In this document: positions 1 to 64,000 of the stretch, in pieces | Layout: each line of letters opens with the position of its first letter | Position numbering within the stretch: position 1 is the stretch's first letter | Assembly: GCA_963930775.1 (NCBI GenBank) | Contig: OZ005694.1 | Location: 2,108,001-2,172,000 of the forward strand | Source of the DNA: Cliona cf. orientalis | Taxonomy: Eukaryota > Porifera > Demospongiae > Clionaida > Clionaidae | Direction: 5' to 3' | DNA: 64,000 bases | Position numbers and translations under genes: made by a program | The notes under the pieces: model-generated | Told to the model about the DNA's origin: nothing | Database searches by the model: none | The model's input: only the letters and a program-made list of their open reading frames with translations

Positions 1-18
1 AGTTGTAAGTGAAAAAAA

Positions 19-675
19 ATGGCTGGTTTATTGTGTATACCGTTTGAGGTGCATGTGTCTATTGTGAGGAAATTGTCATTGAAGGATTGTATTTCGTACA
101 TGCAAGTGTGTACAGTGACTCACGATGTAGTTTGTTATGTATTTGCCCACAGAAAGGAGTTAGACTTTGAGTCTGTTCTATCGGATGAGTCAGGAACTAT
201 TGACCTGCGTCCAGAGGTACTGATGAGAGTTTTGTATGCGCATACCAGGGCTGTGAGCATCATGAATTTTCGCTTGAATCCAAGTTTCAATATGTTAGAT
301 GAATTTAAGAGATATTTTAATTTGTACTGGTCATATAAGGTGGTAGAACCTAACCAGTTTGAACCATACCAGCAGGAAGCTGTAGGACACCCCAGTGGCC
401 ACTTAGACCGTATCAGATATTTGGGTTGTTGTGGTGGAGGGTCAACACGTGATCAATGTCTAGAACTCCATGCCCTATGGGACAGGAACCAATACTGGTA
501 TATGGTATATGGTGGAATGATAATACAGCAGAATGATCAAACCACATCATATCTAAGTAGCACTGAACCAAATTGGAGCTCAGTTGATATTGATGCTCCT
601 TACACTTGGTGTAGGGTGTGTACTGGTGTGTGCAAATGTAACTTTCAGGAAAGTGGAGCTAGTGATGAAAACTAG
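19..675 (+). CDS. F-box-like protein, single-exon ORF
   Basis: A 218-aa ORF runs from an ATG preceded by an A-rich leader to a TAG. The N-terminus (residues about 5-50) has the spacing of an F-box: IPFEVHVSIVRKLSLKDC, then a short helix and VCTVTHDVV. F-box proteins usually recruit substrates to SCF ubiquitin ligases through Skp1; that role is inferred from this motif alone. The rest holds no repeat class I recognise (no LRR, WD or Kelch) but is rich in Trp and Tyr, and the C-terminus is Cys-rich (CRVCTGVCKC), perhaps metal-binding. No intron is evident. The window begins 18 bases upstream, so the promoter and any 5' exon are unseen. Confidence 0.6.
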   Translation: MAGLLCIPFEVHVSIVRKLSLKDCISYMQVCTVTHDVVCYVFAHRKELDFESVLSDESGTIDLRPEVLMRVLYAHTRAVSIMNFRLNPSFNMLDEFKRYFNLYWSYKVVEPNQFEPYQQEAVGHPSGHLDRIRYLGCCGGGSTRDQCLELHALWDRNQYWYMVYGGMIIQQNDQTTSYLSSTEPNWSSVDIDAPYTWCRVCTGVCKCNFQESGASDEN

Positions 676-3040
676 AGATGGTGAAATTACCAATGATTTT
701 GTCCAAGGAGTGTGACTAGTACTCTCTGATTGCATGCATGCTGGTCAGATAGAGTACCACTCTCTGGCACATAATATTGTGCTGGATTGAGTGTTGTCAC
801 AATGATACAGAAGTATTAAATTTATAGGTTTTGTGTTTAATACCTAAATTGACATTAATGTTTATTATGATAATATTATAATATGCTTGTTGTGATTACA
901 TGTGAATGTTGATAGTATTATCAAGTTATAATTTGCATCTGAGTATATACAAGTTGTTGATGTAGACTATTATAATAATTGTTATGACTATTGTTAGTGT
1001 TGCATGGATATAGTAGTGTAGCCGAATAACTGCAGAAAGGTTGTGCGAAGGTATGATGCTGCCAGTTTGAGGACATGCAGTATTATGTGCATGAATTGAG
1101 GTGTTAGTCTCAAATGTGGCACATTATCTGCTTGGCACAGATGTTTCATATTCCGGAAAATTTCTTTAATTCCTCCAGACTGTTGCTTGAGATAATTTAT
1201 GATATATAGGCGGCAGTAACAAGTTTATAGTAAGATCTAAGTAACACAAAAAAGTGATTTTATTATAGGATTTATCATCTAAATGTATGGTGACGACCTT
1301 TACCATGAAATGACACTAAGTTCACTCACTTCTATTATGTATAGTATTTAGGTTAATTAGGTTAAAGTTGAAGTTGAGGGGGGTCGTTTATGCAGTGGAT
1401 GAAAGTGTGTTACCATGCATGGTAATAATAAACATTATTGTAAAGTGTATGTTATGCACAACTTATCAGTATAGTGACAGGCATATGGGCATGTGTGTGC
1501 ATGACATTGTGCTTGTAACCAGGTGTGTAGGATCAGTAGAGGTTATACTAGCGAATGAATTTCATCTCAGATGTACATGTATATGCACAAGTGTCTTACT
1601 AAAGGTATGCATAATAATTATATTATGGATATTGTATTTGAGTAAAAGTCAATATTTGCTGTCTGCATTGATTCTAGTGCTTTAGTGGGTAACCTACGTA
1701 ATTTACCATTAATGTTAAAGTGGGGAAGCCTGCAGCTGGTATGATGCAAGGATAATTTTATATAGGTGAATTAATTCTGTCAAATAGACACCAAGAATAA
1801 GGATTCCTTAAGTAGAACATGATGCAATCAACACATTGTTAATAATAATTATAATATCATCAGTATGATTAATTTTTATTATTAATACCCATGGTGTAGA
1901 TGTGATCCATGATCCAGGGCAAATAATAATAATAATTATACATAACATTGTAGGGACTGTGGGTTTATGTCTATAACAATTCTTGTGTTAATCATAAAGG
2001 ATACATGAAGAGCTCCTAGCGGCTAATTGAGCATGCACCTTGTAGCTAGCCACTATAAAGACTTAGTGTATTTAGTTTGGAGTTTAGCCCTAGTTCGAAC
2101 AGCAATGGGGTTCCGTTTGGGTTTGGGTTGACAAGTATAATACTCAGTATGGGGGGTGGCATTTTCTGGTACAAAAAATTATATGTAATAGACATTGTCT
2201 GGAAGATATCTCTGACAGTATATTAAATTAAGAGTATCAGTATGACTGTCGAATTCAAATTTGGAAACATCGTAATTATATAGTGTAAGTAGGAAACTGT
2301 CATAGGTCACAAATTTGTGCCATACATTGCTCCTAGTGTTGTCCTTAGCTTTTTACTTGCAGATTGACAAAGAGAGGAAGAGAGACAGAAACACTGAGAC
2401 ACATACATAATAGAGAGTGAATTAAGTATTATAGGCTTCTCCTAATCCACTACGCACTGTATGCAGAAATCATTGAAAGTTACATCTCTCTCACTCACTG
2501 GCTGTGTGTATTGGTTCATTGAATCCATTTGATACTTCCTCCCAATTCCCAGTGATTTTGATTGTCTCTAATGTATGCTTAAAGTTGGTAATGATGTGCA
2601 TTGCAATGAGTTTTGTGTGTATGGTGTCATGTGTGCAAGTTGTGGGTAATGTATTACCAGCACTTACATAATAATTGATGGCGTTTGTGGTAGTGGTGCA
2701 TGGTTACATGCATGGAGTATATATATGGTGAATCAGCTAAGTACAGTTTAAAGAGGATATAGATAGTAAGTGTTCCGTTATAATTATTCAGAAGTCATAA
2801 ATATTATTTATATTGTATTATTTAGCTACACATTCATAAGCAGTTCTTTGTCTGCGGGGGAAGGTGGAACTCTTTGTAGTCACCTATCCTGGTTCTTAGG
2901 CATGTTATTTGTGGACATCTGATGGCCATAATGAGTGTAGGTAAAAATTTTTGCCTATACTAAAGCTCCCAAAAAATCATAATAATGCTGAAAATGTGTA
3001 TCTATAGCTCCCAAAGATTATACTCAATTAATTATGATGA
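676..3040. other. Gene-poor AT-rich stretch
   Basis: No convincing exon was found. The 105-aa ORF at 1368-1685 is hydrophobic, low in complexity and has no recognisable domain, so I treat it as chance. The stretch contains a hairpin at 719-757 (GTACTCT / AGAGTAC arms) and many TGCATG/ATAATA simple motifs. Confidence 0.5.
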
Positions 3041-3518
3041 TTTTTTTTTTTTTTTTTTTTTTGTCTATAAAACTTTCTGCATTACAAAGCAGTGGATACA
3101 CAATAGCAAAAGCTAATCGAGTGTGCACCCAGGGAACCAAAAAACAAAAAACAAAAGACAGAATACATACTTAAGTATAGAGCAAACGTTTAAATGAAGA
3201 CAAGGTAGTGGTGCACACCTGGCTATCATCAAGAGAATTCCATGCAGCAATACTACTTGGCACAAATGAATTATAAAAATAATTGGTACGTGCAAATGGA
3301 CATCTAAGAGTGTCAGTTCTAGCTAGTCTCTCCGAGTGAGCTGCCTGCCTCTGAAATATAGCCTCCGGAAAATAGCATAGATTGTGGATGATCTTGTACA
3401 CTTGTGCTAGTTTTAGATGCAACCTTCTTTCACTCAGTCTAGGGATATCAGTTACTTCGAGCATACTGTTATAGTTAGCATCCCATTGATGATAGATAAT
3501 TATGTGATGGCTTAGCAA
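3041..3518 (-). mobile_element. 5'-truncated LINE, reverse-transcriptase C-terminus with poly-A tail
   Basis: The minus strand from about 3518 to 3171 encodes the characteristic end of a non-LTR retrotransposon ORF2: a segment with RLSERRLHLKLAQVYKIIHN, then FARTNYFYNSFVPSSIAAWN and a closing SSFKRLL before the stop. Jockey/CR1/RTE-type proteins typically end in this 'SxxxWNSLxxxxxxxxxLxxFKxxL' pattern. About 110 bp beyond the stop, the plus strand has 22 consecutive T (3041-3062), which is the poly-A tail of the copy. The 5' part is missing, as in ordinary truncated insertions. No protein of its own is expected. Confidence 0.75.
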
Positions 3519-3764
3519 TATTTTTATGATGTATAGAGTGTGTTGTTTTTTGTAAGAATTGGGTGAAGTATTGCATTATTTATTTGCATGTTATTGTGTA
3601 AAGATTCCATGTTTGTGGCATACACAGGAAGTTCTAATATTAATCTCTAATCACATGCACTAGTGATGTAATAATGCATAATGAGGTGCATCCTTGTGGT
3701 ATATAAGAAAGCAGTGCTCCAGAGGGTGACAGGTGAAGTTATTTGAGAAAAAAAAATAATATAA

Positions 3765-4210
3765 ATGGCTGAGTCAAAAGTACCTCAAGAGTGGCAATTT
3801 TTGCACAGTTTGACACCCAAAGAATTAGACGAATTACTATTTGGTAAGTGTGATGGGTGCATGATGCCATGTATTAAGGAAATAATATAATAGAAGATGC
3901 ATAATATTGACCATCTGCTGCATGTATGTATGCAGCAGTTGTTGGGGATGTATGTGTACTATGTATAGACAGAATAACAAGTGCTTGAAGGATATATTGT
4001 GGTGTTATGTAATTATGAGTTGTGGATGTGTTAGGTGACAATCCAAGAATTCCAGGAAGGTTGGAAGAAAGTAATTCAGGAGAAGGAGCTACATGTAAAT
4101 ATAATATGAGAAAGGTTTGTGAATGACTGAAATTGGTTAGGAATAAAATAATATTATACTAAGGTTTACAGGATAAGGGAGGGAAGAGTAAGAAAGGAAA
4201 AATGAAATGA
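3765..4210 (+). CDS. Small three-exon gene, 65-aa basic-tailed protein, function unknown
   Basis: Three short exons join in frame: 3765-3843 (ATG, donor GTAAGT), 4035-4114 (acceptor TTAG, donor GTTTGT) and 4172-4210 (acceptor TTACAG, stop TGA). Exon lengths 79, 80 and 39 nt give a phase-consistent 66-codon frame. The protein begins MAESKVPQEWQFLHSLTPKE, has an acidic/hydrophobic N-terminal segment (LTPKELDELLFG), a polar middle and a Lys-rich tail (DKGGKSKKGKMK). AATAAA lies at 4316-4321, about 105 bp past the stop, as a plausible polyadenylation signal. I recognise no family. The tail could be a nuclear or RNA-binding signal, which is inference. Each exon is too short to stand out as an ORF; the splice signals and shared phase are the evidence. 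Confidence 0.55.
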
Positions 4211-4730
4211 CTGTGATATTGACTGTTCACACAAGTAGAGACGGCAATGTATGGAACATAATTATAATACAGTGTACATAATATTATGTTATACATTTGT
4301 AGTTTGAATATGTGTAATAAATGATCACTATAGTATTATTGTGTGTATGCACAATCAAGATTACAAAATTTGGATAATTATTAATAGTCGTAAAGTGTTT
4401 ATAATATTATTGTAGGTATAGAGTGACCTAAGTAATACAATGTGTGTGTGTAATGTTAATTATGCATGTGTTTGTGTGAGTGCATGTGTGCGTATTGGCT
4501 CTGAATGTGATTTGTAATTGCCTATACCAAGCATCAACTTTGGGTATGGCAATAATCTGCAGCTAGTGTCATTCCCAGGGTCCCCCTGTCCTTTTCTCAC
4601 TTTTTGTTAATATTCGTGTGTGCAGATAATATTACACACAAAATGTGGTAGGGGGAGCTTTGGAACAAGGCTTCTAATCTGCTGTGTGCATGATTGTAGA
4701 TACCATAATTAAACCCTGCATAGTAACCAT

Positions 4731-5168
4731 TAGGGGTAGGTAAATTATGCTAATTTATTGCCTATAGTGCTATTCTCAAATGCTCAAAAATGCCTAATAA
4801 TGAATGGTCAAGAAGTGTACCTATAATTCCCACTACATTGCCTATTATGCTCAAGTGTGAATTGACTATATTATAATACAAACTGATAATATGAGACATA
4901 AGGAGACTCAGTTACACCATCATCGAGTGTATAGCCATAATTTCAATGTTACATATGTTGAGATTTGAAAGTGGGTACCAGCTGCTTGATCAACACTTTG
5001 CCAGTCTATAATATGTAGTCCAGGCTTTTTAACAAAGGTTAATTAACAGCTACTAGGTTGCATGCAAAATTATGCCAGTTGATGCCTATATATAATGCCA
5101 GCAAATACTTATACACATGCACCTATTATGCAAATTATGCCAGCATAATTAAATTTTATCAATCCCTT
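4731..5168. mobile_element. hAT-like MITE with 8-bp target duplication
   Basis: The 438-bp block is flanked by identical 8-mers GTAACCAT (4723-4730 and 5169-5176). Its ends are imperfect inverted repeats: left TAGGGGTAGGTAAATTATGC, right (reverse complement) AAGGGATTGATAAAATTT followed by AATTATGC. It has no coding capacity. The 8-bp duplication and TAGGG-like terminus fit hAT-type non-autonomous elements. Confidence 0.6.
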
Positions 5169-5176
5169 GTAACCAT

Positions 5177-6453
5177 GCACAAGGTCAGGTAGATAGCTTC
5201 ACTGACAATGGAGCCATTGTAGTACTGTTAAACTAACAGTAATCATCATATGAATTAGCAAAATGTATAATAATATTTTTATGATTGTTACCATAGTGTC
5301 CCAGGTAAGTACCATGGGTGCTTAAACATATCTCATGATTTTGGCTGACATGGGTGCATGCATATACCCGGGATATAAATTTCATTATGTTTGTATGGAA
5401 GCTGCTACACTGATCCCTAAATTGAAATGCAGTACCTGGAAAATTGCCCAGGAAAGTATAATATTATATAACTTGGGTGTAATAATCTATTAATATGATA
5501 ACAAATGAAACATGTTATGCTTTATCATAATATTTAGGGATTGTTGTTCATTTGCTGTGTCACAATATTATGTTGTAGTTGCTATGTTGGCTGTGAAGTT
5601 AAAAAATTATACATGATATAATTATGTGCATACATGGTGGAATTGATACACTGTTCATGAATGCATGTGCAGACTGGTCAATAAGTGAAGAGGCTGGGTT
5701 GCATGCATGGAATCATATTATTATACAGCTTAAAGCATTACTGCCAGCTATAAGGGAGAGCTAGTTTGTGCTTGTCAGGAAATTATCAGGAGAGCTATTA
5801 TGGTGTGGTTAAGTATGAATGGAATGTTACAGTTTAGATAACCACATGAAATACCTAATTAATTTTGGCTTGTTAATAGGCTAAGCCTATGCTATAATGT
5901 TGTACATAAGATTAAATATGTGTGTATGATTGTATAACAATAAATTAAATAGGACATTGTGTACCACTAGATAATACTGCTGGAGTATACAAAAAAGATT
6001 TTTATAGGTGTACAATGCATGTGTGGTATCACATTATTAAGAATTATGAGGTTACCTGTTGTACACTATGTGCATGCATGGTGCAATTATTAATGTACAT
6101 GCTGAGGTCATGATTATTTTTTTTGGTCTTTGTTATTCAATTGCTGAAAGATTAATTGCAACACTGAGCATAATATGCACCATGCTATAGAGTTTACATG
6201 TGTGCATGAATAATGCTAAACGTGCACCACAAAAAAAATAAAGGAATGATCCCATGAATTTAGAGCTGTAACAGTTTGAACTGTTCAAAAGGGTATCAGT
6301 GATGAATCAATGATAATAATAATAATTATTATTATGATTCAATGTGATAATTAAAATAGCAAATCATGGCTACCAAATTTGAAAAAAATTGATGACTCAG
6401 AGTTTTAATGGCATGACATTGTAATGATGATGGGGCACTCATCTGATCGATTC
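5177..6453. other. No gene seen
   Basis: AT-rich sequence with ATAAT/TGCATG simple motifs. No ORF with coding character and no clear splice-bounded exon were found. Confidence 0.45.
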
Positions 6454-7610
6454 TCACTGCATGGGTGGAGGAGGTATATGTGACAGGGTGATGGCGCCAG
6501 GGGTGGTGAGGGTGTCATCTTGAAAATAGTTGATGACTTGGCGGGCGTGGATTTGTATCTGTATTTAAGTAGCAGGAATGCAAAAATAAAAGGTCAATAA
6601 AAGTGCATGGGTATGTTCAAGTTTAATTTCCTGATGATCATAGTATTGCAACTTACATTTCCATAGGGTCGGAATCTACGTCTTCCCCTGCCACCTCTGC
6701 GACCCCGACCTCCTCCCCGACCTCCTCCACCACCTCCTCCGCCACCTCCTCCACCACCTCCTCCACCACCTCCTCCACCACGGCTCCTGAAAGGTGGTTG
6801 GCCTGGCTGTGACCTCAAGCTTACTCTGGGAGACCCATGCTCAATGGAGACACCTGGTCCACTTGCAGTTATGCTCATTGGGGAGTTGGGGACCTGAAAA
6901 TTGACCTCCGATGGAGCTGGACTGCTCAGGTGTAGCGGTGAGAGTATGGGGGGTAGGCTCGGCACTGACGAAACACTGGCACTACCAAAGCTGGGAAGAG
7001 AACCATTGGCTATGGTTGACTGCTGAGTGGTAGTAGCAGCTGTGAATCCGCTGGGACCCGGATCACCAGGACTGTTGAGTGAGAGGTGACTTGGGTCGGG
7101 TACTCCATTAGCCAATGAGCGAGGTAGTTGCGAATCCGGGGTGACTTCTCTGAATAGGTCAGACAGATCAGGAAAATCCAAATCATCTAGTATAAAAAAG
7201 GATTGAACAAAATAATAAGTAAATTTTAAACAATTTAGAAATTCTATAGGTATACCATGCAGCCTGCAGTTGGACTGAGAAATGCAGTGATGTCTATTAT
7301 GGCGGAATTATGACCTCTAAGCTGTATACACTATATTAGTAATTTTGATCACATGAGTGGACAGAATGGGTCAAAGATCAGGTACTAGTAGGTACAAGCG
7401 CCAGCTGAAAAGCTGGTGGTGTTGAATTGGACAAAAAGAATGTCTGAATGCGCATGCGCTCATGAGGCTTGTATGAGTCTGAAGACTCGATCGCAGACTG
7501 AATTAGTTACTCAGTAGTAGCTAGTCTAAGAGTGAGGACTTACCGAGGTTGCTGTCATGATCCTCTGTGATGTCTCTATCTTCCGATCCGTCGTCTGAGT
7601 ACCTCGACAT
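6454..7610 (-). CDS. Three-exon gene, acidic / Pro-Ser-rich / RGG-rich protein
   Basis: Minus-strand exons are 7610-7544 (ATG to donor GTAAGT), 7186-6657 (acceptor CTAG, donor GTAAGT) and 6558-6454 (acceptor ATACAG, stop TGA). Lengths 67, 530 and 105 nt keep one frame and give 233 aa. The N-terminus is acidic (MSRYSDDGSEDRDITEDHDS) and continues across the splice into DDLDFPDLSDLF. The middle is Pro/Ser/Thr-rich. Next comes an uninterrupted glycine tract and an RGG/GRG arm (RGGGRGRRGGRGRRRFRPYG), typical of arginine-methylated RNA-binding regions. The last exon encodes a compact tail, IQIHARQVINYFQDDTLTTP then AITLSHIPPPP. The glycine tract is a GGN codon microsatellite and may vary in length. 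An in-frame extension upstream to 7757 exists, but I prefer the ATG at 7610. Family not recognised; RNA or chromatin binding is inferred from the RGG arm. Confidence 0.65.
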
Positions 7611-9487
7611 GGTGCTGAAGTGCTTGGACTGAATCGTCTGAGTGCTCGAGCTCTTTAAGTTCGGCCGCTTAGATTCCTGAGCGAGCAGGGAGGGTATGCA
7701 AGTGCAGAACGTCGCTGCGAAAGTAGGTTCTGTAACAGATAGTTCCGTGCCAGTCACCGTAGGTAGCTACTCTGTCAGATGCTGAAGATATTTTTGTTGT
7801 TGACTGAATTAGAAGGGTTGTTCACTTCTGCACAGAGGAAGCTGCAGCGAAGAAGCGCAACAGGTAAGCGGATGCCAGAAGATGGTTTTTATAGACTCCC
7901 TTACGTGGAATGACGGACATCCTTGAAATTCAAATACTACCTACTGTATAATGAAGCTGTGCATGTACATGTATTACATAATTGGAATGCCAGGAGTGTT
8001 CTGTGGGAGGTCAGGGATTCCTATTATACTAAAGTTAGTGCACAGGATGATGCATGACCTCTACATAGGCCTGGTCCAATAATTAAATTAATATAAGTAG
8101 TAGATGATATGCGGTGATAGATGTAAACGTTTATATATAGCTACATGGCTGCTTACACTAATTTAAAATATTGCATGCGCAGCCATGCAGATGCTATATA
8201 TAGGCCTATATTATTATAGGTATATTAGTCACTTGATTATGGTATAGCTAGATGCGTCTGTCAGCTATAGAGCTATATTGCAGGTAAAATTATTAATTGT
8301 AGGAATAAATATAATGTGTGTTGATTCTTGCTTGTTAACATTTGCAGCGTGCTTTATAATATTGGCTCCGTGCTGGAATGGCTTGGCCAATCCTATATGA
8401 GAACTTAGAAAAAATTAATATCGACAAGTGAATAAATAAATCAAAGCATAAAGCGAGATTTGAACCCGCTACATTCTGTTCCAGATGCACACAAGAGCCC
8501 CAACGACTATATTATCACTGCTGTTGTCCCTGCATGCTGCCAATCATTATTTCCCCCCTATCATAGACAAACACAGACAAACACTAGAGAGTAATCCAGC
8601 TAACCATTGGTAACGTATCCCCATGGCAACCCCCCCCCCCAAGCCCTCCCACCTATACATACATTAGTATACATTATACCATTGTTGCGTGCATTTTGTG
8701 CAGATGTCGCACCTCCCTATGGCCATTCCAGCATGGAGCCATTGTGGCACACTACAGCTTATAATATTATATATAATAATTTTTTGAAGGCTGGCATATA
8801 ACAATATTGTAGCTGCATGCTATTGACTTATTTCGTTGATATGGAGTGTGCATGCATGGGTATACATAATGGTAAACAAAGCAATGTTGCTAAAACTGTA
8901 AATAATTAAAAGTAAGTGGTGGCAGGGAAGATTAGCAACATGTGCACGTATATATAGCTTATGTTGTAATTAAAACAATAATAAAAATTTAGCTAATATT
9001 TTCATTGCTATAGATACAAAGTGATGTGGGGAAGGAGGGAAGAAGAGTAAATTAAATAGCGGTTGGGTGGGGGGGGGGGGAAGAGGGGGACTCACTGCAC
9101 TATATATTAGCTATATGGAAATCCATATGATATAGCAATTTTGTATTGTGTATACATTGATTTGGATCCACAACAGAATGAATTAATATGCTTGCAACCT
9201 TGAATATGCACACATGCATGCATGGATTTGATGTGAGGGCTAGTGTTTTTGATGAGCAGGCATTATTTAGAGTCACAGTTAAATTTGCCCCAGTGAGGTG
9301 GTATATAGTAAACATTTGTGAATCAATTATTAATAGATGAGAACAAATAATAATAATATTATTATGCTTTAATAATATTATGATCACCTCATGCAGTGAC
9401 AACGTCAGAATAGTATATTATTGTGGTGTACTTAAGTCCATACAACCCCTATAGTCCTTCAAGTAGATAGTGACTGGGTGTACTATA
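7611..9487. other. Promoter side of the RGG gene, then gene-poor sequence
   Basis: Just upstream of the RGG gene the sequence is less AT-rich, which suits a promoter, but no defined site could be assigned. Further on are a C-homopolymer (about 8629-8640), a G-homopolymer (about 9068-9080) and a SINE fragment (8450-8512). ORFs here look like chance. Confidence 0.4.
8450..8512 (-). repeat. tRNA-derived SINE fragment
   Basis: On the minus strand a B-box-like GGGTTCAAATCTC follows an A-box-like TAGTCGTTGGGG at tRNA-like spacing. No intact cloverleaf could be drawn, so this is a SINE head or decayed tRNA rather than a functional gene. Confidence 0.4.
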
Positions 9488-9601
9488 AATAGGAGATACA
9501 TAGCTACTGCATGTACTGACCAGCAAACGGGCAATGCCGTTACATAAAATGGGAGATACATACTACATGTACTGGTCAACTAGCAAACAGGCAATGCCGT
9601 T
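9488..9601. repeat. Two-copy tandem repeat, about 60 bp
   Basis: Two adjacent copies share GGAGATACATA, CATGTACTG, CAGCAAAC and GGGCAATGCCGTTA / AGGCAATGCCGTTA in the same order, with small indels. Confidence 0.6.
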
Positions 9602-9834
9602 ATACATATACACTCAAGGAATAGAGAGTCTGAGTCAGTGAGTTTCTCTTTCTCAGTGATGAACAGAATCTCGATCTGTCTGACTTTTAATAGTTATACT
9701 TTAGCTATAATATACATGTAGTTACAGAATATATCACTGGCATAGCTGCATGGTATTACATGCAGAGTCAATAATATAATAAAAATATTATCTATCAAAG
9801 GGTTATTTTAATAGCTTTCTGTAGCTTGGACAGT

Positions 9835-10286
9835 GCGGGTAATTTTCGTGGGGGCTAATTTTTGTGAAAAGTCTGAAAAGGCCCACAAAATTATTAATTT
9901 TCGTGGTTTAAAATTTCGTGACAGCAACCAGTCCAGGGGCGTGGCACTGCTGCACAAGCAATAATGTAATCTATACATGTGCTCTTGATCTTCTTTGTTA
10001 TAATCCACACCTATACAGAGACTTTGACAAATCTAAGGATGAGATAGAAGAATATTAGTGTCGAAGACGCTATCAGCTGGATGACAATTAATGGCTACTA
10101 TACGTTGGTTGCTAATACTAGAAAGTGTTGGCGGGGCTCCCACGATGTTTGTGGCCACATCCATCATCATGGACATGAGCTTGCAGATCACCATAGGCAT
10201 TAATTTTCGTGGGTGGGAAAATTTCGTGACTGCCAAATCAACTACGAAAGTAACAAAAATTAGAACCCAATGAAAATTATCCGCCA
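9835..10286. mobile_element. MITE with long imperfect inverted ends (TAATTTTCGTGG family)
   Basis: The left end reads GCGGGTAATTTTCGTGGGGG and then CTAATTTTTGTGA. The reverse complement of the right end reads GGCGGATAATTTTCATTGGG and then CTAATTTTTGTTA. Internal blocks AATTTTCGTGG and AAATTTCGTGAC are also repeated in opposite orientation. No coding sequence; the ORFs on both strands are by-products of the inverted structure. Confidence 0.55.
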
Positions 10287-10601
10287 TACATGGTATCACA
10301 TGCAATAGATGGAATGAGGGATACTAGTAACCTCGTCCCCATGCAGGCTCCCGTCATGCTCTGCACGCAACATTGAGAACATGATGGGAGCCTGGGGAGA
10401 GGTTAGGATACCATAGTAATTGACATGATATAATTGGAGTGTATACTGTTACAATCCTGTATAATATTACAATTATTATACTGAGGTATGCTGAATTACA
10501 TAATACTGACAGTCTGTGATGCAGGATTGTATAATGGGGAGGTAGGAGTGAAGCAGTAGTCAGACAAGGTGGGAGAGTATATAAAGAGCTCAGGATATTA
10601 T

Positions 10602-10795
10602 AGTGTTTCTTTAGGGACATGGGAAGAATGGCAGTAGTAAAGAGACCAACATGCTTTGAAGGATCTGTTAGGGAGGAGACATGGTTAGATAAGCAAGGTG
10701 TGAAGTGTACCAAGGAGTCAGGTGCACACACCATAAAGATGCAGCAGCTGCAAAGGGCTGCATGCATGGAATTTAATAAGTCAGGTACTAGGTAT
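10602..10795 (+). repeat. Dispersed duplicated block, copy 1
   Basis: Shares long identical stretches in the same order with 11380-11570, for example TTTAGGGACATGGGAAGAA, GAGACATGGTTA and AAGCAAGGTGTGAAGTGTAC. The 60-aa ORF here is not maintained in the second copy, which stops early, so I do not call it coding. Confidence 0.55.
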
Positions 10796-10886
10796 AGCTA
10801 GTACATGTTTTAGTTGGTGGTTGAAATGTATGCTCAGTGTCTCTTTCACTCTTCTTGATTCATTCTCTCTATCTCTATAGCTCCCT

Positions 10887-11012
<126 letters not shown>

Positions 11013-11379
11013 GTCTCTCTCTCAGTCTGTTCCCTCTGTTGCTCCCTCTCCTCTATCTCATACAATGTCATGCAGAATCTCTTTCACTTTCAAATAGCAA
11101 TCATACCAAGAATTAGCTTCACAGGTGGTAATTAAATTCAAGTGTATGCTTACTTTGCTGTAGCATATTATATACTGGGATTTGAAGTGATGCACATGTA
11201 ATAGTGGAGTATATAATAGTGTTGGCAAAAATTATTGATTAAAAATTGTTTAATGTATATAGGTATAGAGGCATCTAAACTAAAGATTCAGTTTGATAGG
11301 GAGGCCCAGGACAACATTATACTGTGGCAGGTAGGGAATTTCAAGTAGATTTTGATGTGACAGTAAAAAGGGTATCATA

Positions 11380-11570
11380 TAGTTTATTTAGGGACATGGG
11401 AAGAAGGATAGGCAGAAAAGAAAATATGCTTTGAAGGGTATGTAAGGGATGAGACATGGTTATAGATAAGCAAGGTGTGAAGTGTACCAAGGAGTCACGT
11501 CCCTAGCCCAGAGATGCAGCTGCAGGTGTTATAGTAGCTGCAATGAGGTTAGTAAGTCAGGTACAGCTAC
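11380..11570 (+). repeat. Dispersed duplicated block, copy 2
   Basis: Diverged copy of the block at 10602-10795, in the same orientation about 775 bp downstream, with several small indels. Confidence 0.55.
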
Positions 11571-11978
11571 ATGCACAGCACAAAATATTATAGTATACAG
11601 CCAGACTTAATTTAAGGTTTGCATGGTAGTTGGAACATCCATGCTAAAGAAATTAAAATATTAATATGCAGCTGTAGGTAGCTATATATCTTTCCGTCTA
11701 CCTTAAATTTCTTTCTCACTCACTTTCGCAGTGTTTAAAATTCCCTGTCTCTTTGAAATTCTCTCTCATCTGGATTTTCTCAGTGATGTATATATGGATG
11801 ATCGCTTTCACTTTCACGTAGCAATGTGTCAGCATGCAGCTGTATAGGTGGTAGCAATGCATGGCGTCTCTAGGCAATTGTTTAACCGGGTGCAAGTTAT
11901 TGAAAGCAACTGCACAGGTGGATACATAAAACTAGTGGAAGTGTACTATAGTATACATTGTACTATTCTATATAGAGT

Positions 11979-12262
11979 CAGGGTTTCATCCAGTGGGGGG
12001 ACAGGGGGAAGCTTCCCCCCCCCCCCAAACTCCCTAGCTTCCCCCCCTCAGAATTTGAGTTTAAGTAAATTAAGCATCAAAATATCACAAGTCACCAAAT
12101 CGAGCCACTAGCATTTGTTTTTGATCAAAAACTACCCAAAACCATCTGGAGGAATTAAAAAAAAACTCTCCTATAAATACGTCCCAAGAACTTGGCGTGC
12201 TAAATACGCCCACTCATTTATCGCGCTTCCACCCCTAATTTTTGTCGCTAGATGAAACCCTG
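11979..12262. mobile_element. 284-bp MITE, CAGGGTTTCATC termini
   Basis: Ends are CAGGGTTTCATCCAG and, inverted, CTAGATGAAACCCTG. The element is flanked by AGAGT on both sides (11974-11978 and 12263-12267). The interior has a GGGGGAAGCTTCCCCC palindrome. No ORF of interest. Confidence 0.6.
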
Positions 12263-12267
12263 AGAGT

Positions 12268-14512
12268 GTCTGTGTACATGCATGTATGTATAGTAGTGAT
12301 ATAATATTATGCATGACATGTTGGCTGTGACAGTGTAGTGAAACATGCATACTGTGACAGGCTACTAGGGTAAACAACCGAACTACACAATGCATTGGAT
12401 GGGTGCATATATATATAGGCACATGGATTAGGTGCAAATGAACCCATATGCACGCCCTGCATGGTGATGTTCAAGTTGCATGTACATTATACACTGGCAG
12501 AATGCTGTATACATATCTCTTTCCTCTTACTATCTATATACCTCTTCGCCACTCTCTCCCAGATCTCTCTCCCTCTTAAAATATTCCATATTAGCACGAA
12601 AACCATAATAATACATAATACTATTAGCCTGAATATCAGTGATAATTAATAATGCTGTTGAAGCCAGGATGTTGGTATACTCTTCCACCCAAAAAAGAAA
12701 TTAACGTAAACTTCAGATGATATAGATGAAATAATGCTGACATTTAGTAAAATTTAATATGTGCTGATTTAAAATTATATGCTTGGGGAAGCTAAACTCT
12801 ACCAGGTGAAATGGAAAGAACTAATATTGAAGAGGTATACGATTGAAAGGGTGTATATATGTATACAAGAATGTATACTGCATTCACATTAAGAGTATAC
12901 TATGATTTTAGGATAAGCAGTATTATAGTGCTTTGGAGTAAAAATTGCAATATATTGTGCTTATGAAATATTCAATTGTCAAAATGCAAATGCACTATAA
13001 ATGGGACTTACTAAAATAGGATATGTTATAATGGAATACGAAGTTGATTAGTAAGTTGTACCACACAATAAATAAATTTAAATGTGTGGGTACTATATAC
13101 TTGTGCTGGACTACAGGTGCTACAGGTGCTACAGGTGCTGGACTACAGGTGCTGGACTTATTGCGTATCATAGATCCCTTGCACACCGTTGTAGACACAT
13201 GCACAGTACAATTAAAGCAGCTATGCATGGCAGGCAGCAAAACAGAGAGGGGGATTGAAATGGGATAGTGGATGCAGATTCTGAATAGGTATGTGATATG
13301 ACTGTTATAGCCTCTGTGGATGCATCTCTGTCATGCATGCATGGTTAACTTTATAGATAGTTCTAAGGTTGACCACATGTTTATGCCAAGTACAAGTAAT
13401 TACATGTTTGATGACACTTTGAAGCCTCAGCAATAACTCAGGTTGAGAATTAATAATAATTATGTGTGGCCAATTAAATCAAACGAATAATCTGGTAGTT
13501 GGCTGTATTAGAAAAAGCTGATAATCGCTATTATTATAGTGTGCTATAGGTAATAGCCATGAAGCAAGTATCTATATACTATTATATACAATATCACAAT
13601 AATAGGTGCATGACATTAATTTTTTAGGAAGGATTATATTATGATAGTTAGATAATTTTTTTGCATATTCTATGAACGGGCAAAGCTGCGAGTAGAATTG
13701 CGAAAACAACATGTAACTATTATTATGGTAGCAGTCACTTAGAATTAGTCTACTGACCCGTTAACATATTATACTAATGACCCTCTATCACCCATTAATT
13801 GGGTGAAGTGTCTAACTTGTTTAGACTCTAGAATGCTATTGCTTATTAACTTCAAGTATGTTGTTGCATAAGGAACTAGCTTTCTAAGTAAGTAGGGGAT
13901 TCTAAATAATATTATTTAGGCACTGTTTAGGAGGTTTCTATATGATTTAGAAGACTGAAGGACTCTATATAGAATCCCGAGCGAAGCCAGGGTTCTATGA
14001 GAGCCCTGAGGCCTTCTAAATCACATAGATCACACAACTTTGTATTCCTAGAGTCAGAGGGCAAAACTTGTAGGTGACTATGAAAATCTAGTACGTGACT
14101 AGGTATGAAATATAGATATCTGTCAGTAGCCAATCAAGTTCCAGTAGCTAATTGTTATACAGCTATGATGTAAGTAGATCTAGAGGGGTTCTAAGTAACT
14201 TAGAATCCTTGTTTTTAATCAATCAAATCAGAGTATTTGTGACAATTGATTGTAAGTGCAGTGTTAGTGTGGAATGTTATTATTCCAGGGAAGGAGATGA
14301 GGAAAGGATGGGACATCCCAAGGTGATGATAGCATAATATTACATTTTTGCATATGTATAATAATATTATTATATTTGATGGCTTGGCATCTTAATGGTC
14401 CAATGTCTTGAGATCCTTTCCCATCATAGATAATGGTATGAAATGTGAGAATGAGACTAACTTAGGGGTCACATGGAAACATGTAGCTTTAAATTTAATT
14501 GCATTAATGTGG
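12268..14512. other. No gene seen
   Basis: AT-rich sequence with a short CTACAGGTG tandem (about 13114-13156) and a low-copy segment around 13880-14220 in which motifs such as GATTCTAA and TTCTAAGTAA recur. No supported exon. Confidence 0.4.
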
Positions 14513-14692
14513 TTATTGTGGGTTCTCAGTGGCACACAGCAACTGGGTATTCTCTCGCAGTAGGTTGTTCACTCTGGCGTGAGAGACTAAAGCAAGGCAG
14601 AGGTTGTTAGCTATATTATGTAGGGGCCATGATGAAGTGCGACTTCGGCTTGCATTTTGGTCGCTATACATATCAGTATCGCGTGACACCAT
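14513..14692 (-). CDS. Possible short gene or last exon, 59 aa, function unknown
   Basis: The minus strand has an open frame from ATG (14692) to TAA (14513). Its composition is protein-like: a polar N-terminal part (DTDMYSDQNASRSRTSSW) and an amphipathic Leu/Asn/Arg stretch (IANNLCLALVSHARVNNLLR, then ENTQLLCATENPQ) that could be a short coiled coil. About 200 bp upstream on the same strand, near 14880-14900, ATGGTAAGATG is followed by GTAAGT, which could be a first exon and donor. I could not establish the intron structure, so a spliced gene covering roughly 14513-14900 is only inferred. Family not recognised. Confidence 0.3.
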   Translation of the reverse strand: MVSRDTDMYSDQNASRSRTSSWPLHNIANNLCLALVSHARVNNLLRENTQLLCATENPQ

Positions 14693-15055
14693 GCATTAAC
14701 AGTAATTTTTACCTGTCTGCGTGTCACTGAGTGAAATGTAGCTAACGCCCAGGATCATGGTGATCACGAGCACCGACTGTACTTTACTGAAGAGTAACAG
14801 TAGTTGCTGCACAATATTTGAATATGCGTGGGGTCACTTTGCATGCTTTACAATCGAAAGACACTTACCATCTTACCATCTTTGATTATGTTCGCGGCTG
14901 ATCATGAGATGAACCGTAGATGGATGAATGATGAATGTGTATGAGGGCGGGGCTGACACTGATACGGTCGTCGACCCGTCCTGCATGATACGGAAACCCT
15001 TTACCAGGTTTTATGCGATGGCTTTTAAGAAGGTGAATCAGATATGAACCACATC

Positions 15056-15118
15056 ACTCAATGTAGGATGATGCATGAGCGGTACTCTATCCCAGAAAGG
15101 AGAGTACTTCATGGTTCA
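15056..15118. repeat. Foldback repeat resembling the sequence beside the Helitron end
   Basis: Matches 15744-15831 in its outer parts (GAACCAYATCACTCAAT at one end, GAGCGGTACT and then AGAGTACTKCATGGTT at the other) and contains a GTACTCT / AGAGTAC hairpin (15082-15107). Confidence 0.5.
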
Positions 15119-15743
15119 AATATAATTATAGAAATAGCTATGCATGCAGGTGTAGCAAGTAGCTATAAAAAGTCTGTGTAGAGGGGTCATGCCATGTAGC
15201 ATATTATTATCAAAGATATTTAAGAGTACAGTAACTGGGATACCAAAATTGAAAAATCATGTAGCATACGGTGCATTATTCTGAGGGTGTTTCAGCTATA
15301 CCCAAGGAGTGTAGCAAATGACTAGATGCTTGAATAAAATAATAGCTGTGTATACATGGACATGCATTACATGGGTGATTTGCGGCCAAAGATCATCATT
15401 ATACAGTGATAACTATAATAAGCTGCAGGTAGTATCATGGATTTAATTTTATGCATATAATAATTATTATGACCCGTTAACTGTACTATAATATTATAGG
15501 CTTGGTGTACATGTTACAGTGGCTGTAGAGGATCAACAAGTACTACATGAACAGGAGCATGTGATGAATTCATCTGTCAGTGCATAACTTAGTATTAGCT
15601 ATGCATGACAATTGAAGAAGATATTATACAGATCAAATGTTACAGTAGAATCATGCATTGCTTTCATAACATGGATAATGTATAAATAACAGTCAAAAGT
15701 GTACTCATGCAGACTACCTGTGGAATGTGATAGCTAGATCCTA
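15119..15743. other. No gene seen
   Basis: AT-rich spacer between the two foldback repeats. No coding signal. Confidence 0.4.
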
Positions 15744-15831
15744 GAACCATATCACTCAATCTGGTGTATATGCAGGTGTACACCAGAGAGCGGTACTACA
15801 TCTCTAGTGAGAGAGAGTACTGCATGGTTGA
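15744..15831 (-). repeat. Paired hairpins at the 3' side of the Helitron ORF
   Basis: Immediately past the Helitron stop codon are a CTGGTGTA / TACACCAG hairpin (15761-15786) and a GTACT...AGTAC hairpin (15793-15820). On the minus strand a CTAG (15741-15744) follows. Helitrons end in a hairpin followed by CTRR, so this may mark the 3' terminus. The similar block at 15056 could equally mean an independent repeat. Confidence 0.4.
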
Positions 15832-15832
15832 G

Positions 15833-18800
15833 TTAGTCAGTAAGTATTCGTGTAAGGGGAATAGGTAAATGACAAACTGCATTATTTGACTGCAGCAACA
15901 TAGCCACCCAGTGCTGGTTGCGAACATTAAATAAGCACAGAGGCATATGAGGAAGTGTATTTACGTCACCTGATGCAAGCAAAACCCTGTGTACATTACC
16001 ACAGTACAGAATGTGACATCTGGTACTTGTATCATATGACATAAACCTTTGTGCCAAGTCAGTAACATCTATAGCATCAGATAAAGTTAGTGTAGTTATT
16101 CCAGGATCTGATGTATCTGAAATAAAGAAAGTGTTATACTGGAATATAGGTCTATTCATTAGGAGACTGAAGGGGAAGAGTTGGTAGTCACTTCCCCACA
16201 CTCCAACTTGTAAGGCTTCAAGTAATGCTCTCTCGTACATCTGCTCATGTGATGCCTGTGTATTTGATGGAAATGCATCAGCAAAAGCTGAAATCATGGT
16301 GTGTTTGTATTTCACCATTGCATAAGCACATAACAATCTAATCAGATGTGTAAAATGCTCAGTGCCTGTAAGTGTCAGTGATAAAGCATTGTACATGCAA
16401 TTCCCATCTCCAGTAGTTCGGATAGGTTTCAGAATTTGTAATAACAGGGGATGACACCTGTTAGATACACAAGTATCCTGCATAATATCAGGTAAAGCAT
16501 CTGCATATGGAAGTGGGAAAGAGTTTAGTTGCCGTATAATCAGCTCTAATGCTGGCGTAATTGTCCTAAACTGTCCAGCAACATTTGGTGAGGTTGCAAA
16601 TGAACTCAATCGTGACAGAATTTGTGCCGGGGACTCATTTAATAACTGAGCCACAGTAGTTTGTAATTGGTTCAAATGTTGTAATTGCCTATTTGGTGCA
16701 GTCACATTCTGAGAGATTGGAAGCAACAGAGAACTGTGGTTTGGAGGACAAGTTGCACATGAATTTGATGGCCCAAGTCTATTACGCTTGACAGGAGGTG
16801 CCTGTGAATTGTTTGTTCTCATACGCTTTCTTGATTGCTGTTTGTCAAATGAAAGATGTGTACTGTTCATGTCATTATCAGATAGATGTGTGTCAACATT
16901 ATCTGCATTATTTGCAAGGGGAGCATTACTAATGTCATCACTACGGTTTGGAAAAGGAACAATATCAGTTGAGGGTGTTGGTCTAATAGCATCAACACAG
17001 TCACACCACTTAAGCAAGTCTTTATAGAATTGAAGTAGGTGAATAGCAGAAGGACAAAAGTCCCAAAGTATCATATCATGTAAGTTGCGCACACGGCTCA
17101 ATGCCACATACGCCTGCCCAGAAGCAAAGAATGATGAGTTAAGGCATATAATGGCCTTCTGGACAGTGAGTCCCTGAATCCTGTGTACAGTTACTGCATA
17201 CGCCAGTTGTAGTGGAAACTGGTGGCGGAGTATGCTGTATGAAGCACCATTTATTTCTATCCGTTGTCGGAAACGTGGAACTGGTATTCGCTGAGATGGA
17301 TTGGACATTTTTTGAATAACCACGCAATTCTGATAGAGTGCAATTACAACTGCTAGTGTACCGTTAACCCACCCAGCATCAATGTCCATATTCCTCCTAA
17401 GGATTACTCTGGCTCCAACCTTCAATTGAAGCTTGTCTGGAAGTCGTTCACGATGGTGCTGGATTCGCTGATAGTCAGCAGCTCTGAGTCCCTTCCCATG
17501 GTTATCACAATCATCAGCTTCATACTCACACATTGGTCCACTGATTCTTTCAAGACACTCGTCATTAATTTTATCACATTCTGCTCTGGTAGAACAAATT
17601 ATCACTGTTTTATCCAGATCTATCGCATTAATATCCTGCCTTTGTAATCTGGTTTGTAAAATTTCAGTCACATGGCTGTCACATATCCCTTCTCGGATTT
17701 TAGTTAACAACTGGCTTAAAATCGGATCTGTAGCACGTTTAATCTCCCGTAAGAGAAGGACTGTAAACTTGTGCCACAAGTAGGTACCAAATATGTCAAC
17801 ACCGCTAACAGCGGGTAGTTGAGCAGGATCGCCTAGCAGAATGACATGCCGTCCTCCCCATGGATGTCGAGAGGAACTACGCTTAGCAAACTTTCTGCAT
17901 AAACCCTCCATGGTACGAAAAACAAAGAAGTCAAGCATTGAAAATTCATCAATGACAATCACATCTGTTTTTCTGAGCCTAGTTGTCTGGAATGTTCCAT
18001 TTTCAAGGGAAGTGTTGCACTCCAGATCAAGGCAAAAGAAGTTATGAATGGTCGTTCCACCAATGAGATGTGCTGCTACGCCACTTGGGGCTAGCTTACA
18101 AACTACTAGGCATTGTGACCTCATTTGCTTTATCAATGCCTGCAATAAGTATGATTTCCCTGTCCCAGCAGGACCAATGATGGCCGCTTGCACTTGTTTA
18201 CCCTGATCTAATTGAGATCTGATCCAACTGAATGCTCTATACTGGGATTCAGTAAAAGTCTTCAGATACTCATTTAAATCAAAGGATTGTCTATTGGGTA
18301 GCAAATTGCCCAAATCTGAGTGTGTTGGATCACCTAAAAGTTGGTCTGTTACATGTGCTTGAGGCTCATTGATGCTATCATCAACTGTGGGCACCTCAGC
18401 CATGAAAGAATCTGCTTCATCTTCAGTGATAAAACCATGATCAGTGTACAATCTAGCCAGTTCCCTCAAAGAATCCATATGAAAACCGCGAGACAGAGCA
18501 GACTGTAAACTGGACATGGCATCAGCATGTTCGTCAAAGAGACCCTTCATGATGCAAAGCTGCATCCATGACTGTGGTGAACTAAGAAGGATATCATCAT
18601 TCTCTGAAATGGGTATGTTAAGGAGATATTTTTGTTCATAGAATTTTTCCTGCTCATCTCCTGCTGGATTAATGAAGCGATATCTTGTAATGCACATTTT
18701 TGCTCGCCTCACCCAGTATCGTCCCTCTTGATCAACTAACATTTGTCCAGGTTTGTATTTACTGAGAATCTGTTGTAATGCCTCTCCTGGAGGATTAGTG

Positions 18801-20392
18801 GCCATAAGCCAGTGATTTGACTCTAAGTCAGAAATGAGTTCAGAGTCTATCAATAAACCCTGGCTAAAGATAGCACTACCAAAGACAATATTTTCACATG
18901 ACAGTGGCCGATAATCATCTGGAGGGATGCAGAAACCTTCAGATTCAAAGTAGTTTTTGACCTCATTCTCAACTGTTGCGCTGTAACCCTCATATCTCAT
19001 GCATCTGAGGAATATCATGACCTGCACTCCATTATCAACCATCTCATTCCTGACTAACTGTAAGGCAAGTGCTAGCCGATTTATGGCATTTTTTTTTATA
19101 CGCTGGGCTGACACAAATTCTGCAAAATCATCATTGGTGGTTCGAGACCGTAAATGAGGGACATCTCCATCTTCTGATTGTGCTTCACCCTTCTTATTTT
19201 CATCACTACTGCTTTTGCGCCACCATTTAAAAAAATCTGGGTAGGTCATGTCCTTCAAATCCTCAGGACGATGTAGGTACTCATCAAATCTTGTTGACAT
19301 ATAGATATCAGATGAGCCCTCTTCTAGTTGTAGCAAATCACGTTTGCATTTCAGCATACGTTGTTTCGGTTTGATCTCGGTTGGTAGAAAGAGGACTTGT
19401 CTGGTCATTTGGCTTTGATGAAAGCTCATAAGTACCTCAATAGCCTCAACTGAGCCAATCACTCTGGTCCGTAGGTACTTTTGTGGGTCTGATGCATTAT
19501 TTGGCAGGTCAATGTTGAAACTAGGTTCAGCTTTTGAGATATATTTTGCCAAATATTGCTCATAGCCATGTTTAGCTACTCGCTGGACATTGTGGGAAGC
19601 ACCCCACAGGATGCATAGCTCTGGATTGTATGGGACCACTAGTGCATCCTCTTTGTGTCTGCGAACATACAGATATCTTATACCTTCCTCATCAAGGCAT
19701 TCCTCAGTCTGAGGTACAGAAAAAGGGAAACCATACTTACAAGCATGGAGCCTCTTGCCTCCATATCCTTTCAAGCAACGTTCGGGTACACAACGTGAGT
19801 GTCGTTGCATTTTCAGTACAATTTTGCGTAAATACGCTGAGATACTGTCATTTGGGTCGGAACTTCGTGGAACCTCAGCCATGATACAATGCCCTGGAAT
19901 GGTCCCAGGTTTACACCACAGAAGCATATGCCAGTGAACAGCTCCTCGCCTTTGGTATTCCTTTTTCCATACATAGTCCTCAACAACTCCAAATGGACCA
20001 TCACCATCACGTGATAAGATGATCTTCATGACCCATTCAAACCTCTTCTCTGCAGCCATGACGGCCACCTCAGGGGACCAACCAACTGCGTGTCTATTCT
20101 CCCAATCCCTGGCTACATCCTCATACTCCTCCTCAGTGGGAGCAGAACCCCACCCTTGCTTCAGAGTGGACTGCACATGTGGCCAACAATCATAAGCTGA
20201 CAGGGTGACAAAGAGGTCTGGCAGTCCTCTTTGCTCAGAAAATGACACCAGATCTAAAGAAAATGACTTCCAGTGCTGCCTGCTACCAGGAATTGATCGT
20301 GGTACCTCTGTTCCATAAATTGCATATGGATCAGTGGATTTTTCTGCATCAAGTACTTTGGCTGCTGTTAAATTTTCACTAAGATTTGACAC
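15833..20392 (-). pseudogene. Helitron Rep/helicase/OTU protein, C-terminal 1,519 codons
   Basis: Contains the hallmarks of a rolling-circle Helitron protein. Positions below are in this fragment. A Rep domain begins with LPDLFVTLSAYDCW (about 57-70), has the HUH motif in RGAVHWHMLLW (about 150), and the tyrosine motif YLAKYISKAEP (about 285). An SF1B PIF1-type helicase follows: Walker A IIGPAGTGKS (about 738), Walker B VIVIDEFSML, HVILLGDPAQLPA, and late motifs VTVHRIQGLTVQ and SGQAYVALSRVRN. The C-terminus has an OTU cysteine-protease domain (TTGDGNCMYNALS at about 1325, with a late NQHWVAM His region). Rep nicks and joins DNA ends, the helicase unwinds, and the OTU role in Helitrons is unclear. 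The frame continues directly from the upstream ORF except for one TGA at 20393-20395. The apparent first residue is a GTG codon, not a real start. Confidence 0.9.
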
Positions 20393-21645
20393 TCAAACAA
20401 CCCTTCTAGAGTTGTATCCTCTCAATCTCAGTTTCACCATTTCATCGTACTTGAAGAACATGTAGGCACTGTCATGTGCCCACCAGCCTCGCACATCATA
20501 TAACTTCATTTTGATATGGCTCTCAAACTTCATTGGACAGTTGTAATGCCACCCTCCAAAGCCCCAAGGAAATAAATGTGGAAAAGTTTTGGGTTCCAGG
20601 AATTTTTCACCATAATAAGTACTCACTAGCTCTTTCATTCTTTCTTGACATTCAGAGTGTTCACGAGGATATTGCCGACCTGCAACATCATCTTCCTTGC
20701 CAAATACTAATGGATAATTATCAAAGAACCTGGCATCAACTGGAAAAGCCATGCCAGCTACCTCATCCTCCAGTATCTTTTCAAGGGACAAGTTAGCCTT
20801 AGCTAAAACTTCAGGATTGATACAACCAAACTGGGGTTTCACATAGCGGAAAAGTGTCTCATAGTTACTGTAAAAGGATGAATGTAAATGATTATGACAA
20901 CGATACCAGGATAATGCTCGCTTAATTCTGAATGCTGAATCTGGATTATCACCATATACATTAATATCATCCTCTTTCACAGCCAAAAACCCAAACATAC
21001 CATGAAAATGGCGATCAAGCTTAGTTATACTATTTACTTCACCAATAGTGTGCTGATATTGAGATATCGAAGCCTTCTTTACTGTGGTCGAAAAAAGACC
21101 ACATAGAGAAACATGCCCTGTTTCATACCTGTTCCTTAATTCTGCAATGGGTTTTGGTTTACTCATATCCCATAATTTAACTGGTTTCATAGTCATACTT
21201 TCTGAGGAGTCTAACACATCACCAACATAGAGGTCAGGTGCCATTTTATTGGCTTTGCAATATAAACACGAGTACCATTTATACTTCATGCCATCATGCT
21301 CAAAAGTCAGGTAACAATTATTATGTACACTTTTCAAAAACGCATTAGCAGGTGCATCTTTTGGCCGAACTCCCTTTGGTGGATCAATCATATAACTACC
21401 TTTAGTATATCCTGCACCCCAGAGAACGCGGCCACATTGCCAGCATATTCTGTTTGTAAGAGGTTGTTGGTCAAATGTACGTTGCATGTTAATTCGTTGA
21501 CTGAGCTTAGTATGTAGATCATCATTAATATTCAATGAAGACAATGATGTATCCCAGTCAATTGGCAGAATACACCGACTAAAATCAATGGTAGAGTAGG
21601 CATGTCTGCCTACATCATACCCTCCGTCCACTGTTGTACCCGCTG
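20393..21645 (-). pseudogene. Helitron protein, N-terminal central part (zinc-binding region)
   Basis: About 417 codons in frame with the downstream Rep/helicase ORF, ending at a single TGA (20393-20395). It includes RICWQCGRVLW and YSCLYCKANK, a CxxC...CxxC arrangement found in the N-terminal (DUF6570-like) region of Helitron proteins. The pre-Rep block KTFPHLFPWGFGGWHY follows, with KLRLRGYNSRR before the stop. It has no ATG at the proper position. Its first codons after the TIR insertion read AGTTVDGGYDVG, which continues the GRPxGTT repeat of the fragment at 22458-23177. This shows the two belong to one protein split by the insertion at 21646-22457. Confidence 0.85.
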
Positions 21646-24250
<2,605 letters not shown>

Positions 24251-24414
24251 TACTTATTTGACGCACTAGTGAGACCTGTTCTGGAATATGGTAACATAGT
24301 GTGGGGCTGTTTTCCTGCTGAAGAGCTCGAAATGTTGCACAAACGCTTCTGTAAGTTTGCCCTGGGAGTTCCCAGATCAGCTACTAATTTAGCATGCTAT
24401 GGTGCGGAATAGAT
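24251..24414 (+). mobile_element. LINE reverse-transcriptase fragment
   Basis: The plus strand encodes about 54 residues typical of the post-RT region of Jockey/CR1-like ORF2: LVRPVLEYGNIVWGCF, then LHKRFCKFALGVPRSATN and LACYGA, ended by TAG. It is an isolated remnant with no start or flanking exon. Confidence 0.7.
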
Positions 24415-24504
24415 TTGGCAGCTATTGAGGCACACTTTACTCATAATCAGGCCTGTATATACACACACACACACCAATCTCCACCACCCCCCCCCCCCCC
24501 CCCC

Positions 24505-25194
24505 CCCAGGTTCTCAAGCCCAGGCTCGGCCATTATATATAGGTCCTACATGACACTAGGGCAGAAAGGCTAGAATCTTCACAATTATGCAAAAGGCATA
24601 AACAAATCATGTCAACTCAATTTTATACGTAGTCTATGGCCACTTTGATCAGACGTAGTCTCGTGCCCAGCCCCCTTTCATGCACGAGCGCTAGGCACGA
24701 GACTAGATCAGACCCTCTTCAGGTTCTGCGAGGGTTGGCTACGCCACACTAGGGAGAATGAGGCTCACTGGTCCTACCTATTGTCTGAGTGCTCATGCAC
24801 ATTAGCTGCTTTGAGCCCAGGCTCGCCCACTACAGGCCCTGTATGACACTAGTTATTCAGTAGCACAAAGGCAAGGATCTTCATAACCATATTTTATTTC
24901 ATTCCAAAGCATGCAAAGCACAAAATTCATGTGAACTCACGGTTTGAGAGCAGATCAACCTGGATTTCATGTTCGCCAATAACTTAAGCGAACCGGAACT
25001 CTTGCTCATAATTTACATGCCAGTCTAATTAATATACAGTGAAGTAGCGTAGCGTAAGCCCACCGCTTCTCTCGATGTCTTAGGCAGCCTGTCTTCTTGA
25101 TGTCTGTCTCAAGCTTTAATGTGGAAATGGTCGTCACGTATGGCGTGCAATAAGGGACTTTCCAAACAGCGAAAACTTGGCAAATAACACAAAA
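24505..25194. repeat. Duplicated segment with a GTCTCGTGCC hairpin
   Basis: Two related blocks (about 24510-24620 and 24805-24935) share AGCCCAGGCTCG, TGACACTAG, GATCTTCA-type motifs and a GTGAACTCA / GTCAACTCA end. Between them is a 10-bp perfect stem GTCTCGTGCC / GGCACGAGAC (24658-24703), flanked by GATCAGAC on both sides, suggesting a small foldback element. No gene. Confidence 0.45.
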
Positions 25195-28100
25195 AGTGAC
25201 GTTTCTCTGATATGAAATTGAAAATCAAAATTTTGAAACGATTCAATATCAGGCTTTCTTCCATAGTTCATGCCTGTAAAAGAATTATTTCACAATATCA
25301 GTTCGTAGGATAGAAATGCATTATTTACATTACATTACATTACATTACATTACATTACATTAATTACATTACATTACACACACACATATTCTTTTATCTT
25401 ATGGTGTAACAAGCTAAACCACAACCTAAGATAAAAGAATTTTATCAAGCAGTAATTAGTTAACGGTATGTCACCATTTTCTATCATACATGTCTGCTAC
25501 AATAGGTCAGGTATGTGGTAAGGTAGAAAATCTCAAGTTGCAAACATTGATTACTATAATGTCATAATACTAATGCGTAATATATCTGAGAGTGATTTGG
25601 GGCTTGTATACGTAATCATCCCCTAGTCTAGATCCAACGTAAGGAGCATTGCCCATGGAATGTTGTTGGTGTATGTAGACTGCCTTCCTAGCATCACTGG
25701 CAGTGAAAAAAAAGATGGAAAAAAATTGGCCCCGGGTGAGATTCGAACCAGTGCACGCATTTGACACTGGTTGGCAGACACTGAGCTTAACCATTGCACC
25801 ATCTGGACAGTAGTCATTTCCTTCATACTTTAGTGGTCAGAAACTACTACGACTCTTATTTCAAAATTGAAAGTGAAAATCAAAAATCTGAGACGATTCA
25901 ATTATTATTTTTGATCCACTCTACATGCTGATATAAAAATTATTGCACAATACCTTTTCCTGTGCTTCGAATGAATTATTTACATTACATTACATTACAT
26001 TACATTACATTACATTAATTACATTACATTACACGCTCACATATTCTTTTATCTTAGGTTGTAACAAGCTAAACCACAACCTAAGATAAAAGAATTTTAT
26101 CAAGCAGTAATTAGTTAACGGTATGTCACCATTTTCTATCATACATGTCTGCTACAATAGGTCAGGTATGTGGTAAGGCAGAAAATCTCAAGTTGCAAAC
26201 ACTGATTACTATAATGTCATAATACTCTAATGCGTAACATATCTGAGAATGACTTGGGGCTTGTATACGCAATCATCCCCTAGTCTAGATCCAATGTAAG
26301 AAGCATCGCCCATGGAATGTTGTTGGTGTATGTAGACTGCCTTCCTAGCATCACTGGCAGTGAAAAAAAAGATGGAAAAAAATTGGCCCCGGGTGGGATT
26401 CGAACCAGTGCACGCATTTGACACTTGTTGGCAGACACTGAGCTTAACCATTGCACCATCTGGACAGTAGTCATTTCATGCATACTTTAGTGGTCAGAAA
26501 CTACTACGACTCGTATTTCAAAACTGAAAGTGAAAATCAAAAATCTGAGATTATTCAATTATTATTTTTGATCCACTCTACATGCTGATATAAAAATTAT
26601 TGCACAATACCTTTTCCTGTGCTTCGAATGAATTATTTACATTACATTACATTACATTACATTACATTACATTAATTACATTACATTACACGCTCACATA
26701 TTCTTTTATCTTAGGTTGTAACAAGCTAAACCACAACCTAAGATAAAAGAATTTTATCAACAAGTAATTAGTTAACTGTATGTCACCAGTTCCTATCATA
26801 TATGTCTGCTACAATAGGTCAGGTATGTGGTAAGGCAGAAAATCTCAATTTGCAAACATTGATTACTATACCCACTATAACGTCATAATACTAATGTACA
26901 ACGTGACATCTGAGATCTGTGTATTTGAGAGTGACTTGGGGCTTGTATATGTAATCATCCCCCAGTCTAGATCCAACATAAGGAGCATCACCCATGGAAT
27001 GTTATTTGTGTATGTAGACTGCCTTCCCAGCATCACTGGCAGTGAAAAAAAAAGATGGAAAAAAATTGGCCCCGGGTGGGATTCGAACCAGTGCACGCAT
27101 TTGACACTGGTTGGCAGACACTGAGCTTAACCATTGCACCATCTGGATAGAAGTCATTTCCTGCATGCTTTAGTTGTCAGAAACTACTACGACTCGTATT
27201 TCAAAACTGAAAGTAAAAATCAAAAATCTGAGACGATTCAATTATTATTTTTGATCCACTCTACATGCTGATATAAAAATTATTGCACAATACCTTTTCC
27301 TGTGCTTCGAATGCATTATTTACATTACATTACATTACATTACATTACATTACATTTATTACATTACATTACACACTCACATATTCTTTTATCTTAGGTT
27401 GTAACAAGCTAAACCACAACCTAAGATAAAAGAATTTTATCAAGCAGAAATTAGTTAACGGTATCTCACCATTTCCTATCATACATGTCTGCTACAATAG
27501 GTCAGGTATGTGGTAAGGCAGAAAATCTCAAGTTGCAAAAATTGATTACTATAATATCAATACCAATGCGTAACATATCAGGGGCTTGTATATTATGTAA
27601 TCATCCCCTAGTCTAGATCCAACGTAAGGAGCATCGCCCATGGAATGTTGTTGGTGTACGTAGACTGCCTTCCCAGCATCACTGGCAGTAAAAAAAAAAA
27701 AGACGGAAAAAAATTGGCCCCGGGTGGGATTCGAACCAGTGCACGCATTTGACACTGGTTGGCAGACACTGAGCTTAACCATTGCACCATCTGGACAGGA
27801 GTCATTTCCTTCATACTTTAGTGGTCAGAAACTACTACGAGTCATATTTCAAAACTGAAAGTGAAGATCAAAAATCTGAGACGATTCAATTTTTATTTTT
27901 GATCCACTCTACATGCTGATATAAAAATTATTGCACAATGTCTTTTCCTGTGCTTCGAATGCATTATTTACATTACATTACATTACATTACATTAATTAC
28001 ATTACATTATACGCTCACATATTCTTTTATCTTAGGTTGTAACAAGCTAAACCACAACCTAAGATAAAAGAATTTTATCAAGCAATAATTAGTTAACGGT

Positions 28101-29544
28101 ATGTCACCATTTTCTATCATACATGTCTGCTACAATAGGTCAGGTATGTGGTAAGGCAGAAAATCTCAAGTTGCAAACATTGATTACTATAATGTCATAA
28201 TACTAATGCGTAACATATCTGAGAATGACTTGGGGCTTGTATACGTAATCATCCCCTATACTAGATCCAACGTAAGGAGCATTGCCCATGGAATGTTGTT
28301 GGTGTATGTAGACTGCCTTCCTAGGATCACTGGCAGTGAAAAAAAAGATGGAAAAAAATTGGCCCCGGGTGGGATTCGAACCAGTGCACGCATTTGACAC
28401 TGGTTGGCAGACACTGAGCTTAACCATTGCACCATCTGGATAGTAGTCATTTCCTTCATACTTTAGTGGTCAGAAACTATTACGACTCGTATTTCAAAAT
28501 TGAAAGTGAAAATCAAAAATCTGAGACGATTCAATTATTATTTTTGATCCACTCTACATGCTGATATAAAAATTATTGCACAATACCTTTTCCTGTGCTT
28601 CGAATGAATTATTTATATTACATTACATTACATTACATTACATTACATTAATTACATTACATTACACGCTCACATATTCTTTTATCTTAGGTTGTAACAA
28701 GCTAAACCACAACCTAAGATAAAAGAATTTTATCAACAAGTAATTAGTTAATGGTATGTCACCAGTTCCTATCATATATGTCTGCTACAATAGGTCAGGT
28801 ACGTGGTAAGGCAGAAAATCTCAACTTGCAAACATTGATTACTATACCCACTATAACGTCATAATACTATTGTACAACGTGACATCTGAGATCTGTGTAT
28901 TTGAGAGTGACTTGGGGCTGTAATCATCCCCCAGTCTAGATCCAACATAAGGAGCATCACCCATGGAATGTTATTTGTGTATGTAGACTGCCTTCCCAGC
29001 ATCACTGGCAGTGAAAAAAAAAGATGGAAAAAAATTGGTCCCGGGTGGGATTCGAACCAGTGCACGCATTTGACACTGGTTGGCAGACACTGAGCTTAAC
29101 CATTGCACCATCTGGATAGAAGTCATTTCCTGCATGCTTTAGTGGTCAGAAACTACTACGACTCGTATTTCAAAACTGAAAGTGAAAATCAAAAATCTGA
29201 GATGATTCAATTATTATTTTTGATCCACTCTACATGCTGATATAAAAATTATTGCACAATACCTTTTCCTGTGCTTCGAATGCATTATTTACATTACATT
29301 ACATTACATTACATTACATTACATTTATTACATTACATTACACACTCACATATTCTTTTATCTTAGGTTGTAACAAGCTAAACCACAACCTAAGATAAAA
29401 GAATTTTATCAACAAGTAATTAGTTAACGGTATGTCACCAGTTCCTATCATATATGTCTGCTACAATAGGTCAGGTATGTGGTAAGGCAGAAAATCTCGA
29501 CTTGCAAACATTGATTACTATACCCACTATAACGTCATAATACT
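25195..29544. repeat. Tandem array of about 650-bp tRNA-SINE units, left part
   Basis: Six units can be anchored on ATTCGAACCAGTGCACGCAT at about 25741, 26398, 27079, 27729, 28373 and 29050, giving periods of 644-681 bp. Each unit contains the tRNA-like head (minus strand), a T-rich Pol III stop, a unique body, a 20-bp inverted repeat (for example 26043-26095) and an (ATTAC)n tract of variable length. Units are highly similar but not identical, with shared variants in alternate units. The short ORFs (about 60-100 aa) on both strands are unit-length by-products. Confidence 0.9.
27066..27147 (-). ncRNA. tRNA-like head of the array unit (representative copy)
   Basis: On the minus strand a Pol III A box (TGGTGCAATGG) and a perfect B box (GGTTCGAATCC) sit at tRNA spacing, followed just past the 3' end by a T-run (AATTTTTTTCC) that could terminate Pol III. 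The acceptor and T stems do not pair fully, so this is a tRNA-derived SINE head, not a working tRNA. Equivalent heads occur in all twelve units; the last one (about 41741) has lost B-box bases (GGATTTGAACC). Confidence 0.65.
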
Positions 29545-29632
29545 TAGCCTCGTCCCCAGCCTCCCCAATCTTTGTTCAACGCACGCGAGAAAAAGAGGGG
29601 GAGCCTGGTACGCGAAGTCACGTGCGCTACGT
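29545..29632 (+). repeat. Left 88-bp terminal inverted repeat
   Basis: Exact reverse complement of 38235-38322. It starts at the edge of the ATAATACT duplication and ends at GCTACGT, after which the two arms diverge. Confidence 0.95.
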
Positions 29633-30089
29633 TTAAAGGCGAAGGATGGCGAAGGGTGATTATCGCGCGTAGGTGAGCGCGGTTTGCGGTGGGTACCGGT
29701 GGACGTAATGCCTCGCCCACTCAATCACATTATAGCTCACGCGCACGCCGCGTGCTTACTCCTCTCTCAATACAGATCGAGTGCTATCATCCCTGGAGCT
29801 GTATCCAAGAGTTCAGTACGTCGTCGAGTCACTTCGTCGTAGCCTTAGCTATACCAGTTTGACTCAAGTATAGCCTAGTCCACATCTACGTAGCTCAGTG
29901 CTAGATATAGCCATCCCTCAAGTATACAATTGCCATCTGTACACGGTACACATATTATTATACACAATAGCATTGATATGTATAAAATTTTAATATTATT
30001 ACATATCATAGTATTAAATATTAAAATTAATGTTGACACACAAAAACTAGCTGTATTTACTATTCATATACATGTAGTGCAAGCTAAGC

Positions 30090-33029
30090 ATGGCAGAGAA
30101 GATAGCGTACTTGAGAAAGAGGTACCGTGAGACACCATCAGCCGACAAAAAAGTCAAGTTTTCTGATATCCACAGTGATCTAACCACTCAATTCCCTTTG
30201 GTATCATGGAATTCACGGATGGTTTCTGAAACGGTGCGGAGTGCTTTTCCACAGTCGTCCAGTAAGCAGCATGGGAAGTACCATACCACTTATGTGCATG
30301 GCATTGAAGTGAACGAACCAGATCTTGCTGATCCTCATTCAACTCTCCTTGTCAGTTTGAAACAGTCGCTAGAAGCAGAAAAGGCCAAGAATGATCAATT
30401 GGTTCTGAACACTCGGAAACTGGAGGAAGAAAATGCCACACTACGAGGTCTCTTAGCAACAGCTTTTCAACCACATGTCATTGAGAGTCAAGTCCAGTCA
30501 ATGATGAATTCAGCTCGTAGTGCTTATCACGGTCCTGATACAGTTGACCATTTTAATAGTTTTTCTATCGATCACCTGATTAGTGAGCTTCACACACACG
30601 CCCCAGATGTTTTTCGCTTGTTTAATTTGATTGGTAATGTTGATCGTCATGAAGATGCCGACAACACTAAAATTGCACAACTCCGATCCGTTTCATCACT
30701 ACTAAACCTCCTTAAATGTCGCTCAATCAAGGTTCTCGGGGTACAGCTTCTTCTGACATTCATGTTAATTGCTCGTGCTACAAATAAACAAGTGAGCAAT
30801 ATAACACTGTTTCAATCATCATACAATAACTGCTATAATAATGAATAATAATTAATACTGTAGGCTATCACAGTTATGAATCATTATGGTGCTTGTGTCT
30901 CTTACACTACTGCATGGAAGTATCTCAAGCAATTGACACAAGAGGCCAGATATCTAGAGGTGGTTAGGGAAGGGCACTGGCAGTGGGTGTATGATAATCT
31001 TAATTATCTCTTGTCAATTCGGCACGAACGTGAAGGTAGGTACACATTATTATACATAATATTGACAGGACACCAATATTGTGGTCAGATTATTTGGGGG
31101 AGGGAAGGGGGGTGCATGGTGGCAGCAAAAGACCTCGGCTAAGTTCCCCCCCCCCCCTCCAAATCCAATCTATAAGTTGCTACACTCACATGCACATGTA
31201 CATGCATGTACCAAATCAACACTTACATGTATGTACAGATCATCACTCCAGCATGTTGAATGCAACTGCACGCCTGGCCATTAGAATCAGGTACGTACTT
31301 GCCAGATTTTCCTTTTGAATGGACAGACACCAACCCTCAGCGTAGCAGACAAACTCTCACCACCGATGATTTCCTACCAAGTAGTGAGGATGCCATGAAA
31401 TTACAGCAAAGTGCTGCCCAGTATCTAATGAGCTTTCTAGTAGAGAATTTCACTGACCTCACAGATCTCCAATGTTATGTACCACCAATGGAGTCAATAC
31501 ATCCACCACAGAAAAGTGAGGTGATTCCCATGAAGATTCTATTCAAGGATGAAAAGTTAAAAAGTGACACGATTGACATATTGACTCAGTTGATGGAGGA
31601 TAGCAATATTGATGGCACACCCCAGGTATGTACATACTCTAATAGGCATTTGAAGCAATATACAATGCATGTATTGTTATTGATATCACACACATGTACA
31701 CATGTACACATGCATACACACATGCACACACATACATGAACACACAACAAAAATAGTCGATAATTGGAGACCAACTAACATGCAAAGTTATCAGAGGCTG
31801 TAAGCTGTGGAGGCAGGGTGAGATTGAGCAAAAGAACAGGCTGTCATGGGCCAATGAAGTGCCAGGTGTGGTTTATTTGGAATATAGTGTAGCATGCATG
31901 GTTACGTACATGTACTTTTAAATGCAGGAGACTTTCACTTCCTCTGGGAGTGTCTGAGAGTCCTATACATGATCTTGTGGGGTACTCCTGCACAGCCAGG
32001 TAGCCTGTGTAACCTACGAGAACTGCTAAATAGAAAGCAAGTAGACAAAGCAGTGAAGGTATTCAGTACAGGAGATGAGTTTCTACTACACTGTTTCAAG
32101 GCACACTTAAAGGCCAGGATTTATACATTTTTTCAAGTTAGCACTGCTAATGATAAAATTGTACACGACTGCTCACGTCAGTGGCTTCACAACACGGCTA
32201 TAAAGCTTCTACCCCACACTGTTATGCCAGCAAAATCTGATGACCCAGTATACAGCCTCCATCGCTGCTTTCTCCACCTGGGGTTCCTATATGTGGATTT
32301 AAGAAATGCCATTAGATGGGAAAAAGGGCCACACATAATCAGGCACTGGAAGCTATGGCTACCTCGCTTCATAGCAACTGGTTGCAAGAATTATGCAACC
32401 GAGAGTGTTCATCTTTTGGCAGGTCTATGTGCTGACCTACCAAAACATATGGCGTACATCAATACACACAATCGTACTGTCAATGTCGAGGGGAAGCCAG
32501 GACGAGGGAAGCCCATCGACCAAATGATGGAACATTACATACTGTATGTACATTTTTTGGGCATGATTTGCATGTATGCATGCATTGCACACATATAAAA
32601 TACATTATACACGCATATGTACTTATCTTTTGCTATTCCAGGGTATTGAAGCAAGCAATGAAAGCAGGAGGAGGAAATCTGACGCCTAATCACATAGAGG
32701 ATTTGTCTTTGTGTGCCCTTTTCCTCATGTCTGCAGCAAAACAGGTCGATCAAGCCTACAATGCACATCAGTCCTATAAACACACAACTCGAGATGCTGA
32801 TAGGGATGTAAATAAGATAGTAGCAGTTTTGTTGGACAAACAAGCAGTAGTTCCTGTTGAAGACCGCACAAGTCCAACGTTTGAGGATCCTACTCCTAAC
32901 GGCTTAAAGAAGATGTGCAACACGTCTTGGATACAGGAAACGTTGTCACGAAACCCTACTGAAGACCTGAGCATGGAAGAAGAGAACCATATTGATGAAT
33001 TTGATTATGAAATCTGTGATGCACATTGA
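30090..33029 (+). CDS. DUF6589-like protein, six exons, candidate transposase
   Basis: Exons: 30090-30791, 30864-31035, 31239-31625, 31757-31865, 31928-32543, 32642-33029, all with GT-AG borders and consistent phase except for one 4-bp excess in exon 3. Intended length is about 789 aa. Exon 1 has a coiled coil (SLKQSLEAEKAKNDQLVLNT, residues about 85-130). Exon 2 encodes WQWVYDNLNYLLSIRHERE, and exon 3 begins with DHHSSMLNATARLAIRIR. Exon 4 has the hallmark GDQLT motif, and exon 5 has GDFHFLW, then a conserved block (FLYVDLRNAIRWEKGPHII, INTHNRTVNVEGKPGRGKPI) and DQMMEHYI. These match my recollection of DUF6589 proteins of fungi and sponges. GTAC is doubled at 31291-31298, shifting frame between RLAIRIR and YLPDFPFEW, so this copy may be inactive. 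ATTAAA at 33085 could be the polyadenylation signal. Biochemical function is unknown. Confidence 0.75.
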
Positions 33030-33130
33030 ACTACATGTCATATATCAATACCACTTTAGTATTGTTACTCTCGTTATCTCCTGTATTAAAGCACGTAAAT
33101 GAATATTACATGAATGATAAAATCAACAAA

Positions 33131-35113
33131 CTAAGCACACCTTCGACGTTTACACGGAACATATTGGTATAAAACATCAGAAATTACATTAAAAAATCTG
33201 TCCTTGATGTCAGTGCGAATACCATATAAAGAAATGTCAGAAGCAGTCTCAAGGTATTCAGCTTGCAAACATAGTTCATCAATTGTCGAGTCAGGACACA
33301 CAAAGTCAACACCAAACATACTAAGGCACGGATTTTCAACAATGTAAGCTTTTCTCTCTGCATATAAGCGCTCCTTGAGAGTCTTCAAGAGCTGTTCATT
33401 TACTTTCCTAATAGCTGACCGTTTTGGACGTCTTGTTTGCTTGCCCAGTTCCAACACATTTAGCCGGTCATTAGACGAGATTGCTGATGGTGTACAGACG
33501 TCACAGCATCTCAATGGCGGTATGAACTCATTATACTCTTCACCCATTCCACTTAGTAACGTTTTCCTTCGACAGATCTTATCATTTACAAAGTTGGAGA
33601 GAGTTTTATCCTGGATTTTGCTTCTGCTACTTTTTTTGTCACTATAGAACAAATGACCTCTAGCAGGGCACCCATTGCGACCAGCACGGCCGAACAACTA
33701 TACATATTAGAATAATAATACATAATACAATAGAGTTGCTAACATACTAGACTAAGTTCTTGCTACACATTGTACCTGATAAAGCTCAGTTGCCATTTTT
33801 GGGATACCATAAACAACCACTACTTCAACATCTGCTATGTCCATCCCCTACAATTAATTTACACATCATGATTATTATACCCCGTGCCTGAAATATAGTG
33901 TGCATACCATCCCAAAAGCTACTGTCGCTACAAGACATCTTAAAGTGGAGTCATCGCTTTTAAACAGGTGCTGAAGAGCAGTCTTGGTATTCTGTGAGAT
34001 GCTTGCATGATACATACCAACATATTCTTTCTTAGTAGAAGCGACTTGTAGCATATGAAATATCTTCCATGCTTGGTGTTTCGTTTGTGTGAACACTAAC
34101 GTTTTAGGCACACTTGCAGGTGATGTAATCTTTAGAGATTTCACCAGACCATCTAAATCTCTCTACGGTCATAATGCTCAATAAAAAAGATACTTTATTT
34201 TAACATTGAAGCTTGCTTACATTCAAAGTCTTGATTGGACTACAAGATAAGTAGATGTTTGGACGATCAAGGTCACAGTGCACAATCACCGGATTACTGA
34301 GCTGAAGTGAACTAATAATTGTAGCTTCTACTTCAGGAGGGGCTGATGCAGTTAGAGCCATAAATGGCACATCTACTAGTGCTCTTACTCCTCCCATTCT
34401 ATCAAGGCTGTCCGAAAATCTTTCCCCCTAATACAACATTCTACATATTATATAATCTATATTATACAAAATACGAAAAAATCTGACCATTCCACTATGC
34501 AATGGGCTTCGTCAATAGCCACAAGTGCAAGGTGCTTCTTGAATACACTATTGGAGAGAGTATCTCTCCAAACAGGAAGCTGAAGAGACTCAGGCGACAA
34601 AAAAACTAATATCATGCATTATCAAAAGTAATAATATTAATAATCAAAACTGTAAAATCATACCAAATCGATACTTTCCCTTAGAAACATCAGATACATC
34701 AGATGAACATGCCCGAACAGCACTAACACCTATATCACGTAGTTGCTTTACCTACACATTTTTTTAATAGTCCAAGGATACTCCTAGTCGCCCGCTGCAT
34801 ATAGCTAACTCACCTGCTGATCCATAAGACTGATAAGTGGGCTTACAACAACTCCAATTGCTTTCTTATTCACAGCTAAGGGGACCAAAAACATACAGAG
34901 AGACTTTCCTCCACCGGTGGGCATGCGCACAAAAACATCCTTGCCGTGCACAACCGGAAGGAGAGCTTCCAATTGTCCAGGTCTGAAGGTAGTAAACTTG
35001 AAATGACCCTGTAAAGCTTCTTTCAGTTTCCTGTAGCCCACACAGGTTTCCATTTCTGGAATGCTAAGCCCGTCCAACTTCAAGTCGCAATCACACAACG
35101 CACCCATGGCCAT
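33131..35113 (-). CDS. RecQ-like DEAH helicase, seven exons
   Basis: Exons: 35113-34814, 34751-34664, 34605-34488, 34427-34221, 34162-33908, 33847-33776, 33697-33131. The ATG at 35113 is the first true start (the longer frame begins at TTG). All helicase motifs are present in order: FTTFRPGQLEALLPV (motif 0), MPTGGGKSLC (I), VVVSPLISLMDQQ (Ia), LVAIDEAHCIVEW (II, DEAH), FMALTASA (III), KTLVFTQTKHQ (IV), VATVAFGMGMDIADVEVVVV (V) and LYQLFGRAGRNGCPARGHLF (VI). A RecQ zinc subdomain follows (CRRKTLLSGMGEEY, then CCDVC). About 535 aa in total, a short RecQ without obvious HRDC. Exon lengths total 1,607 nt, one short of a full frame. The phase break falls at the G-run starting exon 4 (34424-34428), suggesting a lost G. 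RecQ enzymes unwind DNA 3'-5', here probably serving transposition. It converges with the DUF6589-like gene, leaving about 100 bp between them. Confidence 0.85.
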
Positions 35114-35333
35114 TTGAAACGATCCCGCCAAGACTCAAATTTGAAATAATATTACTTCACACGTGACAGGCCAAATAATGTGACACTAGTCTACTATTTA
35201 AATTATTTATGAGACAATCGAGAGTAACAGTACTTGTATTTTTCATCGCTTTTATATACCATGCAAAGGCAATCTTACAGTAGCTTATTTTAATACTCCA
35301 GCTTACCTTCGTGGCTCGTGGACATCCCGGTGT

Positions 35334-36651
35334 CCGGGAATATGAATTCGGTGGACTGGAATGGTGGAATGGAACGGTGGAGTGGACTACTGGAGTGGAG
35401 TACTGGACTGGATTACTGGAGTGCCACGCCCATGCACAAATGCACAATTTGGTCCAACTTCCATGGCTACAAATTTGATTTCTAAACGCTAAGAGGCTGG
35501 CAGGGGATGGATGACATCACTTGGTGACCAAGTCTACCTAGCTAGTCATGATGTCAGAATGAGGCTGCCATCAGAGACTCACTTGCTGACCGTTGTATAG
35601 CTGGCTCTCTTAAATTATAAATATGTAACGCCACGCTCAGTCCCGATCCCCACGTCACACTCGTTGGCAGACTCACTCGCGTCTACGGGTGGTCGCAGGA
35701 CCCCGGACTGGCCCCCACCTGTAACGACTGCTCCCTGCCTGCGCTCTCTTACAGTAGTTGTAGGTATTAAACAAGGGGAAATACTAGGGAGAACTGAACA
35801 ATACACCTGCACACACTATTTATACAGTCCATGACGCAATACAGGAAGTAATCAGTTACATAATGTTTCCTGTTTGTTACAAATAGACTGTGAAATGGTA
35901 ATTAGGACATGGGTACCATGCAGGTATTAACCTATTCCTGTTCACAAAGAGGATATCAAATTACTCAATACTGATGAAGCCTGGGTGCACGTCTGACTCA
36001 CTGACATGTAGCGGGTACATGTATTACAGGACATGCCTCAAGGGTCGGGAGTGTATAGACAGCGGACCTGGACTAGGTCTGACCGAGAAATACTACTTTC
36101 TCTAATACAAATTTGACACTGAACAATAGTAACAGACCTTCATCTAATCTATGCTCAGATCATGATCAGATTATGCTTCTGGCAGCAGTCTGTGACAACG
36201 GGTCGGGTAGCTAGCATAATCCCTGGTTCATGCTCAAGTTTATGAGTTCCCTGAGGTATAGTCTAGCTATGTAGTACCATATGGATGAGTCTAATGAGCC
36301 TCTTTCAGGCTCTGGGGCTTGTAGTACTCTAGACTACCTCGAGCTCCATTGTATACAGAGTTGTGTTATCATAGTACAGTACTGTGCCTCCGAGTCCTGC
36401 CACTCTCTGAGCATACTAAGGGGAAGCTATAGCATTTACAAGTGCATTGGCTAGCTAGATGATTGCAGATGGGGAGATTTAATGGCAGCCTTTTAGTGTT
36501 GATTAGTCTAACTAATTTCGATCTAGCCATGCCAGGACCAGTGTATTTGTGGGCGTGGCACTCCAGTAATCCAGTCCAGTACTCCACTCCAGTAGTCCAC
36601 TCCACCGTTCCATTCTACCATTCCAAGTCCACTGAATTCACATACCCCCGG
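35334..36651. mobile_element. Nested 1.3-kb element with long TIRs (GGAGTGGA repeats)
   Basis: Ends form an inverted repeat of about 100 bp: CCGGGAATATGAATTCGGTG at the left, and GTGAATTCAGTGGACTTGGA-like sequence in the reverse complement of the right. Both contain the short motif CTGGAGTGGAGTACTGGAC and then GTGCCACGCCCA. Possible 3-bp duplication TGT on each side. The interior has no recognised coding sequence. It lies just upstream of the RecQ-like start, in the right arm of the larger transposon. A related single end is at 43335-43425. Confidence 0.6.
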
Positions 36652-36659
36652 TGTCCTAA

Positions 36660-38234
36660 CGGTAAACGTCCCATCCAAATTACGTCCGGGGGACGTAAAC
36701 GGATTAACGAGCTACGTCTGGGGGGACGCATGTCGCCATCGAATATTGTCCGGTGGGACGCGATTCACCGTTGAACTGCGTCCCACAGCGTAGAATGTCG
36801 TCCCCTTCACAGACTTACGCTGCTCGCGGCTGCCGGGCTCATAACAAGAGTATGGTCTTGACAGTACTAGTAGTAAGATAAAATTAATGTTGTTGAATAC
36901 TATCTTATATTATTATAGCTACTTATAATTACTTATCATGATCCATGAATCAAAAGATATTATACACGCATCAACAACAAGAATGGCAGTGCCATAGTTC
37001 AGTGTACGTCTCAAGGAACAGAGAAGAATCCAACACAGCATATATTATAATATATGATACCAATGCTCACACTTGTCGCATTGAATCATGTCTCCATACA
37101 GTGACTCTGGCATTTGGCAACTACAAAATACTTCTACCTCCCAATACTAGGGGGAAGTGATTGTTATGCACCTGTCAATTTCAAGCCCCACTACTCCCTA
37201 TAGGGGTGAGGGTCAGGCATTTCAACGTCCACTGATGCAAATTTTGGCCTAAAGGGTGGGGCACTTGATCCAATAGGGAATAGGAAGGGCAGTTGATCGC
37301 ATAATCATTGCATATGTGCACTAATACATCATTAATTATTACGCATGGCAAAATCAATACACAGCTCCAATAGAGGGGGCAATTAGGAGGTTTTGCTATA
37401 ATTTTGGCCCAGGGGTGGAGATTTTTAACTTCCTGGGTGTCAAATCCCCACCCTAGCCCCTATGGGGGGTAGTAGGGCTTGGGTGCATTACGTCGGCTGC
37501 ATTTTCTTGTGGTTGGAAACCGCACAAGTTCTTTTTTTTCCTGAAACACTGCAAGAGTTGATTTCTCATCTGAGTGTTACTGTGCATGGAAGTATATATT
37601 GACATATACTGTTTCACTGTCATAATAATATTATTATTTATTAGCTAGCTACATACCGTGCTCTTCTCTCCATCATTCTCATCATCTTGCCAGCGGCTTC
37701 CCATCTCAGCCCCTTAATTCACAAGAGGGACTCGGAGGAAGGGGCTGGGCACCCAGACTAGCTACTTCCCATCAATGCTTATCTTCTCTCCACCATCTTC
37801 CTCTCCATTAATGCCTAACCCTTTGGCGCCTTTTTCATTGGGGCGCTCGCGGTGGCGGGCGGACGTTATTCCGTTGCGTGGGACGGATATCGTTAATTGA
37901 TGACGTCCCCCCGGACGTATATATTTACGTCCCCCGGACGCGATTCTACGGGGGACGCTATACGGCATGACACCGGGACGATTCCATTCGGATCCTCGCC
38001 GCGTTTTCGCTGCTCCTTCCCGACAAAGGTATCGTTCCCCGTGCCATTTGAGATAATATATTTGGCAGGAATTCACGGACAATAGAAAACTGCACAACTC
38101 AAGCATAAAACCAGCGGAACGATAAGCCGCGTTCTTACCGGGAACTTTGCGGTTAGCCACGTGGCGGTTTGCGATCCTGCCCCCTGTACCCTCCGCCTAC
38201 GTTAATTTATTTCAAACGCTAAGACGCGTTTATG
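36660..38234. repeat. Right-arm region with ACGTCC / GGGGACG motif clusters
   Basis: Two clusters (about 36665-36815 and 37860-38000) contain many copies of ACGTCC, GGGGACG and GGGACGC in both orientations, for example TACGTCCGGGGGACGTAAAC. The AT-rich stretch between has a CCCCA(T/C)CCC-rich segment (37160-37490). No gene was recognised; the 132-aa minus ORF at 37762-38160 has no recognisable domain. Confidence 0.5.
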
Positions 38235-38322
38235 ACGTAGCGCACGTGACTTCGCGTACCAGGCTCCCCCTCTTTTTCTCGCGTGCGTTGAACAAAGATT
38301 GGGGAGGCTGGGGACGAGGCTA
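38235..38322 (-). repeat. Right 88-bp terminal inverted repeat
   Basis: Exact reverse complement of 29545-29632, ending at GAGGCTA and followed by the ATAATACT duplication. Confidence 0.95.
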
Positions 38323-41300
38323 ATAATACTAATGTACAATGTGACATCTGAGATCTGTGTATTTGAGAGTGACTTGGGGCTTGTATATGTAATCATCCCC
38401 CAGTCTACATCCAACATAAGGAGCATCACCCATGGAATGTTATTTGTGTATGTAGACTGCCTTCCCAGCATCACTGGCAGTGAAAAAAAAAGATGGAAAA
38501 AAATTGGCCCCGGGTGGGATTCGAACCAGTGCACGCATTTGACACTGGTTGGCAGACACTGAGCTTAACCATTGCACCATCTGGACAGAAGTCATTTCCT
38601 GCATGCTTTAGTGGTCAGAAACTACTACGACTCGTATTTCAAAACTGAAAGTGAAAATCAAAAATCTGAGACGATTCAATTATTATTTTTGATCCACTCT
38701 ACATGCTGATATAAAAATTATTGCACAATAGCTTTTCCTGTGCTTCGAATGCATTATTTACATTACATTACATTACATTACATTACATTACATTTATTAC
38801 ATTACATTACACACTCACATATTCTTTTATCTTAGGTTGTAATTAGGTTGTAACAAGCTAAACCACAACCTAAGATAAAAGAATTTTATCAACAAGTAAT
38901 TAGTTAACGGTAGGTCACCAGTTCCTATCATATATGTCTGCTACAATAGGTCAGGTATGTGGTAAGGCAGAAAATCTCAACTTGCAAACATTGATTACTA
39001 TACCCACTATAATGTCATAATACTAATGTACAACATGACATCTGAGATCTGTGTATTTGAGAGTGACTTGGGGCTTGTATATGTAATCATCCCCCAGTCT
39101 AGATCCAACATAAGGAGCATCACCCATGGAATGTTATTTGTGTATGTAGACTGCCTTCCCAGCATCACTGGCAGTGAAAAAAAAGATGGAAAAAAATTGG
39201 CCCCGGGTGGGATTCGAACCAGTGCACGCATTTGACACTGGTTGGCAGACACTGAGCTTAACCATTGCACCATCTGGATAGAAGTCATTTCCTGCATGCT
39301 TTAGTGGTCAGAAACTACTACGACTCGTATTTCAAAACTGAAAGTGAAAATCAAAAATCTGAGACGATTCAATTATTATTTTTGATCCACTCTACATGCT
39401 GATATAAAAATTATTGCACAATACCTTTTCCTGTGCTTCGAATGCATTATTTACATTACATTACATTACATTACATTACATTACATTACATTTATTACAA
39501 GCTAAACCACAACCTCAGATAAAAGGATTTTATCAACCAGTAATTAGTTAATGGTATGTCACCAGTTCCTATCATATATGTCTGCTACAATAGGTCAGGT
39601 ATGTGGTAAAGCATAAAATCTCAACTTGCAAACATTGATTACTATACCCACTATAATGTCATAATACTAATGCACAACGTATATCTGGGGCTTGTATATG
39701 TAATCATCCCCCAGTCTAGATCCAACATAAGAAGCATTACCCATGGAATGTTATTTGTGTATGTAGACTGCCTTCCCAGCATCACTAGCAGTGAAAAAAA
39801 GATGGAAAAAAAATTGGCCCCGGGTGGGATTCGAACCAGTGCACGCACTTGACACTGGTTGGCAGACACTGAGCTTAACCATTGCACCATCTGGACAGTA
39901 GTCATTTCCTGCATACTTTAGTGGTCAGAAACTACTACGACTCGTATTTCAAAACTGAAAGTGAAAATCAAAAATCTGAGACGATTCAATTATTATTTTT
40001 GATCCACTCTACATGCTGATATAAAAATTATTGCACAATACCTTTTCCTGTGCTTCGAATGAATTATTTACATTACATTACATTACATTACATTACATTA
40101 CATTAATTACATTACATTACACGCTCACATATTCTTTTATCTTAGGTTGTAACAAGCTAAACCACAACCTAAGATAAAAGAATTTTATCAACAAGTAATT
40201 AGTTAACGGTATGTCACCAGTTCCTATCATATATGTCTGCTACAATAGGTCAGGTATGTGGTAAGGCAGAAAATCTCAACTTGCAAACATTGATTGCTAT
40301 ACCCACTATAACGTCATAATACTAATGTACAACGTGACATCTGAGATCTGTGTATTTGAGAGTGACTTGGGGCTTGTATATGTAATCATCCCCCAGTCTA
40401 GATCCAACATACGGAGCATCACCCATGGAATGTTATTTGTGTATGTAGACTGCCTTCCCAGCATCACTGGCAGTGAAAAAAAAAGATGGAAAAAAATTGG
40501 CCCCGGGTGGGATTCGAACCAGTGCACGCATTTGACACTGGTTGGCAGACACTGAGCTTAACCATTGCACCATCTGGATAGAAGTCATTTCCTGCATGCT
40601 TTAGTGGTCAGAAACTACTACGACTCGTATTTCAAAACTGAAAGTGAAAATCAAAAATCTGAGACGATTCAATTATTATTTTTGATCCACTCTACATGCT
40701 GATATAAAAATTATTGCACAATACCTTTTCCTGTCCTTCGAATGAATTATTTACATTACATTACATTACATTACATTTATTACAAGCTAAACCACAACCT
40801 AAGATAAAAGAATTTTATCAACCAGTAATTAGTTAATGGTATGTCACCAGTTCCTATCATATATGTCTGCTACAATAGGTCAGGTATGTGGTAAGGCAGA
40901 AAATCTCAACTTGCAAACATTGATTACTATACCCACTATAATGTCATAATACTAATGCACAACGTATATCTGGGGCTTGTATATGTAATCATCCCCCAGT
41001 CTAGATCCAACATAAGGAGCATTACCCATGGAATGTTATTTGTGTATGTAGACTGCCTTCCCAGCATCACTAGCAGTGAAAAAAAGACTCAGTGGAAAAA
41101 AATTGGCCCCGGGTGGGATTCGAACCAGTGCACGCATTTGACACTGGTTGGCAGACACTGAGCTTAACCATTGCACCATCTGGACAGTAGTCATTTCCTG
41201 CATACTTTAGTGGTCAGAAACTACTACGACTCGTATTTCAAAACTGAAAGTGAAAATCAAAAATCTGAGACGATTCAATTATTATGTTTGATCCACTCTA

Positions 41301-42135
41301 CATGCTGATATAAAAATTATTGCACAATACCTTTTCCTGTGCTTCGAATGAATTATTTACATTACATTACATTACATTACATTAATTACATTACATTACA
41401 CGCTCACATATTCTTTTATCTTAGGTTGTAACAAGCTAAACCACAACCTAAGATAAAAGGATTTTATCAACTAGTAATTAGTTAACGGTATGTCACCAGT
41501 TCCTATCATATATGTCTGCTACAATAGGTCAGGTATGTGGTAAGGCAGAAAATCTCAACTTGCATCTGATTCTGTGTATTTGAGAGTGACTTGGGGCTTG
41601 TATATGTAATCACCCCCCAGTCTAGATCCAACGTAAGGAGCATCACCCATGGAATGTTATTTGTGTATGTAGACTGCCTTCCCAGCATCACTGGCAGTGA
41701 AAAAAAAGATGGAAAAAAATTGGCCCCGGGTGGGATTTGAACCAGTGCACGCAATTGACACTGGTTGGCAGACACTGAGCTTAACCATTGCACCATCTGG
41801 ACAGTAGTCATTTCCTGCATACTTTAGTGGTCAGAAACTACTATGACTCGTATTTCAAAACTGAAAGTGAAAATCAAAAATCTGAGACGATTCAATTATT
41901 ATTTTTGATCCACTCTACATGCTGATATAAAAATTATTGCACAACACCTTTCCCTGTGCTTCGAATGAATTATTTACATTACATTACATTACATTACATT
42001 AATTACATTACATTACACGCTCATATATTCTTTTATCTTAGGTTGTAACATTACATTACACACTCACATATTCTTTTATCTTAGGTTGTAACATTACATT
42101 ACACACTCACATATTCTTTTATCTTAGGTTGTAAC
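38323..42135. repeat. Tandem array of tRNA-SINE units, right part
   Basis: Continuation of the left array after the transposon. Heads are anchored at about 38519, 39213, 39829, 40513, 41120 and 41741, with periods of 607-694 bp. Two units lack about 60 bp at the (ATTAC)n/inverted-repeat junction (near 39490 and 40775). The array ends in three 60-bp subrepeats of CACATATTCTTTTATCTTAG plus GTTGTAACATTACATTACAC (about 42010-42135). Confidence 0.9.
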
Positions 42136-42563
42136 TACTTAGTGTATAATATTTGTCTATAATATTTCTGATGCCGATTATAGCAACAAGGTTAACATGA
42201 ATAGCTAAAAAGCTAATACAAAACATGTAACCTACTAAACTAATGACAATTATATTATCGTTACATTACAGCAGTGGTAAAATATTTGAAAGTGGCAAGA
42301 GATGACAAAGACTCGTTATTTATTACAAGACTATTCCATAGTGATATTGAATGGGGATAAAATGAAAACTGGTATTGTGATGATTGTGCAAATAAAGTTT
42401 GTATCTGCGCTTGATTACTCCTTCGACAACTATATTGTAGAGCTCTGTGAGCGACTGGAGCATTCTCACAGTCCACTAGTCGATATATGACTTTGTACAG
42501 GTGACACAGTTTGGCTGTCCTGCGACGGCTTGAGAGAGAAGATATCTGGCAGCGGTCCAGCAA
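42000..42563 (-). mobile_element. LINE 3' end whose tail matches the array unit
   Basis: The minus strand (42563-42261) encodes a reverse-transcriptase C-terminus: SSRRRTAKLCHLYKVIYRLV, then QYQFSFYPHSISLWNSLV and SSLATFKYF. Downstream on the same strand its 3' region runs into TTACAACCTAAGATAAAAGA and then (TAATG)n, the same tail seen in the array units. Truncated at the 5' side. Confidence 0.7.
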
Positions 42564-43334
42564 ATCACAATATGGTGCAGACCAGTCTTATAGCTACTGA
42601 AGCATTGATTGACTCATCAGCCATCATTGGACCCTGGCTGAAGGAGGAACGAAGAGCACCACATTCAGGGAGATTGAAGTATGCAATACAGTGCAGAATT
42701 ATGCGCACCCATACACATCAATCATAGTAGTCACTCACAGTTACCGTACTGTCAATACACTCACATAAATTATTAGGACTTGATGGTTGTGAATATTAAC
42801 AATCCTTTTGAAATAACAATGTATTGTATCAAATTAAATACAATACAAAAGCGGTAAACTTTAATAATATTATTATGAATATTATAATATTATATTAAAT
42901 TTTGATTGATTGACTAGGGCATCTAGCCGAGTGCCACAGTTGATATGATCGTCACCCAGGGAGCTATAGTTAGTAATATGATAACTTATCTAGGCAATAA
43001 AATTAATGTAAGGGGCACTGTGACTAATAGAACTGTCCAGGCCTTGGTCCAAGGCAGTGTCAGTGCCATAATAATATTATTATGGCATGGCAACAGGCTC
43101 AGCAACAAATAGGCACCATACTACGGCATTCTGTCTGCCGGGAAGTAGCAGTATAATATTATCTACATCTATAGCTAGACTATCAGCATGTGCTCTGTGG
43201 CTTTTGCCTATCTGTCTTTCTCCGAGTCTACATCCCTGGCCTATTCTTCTCTCTCGCCTGTCTGACTCTGCTCAAGCTGAGCTGCATAGTGCGCACGCAC
43301 GATTAAGTGGTGTGGTACAGGGTCGTTAGTCATA
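42564..43334. other. No gene seen
   Basis: Low-complexity AT-rich sequence followed by a C/T-richer stretch. ORFs look like chance. Confidence 0.4.
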
Positions 43335-43425
43335 GTTGCCCATTCCACTATTCCACTATTCCATTCCACCGTTCCACTGTTCCATTCCACCGTTCCACGT
43401 TCCATTGAATCTAGACACCCTAATA
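43335..43425. repeat. Solo end of the GGAGTGGA element
   Basis: Repeated CCATTCCACTATTCC / CCACCGTTCC units ending in CATTGAATCTAGACACCC, resembling one TIR of the element at 35334-36651. Confidence 0.45.
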
Positions 43426-43479
43426 ATATTATGTCACACAAATAATATGGAGTAGATTTACATCTATATAGTACAAATT

Positions 43480-44107
43480 CAAACATATTACCAACAGAGA
43501 CTCTTGAGTAGCTCATATATAGCTTTTCTCATAATTGGTCATGTATGTACATTAAAAAACACAATATGTATGCATGCACAAACATGCATGCACTGCACGC
43601 ACACCACATATACACACACATACACTTACACAATGTATATCATAAGACTCTATCGCTTTCAGCAGCTTCCTCGGTTTGCTGTTCTCTATTTCAGTAAAAT
43701 GTTGGCAAGGAAATGCTGCTTGATTACTAAAGTGAATATATCTTATTCTGACTCGGGGCTAATAACGACTAACAGATCTTTTTATCTTTTGTGCAAACCA
43801 CATTCTTCAAATCATTTAGCTATACACAGTAGCTAGAAAAAAAATATTAAATGATGGAAGGGGGGAAGATTCACTAATAACTAGTCACATAAACATATAC
43901 TACAGAGATCAGTGAAAAGGTAAATTATTTATATTATTTGCATGTAGCAGAAATTATCTCTCAAAGATATTTGCAGTATGGGTATGTGCTTCATTTTGTG
44001 TATTTAGCAGAAGCTGGCATGGTAATGGGCCGTGGAGCATATTTGATCAGCGGTTCAAGTTCAGGATCTTCAATACGCTCATGAGCGATGTCACCATCAT
44101 CAATGAT
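43480..44107 (-). pseudogene. 3' fragment of the beta-helix/multi-TM gene family, copy 1
   Basis: On the minus strand 44107-43991 encodes only the acidic tail of the family: IIDDGDIAHERIEDPELEPL, then PRPITMPASAKYTK and a TGA stop. The same tail ends the larger pseudogene at 46706 and the partial copy at 63876. Upstream coding sequence is missing. The adjacent 3' flank (43480-43860) also matches 45090-45380 and 63580-63800 (CTCATAGTTGGTCA, AAAACGCAATGCAC and a TTGGCAAGGAA-type block), so whole 3' regions were duplicated. Confidence 0.6.
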
Positions 44108-44194
44108 CTGAATAAATAATTTTCTCCAGTGTCTGCATGTCATGCATGGATGCATGGTAGGGCAGGTAGGCTGTGGCCAGCAGTCTGGCTGCAC

Positions 44195-46680
44195 GAAGAC
44201 TCCAAATTGAAGTTTTTAATAATTATCATCATGTTGCTTTCTACAAAATGTAGTAGTGAGTATTATATTATTATAATAATATACCTGCATCAGTGGATAG
44301 GCACAAACACAGCTAGAGTAGCTACACTGCTGTACATTACTGAATACATCTATAGAACAAACAGGTTTAAAAATGCTTAAAATTGCTGCAGTCTCTGCAT
44401 GGTTTTCTGGTCACATTTTGTCAGTTTTAGTGAAGGGATCTCTGCCAATTAGTGCTATAGGATAAACTATTTGGAATGTTAAAACAATAATTATACTAGC
44501 ATCAAGACCTAATAATGCTCGCTGGGGTGCTGTTCAAAACAGGTTTCCTCACTATCATAATATACTCTTGGTATCAGTAAAACTAATCAATGGTGCTGAG
44601 TTTGAAACCCACAGTTCCATCCAAAACATTCAATATAAAGCCATGGAGTTCTGTGCAGAGGCATAGGAAGACGATTTGGTAAACGGGTGCTCTGGTGCCT
44701 ATGTTTACACTAATCGATAATATAAAAGTAGCTAAACACTTCAGAGCGAAGTATAACATTGTTTGTGTTCAGTTTACACTCAGAAATTTCATTGGTGCAC
44801 CAGCACCCAGTGCACCCATGCTTCCTACACCAGTGCTGTGTACCTTTCTATAAAGATACTGTCATCATGATGATTCATGTATATATACACCTGCATGACC
44901 GGGCTACATTACTCCAAGGCCGGTTTGCCTGGAATAACAATATACTAAAATACATTGGCCTACTATGAGAGAGAGGACCACTTGGAGTTTAGCTATAGAC
45001 TGTGGTATGATAATTAAAGTTTTGAGCATACGTTTTATAAAAATAATTAATTTTATGAGCATAGCTACTTGTACAAGTTATATACTTCCAATGGAGAGAT
45101 TCAAGTAGTCCATACCATTTCTCATAGTTGGTCACGTATGTATATAATATTAAAAACGCAATGCACAAACAAACACGTACGCACTGCACAGCATGACACA
45201 TGCATGCTGTGTGACGCATGCATGCACGTACACATATACACACATTAATTTTATGCACACACACATGAGACTATCTCTTTCAGTTGCTTCCTTGGTTTGC
45301 TGTTCTCTACTTGAATACAACGTTGGCAAGGAAGTGCTGCTAGACTATTAGTAGCTAATAATATTATTTTCTACAAAATGCAACGCTGTGAATACTTTTT
45401 GGCAATTTCTAAATCACCAGATATAAAATCTCTACCTTCCCACGTGCACGTACATCTACTGGCATGCAATTTTGAGAGGTGAGTGAAGGTTCTCAAAGGT
45501 CCTCGCCTCAATGTATGCTCCGTGGCAGAGAAGAAGCTGATTAAGAACCATCTTACTATCTTTATGCTACCAACTCAGAAAACATTCTTTTCGCTCCAGC
45601 TTAATCAGTATAGCTGCAGCCACCACTTCCCACCTAAAACACTATCACATCTCTAGGCCCACTGCTGCATATTTAGCAATATTAATTACACACAACTATA
45701 GCTATACTACAATTTCACTGCTCCACACCTTCAGTTGGTGTATGATCCAAGTTGTTGGTATAAAGGACGAACTGCTGGCCACCCACAGGGCTGGGATTAG
45801 TTATGCATGTGATCATACCTCAGAGAAACAAGGACTCGAAGGAGCTACTAAATTAAAGGAGTGAAGATCGGCAGGCTGATGTTTAATGATCGTTACACAG
45901 GAGGGATACTGTAATAGGAAGATGGTTTGATAAAGGGGCTCCTGATTTATTGGCAATGGTTATGATGCAACTGTCAGAAATTTTAAGTATGGGATCCCCA
46001 CACCTGTATAGTACTAGTATAGCCAAGAGTAAATGTATACAGTCCTAATTTCGTAACTTGTTATGGTAAGCATCTGTATACACAATAATTAATGTAAAGT
46101 ACACACTTTTCATGGTTGATGAATATTATCAAGATCCCTGGTGAAAATGTGTGTAAATATTTTCTCTCCTTCTGCATGCAGGGGATGTTGAAGTTCACCC
46201 CAGTGGACAGATGGAAGAGGTGCTAGCTACTGAGTGCTTCTCAAGGACGAGGGCTAAGGCATGTCAGTAAACTGTAACAGTAGCTGCTCCATCTCAATCC
46301 GTTCAAACATTTCTTTATTTGTTTTCAAAGAAGTGTTACTTGATTGCAGCTACGTGTACAACAATGTCGATACTGTCACCTATGCTAATTGGCTAGTTGT
46401 AATAATAATACCTTTGTGTCACGGATTCCATGATAACAGAATCTGACGCACAAATTTTACAAAACCACGCAAAAATATTATTCCTTAAAAGTTTACAGCA
46501 CTAAAAACAATAATATTAATGATAATGAATTCGAAAGGGGTGAGGATTCACTAACAGCAGTTAATTACTAGTCTATAGATCTATTACAATTGCATGCAGA
46601 AAATTGTTTAGTAACTGCTAATTAATATAGGGATCAAAATAAAATTAATGTGTATCACTCAAGTTTTCAATTTGCAGTTT
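44195..46680. other. No intact gene; family flank repeats
   Basis: Contains a second copy of the 3'-flank repeat (about 45090-45380) with CA-rich and GCATGCATG sequence. The rest is AT-rich with no supported exon. Confidence 0.4.
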
Positions 46681-47351
46681 GAGTTTACTTTGGTATCTAC
46701 TTCGATCATTTAGTGTATTTAGCAGAAGCTGGCATGGTAATGGGCCGAGGAGTAAAATCGATCAGTGGTTCAAGTTCAGGATCTTCGATTCGCTCGTGAG
46801 CAATGTCATCATCATCAATGATCTCATCGATGACAGCATGGCCTGGTTTCTTCTGCACCTCCACCCAGCACTGAGACAAGGCTTGATCAAACTCCACACA
46901 ACAATGGTACAGAATTGAGCAAAAGTGATTCCAATTGACACCATAAGCAACTTTGACCTTGATTCAGTAGATTCCCACCTGTACAGAGCTCCAGCACTCA
47001 AGATAGTAAGGTTAAGTAAGATAGCGCTTTCTAAAATTCTCACATTTATTCGCTTGTAAACATGCTTTATTGATATGAAGAAAAACAAGAAGGCTATGAA
47101 CAATAACAGTGCAACTACATTCAGTTCTGGATTTTCCACTGAGGTTACCGTGAGTAGAATCAGGAGTATTCCTCAAACAAGAAGCATTGTTCCAAACCAG
47201 TATCGGTGCTTATCCTTCAAAGTAGAGAAGTAAGCATCGTATACAGGGGCTAGCTTGTTGATCCACTTGAGTGGCCTTAGATGAGACACTCTCCTCAAAG
47301 GCTGAATGAATAGAAGCACGAGTGTGTAGAGAAGCCACAAGAATATAAAAG

Positions 47352-47823
47352 TACCGTAGGATTGGTATGTTATGCGAGGTTAAATTTATGCGATTTCCCA
47401 GTTAAAAGTATTATGCGATTTTTATTTATGCGATAGTACCATGAGCTAGACTCCACCCTCGAGGGTGGAGTCTGGGCACAAGACTACCTGCTCTAGTAGA
47501 GGAAAGCACTATCAGCCCTTATTAATACTGAAAACACTCACCAGTAGTCCGTAGATATCGCTAGCGTACTTCTCTCTGGCTTTTTCCAGGCTCAAACTGT
47601 TGTACCGTTCGGCCAAACAGACTGAGTGCTTTATACCAGCTATAGCAGATCGATCGCGCGTGCAACAAGACCACGTGTATGCGGCGCGCGCCTGGGCCGG
47701 CCGGCCCATTGCGCAATGTATATAATGCGCATTATTATTTTGCGATTTTTAATTCTGCGATTTCGCTAAAATTCGCATAATCGCATAACTAAAAATACCG
47801 CATAACATACCAATCCTACGGTA
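47352..47823. mobile_element. TACCGTA MITE inserted in the multi-TM coding region
   Basis: Termini TACCGTAGGATTGGTATGTT and its reverse complement. The element is CCGTAGG...CCTACGG flanked by TA. The interior has repeated TTATGCGATTTT motifs and a 26-bp perfect palindrome (47448-47473). Removing it with one TA restores the host frame (AIA-TFIFLWLLYTLV), showing a precise target duplication as in Tc1/mariner-type MITEs. Confidence 0.8.
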
Positions 47824-48743
47824 GCAATGGCTGCTATGAAAAAGTAAATATGAGGGTGCTGGCAGTAGCGTAGGTTTCCATCGAGGTACCACACAGCATA
47901 GGAGGTGTTCTGTGGGTACCATGCTATCACTGCAACTGAGGTGGCATCTATCACAGTACGAAGGAGCTTCATGTAAGACAGAAGGAAGAGTGTGGCTAGA
48001 AGAGGAACAGCTCTGCTACCAATAAGGTTAGTGAGGCGAGAGGAGTAGCGGCAAGCAACAATGATAACACCAGCAATGGCCCAGATGTAGAATGGGAATA
48101 GAAACTGCAGCCATGTCTTCCAATAAGCATCCAGTCCAACAAAGAAGCAAGTCTCAATTCCAAAATCTAAGTTGAGCCAGGCAATAAAAATTTGAAGAGA
48201 TATGAATAAATAATTTGCTCCAATGTCTGCAGGAAAGAGTATTATTTTGTAGGCCCATACCATGTTGGCATAGAAGATGACTCCATTGATGAGTCCTTGA
48301 GTGGCAGTGAGGTTGAGTGCAAGGATAAAGAACACAAGGAGGACACCAGCAGCAGCAAAGGCAAGCAGGAGCGCCACGTTATGACTGTTGGGACATTCAA
48401 TGCACCGAGAAGATCCAATTGCCAGGCTAAAGCTGTCCATGCAGGCACCACACAGGATGCCGATTCAGTTGGAGGCACACTGCTTGCTGGGATCATCTCC
48501 AATGTTGACTGTCTTGTTCCTGACTTGCAGTAGAGTATGGGACAGAATCTGTTGTACATGATACCAGTGCTATTACTCTCATTGAAAGTTGCATTCACCC
48601 ACACATTGCCATTCCACTGCAGGAGACCAGTTTTATTTCTTGCTAGACAACTGAATCCTTTGTTAGCCAAGACAGGATAACAGCTGCATGTGGTTTCATC
48701 ATGCTAAGAGTCAGTCCTGGAGGGCAGCCTGGGAGTAAGGTGA

Positions 48744-49178
48744 TACCGTAAACTCTGGTTATTAAGCGCACCTCGCTATTAAGCGCACATTCTTTATTAA
48801 GCGCATGCCCTCTTCTTGTCATAAGCTATTGTTTATTAAGCGCATGCGCTTAATAGGCGTGGCGTTCTATGAACCTGAGCTTGACCGGCTGGAAAGTATT
48901 TGGAGTCCAGCTATCTTTAGAGAAATGATGGCCACGAATAACGTTATCATGCAAGAAGATCGACAAATCGCCAGCACTGGTCATCTTGAGCGGCAACTGT
49001 AAACGCTAAAGTACTCGATCGATCGATCGCTAGTGCTAGCGGGCTTCGCATCCATCACGTGCCCGAACGTTTTTGGGCGTGGTTATGTTCCATATAAGCG
49101 CATATCCTTTATTAAGCGCATACTGCCATTCAGTTTACCGCTATAAGCGCATGCGCTTATTAACCAGAGTCTACGGTA
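48744..49178. mobile_element. TACCGTA MITE with AAGCGCATGCGCTTA repeats
   Basis: Left end TACCGTAAACTCTGGTTATT, right end (inverted) TACCGTAGACTCTGGTTAAT, flanked by TA. The interior has several ATTAAGCGCAT and GCATGCGCTTAAT palindromic units. It splits the Cys-rich segment of the pseudogene. Joining the flanks with one TA gives the continuous frame IFINITLLPGCPPG. Confidence 0.8.
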
Positions 49179-51328
49179 TTTATGAAAATTGGGGTTGCTA
49201 GGAGTTCAGGCCTGATACAACCAGACTGATTATATGAATTATAATCAGATATTTCTCAAATTTTCATAACTAAAGATATCACGTTCTGTTGGTTCATTGC
49301 TAATGACAAAAGATACTGGCAGAGATGATGTTTGCAACAATAAAACTTCATTATCACGTTTTGAGTAAACTGTATAGTTAAAAGGAACACATGTTTCACT
49401 GTCAATTACCATTTGGGATTTGCCTAGTTTTGAGTGAGAATCTGGATAAGGGAATCTGGCTTGGATCATACCAATTGTAGTGCCAAAATCATAACCCACT
49501 ATACGTGCAGGTAATGTGATGGTTTCACCACGATAAACACTAGTATTAGTGAAAATGTATGAGAAATTAGCACACTGTGGTTTGCCATTGGAGTCGCAGA
49601 GACACACACGCTGAGGAGCAGAGGATACTGGAGATAGGGTCTCATTGAGGCCAGGATCAAATGAGATGTTAAGTTCGCCGTGGAGACCACCTAGATGATT
49701 AGAACAGTGAGGTTTTCCTTGTCCATTCAAATAAATTATTATCTCTTTAGAACATGAAATATCCCTTATACTTGCTCCATACATGTGGTGACCAACACCG
49801 CGTTGTGCATAATTTCCGATAAAAGATACTTTAGCAGAGTAGTCTGTGATCATAAATATACATGGTTGTGAAGACTGAGAATACACTGCTCCACCAACAT
49901 CAAATGCTGTGTTGTTGACAAACTGAATACTCGATTGATATCCCACTGTGGTCATGAGTAATGATGGCATGCTACTATAGAGAGCACCTCCTTGAAATGC
50001 AGAATTGTTGATAAGGAGTAATTTAGCATAATCACCAACAATGATAGTGGGTAGGACTCCTTCTTCTATACAAATTGCACCACCTTTCACTTGTGCAGAA
50101 TTCACAACAAACTTTACTAATTTTTTAGTTCTAATAAACATGGTTCCATAAAAAAAACCTATTGCTCCTCCAATATATATATGATGCTCTATTGTCATAA
50201 AATTCAATACCACTTGAGTTCACATGAACGATTGATTTCACTAACCTTAGAGCTCCTCCAATATATGCAGAATTGTGGCTGAAAGTCAGGTTTGCTTTTC
50301 GGTCAACACCGTTTCCAGCACGATTGTATGTAAATATCACACTTGATTTAGCACCTACAGTAATCATTCCATCCTGCAATTCCACTGCTCCACCATGACC
50401 TCTGGCAGTATTATACATAAAGACCACCCTTGCTTTAGCACCAATGTACATCATTGCATTATTCCCATACACTACTCCTCCATCACCACTGCATGTTAGG
50501 TTGACAAAGCACACAATTGCACCTGTTGTGATGTTAAGTGAAGATTTGATCTCAGGGTGAGTAGCTTTTAGGTACACTGCTGTACCTGATGAATACTGGA
50601 TCACTTTAGTACCATTGGTAAAGTTTACATTTCCTGTTAATGTTACTACACTAGAAAGGGCAGCAATAATTGATTGAATTTGATATCTGTAGGACTGAAA
50701 TATGCTATTGCTCACAATTATTCCATCACTAAGATTACTTATAACAAAGCAGTTTTCTTTGAATGTACAGTTATCCAGTAAAGCTTGTGAGCCTCTGCCT
50801 GTAATATTGATGAAGGATAAGGTTTCATTTATGCCAGGATAGCCATTGAGGTTGGAGCTCTTCACTGTAATATGGCTCTTAGTAAGATTTATTGCAGGAC
50901 ATTTCATTGTCAGGGTTGTGATATTCACAAACTTGACTTCAAAGAACCGAATAACTGTGCACTTGGGTTTACCAACAACCCGATGATCAATGATGACTTT
51001 CTCTCTGGATTCTGTACCACCTTTCATGATAAATGAGTGGAGACGTTTTACAGTCAAGTCCTTTGTATAGTTGTGGACTCCACACATGAATATCAGTGTT
51101 ACTGTGACATGGTCTGGTGAAAAGAACTTACTACTATGTTCGGCTAAGTAGTTCATTGTGTGACAGAGCTGACAAGGTGGGCAGCTGCTGTTTCCAGCGC
51201 AAGAGCTGAGAGGCTCTGTTGGTGAAACGTAATAGACTACATCCTTCTTGGTCTCAGCTAGCACATAACTTAAAATCAGTCCAAATATTATTAGCTATTA
51301 AGACGGCGGAGGAAAAGAAAATCTTCAT

Positions 51329-51767
51329 TTTTGTTCACTATATAATAATATTATCAGCTCTCTTTCGTCTTAATATCAAGAAGGAATATGCAGACACACA
51401 GCTAGCGAGGCTCAATTATAGTATTGACTTAAGTACAGCAGGTCAGGCGTGGGTGCGTGCATGCATATTACCGGTATATAAAAATAAAACAGTCATTCCA
51501 ACCCAATAATCATGAATTTTGTTTCACATAACGAAATTCATTGGAGACTCACTGGTTACTGTTTATTTTTTCAGTAAGCACAGTTATTCAATGCATGCAG
51601 AGGAGGATAAAATTTAATTATAATGGCCGGTTAAACCTTTAAGGTACTCACTCTTAATAATTATATTAGTCTATATGATTGTATCTGACTCCTCTGCATG
51701 ACTAACTAGCTACTGTTCTAGATAATACATATATTCAAGATCATTCATCAGCTAACTGACTTTTATT
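51329..51767. other. No gene seen; upstream side of the pseudogene
   Basis: AT-rich sequence. No promoter element could be assigned. Confidence 0.35.
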
Positions 51768-52135
51768 TCCAGATGCACCCATTGTATCACGAACCTTCCA
51801 CTACCACAGTAGATTTGACAACTCTATGATGGCCATCAAACCGTTCCAGTGCCGGTCATCACAATTCCTACACTCCTTCTTCCCACGAACTTCATCTCAG
51901 TGGAATTCTCTATCTTCGAGTATGGTCTCCCAGACTTCTATCCCTGCTTTTAAACATTCTATACATGCTATTAAGTAACTGTTTTTTAGGATTACATGCT
52001 TTGTTGTTAGCCGACTGGCTATTCATGTATATCCCCTGTATGCAAGTGTATACGGAAATTATTATAGAAAAAAAATTATACACTAAGTTACACACTAAGA
52101 TAAAAGAATTTCCATATGAGTAATGTAATGTAATG
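51768..52135 (+). mobile_element. LINE 3' end with (TAATG)n tail
   Basis: 51772-51978 encodes a reverse-transcriptase C-terminus (QFLHSFFPRTSSQWNSLSSS, then IPAFKHSIHAIK and TAA). About 100 bp on, the 3' end reads ACACTAAGATAAAAGAATTT and finishes in TAATGTAATGTAATG. This tail matches that of the LINE at 42000-42563 and of every SINE unit in the array. Confidence 0.7.
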
Positions 52136-52798
52136 TAAACTAGTGTGATGTATTTCATCGTGGGGACGAGCGTTCGCGAGTTTGTGTGTGCATGACACAC
52201 GTAGCTCTGCTGGGCACAAATTATGCAAGAGGCATCGACGTCAATAAGCGCGCGTGTGCTTAGCAATGGACTTGTAAATATGAGTGCGTTAGCGTGCCAC
52301 AAGCTGGAACGTACTGACAAAGCTACTGTGAGTCTAACATACTGTAGACTGATGGTCCTTTCGTTCGTCGCTTCCATCCAGAGCACGAGCTCTCTTTTAC
52401 CGCGCTCGGTCTCTGTTGCTGTCTTCTCTGTCTATTTCGATCTCTGTAGCTATTAAATGTTGGATCCGACATCCTCGTTGTTGGACCTTTCTTCCCGAAT
52501 CTCTCGATCTCCTTTGACTCCGGTCATCTGATTTGAGCATGCGCAAATAATTGTCAAAGAGGCGTGGCCGTGGCCCAATAGAGCGCACGTGTTATTTTGG
52601 CGCGCATGCTCAGTCAGCAAACTGAACACGGACAGACGGACAGACGGACAGACAGACAGATGAACTTCCGCCGAACGATCACATACGCTCGCCCCCAATA
52701 AATAATTCTTGGGGCCTATGGAACGATATTATGCAATAATTTTTAGCTATATGCAGGTGAAGAATGGAAGAAATGAAGAAAATGAAATGTATCAAAAC
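52136..52798. other. No gene seen
   Basis: GC-richer sequence with a (GGACAGAC)n-like microsatellite at about 52630-52660. ORFs on both strands have no recognisable domain. Confidence 0.4.
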
Positions 52799-53822
52799 TT
52801 TAAGGTACCATTAAATTGCGTGGGCGTGAGGTGGGGGATATGACACCTAAACCACATCAAAGTCATTAGTGAGGTGCATGTTGTGTAACCACGCCCTTTT
52901 AATTGCACAGGTCTCAGGGGTGTGGCTGCTAGAGCCGGAAGTGTTCATTTAATATCCTCCATGGACCGGAAGCCGAGCCGGAAGGGAGGGGCCAGGCCAC
53001 GCCCAAAACAGCCCCACCCTGTTCCCCAAGGACCACCATTCTCAATCAAGTGCCTACTAACCACCGGATGTCCACCGGAAGCCCACAATCAATCCCAATT
53101 AAAACACACAGCTTCCTCAATGCCAAAACACACACAAACACTTGGAGGCCGTTCTGCCACACCGCCCACGCAAGAGCTCACCTCATTTCCTGTGTGGGCG
53201 GAGTAACAACACGTCATCGCAACCACATCCGCTTCAAACCATCGTCAGCTTCCGTCCAGCCGTACGGGCCCCTCGATCGCACCGCCGTACAGTGCCTCAT
53301 TAACAGACATGGCCTCACCTTTGACCTCCTGCCACGCCCCCAAAGCCTCCTCGCGGGGTTCAAAGGTCACCACCGCTTCCGGGACACGCCCACCTATCGC
53401 CGAGTCCAAGTCCCAGGCGCCGATGTCCAAGCACTGGCCCGTGAAGCCACGCCCAATCGGAAGCAATAAAACCTGCATTAACGCACACGCATACACTCCA
53501 CACAGTGCCAGGAACACGCCCACATGCTTAATTAGGCCTAATAAGCTTTTTTTTTTTTTTTTTTTTTTTTTTTGTCGTTGCGGTTAATAGTTAAGAAAGA
53601 ATGCTTTGATCTTGCTTTGATGTGGGCAATTACCGGCCTTTTCTTCAGGGGCCACTTCCGGTCGCTAATTACACGCGCATAATCATCCCTGGCCGATTCT
53701 GGACACGCCCACCTTCGACCAAAAGCACTCGTATGGCCTCTTCGGCCACGCCCCTTCACGATTCGCTAATTGAATTAGCCATTCCTGACGCTCACGCCCA
53801 CGCAATTAAATGGTACCTTAAA
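52799..53822 (+). mobile_element. TTTAAGGTACC element, copy A (1,024 bp)
   Basis: Ends are inverted repeats of about 32 bp: TTTAAGGTACCATTAAATTG at the left and its near-complement at the right, each followed by CGTGGGCGTGAG. Much GC-richer than its flanks and unusually dense in CCACGCCC/GGGCGTGG. It contains a T-run (53548-53572). No convincing protein: open frames exist on both strands because of composition. No matching target duplication could be seen for this copy. Confidence 0.65.
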
Positions 53823-55271
53823 TTTCACTTTCACATCTGAGAAAACGCTGTGTTTGTTGTGTTAGAGCCTTGGGGAAAGCCCCTATTTGTACGTATGTAC
53901 ATAGTGCCAGTACATTTTTGGTCTCATGTTATGATGTTTCCGCGTACGGTAACGCCCACCTGAATTGAAAAATGCAATGAACGAGCTCTGAGGTGGCACC
54001 TAGGAGAACGAGGTCAAATTCGTTGGCGTGGTAGACGTGTTCCGTTGCTCATAGCGGTGAAAGAAGGAGAGAACGAAGCCTATGGAAAGGCTTGGAAGCA
54101 ACATTGGGCAAGAAGAACGGTACCGATGGTCGTCAACTGACGCAATCCAAAGTTTGTAACGAGAAAAGCCAATGGATCGTGGAAGGTAAGGTAGTTTGAT
54201 CATATATCGCGAATAGGATGTATGCGTGCGTGTACGAAGTAGAAACTTTAAGTATCATAAGCAGTGGTACCGTAGAAACTGGTTGTTAAGCGCATGCGCT
54301 TATAACACGCGGCAGCAAGAAAATATGCGCTTAACAGGAAGCATGCGCTTAATTGAAAGCGCTAAAAGACGGTAGGTGGGGCATGCATAAAGAACGTGTC
54401 GAGGATAGAAAGGCTTACAACGGTGGCCAAGAAGCGACCAGAGAGCGCAATTCTCAACGTTTTCTTGTCCAGCTTACTTCTAGCCATCTTTCTGGGCTCA
54501 TGTAACCGATCGCTCGTCGTTTAGCTGGCTTGCTGGGCATATGCGCCTAACAAAGAGTGGTAAAGCTCGCACAAAACTATGCGCTTAATAAAAAGTATGC
54601 GCTTAACAGCGAGCAGCGCTTAACAACCAGTTTCTACGGTATTTGTTTAATATGAATGGGGCTTGATGACTAGAACATCTAATCGAGTGCCACAAGTGAC
54701 AGCAGTGTCACACAATGAGAAATTTAATATCTAGAAAGCTCATTAATTTTAGTTACAGTGTAAGTATGCATGGTAGCTATGCATTATTGTTTTGAGTGTG
54801 ATAGACCTCAAACCCTGGTAGAGGGATGGCTTGGTGTAACCTCGCACCCAGGCCCTTCAAAAAGGGGAGGAGAAAGGGCCTGGTACACGATAGGCTGCTT
54901 GATTTGAGGACACATTTTTGGCGTAATAAGTATTGTGATCGTTTAAAGTTCACACTAGCTGGCAAATTAGTAAGGATAGCTAGGCATTGTTCATTATATT
55001 TTCAGGAACAATCGTAAGTAAACATAGCACAATGGCTGACACTCAGTAATGGGCTCATGTGTATTATATTATACATGCAATTCTGCATGCACATGCATGA
55101 CTCTCTATATTAGCTATATAATTTTGTTGACAAACAAAAATATTAAGTATGTGCAAACCCTCCGATTGGCTAAATCCTGTCTATAGATAGTTTTACGTTC
55201 ACAAACATCGAAATGTTCACAATAATTGTAGATATGTGCAAATCCTCTAGAGCCTGTACGTATACTATTAA
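53823..55271. other. No gene seen outside the MITE
   Basis: Holds the MITE at 54268-54641 and a repeat-like segment with CTCGCACCCAGGCCC and GGGCCTGGTACACG (about 54840-54890). No gene is supported. Confidence 0.4.
54268..54641. mobile_element. TACCGTA MITE, third copy
   Basis: Ends TACCGTAGAAACTGGTTGTT and its exact reverse complement, flanked by TA, with internal AAGCGCATGCGCTTA units. Same family as 48744-49178, inserted in non-coding sequence. Confidence 0.8.
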
Positions 55272-55450
55272 ATGATGTTTATGCATGCATAAACTATAGT
55301 TAATAGCATCAGGCCGACGTAAAGAGCATGTTCGCCCATGACGTATGGCGCATGCGCATACGTCACCCTAATATACAATTATTCTAAATAAAGCACACTT
55401 TAATTGCGCAACAACTCTTGCAACCAAAGAAGAACATCGCAGTGGAAACA
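55272..55450. repeat. Dispersed repeat ATGATGTTTATGCATGCATA, copy 1
   Basis: About 180 bp matching 62243-62420 closely, including GCATCAGGCCGACGTAAAGA, a GCGCATGCGCATACGTCAC palindromic core, a TAAATAAAGCACACTT segment and GAAGAACATCGCAGTGGAAA. May be an LTR or MITE fragment; ends not resolved. Confidence 0.6.
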
Positions 55451-55563
55451 TCTTTGAATCGCCTTGCCACCGAACAGTTACGAACGGCCAACGCCATGAC
55501 CAGAGCCTAATAAGACAAGCTACCACCATGGTCAATGCACGATCCTTCCTTCCGAAGTTATCA

Positions 55564-57007
55564 TTTAAGGTACCATTTAATTGCGTGGGCGTGAGCGTCA
55601 GGAATGGCTAATTCAATTAGCGAATCGTGAAGGGGCGTGGCCGAAGAGGCCATACGAGTGCTTTTGGTCGAAGGTGGGCGTGTCTAGAATCGGCCAGGGA
55701 TGATTATGCGCGTGTAATTAGCGACCGGAAGTGGCCCCTGAAGAAAACACCGGTAATTGCCCACTTCAAAGCAAGATCAAAGCAGTCTTTCTTAACTATT
55801 AACCGCAACGACTTAAAAAAACAAAAAAAAAACATTACACACTAAGTAGAAAAAAAAAAAAGATCTTAAAACCGAAAAAAGATTAGAGCACTAGGAAGCA
55901 TTTTAGGCAATAATTTTGACATGGGCACGCAGAATGGATCGAAACAAGAAGTTTAATCTTTTTGGATTTTTGATTCACGCCTTTAAATTAAAGATATACT
56001 CCCTAGAGTGTTCCCATATGTTTGTATAGGAAGCCATGCACTTGCAATGTTTGCCCATAAAAAAATTTACGGGCGCGCGGGGTACGTTGACGACCCTTTA
56101 CCAAACATTGTATACATTGTATACATTGCTATTTGGATGCCTGCTTGCATTGTAGGGCTCTACTATGCATCCAGCTCGATTGTGTGGTGGTTTTCGGACC
56201 ATTTTTTTTCTGCTTAGTGTGTGGTCCCCTTGAAAAAAACAAAAAAAAAAAAAAAAAAGCCTAATTAGGCCTAATTAAGCATGTGGGCGTGTTCCTGGCA
56301 CTGTGTGGAGTGTGTGCGTGTGCGTTAATTCAGGTTTTATTGCTTCAGATTGGGCGTGGCTTCACGGGCCAGTGCTTGGATATCGGGGCATGGGACTTGG
56401 CCGCGGCGATAGGTGGGCGTGTCCCGGATGCGGTGGTGACCTTTGCACCCGGCCAGGAGGCTTCGGGGGCGTGGCAGGAGGTCAAAGGTGAGGCCATGTC
56501 AGTTAATGAGGCACTGTACGCCGGTGCGATCGAGGGGACTGTACGGCTGGACGGAGGCTGACGATGGTTTGAAGCGGATGTGGTTGCGATGACGTGTTGT
56601 TACCCCGCCCACACAGGAAATGAGGTGAGCTCTTGTGTGGGCGGTGTGGCAGAACGGCCTCCAAGTGTTTGTGTGTGTTTTGGCATTGAGGAAGCTGTGT
56701 GTTTTAATTGGGATTGATTGTGGGCTTCCGGTGGACATCCGGTGGCCAGTCGGCATTTGATTGAGAATGATGGTCCTTGAGGTGCAGGGTGGTGCCGTTT
56801 AGGGTGTGGCTTGGCCCCTCCCTTCCGGCTCGGCTTCCGGTCCATGGAGGATATTAAATGAACACTTCCGGCTCTAGCAGCCACACCCCTGAGACCTGTG
56901 CAATTAAAAGGGCGTGGTTACACAGCATGCACCTCACTAATGACTTTGATGTGGTTTAGGTGTCATATCCCCACCCTCACGCCCACGCAATTTAATGGTA
57001 CCTTAAA
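55564..57007 (-). mobile_element. TTTAAGGTACC element, copy B (interrupted)
   Basis: Same family as copy A but in the opposite orientation. Ends TTTAAGGTACC...GGTACCTTAAA, flanked by TTATCA on both sides (55558-55563 and 57008-57013), so a 6-bp target duplication is likely. The copy is split by an insert at 55837-56222 located in the A-rich tract that corresponds to the T-run of copy A. Confidence 0.7.
55837..56222. mobile_element. Nested 386-bp TIR element inside copy B
   Basis: Ends ACACACTAAG and CTTAGTGTGT followed by A/T runs. Copy A lacks it, which defines the insertion. It has a short internal TTGTATACATTGTATACATT repeat. No gene. Confidence 0.6.
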
Positions 57008-57013
57008 TTATCA

Positions 57014-59639
57014 TCGCGGCCTCGGTCAATCACGATTACGCCTCAGACACCCTGTCAGTAATGAGAAATTATCACAACCCGTTTCAGCCGAGATCCTGAA
57101 GGGCCCTTTCACAGCGCAGTGCACGACTTGAGGTGACCTGCAGTCACAGCCACCTTCAATGCCGAACCGGATTGAAACATTACAATGCGGTAGTATTACA
57201 CACCCTACAACATCACCAATTCAACTGGTACCTTTCTGTTCCTCAAATGGTCCGTAAGTTAATCATTGGAGTTCATTAACTTATGATGTCCGCTGGCGGC
57301 ATGCATGGCCATGACAGATACTTTTAGATTGAAATTTAAAGCAGTGGCTAAACTGTAGACCTGAATACATATGCCACTTTTTTGTACTTACAGCCTGGCC
57401 AGCACCAGGTACGTACATATCTGTAGGCAGCATGCACAACTCAGACTCAGTGCCTCAGGTTCATATGCGGGAAGCCATCTATTTTTAGTTCTCCCAGCAT
57501 CTACGGTCCCGGTTCCACAAGGAATTTAATTCCACTTCCGCTGCCTGTTTATACTCCTCATGGCCATGTAGCCCGTTGTCCTACAGAATTCCCAGTCACC
57601 AACTACCATCTGGTCAAACAGACCCGATTGCAGTACTACACAATAGGACATGCAAAACCTTCAATCAAAGGGTTCATGTTACTCTGTAATATCAAATGCC
57701 CACATGTCCACTTTCTAAGGGACAACTATTCTGAGTCCGCAAGACTTTTAGACTATCATGTCCTTGTATTTCAACATCAGGAGGTCACGGGTGTACATCG
57801 ACCTCATGTTGAAATAGCCAATCAAGCAGAGGCTTTGACCTCCAACCACGAAGGTTCTTAATTATGTAGAAATATGGAGTATTAATACCCCTAACATGTG
57901 TTGTTTCGAGCCAAACAATCTTGTGTCACCCATGATCCCCCCACTTCCTAGCATGCAAATCACAGTATGCACACTGGGTTCTGGGGCTAAATACGACACA
58001 TTTAGACAAATGCTGTCCACTTTACCTCGATTCGACATATGTAACATCACTGCACACACATGCAGTGATTTATTCCATTTACCATGGTCACATGGACTGC
58101 AGTCCACAGTATTTTGCATAACATTCTGCTCCATTTTAATATGGTCACATTATGATCTGCTCTGCAGAATTATGTTATTCCTTTACATATGCAGTGACCT
58201 GCTCCAATTAATGTAATCACACTCTGTTATCCAATCTATCCAACATCATTGCACATATGCCCCAATGCAATGTGGTCATACATGCTGAAGTTGATTACCC
58301 CGCGCGCATGCGCAAGGGGTAAAGTAATCGGTCGTGTCGTCGTTGTCGTTGTTGTTGTCGTTGTCGTTAGCACAAAAATTGCCATATCTCGAGATATAGG
58401 CGTCTAATCGACTCGTAATCATAACGAATCAATCGAATTCGGCGAAAAACTGGCTTCAGTGTGCGTCAAATCCAGGGATACGGTCCACGAGCGTCACAAA
58501 TAGTGGCTTTTTGTTGGCCACCGTAGCCACGCCTATCGACAGTGCCCATCAATGCATATGCATACCAATTGTGCTTTCTGCTCATGCGCATAACTAAAAG
58601 GCCAAGCATGTAACTGGTAAAGATCGTCGATGTTCTAAATAATGCTCGTGATGACTGAAATCTGAAACCAATCATAGTGTAAGACAGCTATACTACTATT
58701 GTTACAACAAATATAAGTAGAAATTCATATGTTCCTAGTTTGGGCTAGGTCCGGGTGTAGAGAGCACTTTTTCAAGTGTCACCGGAACCTCCAGTAGGCT
58801 TAGTAAGCAGCATCATTGGTCTGAGTATTACTCTGAAGTTTGAAGTCTGAGTATTACTCTGAAGTTTACAAAATTTAATATAGCCATGCACCAAAAGTAA
58901 ATCTATAGATTGCACAATGTGCGCACGGGGTATGTGCTCTATAGAGCTCTAGTTTCATGTTAAATCGGCCTTCAAGACATTCCTGGATCTGTTGTATTAG
59001 CTGTTAACACATTTGCTTTGTCGTCTGCATCATCCCATGCGCACAAAATAATCAGAACCCTCATAAATATAAATGTCTGACATGGATTCAGAATTAAGCA
59101 GACAGCGTTACTCAAAATTACACTGAGCAGTCCCACTCCTATAATAGTAAGATGACTCTATGACAGACCCTTTCCTACCTAGCTATATATGAAGCTACAA
59201 CAGCACCAGACTACTTATAAGCGTCTCACTCTCACCAGCTAGCACTGGTTCATTATACATTCCCATACCTCTAGGGAGCCCAAAAACTAATATATCTGTC
59301 AACACAGACCAGGATGTACCCATCAGTACTAACTGAGTTTTAATAGATCGTTTAAAATGTCAACAACATGTACACAGGTTTCAGCAAACAGTGTTTCATA
59401 CTACCTGTTCCATGTAATCATGCATGGACCTATGTATTTCTGGTTAGAAGACGGTACATATACAACTAGGGAAAACAGCAGTACTGATATGTAACAATAC
59501 ATTTAACTCTGCTGCTAACATACATGTATGATGTAAACCACAGTAAATCATGCATTGCTATAGCTCTTTTGCTGTCACAACCCCCAGCTGCTATAGTCCA
59601 CTTATTGACACTGCTAGTGTAATTTAACCTGCCACTAGC
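57014..59639. other. No gene seen; mixed repeats
   Basis: Contains a GTC/GTT-rich microsatellite (TCGTCGTTGTCGTTGTTG, about 58333-58371) following a CGCGCGCATGCGCA palindrome. ORFs here lack recognisable domains. Confidence 0.4.
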
Positions 59640-61540
59640 ATAAACTTTAGCAGTCATATTGGTGATGCTGCTGCAGCGTATCTGGACTCCACCACTGGTA
59701 TGGCTACCAGGGCCCTCACTATTTCCTCTGCTATGCCACTACATTGTACATACAGCATACGTGCACTCCGCTACTGGCATTGACCTCGGCACAACCAGAT
59801 CCCACTAACTGGTTTGTCATGCTGCTACAATGTATGCACACTCTGCCACTGGCATCAATTTCAGCAGTCATAGTTCATGCACAAACCACTCTACTATGCT
59901 GCTATATGCACGTTAATTCTGCCACTGGCACAACCCCTAGGAGCCTTGACTCATAAATACAACAATTTATAAGCTGCCGCTGGCATAAACTGTTGCAATC
60001 ATAACTCATTAATAGCATTGCGAAATTATTATAGTGTACACTTCCTCTAACTCTGATGCCGGCATAAACCTCATTAGCCTTAATTCACTAATTACACTGC
60101 TGCACAGCTTCATACATGTAACCCTGCCGCTGGCATAGACCTCAGCAGTCATAGCTCTTTAAACACACTGCTGTCTTGCTCCAGCATACCCTTTTAATTC
60201 CGCTAAAAAGAAAGACGTTAGTAGCCACAGTTCAACTAACTGCTCTGTTACACTATTACAGTGTCTACAGTATACAGGCGTGTGCATGCACCCCGCCACT
60301 GGTAATAACCTCATAGCCCCCTAATTGCTCTACTATGCGGCTACAGAGCACGTGCACTCGCCTACTGACACTGACCTCAGCAGCCATGCACAGCCCTCTA
60401 GATGTGTAGCTAGTAAATTCAGTTCACAAGCCGTTTCGTTCGTAAGTTATAATTCGAGCGGATTCTAACGGATAACTCCCAACACCTCGGCACAGCCAGA
60501 TCCCACTAACTGGTTTGTTATGCTGCTACACTGTATGTGCACTCTGCCACTGGCATCAATTTCAGCAGTCATAGTTCACAAACCACTCTACTATGCTGCT
60601 ATATGCACGTTAATTCTGCCACTGGCACAATCCCTGGAAGCCTTGACTCATAAATACAACAATTTATAAGCTGCCGCTGGCATAAACTGTTGCAATCATA
60701 ACTCATTAATAGCATTGTGAAATCATTACAGTGTATACGCTTCATCTAACTCTGATGCCGGCATAAACCTTATCAGCCTTAATTCACTAATTACACTGCT
60801 GCACAGCTTCACGCATGTAACCCTGCCGCTGGCATAGACCTCAGCAGTCATAGCTCTTTAAACACACTGCTATCTGGCTCCAGTATACCCTTTTAATTCC
60901 GCTAAAAAGAAAGACGTTAGTAGCCACAGTCCAACTAACTGCTCTGTTACACTACTGCAGTGTTCAGGCGTGTACATGCACTCCGCCACTGGTAATAACC
61001 TCATAGCCCACTAATTGCTCTACTATGCTGCTACAGGGTACGTGCACTCGCCTACTGACATTGACCTCAGCAGCCATAGCCCTCTAGATGCTCTGCTACG
61101 CCGCTACAGTACATGTGCATCCTGCCTCTGGCATTGACCTTGGCAGCCATAGCCCACAAATTGCTCTGCTACGCTGCTACAGTGCACGTACACCCTGCCT
61201 CTGGCATTGATCTAAGCCATAGCCCACAAGTTCCTCGGCTACACGGCTACAGTGTATCTGCACTCTGCCACTGGCAGTGACCTCAGCAGCCATAACCCAC
61301 GATCAGCTCTTCTACACTGCTACATGGTATGCACACTCTGCCACAGGCATTAACCTCACTTATAATCCATTTCAGTGCACTTTACCTCAGTTAGGTCAAT
61401 CTGAGCATTCACTATACCGACACAATACACTATGTAAATTTTACAGTCTGTATAAACCTCAGCAGCCCAGTATCTACTACAACACTGTACTGCTACATTG
61501 TACTTAAATTCTGCCGCTGGCATCAACTTCAGACATTAGC
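59640..61540. repeat. Degenerate satellite, about 75-90-bp units, with 701-bp higher-order duplication
   Basis: Units share CTGCCACTGGCAT, ACCTCAGCAGCCATAG, AATTGCTCTGCTA and GCTACAGTGTACGTGCACT in order, with many substitutions. A block from about 59784 to 60400 is repeated at about 60485 to 61090 (offset 701 bp) with high identity, interrupted by a short unrelated segment near 60400-60484. Confidence 0.75.
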
Positions 61541-61756
61541 AGCTACCTCTTACAAATACACTACTATATTATATTATCATTACCACAATAGCCATAGGCT
61601 GTGGTCTTGCCTAACAGACTTGCCCATGTCAGGTGATTAACTGCAGAATATCTGGCATACATGTCGGCATCACCTACCTCATTGCACCTAGCAGGCAAGG
61701 CAATATCACGTGGACAATATCTGGTATCTTCCGTGCACTAATTTGGGGGTAATTTG

Positions 61757-62242
61757 GGGGGAATTGATTGGTGGCTGAATGTCACATGTAACTTATTGGT
61801 CACGCCAGCAATATCTTTGTTTTCTAACGCTGGATGTCACTATCCTAGTTCCAGTTGGTACTCAACTTCACGGTCGGGACTCCCACGCTGGCCTTAGCTG
61901 CCAGTTGGCACCTGACTCAGGTTGGGACTCCCACGCTGGTACTAGCCCACTCACCAGTTGATACCTGCCCTCAATGGCAGGACTCCCACGCTGGTACTCA
62001 AACGCAGTGACCTTGACCTTACAGTCATACAGTCAAGTTACCCAGCTGCCATCAATGACCCAGGTTACGCCCAAATTAATCCTACCTCGCATTGCTTAAT
62101 AACTAATAGACACGTATTGTGCTCACTAGATCAAATATTCTGATATTATGTGCTTGGTACATGTACTTACACAAAGATCAATCACACAAGTTTAATCGGT
62201 AAGTTCAGTATACTCAGGGAGACGGCATGTAATAGCTATTAA
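61757..62242 (+). repeat. 486-bp direct duplication, copy 1
   Basis: Nearly identical to 62535-63020; I count four substitutions. Contains three copies of GGACTCCCACGCTGG. Possibly LTRs of a small element or a tandem duplication. Confidence 0.85.
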
Positions 62243-62420
62243 ATGATGTTTATGCATGCATAAACTATAATTAATAGCATCAGGCCGACGTAAAGAGCAC
62301 GTTTGCCTATGACGTATGGCGCATGCGCATACGTCACACTAGTATATACAATTATTCTAAATGAAGCACACTTAACTGCGCAACAACTCCTGCAAGCAAG
62401 AAGAACATCGCAGTGGAAAA
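62243..62420. repeat. Dispersed repeat ATGATGTTTATGCATGCATA, copy 2
   Basis: Second copy of the repeat at 55272-55450. It lies between the two 486-bp copies and directly abuts copy 1. Confidence 0.6.
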
Positions 62421-62534
62421 ATCTCCCACCTCTCCCACCCTGACAAGTTTATATTCAGTCCATTCAACACACTACGCCAATCAATCAATAGGTAGTACAC
62501 AATACACATGTATACATTCACGTTAGAGTAGATA

Positions 62535-63020
62535 GGGGGAATTGATTGGTGGCTGAATGTCACATGTAACTTATCGGTCACGCCAGCAATATCTTTGTTT
62601 TCTAACGCTGGATGTCACTATCCTAGTTCCAGTTGGTACTCAACTTCACGGTCCGGACTCCCACGCTGGCCTTAGCTGCCAGTTGGCACCTGACTCAGGT
62701 TGGGACTCCCACGCTGGTACTAGCCCACTCACCAGTTGGTACCTGCCCTCAATGGCAGGACTCCCACGCTGGTACTCAAACGCAGTGACCTTGACCTTAC
62801 AGTCATACAGTCAAGTTACCCAGCTGCCATCAATGACCCAGGTTACGCCCAAATTAATCCTACCTCGCATTGCTTAATAACTAATAGACACGTATTGTGC
62901 TTACTAGATCAAATATTCTGATATTATGTGCTTGGTACATGTACTTACACAAAGATCAATCACACAAGTTTAATCGGTAAGTTCAGTATACTCAGGGAGA
63001 CGGCATGTAATAGCTATTAA
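62535..63020 (+). repeat. 486-bp direct duplication, copy 2
   Basis: Second copy of 61757-62242 at an offset of 778 bp. Confidence 0.85.
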
Positions 63021-63114
63021 CCAGTGTTAAATGACTAATGTCCCTGATCAAAGGATTGCGAGCTATATACCAGGTATGTAACCATGCTATACTTAAAGAA
63101 AGTGATGATTGCAT

Positions 63115-63355
63115 TGATGTCTGCTGTCCTGCTGTCCTACTGTCCTGCTAGTCTGCTGTCTGCTGGTCTGCTGTCCTGCTGGTCTGCTGTCCTATTGTCC
63201 TGCTGGTCTGCTGTCCTGCTGGTCTGCTGGTCTGTTGTCCTGCTCTCCTACTGTCCTGCTGGTCTGCTGGTCTGCAAGTTGGTCTGCTGTCCTACTGTCC
63301 TGAGCTGCTGTCCTGATGTCTTGCTGGTCTGCTGGTCTGCTGTCCTGCTCAGGCC
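63115..63355. repeat. Minisatellite of CTGTCCTGCTGGT units
   Basis: Irregular alternation of GTCCTGCT, GGTCTGCT and GTCCTACT words over about 240 bp. ORFs with Leu/Ser/Cys/Trp repeats (plus) and Gln/Asp/Arg repeats (minus) are by-products. Confidence 0.85.
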
Positions 63356-63469
63356 CTACTATCCTAGTGTATATTGTTCTATGATAGTACAATACTATAT
63401 ATAATATTAATATATATATTACATCATTTGGATCCACTCTACATATGCTTACTACCTGCATCTTTGTTA

Positions 63470-63560
63470 GGCGCATCTCGCTATTAGGCGTACTTTGCTA
63501 TTAAGCGCAGGTTTTCTTCCTGTGGAGATATAAGCACATGCGCTTAATAGCTACAGTACA
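63470..63560. mobile_element. Fragment of the TACCGTA / AAGCGC MITE family
   Basis: Contains TTAGGCGCATCTCGCTATTA, TATTAAGCGCAG and CATGCGCTTAATAG but lacks both TACCGTA ends. Confidence 0.45.
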
Positions 63561-63875
63561 GATTCTACTAACAGAGAGTATTAAGTAGTCCATAGATTTT
63601 CTCATAGTTGATCAGTATTATTAAAAACGCAATGCGCATGCACACACAAACGCAGACGCAAGCACACACACGCACACATAATATCTGTGCTAATATTGAC
63701 TAACAATTTGTGCAAAATAATTATTGTTCCTCAAAACTTTAAGTTATAGACGGTAGTGAAAATAAAATTACGTGATGAAAGGGGGAGGACTCACTATAGA
63801 GATCAATGAAAAAGTAAAATTAAGTTTGTAGCCAAAAATTATCCATCCCAAATATTTGCAATTTGGGTATCTGTT

Positions 63876-64000
63876 TCATTTTGTGTATTTAGCAGAATCT
63901 GGCATGGTAATGGGCCGAGGAGTATAATTGAGCAGCGGTTCAAGTTCAGGATCTTCAATTCGCTCATGAGCGATGTCATCATCTTCAATGATCTCATCGA
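63876..64000 (-). pseudogene. 3' end of the beta-helix/multi-TM family, copy 3 (runs off the window)
   Basis: The minus strand encodes DEIIEDDDIAHERIEDPELE, then PRPITMPDSAKYTK and TGA. It continues beyond the right edge, so whether the rest is intact is unknown. Its 3' flank (63580-63800) resembles those at 43480 and 45090. Confidence 0.65.

Follow-up and report, generated by a model that had tools for sequence, protein, structure and literature searches.

The little-studied AcademH transposons were reportedly named by Kojima in 2020 as a lineage of the Academ superfamily and, by the title of that work, are said to occur in animals and fungi. In the passage of PMC10045372 that deals with them, AcademH elements are described as encoding a helicase and as having target-site duplications (TSDs) of 9 or 10 bp. 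When considering a two-gene element found in the sponge Cliona cf. orientalis, within the 64,000-nucleotide stretch of DNA analysed here (the window), this lineage is one of the closest known systems. The element can be envisaged as a cut-and-paste-type DNA transposon with a DUF6589 transposase and a RecQ partner, most likely belonging to AcademH or to a sister lineage; we put the probability of this reading at roughly 0.77.

The window element is a real element with terminal inverted repeats (TIRs) and a proven 8-bp duplication (Table 1). Its 88-bp TIRs are perfect, as the initial annotation had stated; the inverted-repeat search lists 89 bp because one base of the duplication pairs as well. 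It had also been proposed that the duplication could be checked against intact neighbouring units, and this is indeed the case: when the flanks are fused at one ATAATACT, they match two units, at 26649-27122 and at 40080-40553, without gaps along the full 474 bases and at 98.5% identity, and therefore represent a genuine empty site, with alignments of the remaining neighbouring repeat units to the fused flanks being gapped or partial. Genome-wide, 43 TIR matches were found among those listed, both ends of the window element counted.

Table 1. Features of the two-gene element and its surroundings (window positions)
Feature	Position	Strand	Remarks
Left TSD, ATAATACT	29537..29544	.	copy comparison and empty site
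Left TIR, 88 bp, first bases TAGCCTCGTCCCCAG	29545..29632	+	TIR search and comparison
DUF6589 exon 1, N-terminal part	30090..30791	+	matched in L031-L037
DUF6589 exon 2	30864..31035	+	candidate catalytic D at 30993-30995 (YDNLN)
DUF6589 exon 3	31239..31625	+	putative start (acceptor) from sister copies; holds 4 extra bases
DUF6589 exon 4	31757..31865	+	candidate catalytic D at 31769-31771 (GDQLTC)
DUF6589 exon 5	31928..32543	+	Pfam match; candidate catalytic E at 32530-32532 (EHY)
DUF6589 exon 6, including stop	32642..33029	+	
RecQ-like helicase gene	33131..35113	-	at least 7 coding exons, edges approximate
Helicase pieces 1-4	35113-34814, 34751-34665, 34603-34487, 34400-34221	-	sequence match
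Helicase pieces 5-7	34162-33908, 33847-33776, 33697-33134	-	sequence match
Nested insertion	35331..37972	.	CCGG at 35327-35330 and 37973-37976; missing from L031 and L032
Second TIR element, inside nested insertion	35336..36648	.	limits read from sequence
Right TIR, 88 bp	38235..38322	-	perfect inverse of left TIR
Right TSD, ATAATACT	38323..38330	.	empty site

The 8.8-kb element had been taken to be complete, which does not hold: 2.64 kb of it is a nested insertion, and both genes carry frame-breaking indels. The sister copy L031, 6099 bp long and 99.6% identical, has a single CCGG at the site of the nested insertion and lacks the 2.64 kb. Within the insertion, the second TIR element has arms at 35357-35432 and 36550-36625 (99%) and is flanked by CGGTGTCC at 35328-35335 and 36649-36656. 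As compared to L031 and L032, the DUF6589 gene of the window copy has 4 extra bases (31291-31294), and its helicase gene misses 1 base near 34406. In the favoured reading, the window copy is a lightly decayed element of about 6.1 kb that grew to 8.8 kb through nested insertions at a later time. Its exon 3 could also use an in-frame acceptor at 31285 or 31306.

The two genes are convergent, and the introns between their predicted exons are of the GT-AG type, in line with the initial description. The identity of the DUF6589 protein, first named from motifs, is borne out by the match of exon 5 to PF20231 (E 4.5e-27, 95.2 bits; curated cut-off 27 bits); seven scanned homologues score 98.6-206.6 bits, and the L051 copy scores 102.1 bits. 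The predicted product of the second gene is a RecQ-family helicase: with 10 X placed over the broken stretch, it reaches 247.5 bits against TIGR00614 (cut-off 219.8) and displays the motifs TGGGKS and DEAH. For the RecQ zinc-binding region, PF16124 (cut-off 25), the window copy falls short with 21.5, and L051 passes with 30.8. Beyond the window, protein searches, in which scoring was limited to the approximately 8000 candidates with most words in common, identified two Branchiostoma proteins as DUF6589 relatives. Neither the 79 pattern matches in viral contigs nor the 16 in prokaryote contigs yielded a confirmed relative; an Rfam search gave 0 matches; and 9 distinct PDB sequences matched the DUF6589 profile at E <= 10, a coiled-coil protein and histone H3 among them, the best with an E of 0.25.

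Which protein moves the element? The initial annotation saw no classical transposase domain, and the Pfam scan of six exon pieces agrees: it reported DUF6589, DEAD, ResIII, Helicase_C and RecQ_Zn_bind, along with weak unrelated names, and no further transposase family. A hAT or P transposase hidden inside the element is rejected on the same grounds. In a fold model of one homologue, a D-D-E triad is predicted within an RNase H-like core with the expected strand order, and the structure ranking places Hermes (the nearest), Tn5, RAG1 and the P-element on top, with modest scores. The RNase H-fold DDE/D site that the initial annotation proposed to look for is thus predicted by this model; a second one, of poorer quality, had no transposase match and did not reproduce the ranking. 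One could argue that the element is moved by a hAT- or P-type transposase encoded elsewhere, DUF6589 being non-catalytic, for instance, DNA-binding. Such a view could invoke the Foldseek result with the first model, which is not significant (best E 5.3e-3), the second model, one homologue that lacks the first D, and the fact that no biochemistry on DUF6589 was found. It appears improbable, given that the sole model with a formed core puts DDE recombinases first, that D362 is invariant in all 13 alignment rows and E602 in all 7 rows having letters, that Pfam revealed no other transposase in the exons scanned, and that strand transfer is not a known activity of RecQ proteins. DUF6589 therefore stands as the best transposase candidate, as originally proposed: it recurs inside TIRs with TSDs, has conserved D/D/E motifs and gives one DDE-like model, so that, by sequence and modelling, it looks like the DDE-type transposase of a conserved two-gene element.

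The partnership with RecQ, also proposed at the outset, turned out to be nearly constant. In the same genome, a RecQ match lies within 6 kb of 99 of the 102 scored DUF6589 loci, with the two genes convergent in all 99; at the other three loci, two helicase queries found no nearby RecQ match (the first query paired 85 loci, and the second added 14 of the remaining 17). These loci were obtained by merging one-strand matches within 4 kb, whereby 122 DUF6589 matches gave 102 loci and 147 helicase matches gave 114; the 102 loci, scored from among 338 candidates, are a lower bound, and the paired loci, being kin by copying, are not independent events. No listed DUF6589 locus accompanies 29 of the 114 helicase loci, which is what one would expect for host helicases and for other elements; L031, L032 and L040, which are among the 29, do carry DUF6589 exons. 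A genome search with TIGR00614, in which 26 of 528 candidates were scored, returned mostly other RecQ loci. Independent occurrence of the two genes, which the initial annotation would have counted against its reading, was thus observed to a limited extent, in the three unpaired DUF6589 loci and the lone RecQ loci.

The same picture emerges from the ends. All eight long copies chosen by their TIRs carry both genes, and no TIR copy with a hAT/P-type transposase in place of the pair, as contemplated in the initial annotation, was seen. Of four loci chosen by gene, two yielded both ends. Two results speak against the reading: L054, chosen by gene, gave no end pair, and in L052 the pair is present with the right end alone recognised. 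Under a pattern requiring a duplication of at least 7, no end pair was found in L039, L040, L043-L046 and L050, of 20 regions, and L037 and L038 are the two ends of a single copy. The duplications of L047 and L048 are reverse-complementary, and the two may be one insertion. The pair, in the same orientation, is found again in families whose individual exons are about 24-75% identical and whose ends and TSDs match, and the exon layout is common to the window-like families. Altogether, the genome harbors about 100 loci of this kind, alongside short derivatives; two empty sites are proven. This recurrence across families, together with the 99 paired loci, makes it very improbable that host RecQ and DUF6589 genes were trapped between two unrelated TIRs, even though other RecQ loci exist without a listed DUF6589 locus nearby; gene capture by chance is contradicted by the recurrence of the pair.

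The initial annotation had asked whether the pair recurs within similar TIRs with 8-bp duplications; pair and TIRs do recur, but the TSDs are mostly 9 bp. Among ten long copies, the TSD is 9 bp in six, 8 bp in three (window copy included) and absent in one; L031 has its ends and no duplication. In all eight short copies, seven of which come from a search demanding a duplication, it is 9 bp, and none of the 17 TSDs read is TTAA. The range of 8-9 rather than 9-10 bp, the fact that at 99 of 102 loci the genes are separate and converge, and a literature search on DUF6589 and PF20231 that found no paper on the subject could be taken to indicate a DDE superfamily of its own, outside Academ. Its hallmarks would be ends with TAG(C/T)CTCG, duplications of 8-9 bp and a helicase encoded by a gene of its own in convergent orientation. 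We consider such a superfamily unlikely: DUF6589 occurs in fungi and was found here in two Branchiostoma proteins, matching the animals and fungi that the AcademH title reportedly names. Furthermore, because a helicase and TSDs of about 9 bp fit what the relevant part of PMC10045372 already says of AcademH, the pair probably does not define a superfamily that is new, membership in AcademH is probable, and the initial statement that the pair defines no standard superfamily is probably not borne out. Similarly doubtful is the variant in which, within a distinct superfamily, mobility would need the convergently linked RecQ, a partnership that would let one and the same family use staggers of 8 as well as 9 bp.

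With DUF6589 as the transposase, the following mechanism can be envisaged. The DUF6589 protein would bind the TIRs of about 80-105 bp, which start with TAG(C/T)CTCG, and cut there; as the duplications and the fold suggest, the element would then be inserted at target cuts staggered by 8 or 9 bp. The RecQ-family helicase, the conservation of which is observed, would act as a dedicated partner whose task would most likely be to open or remodel either the ends or the joined product with its gaps, and short copies with the same ends could be mobilised in trans. A Pfam family of unknown function thereby gains a mechanism-level reading tied to RecQ in a strongly conserved pair. With some 100 loci, short derivatives and empty sites at hand, the role of RecQ in a DDE-type transposon becomes directly testable, and, if the reading is true, proteins labelled just DUF6589 could be renamed transposases or transposase-derived.

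Among known systems, Helitrons have neither TIRs nor TSDs and combine Rep/HUH with a PIF1-type helicase; the TIRs, TSD and RecQ helicase of the window element rule out this identity. The nuclease of AcademX is of the XPG type; no XPG nuclease turned up when the exons of the element were scanned with Pfam, and none of the four XPG_I matches in the genome falls within the window. AcademX possibly belongs to the same superfamily as the window element and differs in having a nuclease and 3-4-bp TSDs, as given in part of PMC10045372. Unlike hAT (Hermes) and P elements, the window element shows DUF6589 and no hAT/P domain in Pfam and carries a helicase gene; hAT elements have an 8-bp TSD, the TSD is 8 bp in the window copy and 9 bp in most relatives, and Hermes is the nearest fold in the structure ranking. 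The 8-bp TSD is also reminiscent of Zisupton/KDZ, as outlined in part of PMC12730594, whereas Pfam gives no KDZ match and the TSDs of the window group are more often 9 bp long. According to the relevant part of PMC9587614, KolobokH and Kolobok-1_CCri combine a DDD/E transposase with a RecQ helicase, and the RecQ gene of Kolobok-1_CCri lies on the complementary strand, as in the window element; however, Kolobok has 4-bp TTAA TSDs, in contrast to the 8-9 bp without TTAA of the window group, and the helicase of KolobokH is located downstream of its transposase domain. AcademH, compared by its description in part of PMC10045372, differs in its TSDs of 9 or 10 bp, as against 8 bp in the window copy and two others, and resembles the window element in being a DNA transposon with a helicase and a TSD of about 9 bp.

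That the window copy arose by insertion, with an 8-bp duplication, can be shown directly, since its joined flanks with a single ATAATACT match two units of the surrounding tandem array over 474 bases without a gap. Both the perfect 88-bp terminal inverted repeats (TIRs) and a duplication checkable on intact neighbours, as claimed in the initial annotation, are confirmed. The further claim of a complete 8.8-kb element did not hold: part of it is a nested piece, and both genes carry frame-affecting indels. In the 216.8-Mb assembly searched, the window falls within contig C6, and a sister copy, L031 (6099 bp), lies 42 kb downstream in the opposite orientation; it is 99.6% identical across 5787 aligned columns and has a lone CCGG where the window copy holds the nested piece. 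Relative to L031 and a further copy, L032, exon 3 of DUF6589 contains four additional bases in the window copy and the helicase gene there lacks a single base; the coding parts of L031 and L032 bear different indels of their own. The window copy is young yet no longer intact.

Table. Coordinates of the elements and sites discussed
Feature	Position (window unless stated)	Strand	Details
Window copy	29545-38322		perfect inverted 88-bp repeats; ATAATACT on each side
Nested piece	35331-37972		between two CCGG; encloses another TIR element flanked by CGGTGTCC
Tandem array	25325-42135		~650-bp units; houses the insertion; TTACA microsatellite; ATAATACT in most units
Empty-site units	26649-27122, 40080-40553		
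Sister copy L031	G000 C6:2188159-2194657		
Foldback repeat	52799-57007		775-nt arms, 95%
Empty target of L051	52800-53197		in left arm of foldback repeat
Minimal element	24656-24707		~52 bp; TAGTCTCG ends
Helitron-like genes	15833-21646	-	
RecQ-bearing frame, L053	804-4793 of G000 C4:3096500-3103500	-	1329 aa

The two spliced, convergent genes noted initially are supported by gene models and profile matches alike. The plus-strand gene has six predicted exons, the fifth of which matches Pfam DUF6589 at 95.2 bits (cut-off 27). The minus-strand gene, in which helicase motifs are recognisable, is split into seven or more coding pieces; its protein, with X across the broken stretch, scores 247.5 bits on a RecQ subfamily model (cut-off 219.8) and resembles RecQ and WRN chains in sequence search.

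This pair recurs. At least 43 TIR matches were found among the matches listed (40 of 230 candidates scored), and both genes, whole or broken, are present in all eight long copies chosen on the basis of their TIRs, namely the window copy, L031-L036 and L037/L038. Among four loci chosen by gene, L051 and L055 yielded both ends and a duplication, L052 a single end, and L054 no element ends. Window-like families share 45-56% protein identity, whereas the second clade (L051, L055) retains 24-28% in DUF6589 exon 5 and 29-44% in helicase pieces relative to the window copy; TAG(C/T)CTCG starts the element in both clades. Genome-wide, at least 102 DUF6589 loci were scored, and the first helicase query placed a RecQ match no more than 6 kb away from 85 of the 102 (chance expectation, ~0.006 per locus), a number that rose to 99 once a second-clade query was added, three having no helicase match within that distance; all 99 pairs are convergent. 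The recurrence inside similar TIRs that the initial annotation proposed to check is thus seen, though with duplications that are not uniformly 8 bp.

Specifically, the window copy, L032 and L035 have 8 bp duplicated, L033, L034, L036, L037/L038, L051 and L055 have 9 bp, and L031 has no duplication. The empty target of L051 matches without gaps at 99.7% identity. Eight short copies with the same ends (235-631 bp) all have 9 bp, seven of them, two perhaps a single insertion, coming from a search that retained only duplication-bearing pairs and one (L049) found without that condition; five of the eight lay in loci where exons of both genes found no match. Taken together, these lengths indicate a stagger of 8 or 9 bp, which differs even inside one family (L035 and L036). 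The flanks of a minimal element in the window agree by eye at 8 of 9 bases, an exact-match script reporting no flank pair; it is perhaps a minimal second-clade relic.

In comparisons across families, both genes give dN values of 0.39-0.56 with dS saturated (no estimate) or above 2, so that both have long been constrained. Within families, the ratios for DUF6589 and helicase are 0.41 and 0.36 (window copy and L032), 0.35 and 1.10 (L033 and L034) and 0.20 and 0.62 (L035 and L036), with 0.74 for DUF6589, on few changes, between the window copy and L031. Such mixed values are as expected for post-insertion decay but are no proof of recent helicase function.

It is established that the element inserted with a short duplication, that it has long TIRs and a conserved pair of convergent genes, and that short derivatives exist. 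The DUF6589 protein would probably bring the ends together, cut them and join them to the target with an 8-9-bp stagger, RecQ would aid the opening of the ends or the processing of the joined product, and the short copies would be mobilised in trans.

Other elements were also noticed. The L053 frame begins with a RecQ helicase, followed by a long region with no Pfam match that, by eye, we take to resemble a MULE-type transposase; at least two more 1329-aa frames of nearly equal RecQ score lie on C6 and C10, and the L053 frame is possibly another RecQ-bearing transposon type. The Helitron-like genes include a 1519-aa frame that matches Helitron_like_N, PIF1 helicase and, weakly, OTU, and a 417-aa frame upstream of it without a Pfam match.

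Protein searches identified at least 13 DUF6589 relatives, two being named Branchiostoma proteins; no relative was confirmed in viral and prokaryotic contig collections at the sensitivity applied, and a literature search for DUF6589 found no paper on it in the collection covered. In the Academ superfamily, a 2023 paper gives duplications of 9 or 10 bp for AcademH and 3 or 4 bp for AcademX, tied to helicase and nuclease (PMC10045372). With only four XPG_I matches in the genome, AcademX is unusable as a bridge. RecQ is also present in KolobokH, and in one rhodophyte Kolobok its gene is encoded by the complementary strand; Kolobok, however, duplicates TTAA, unlike the present group (PMC9587614). 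AcademH has the helicase in common and a nearly identical duplication (9-10 versus 8-9 bp; PMC10045372), so that the initial view that no standard superfamily has this pair is probably incorrect and the DUF6589-RecQ element, compared with AcademH by description only, is most likely an AcademH member or a close relative.
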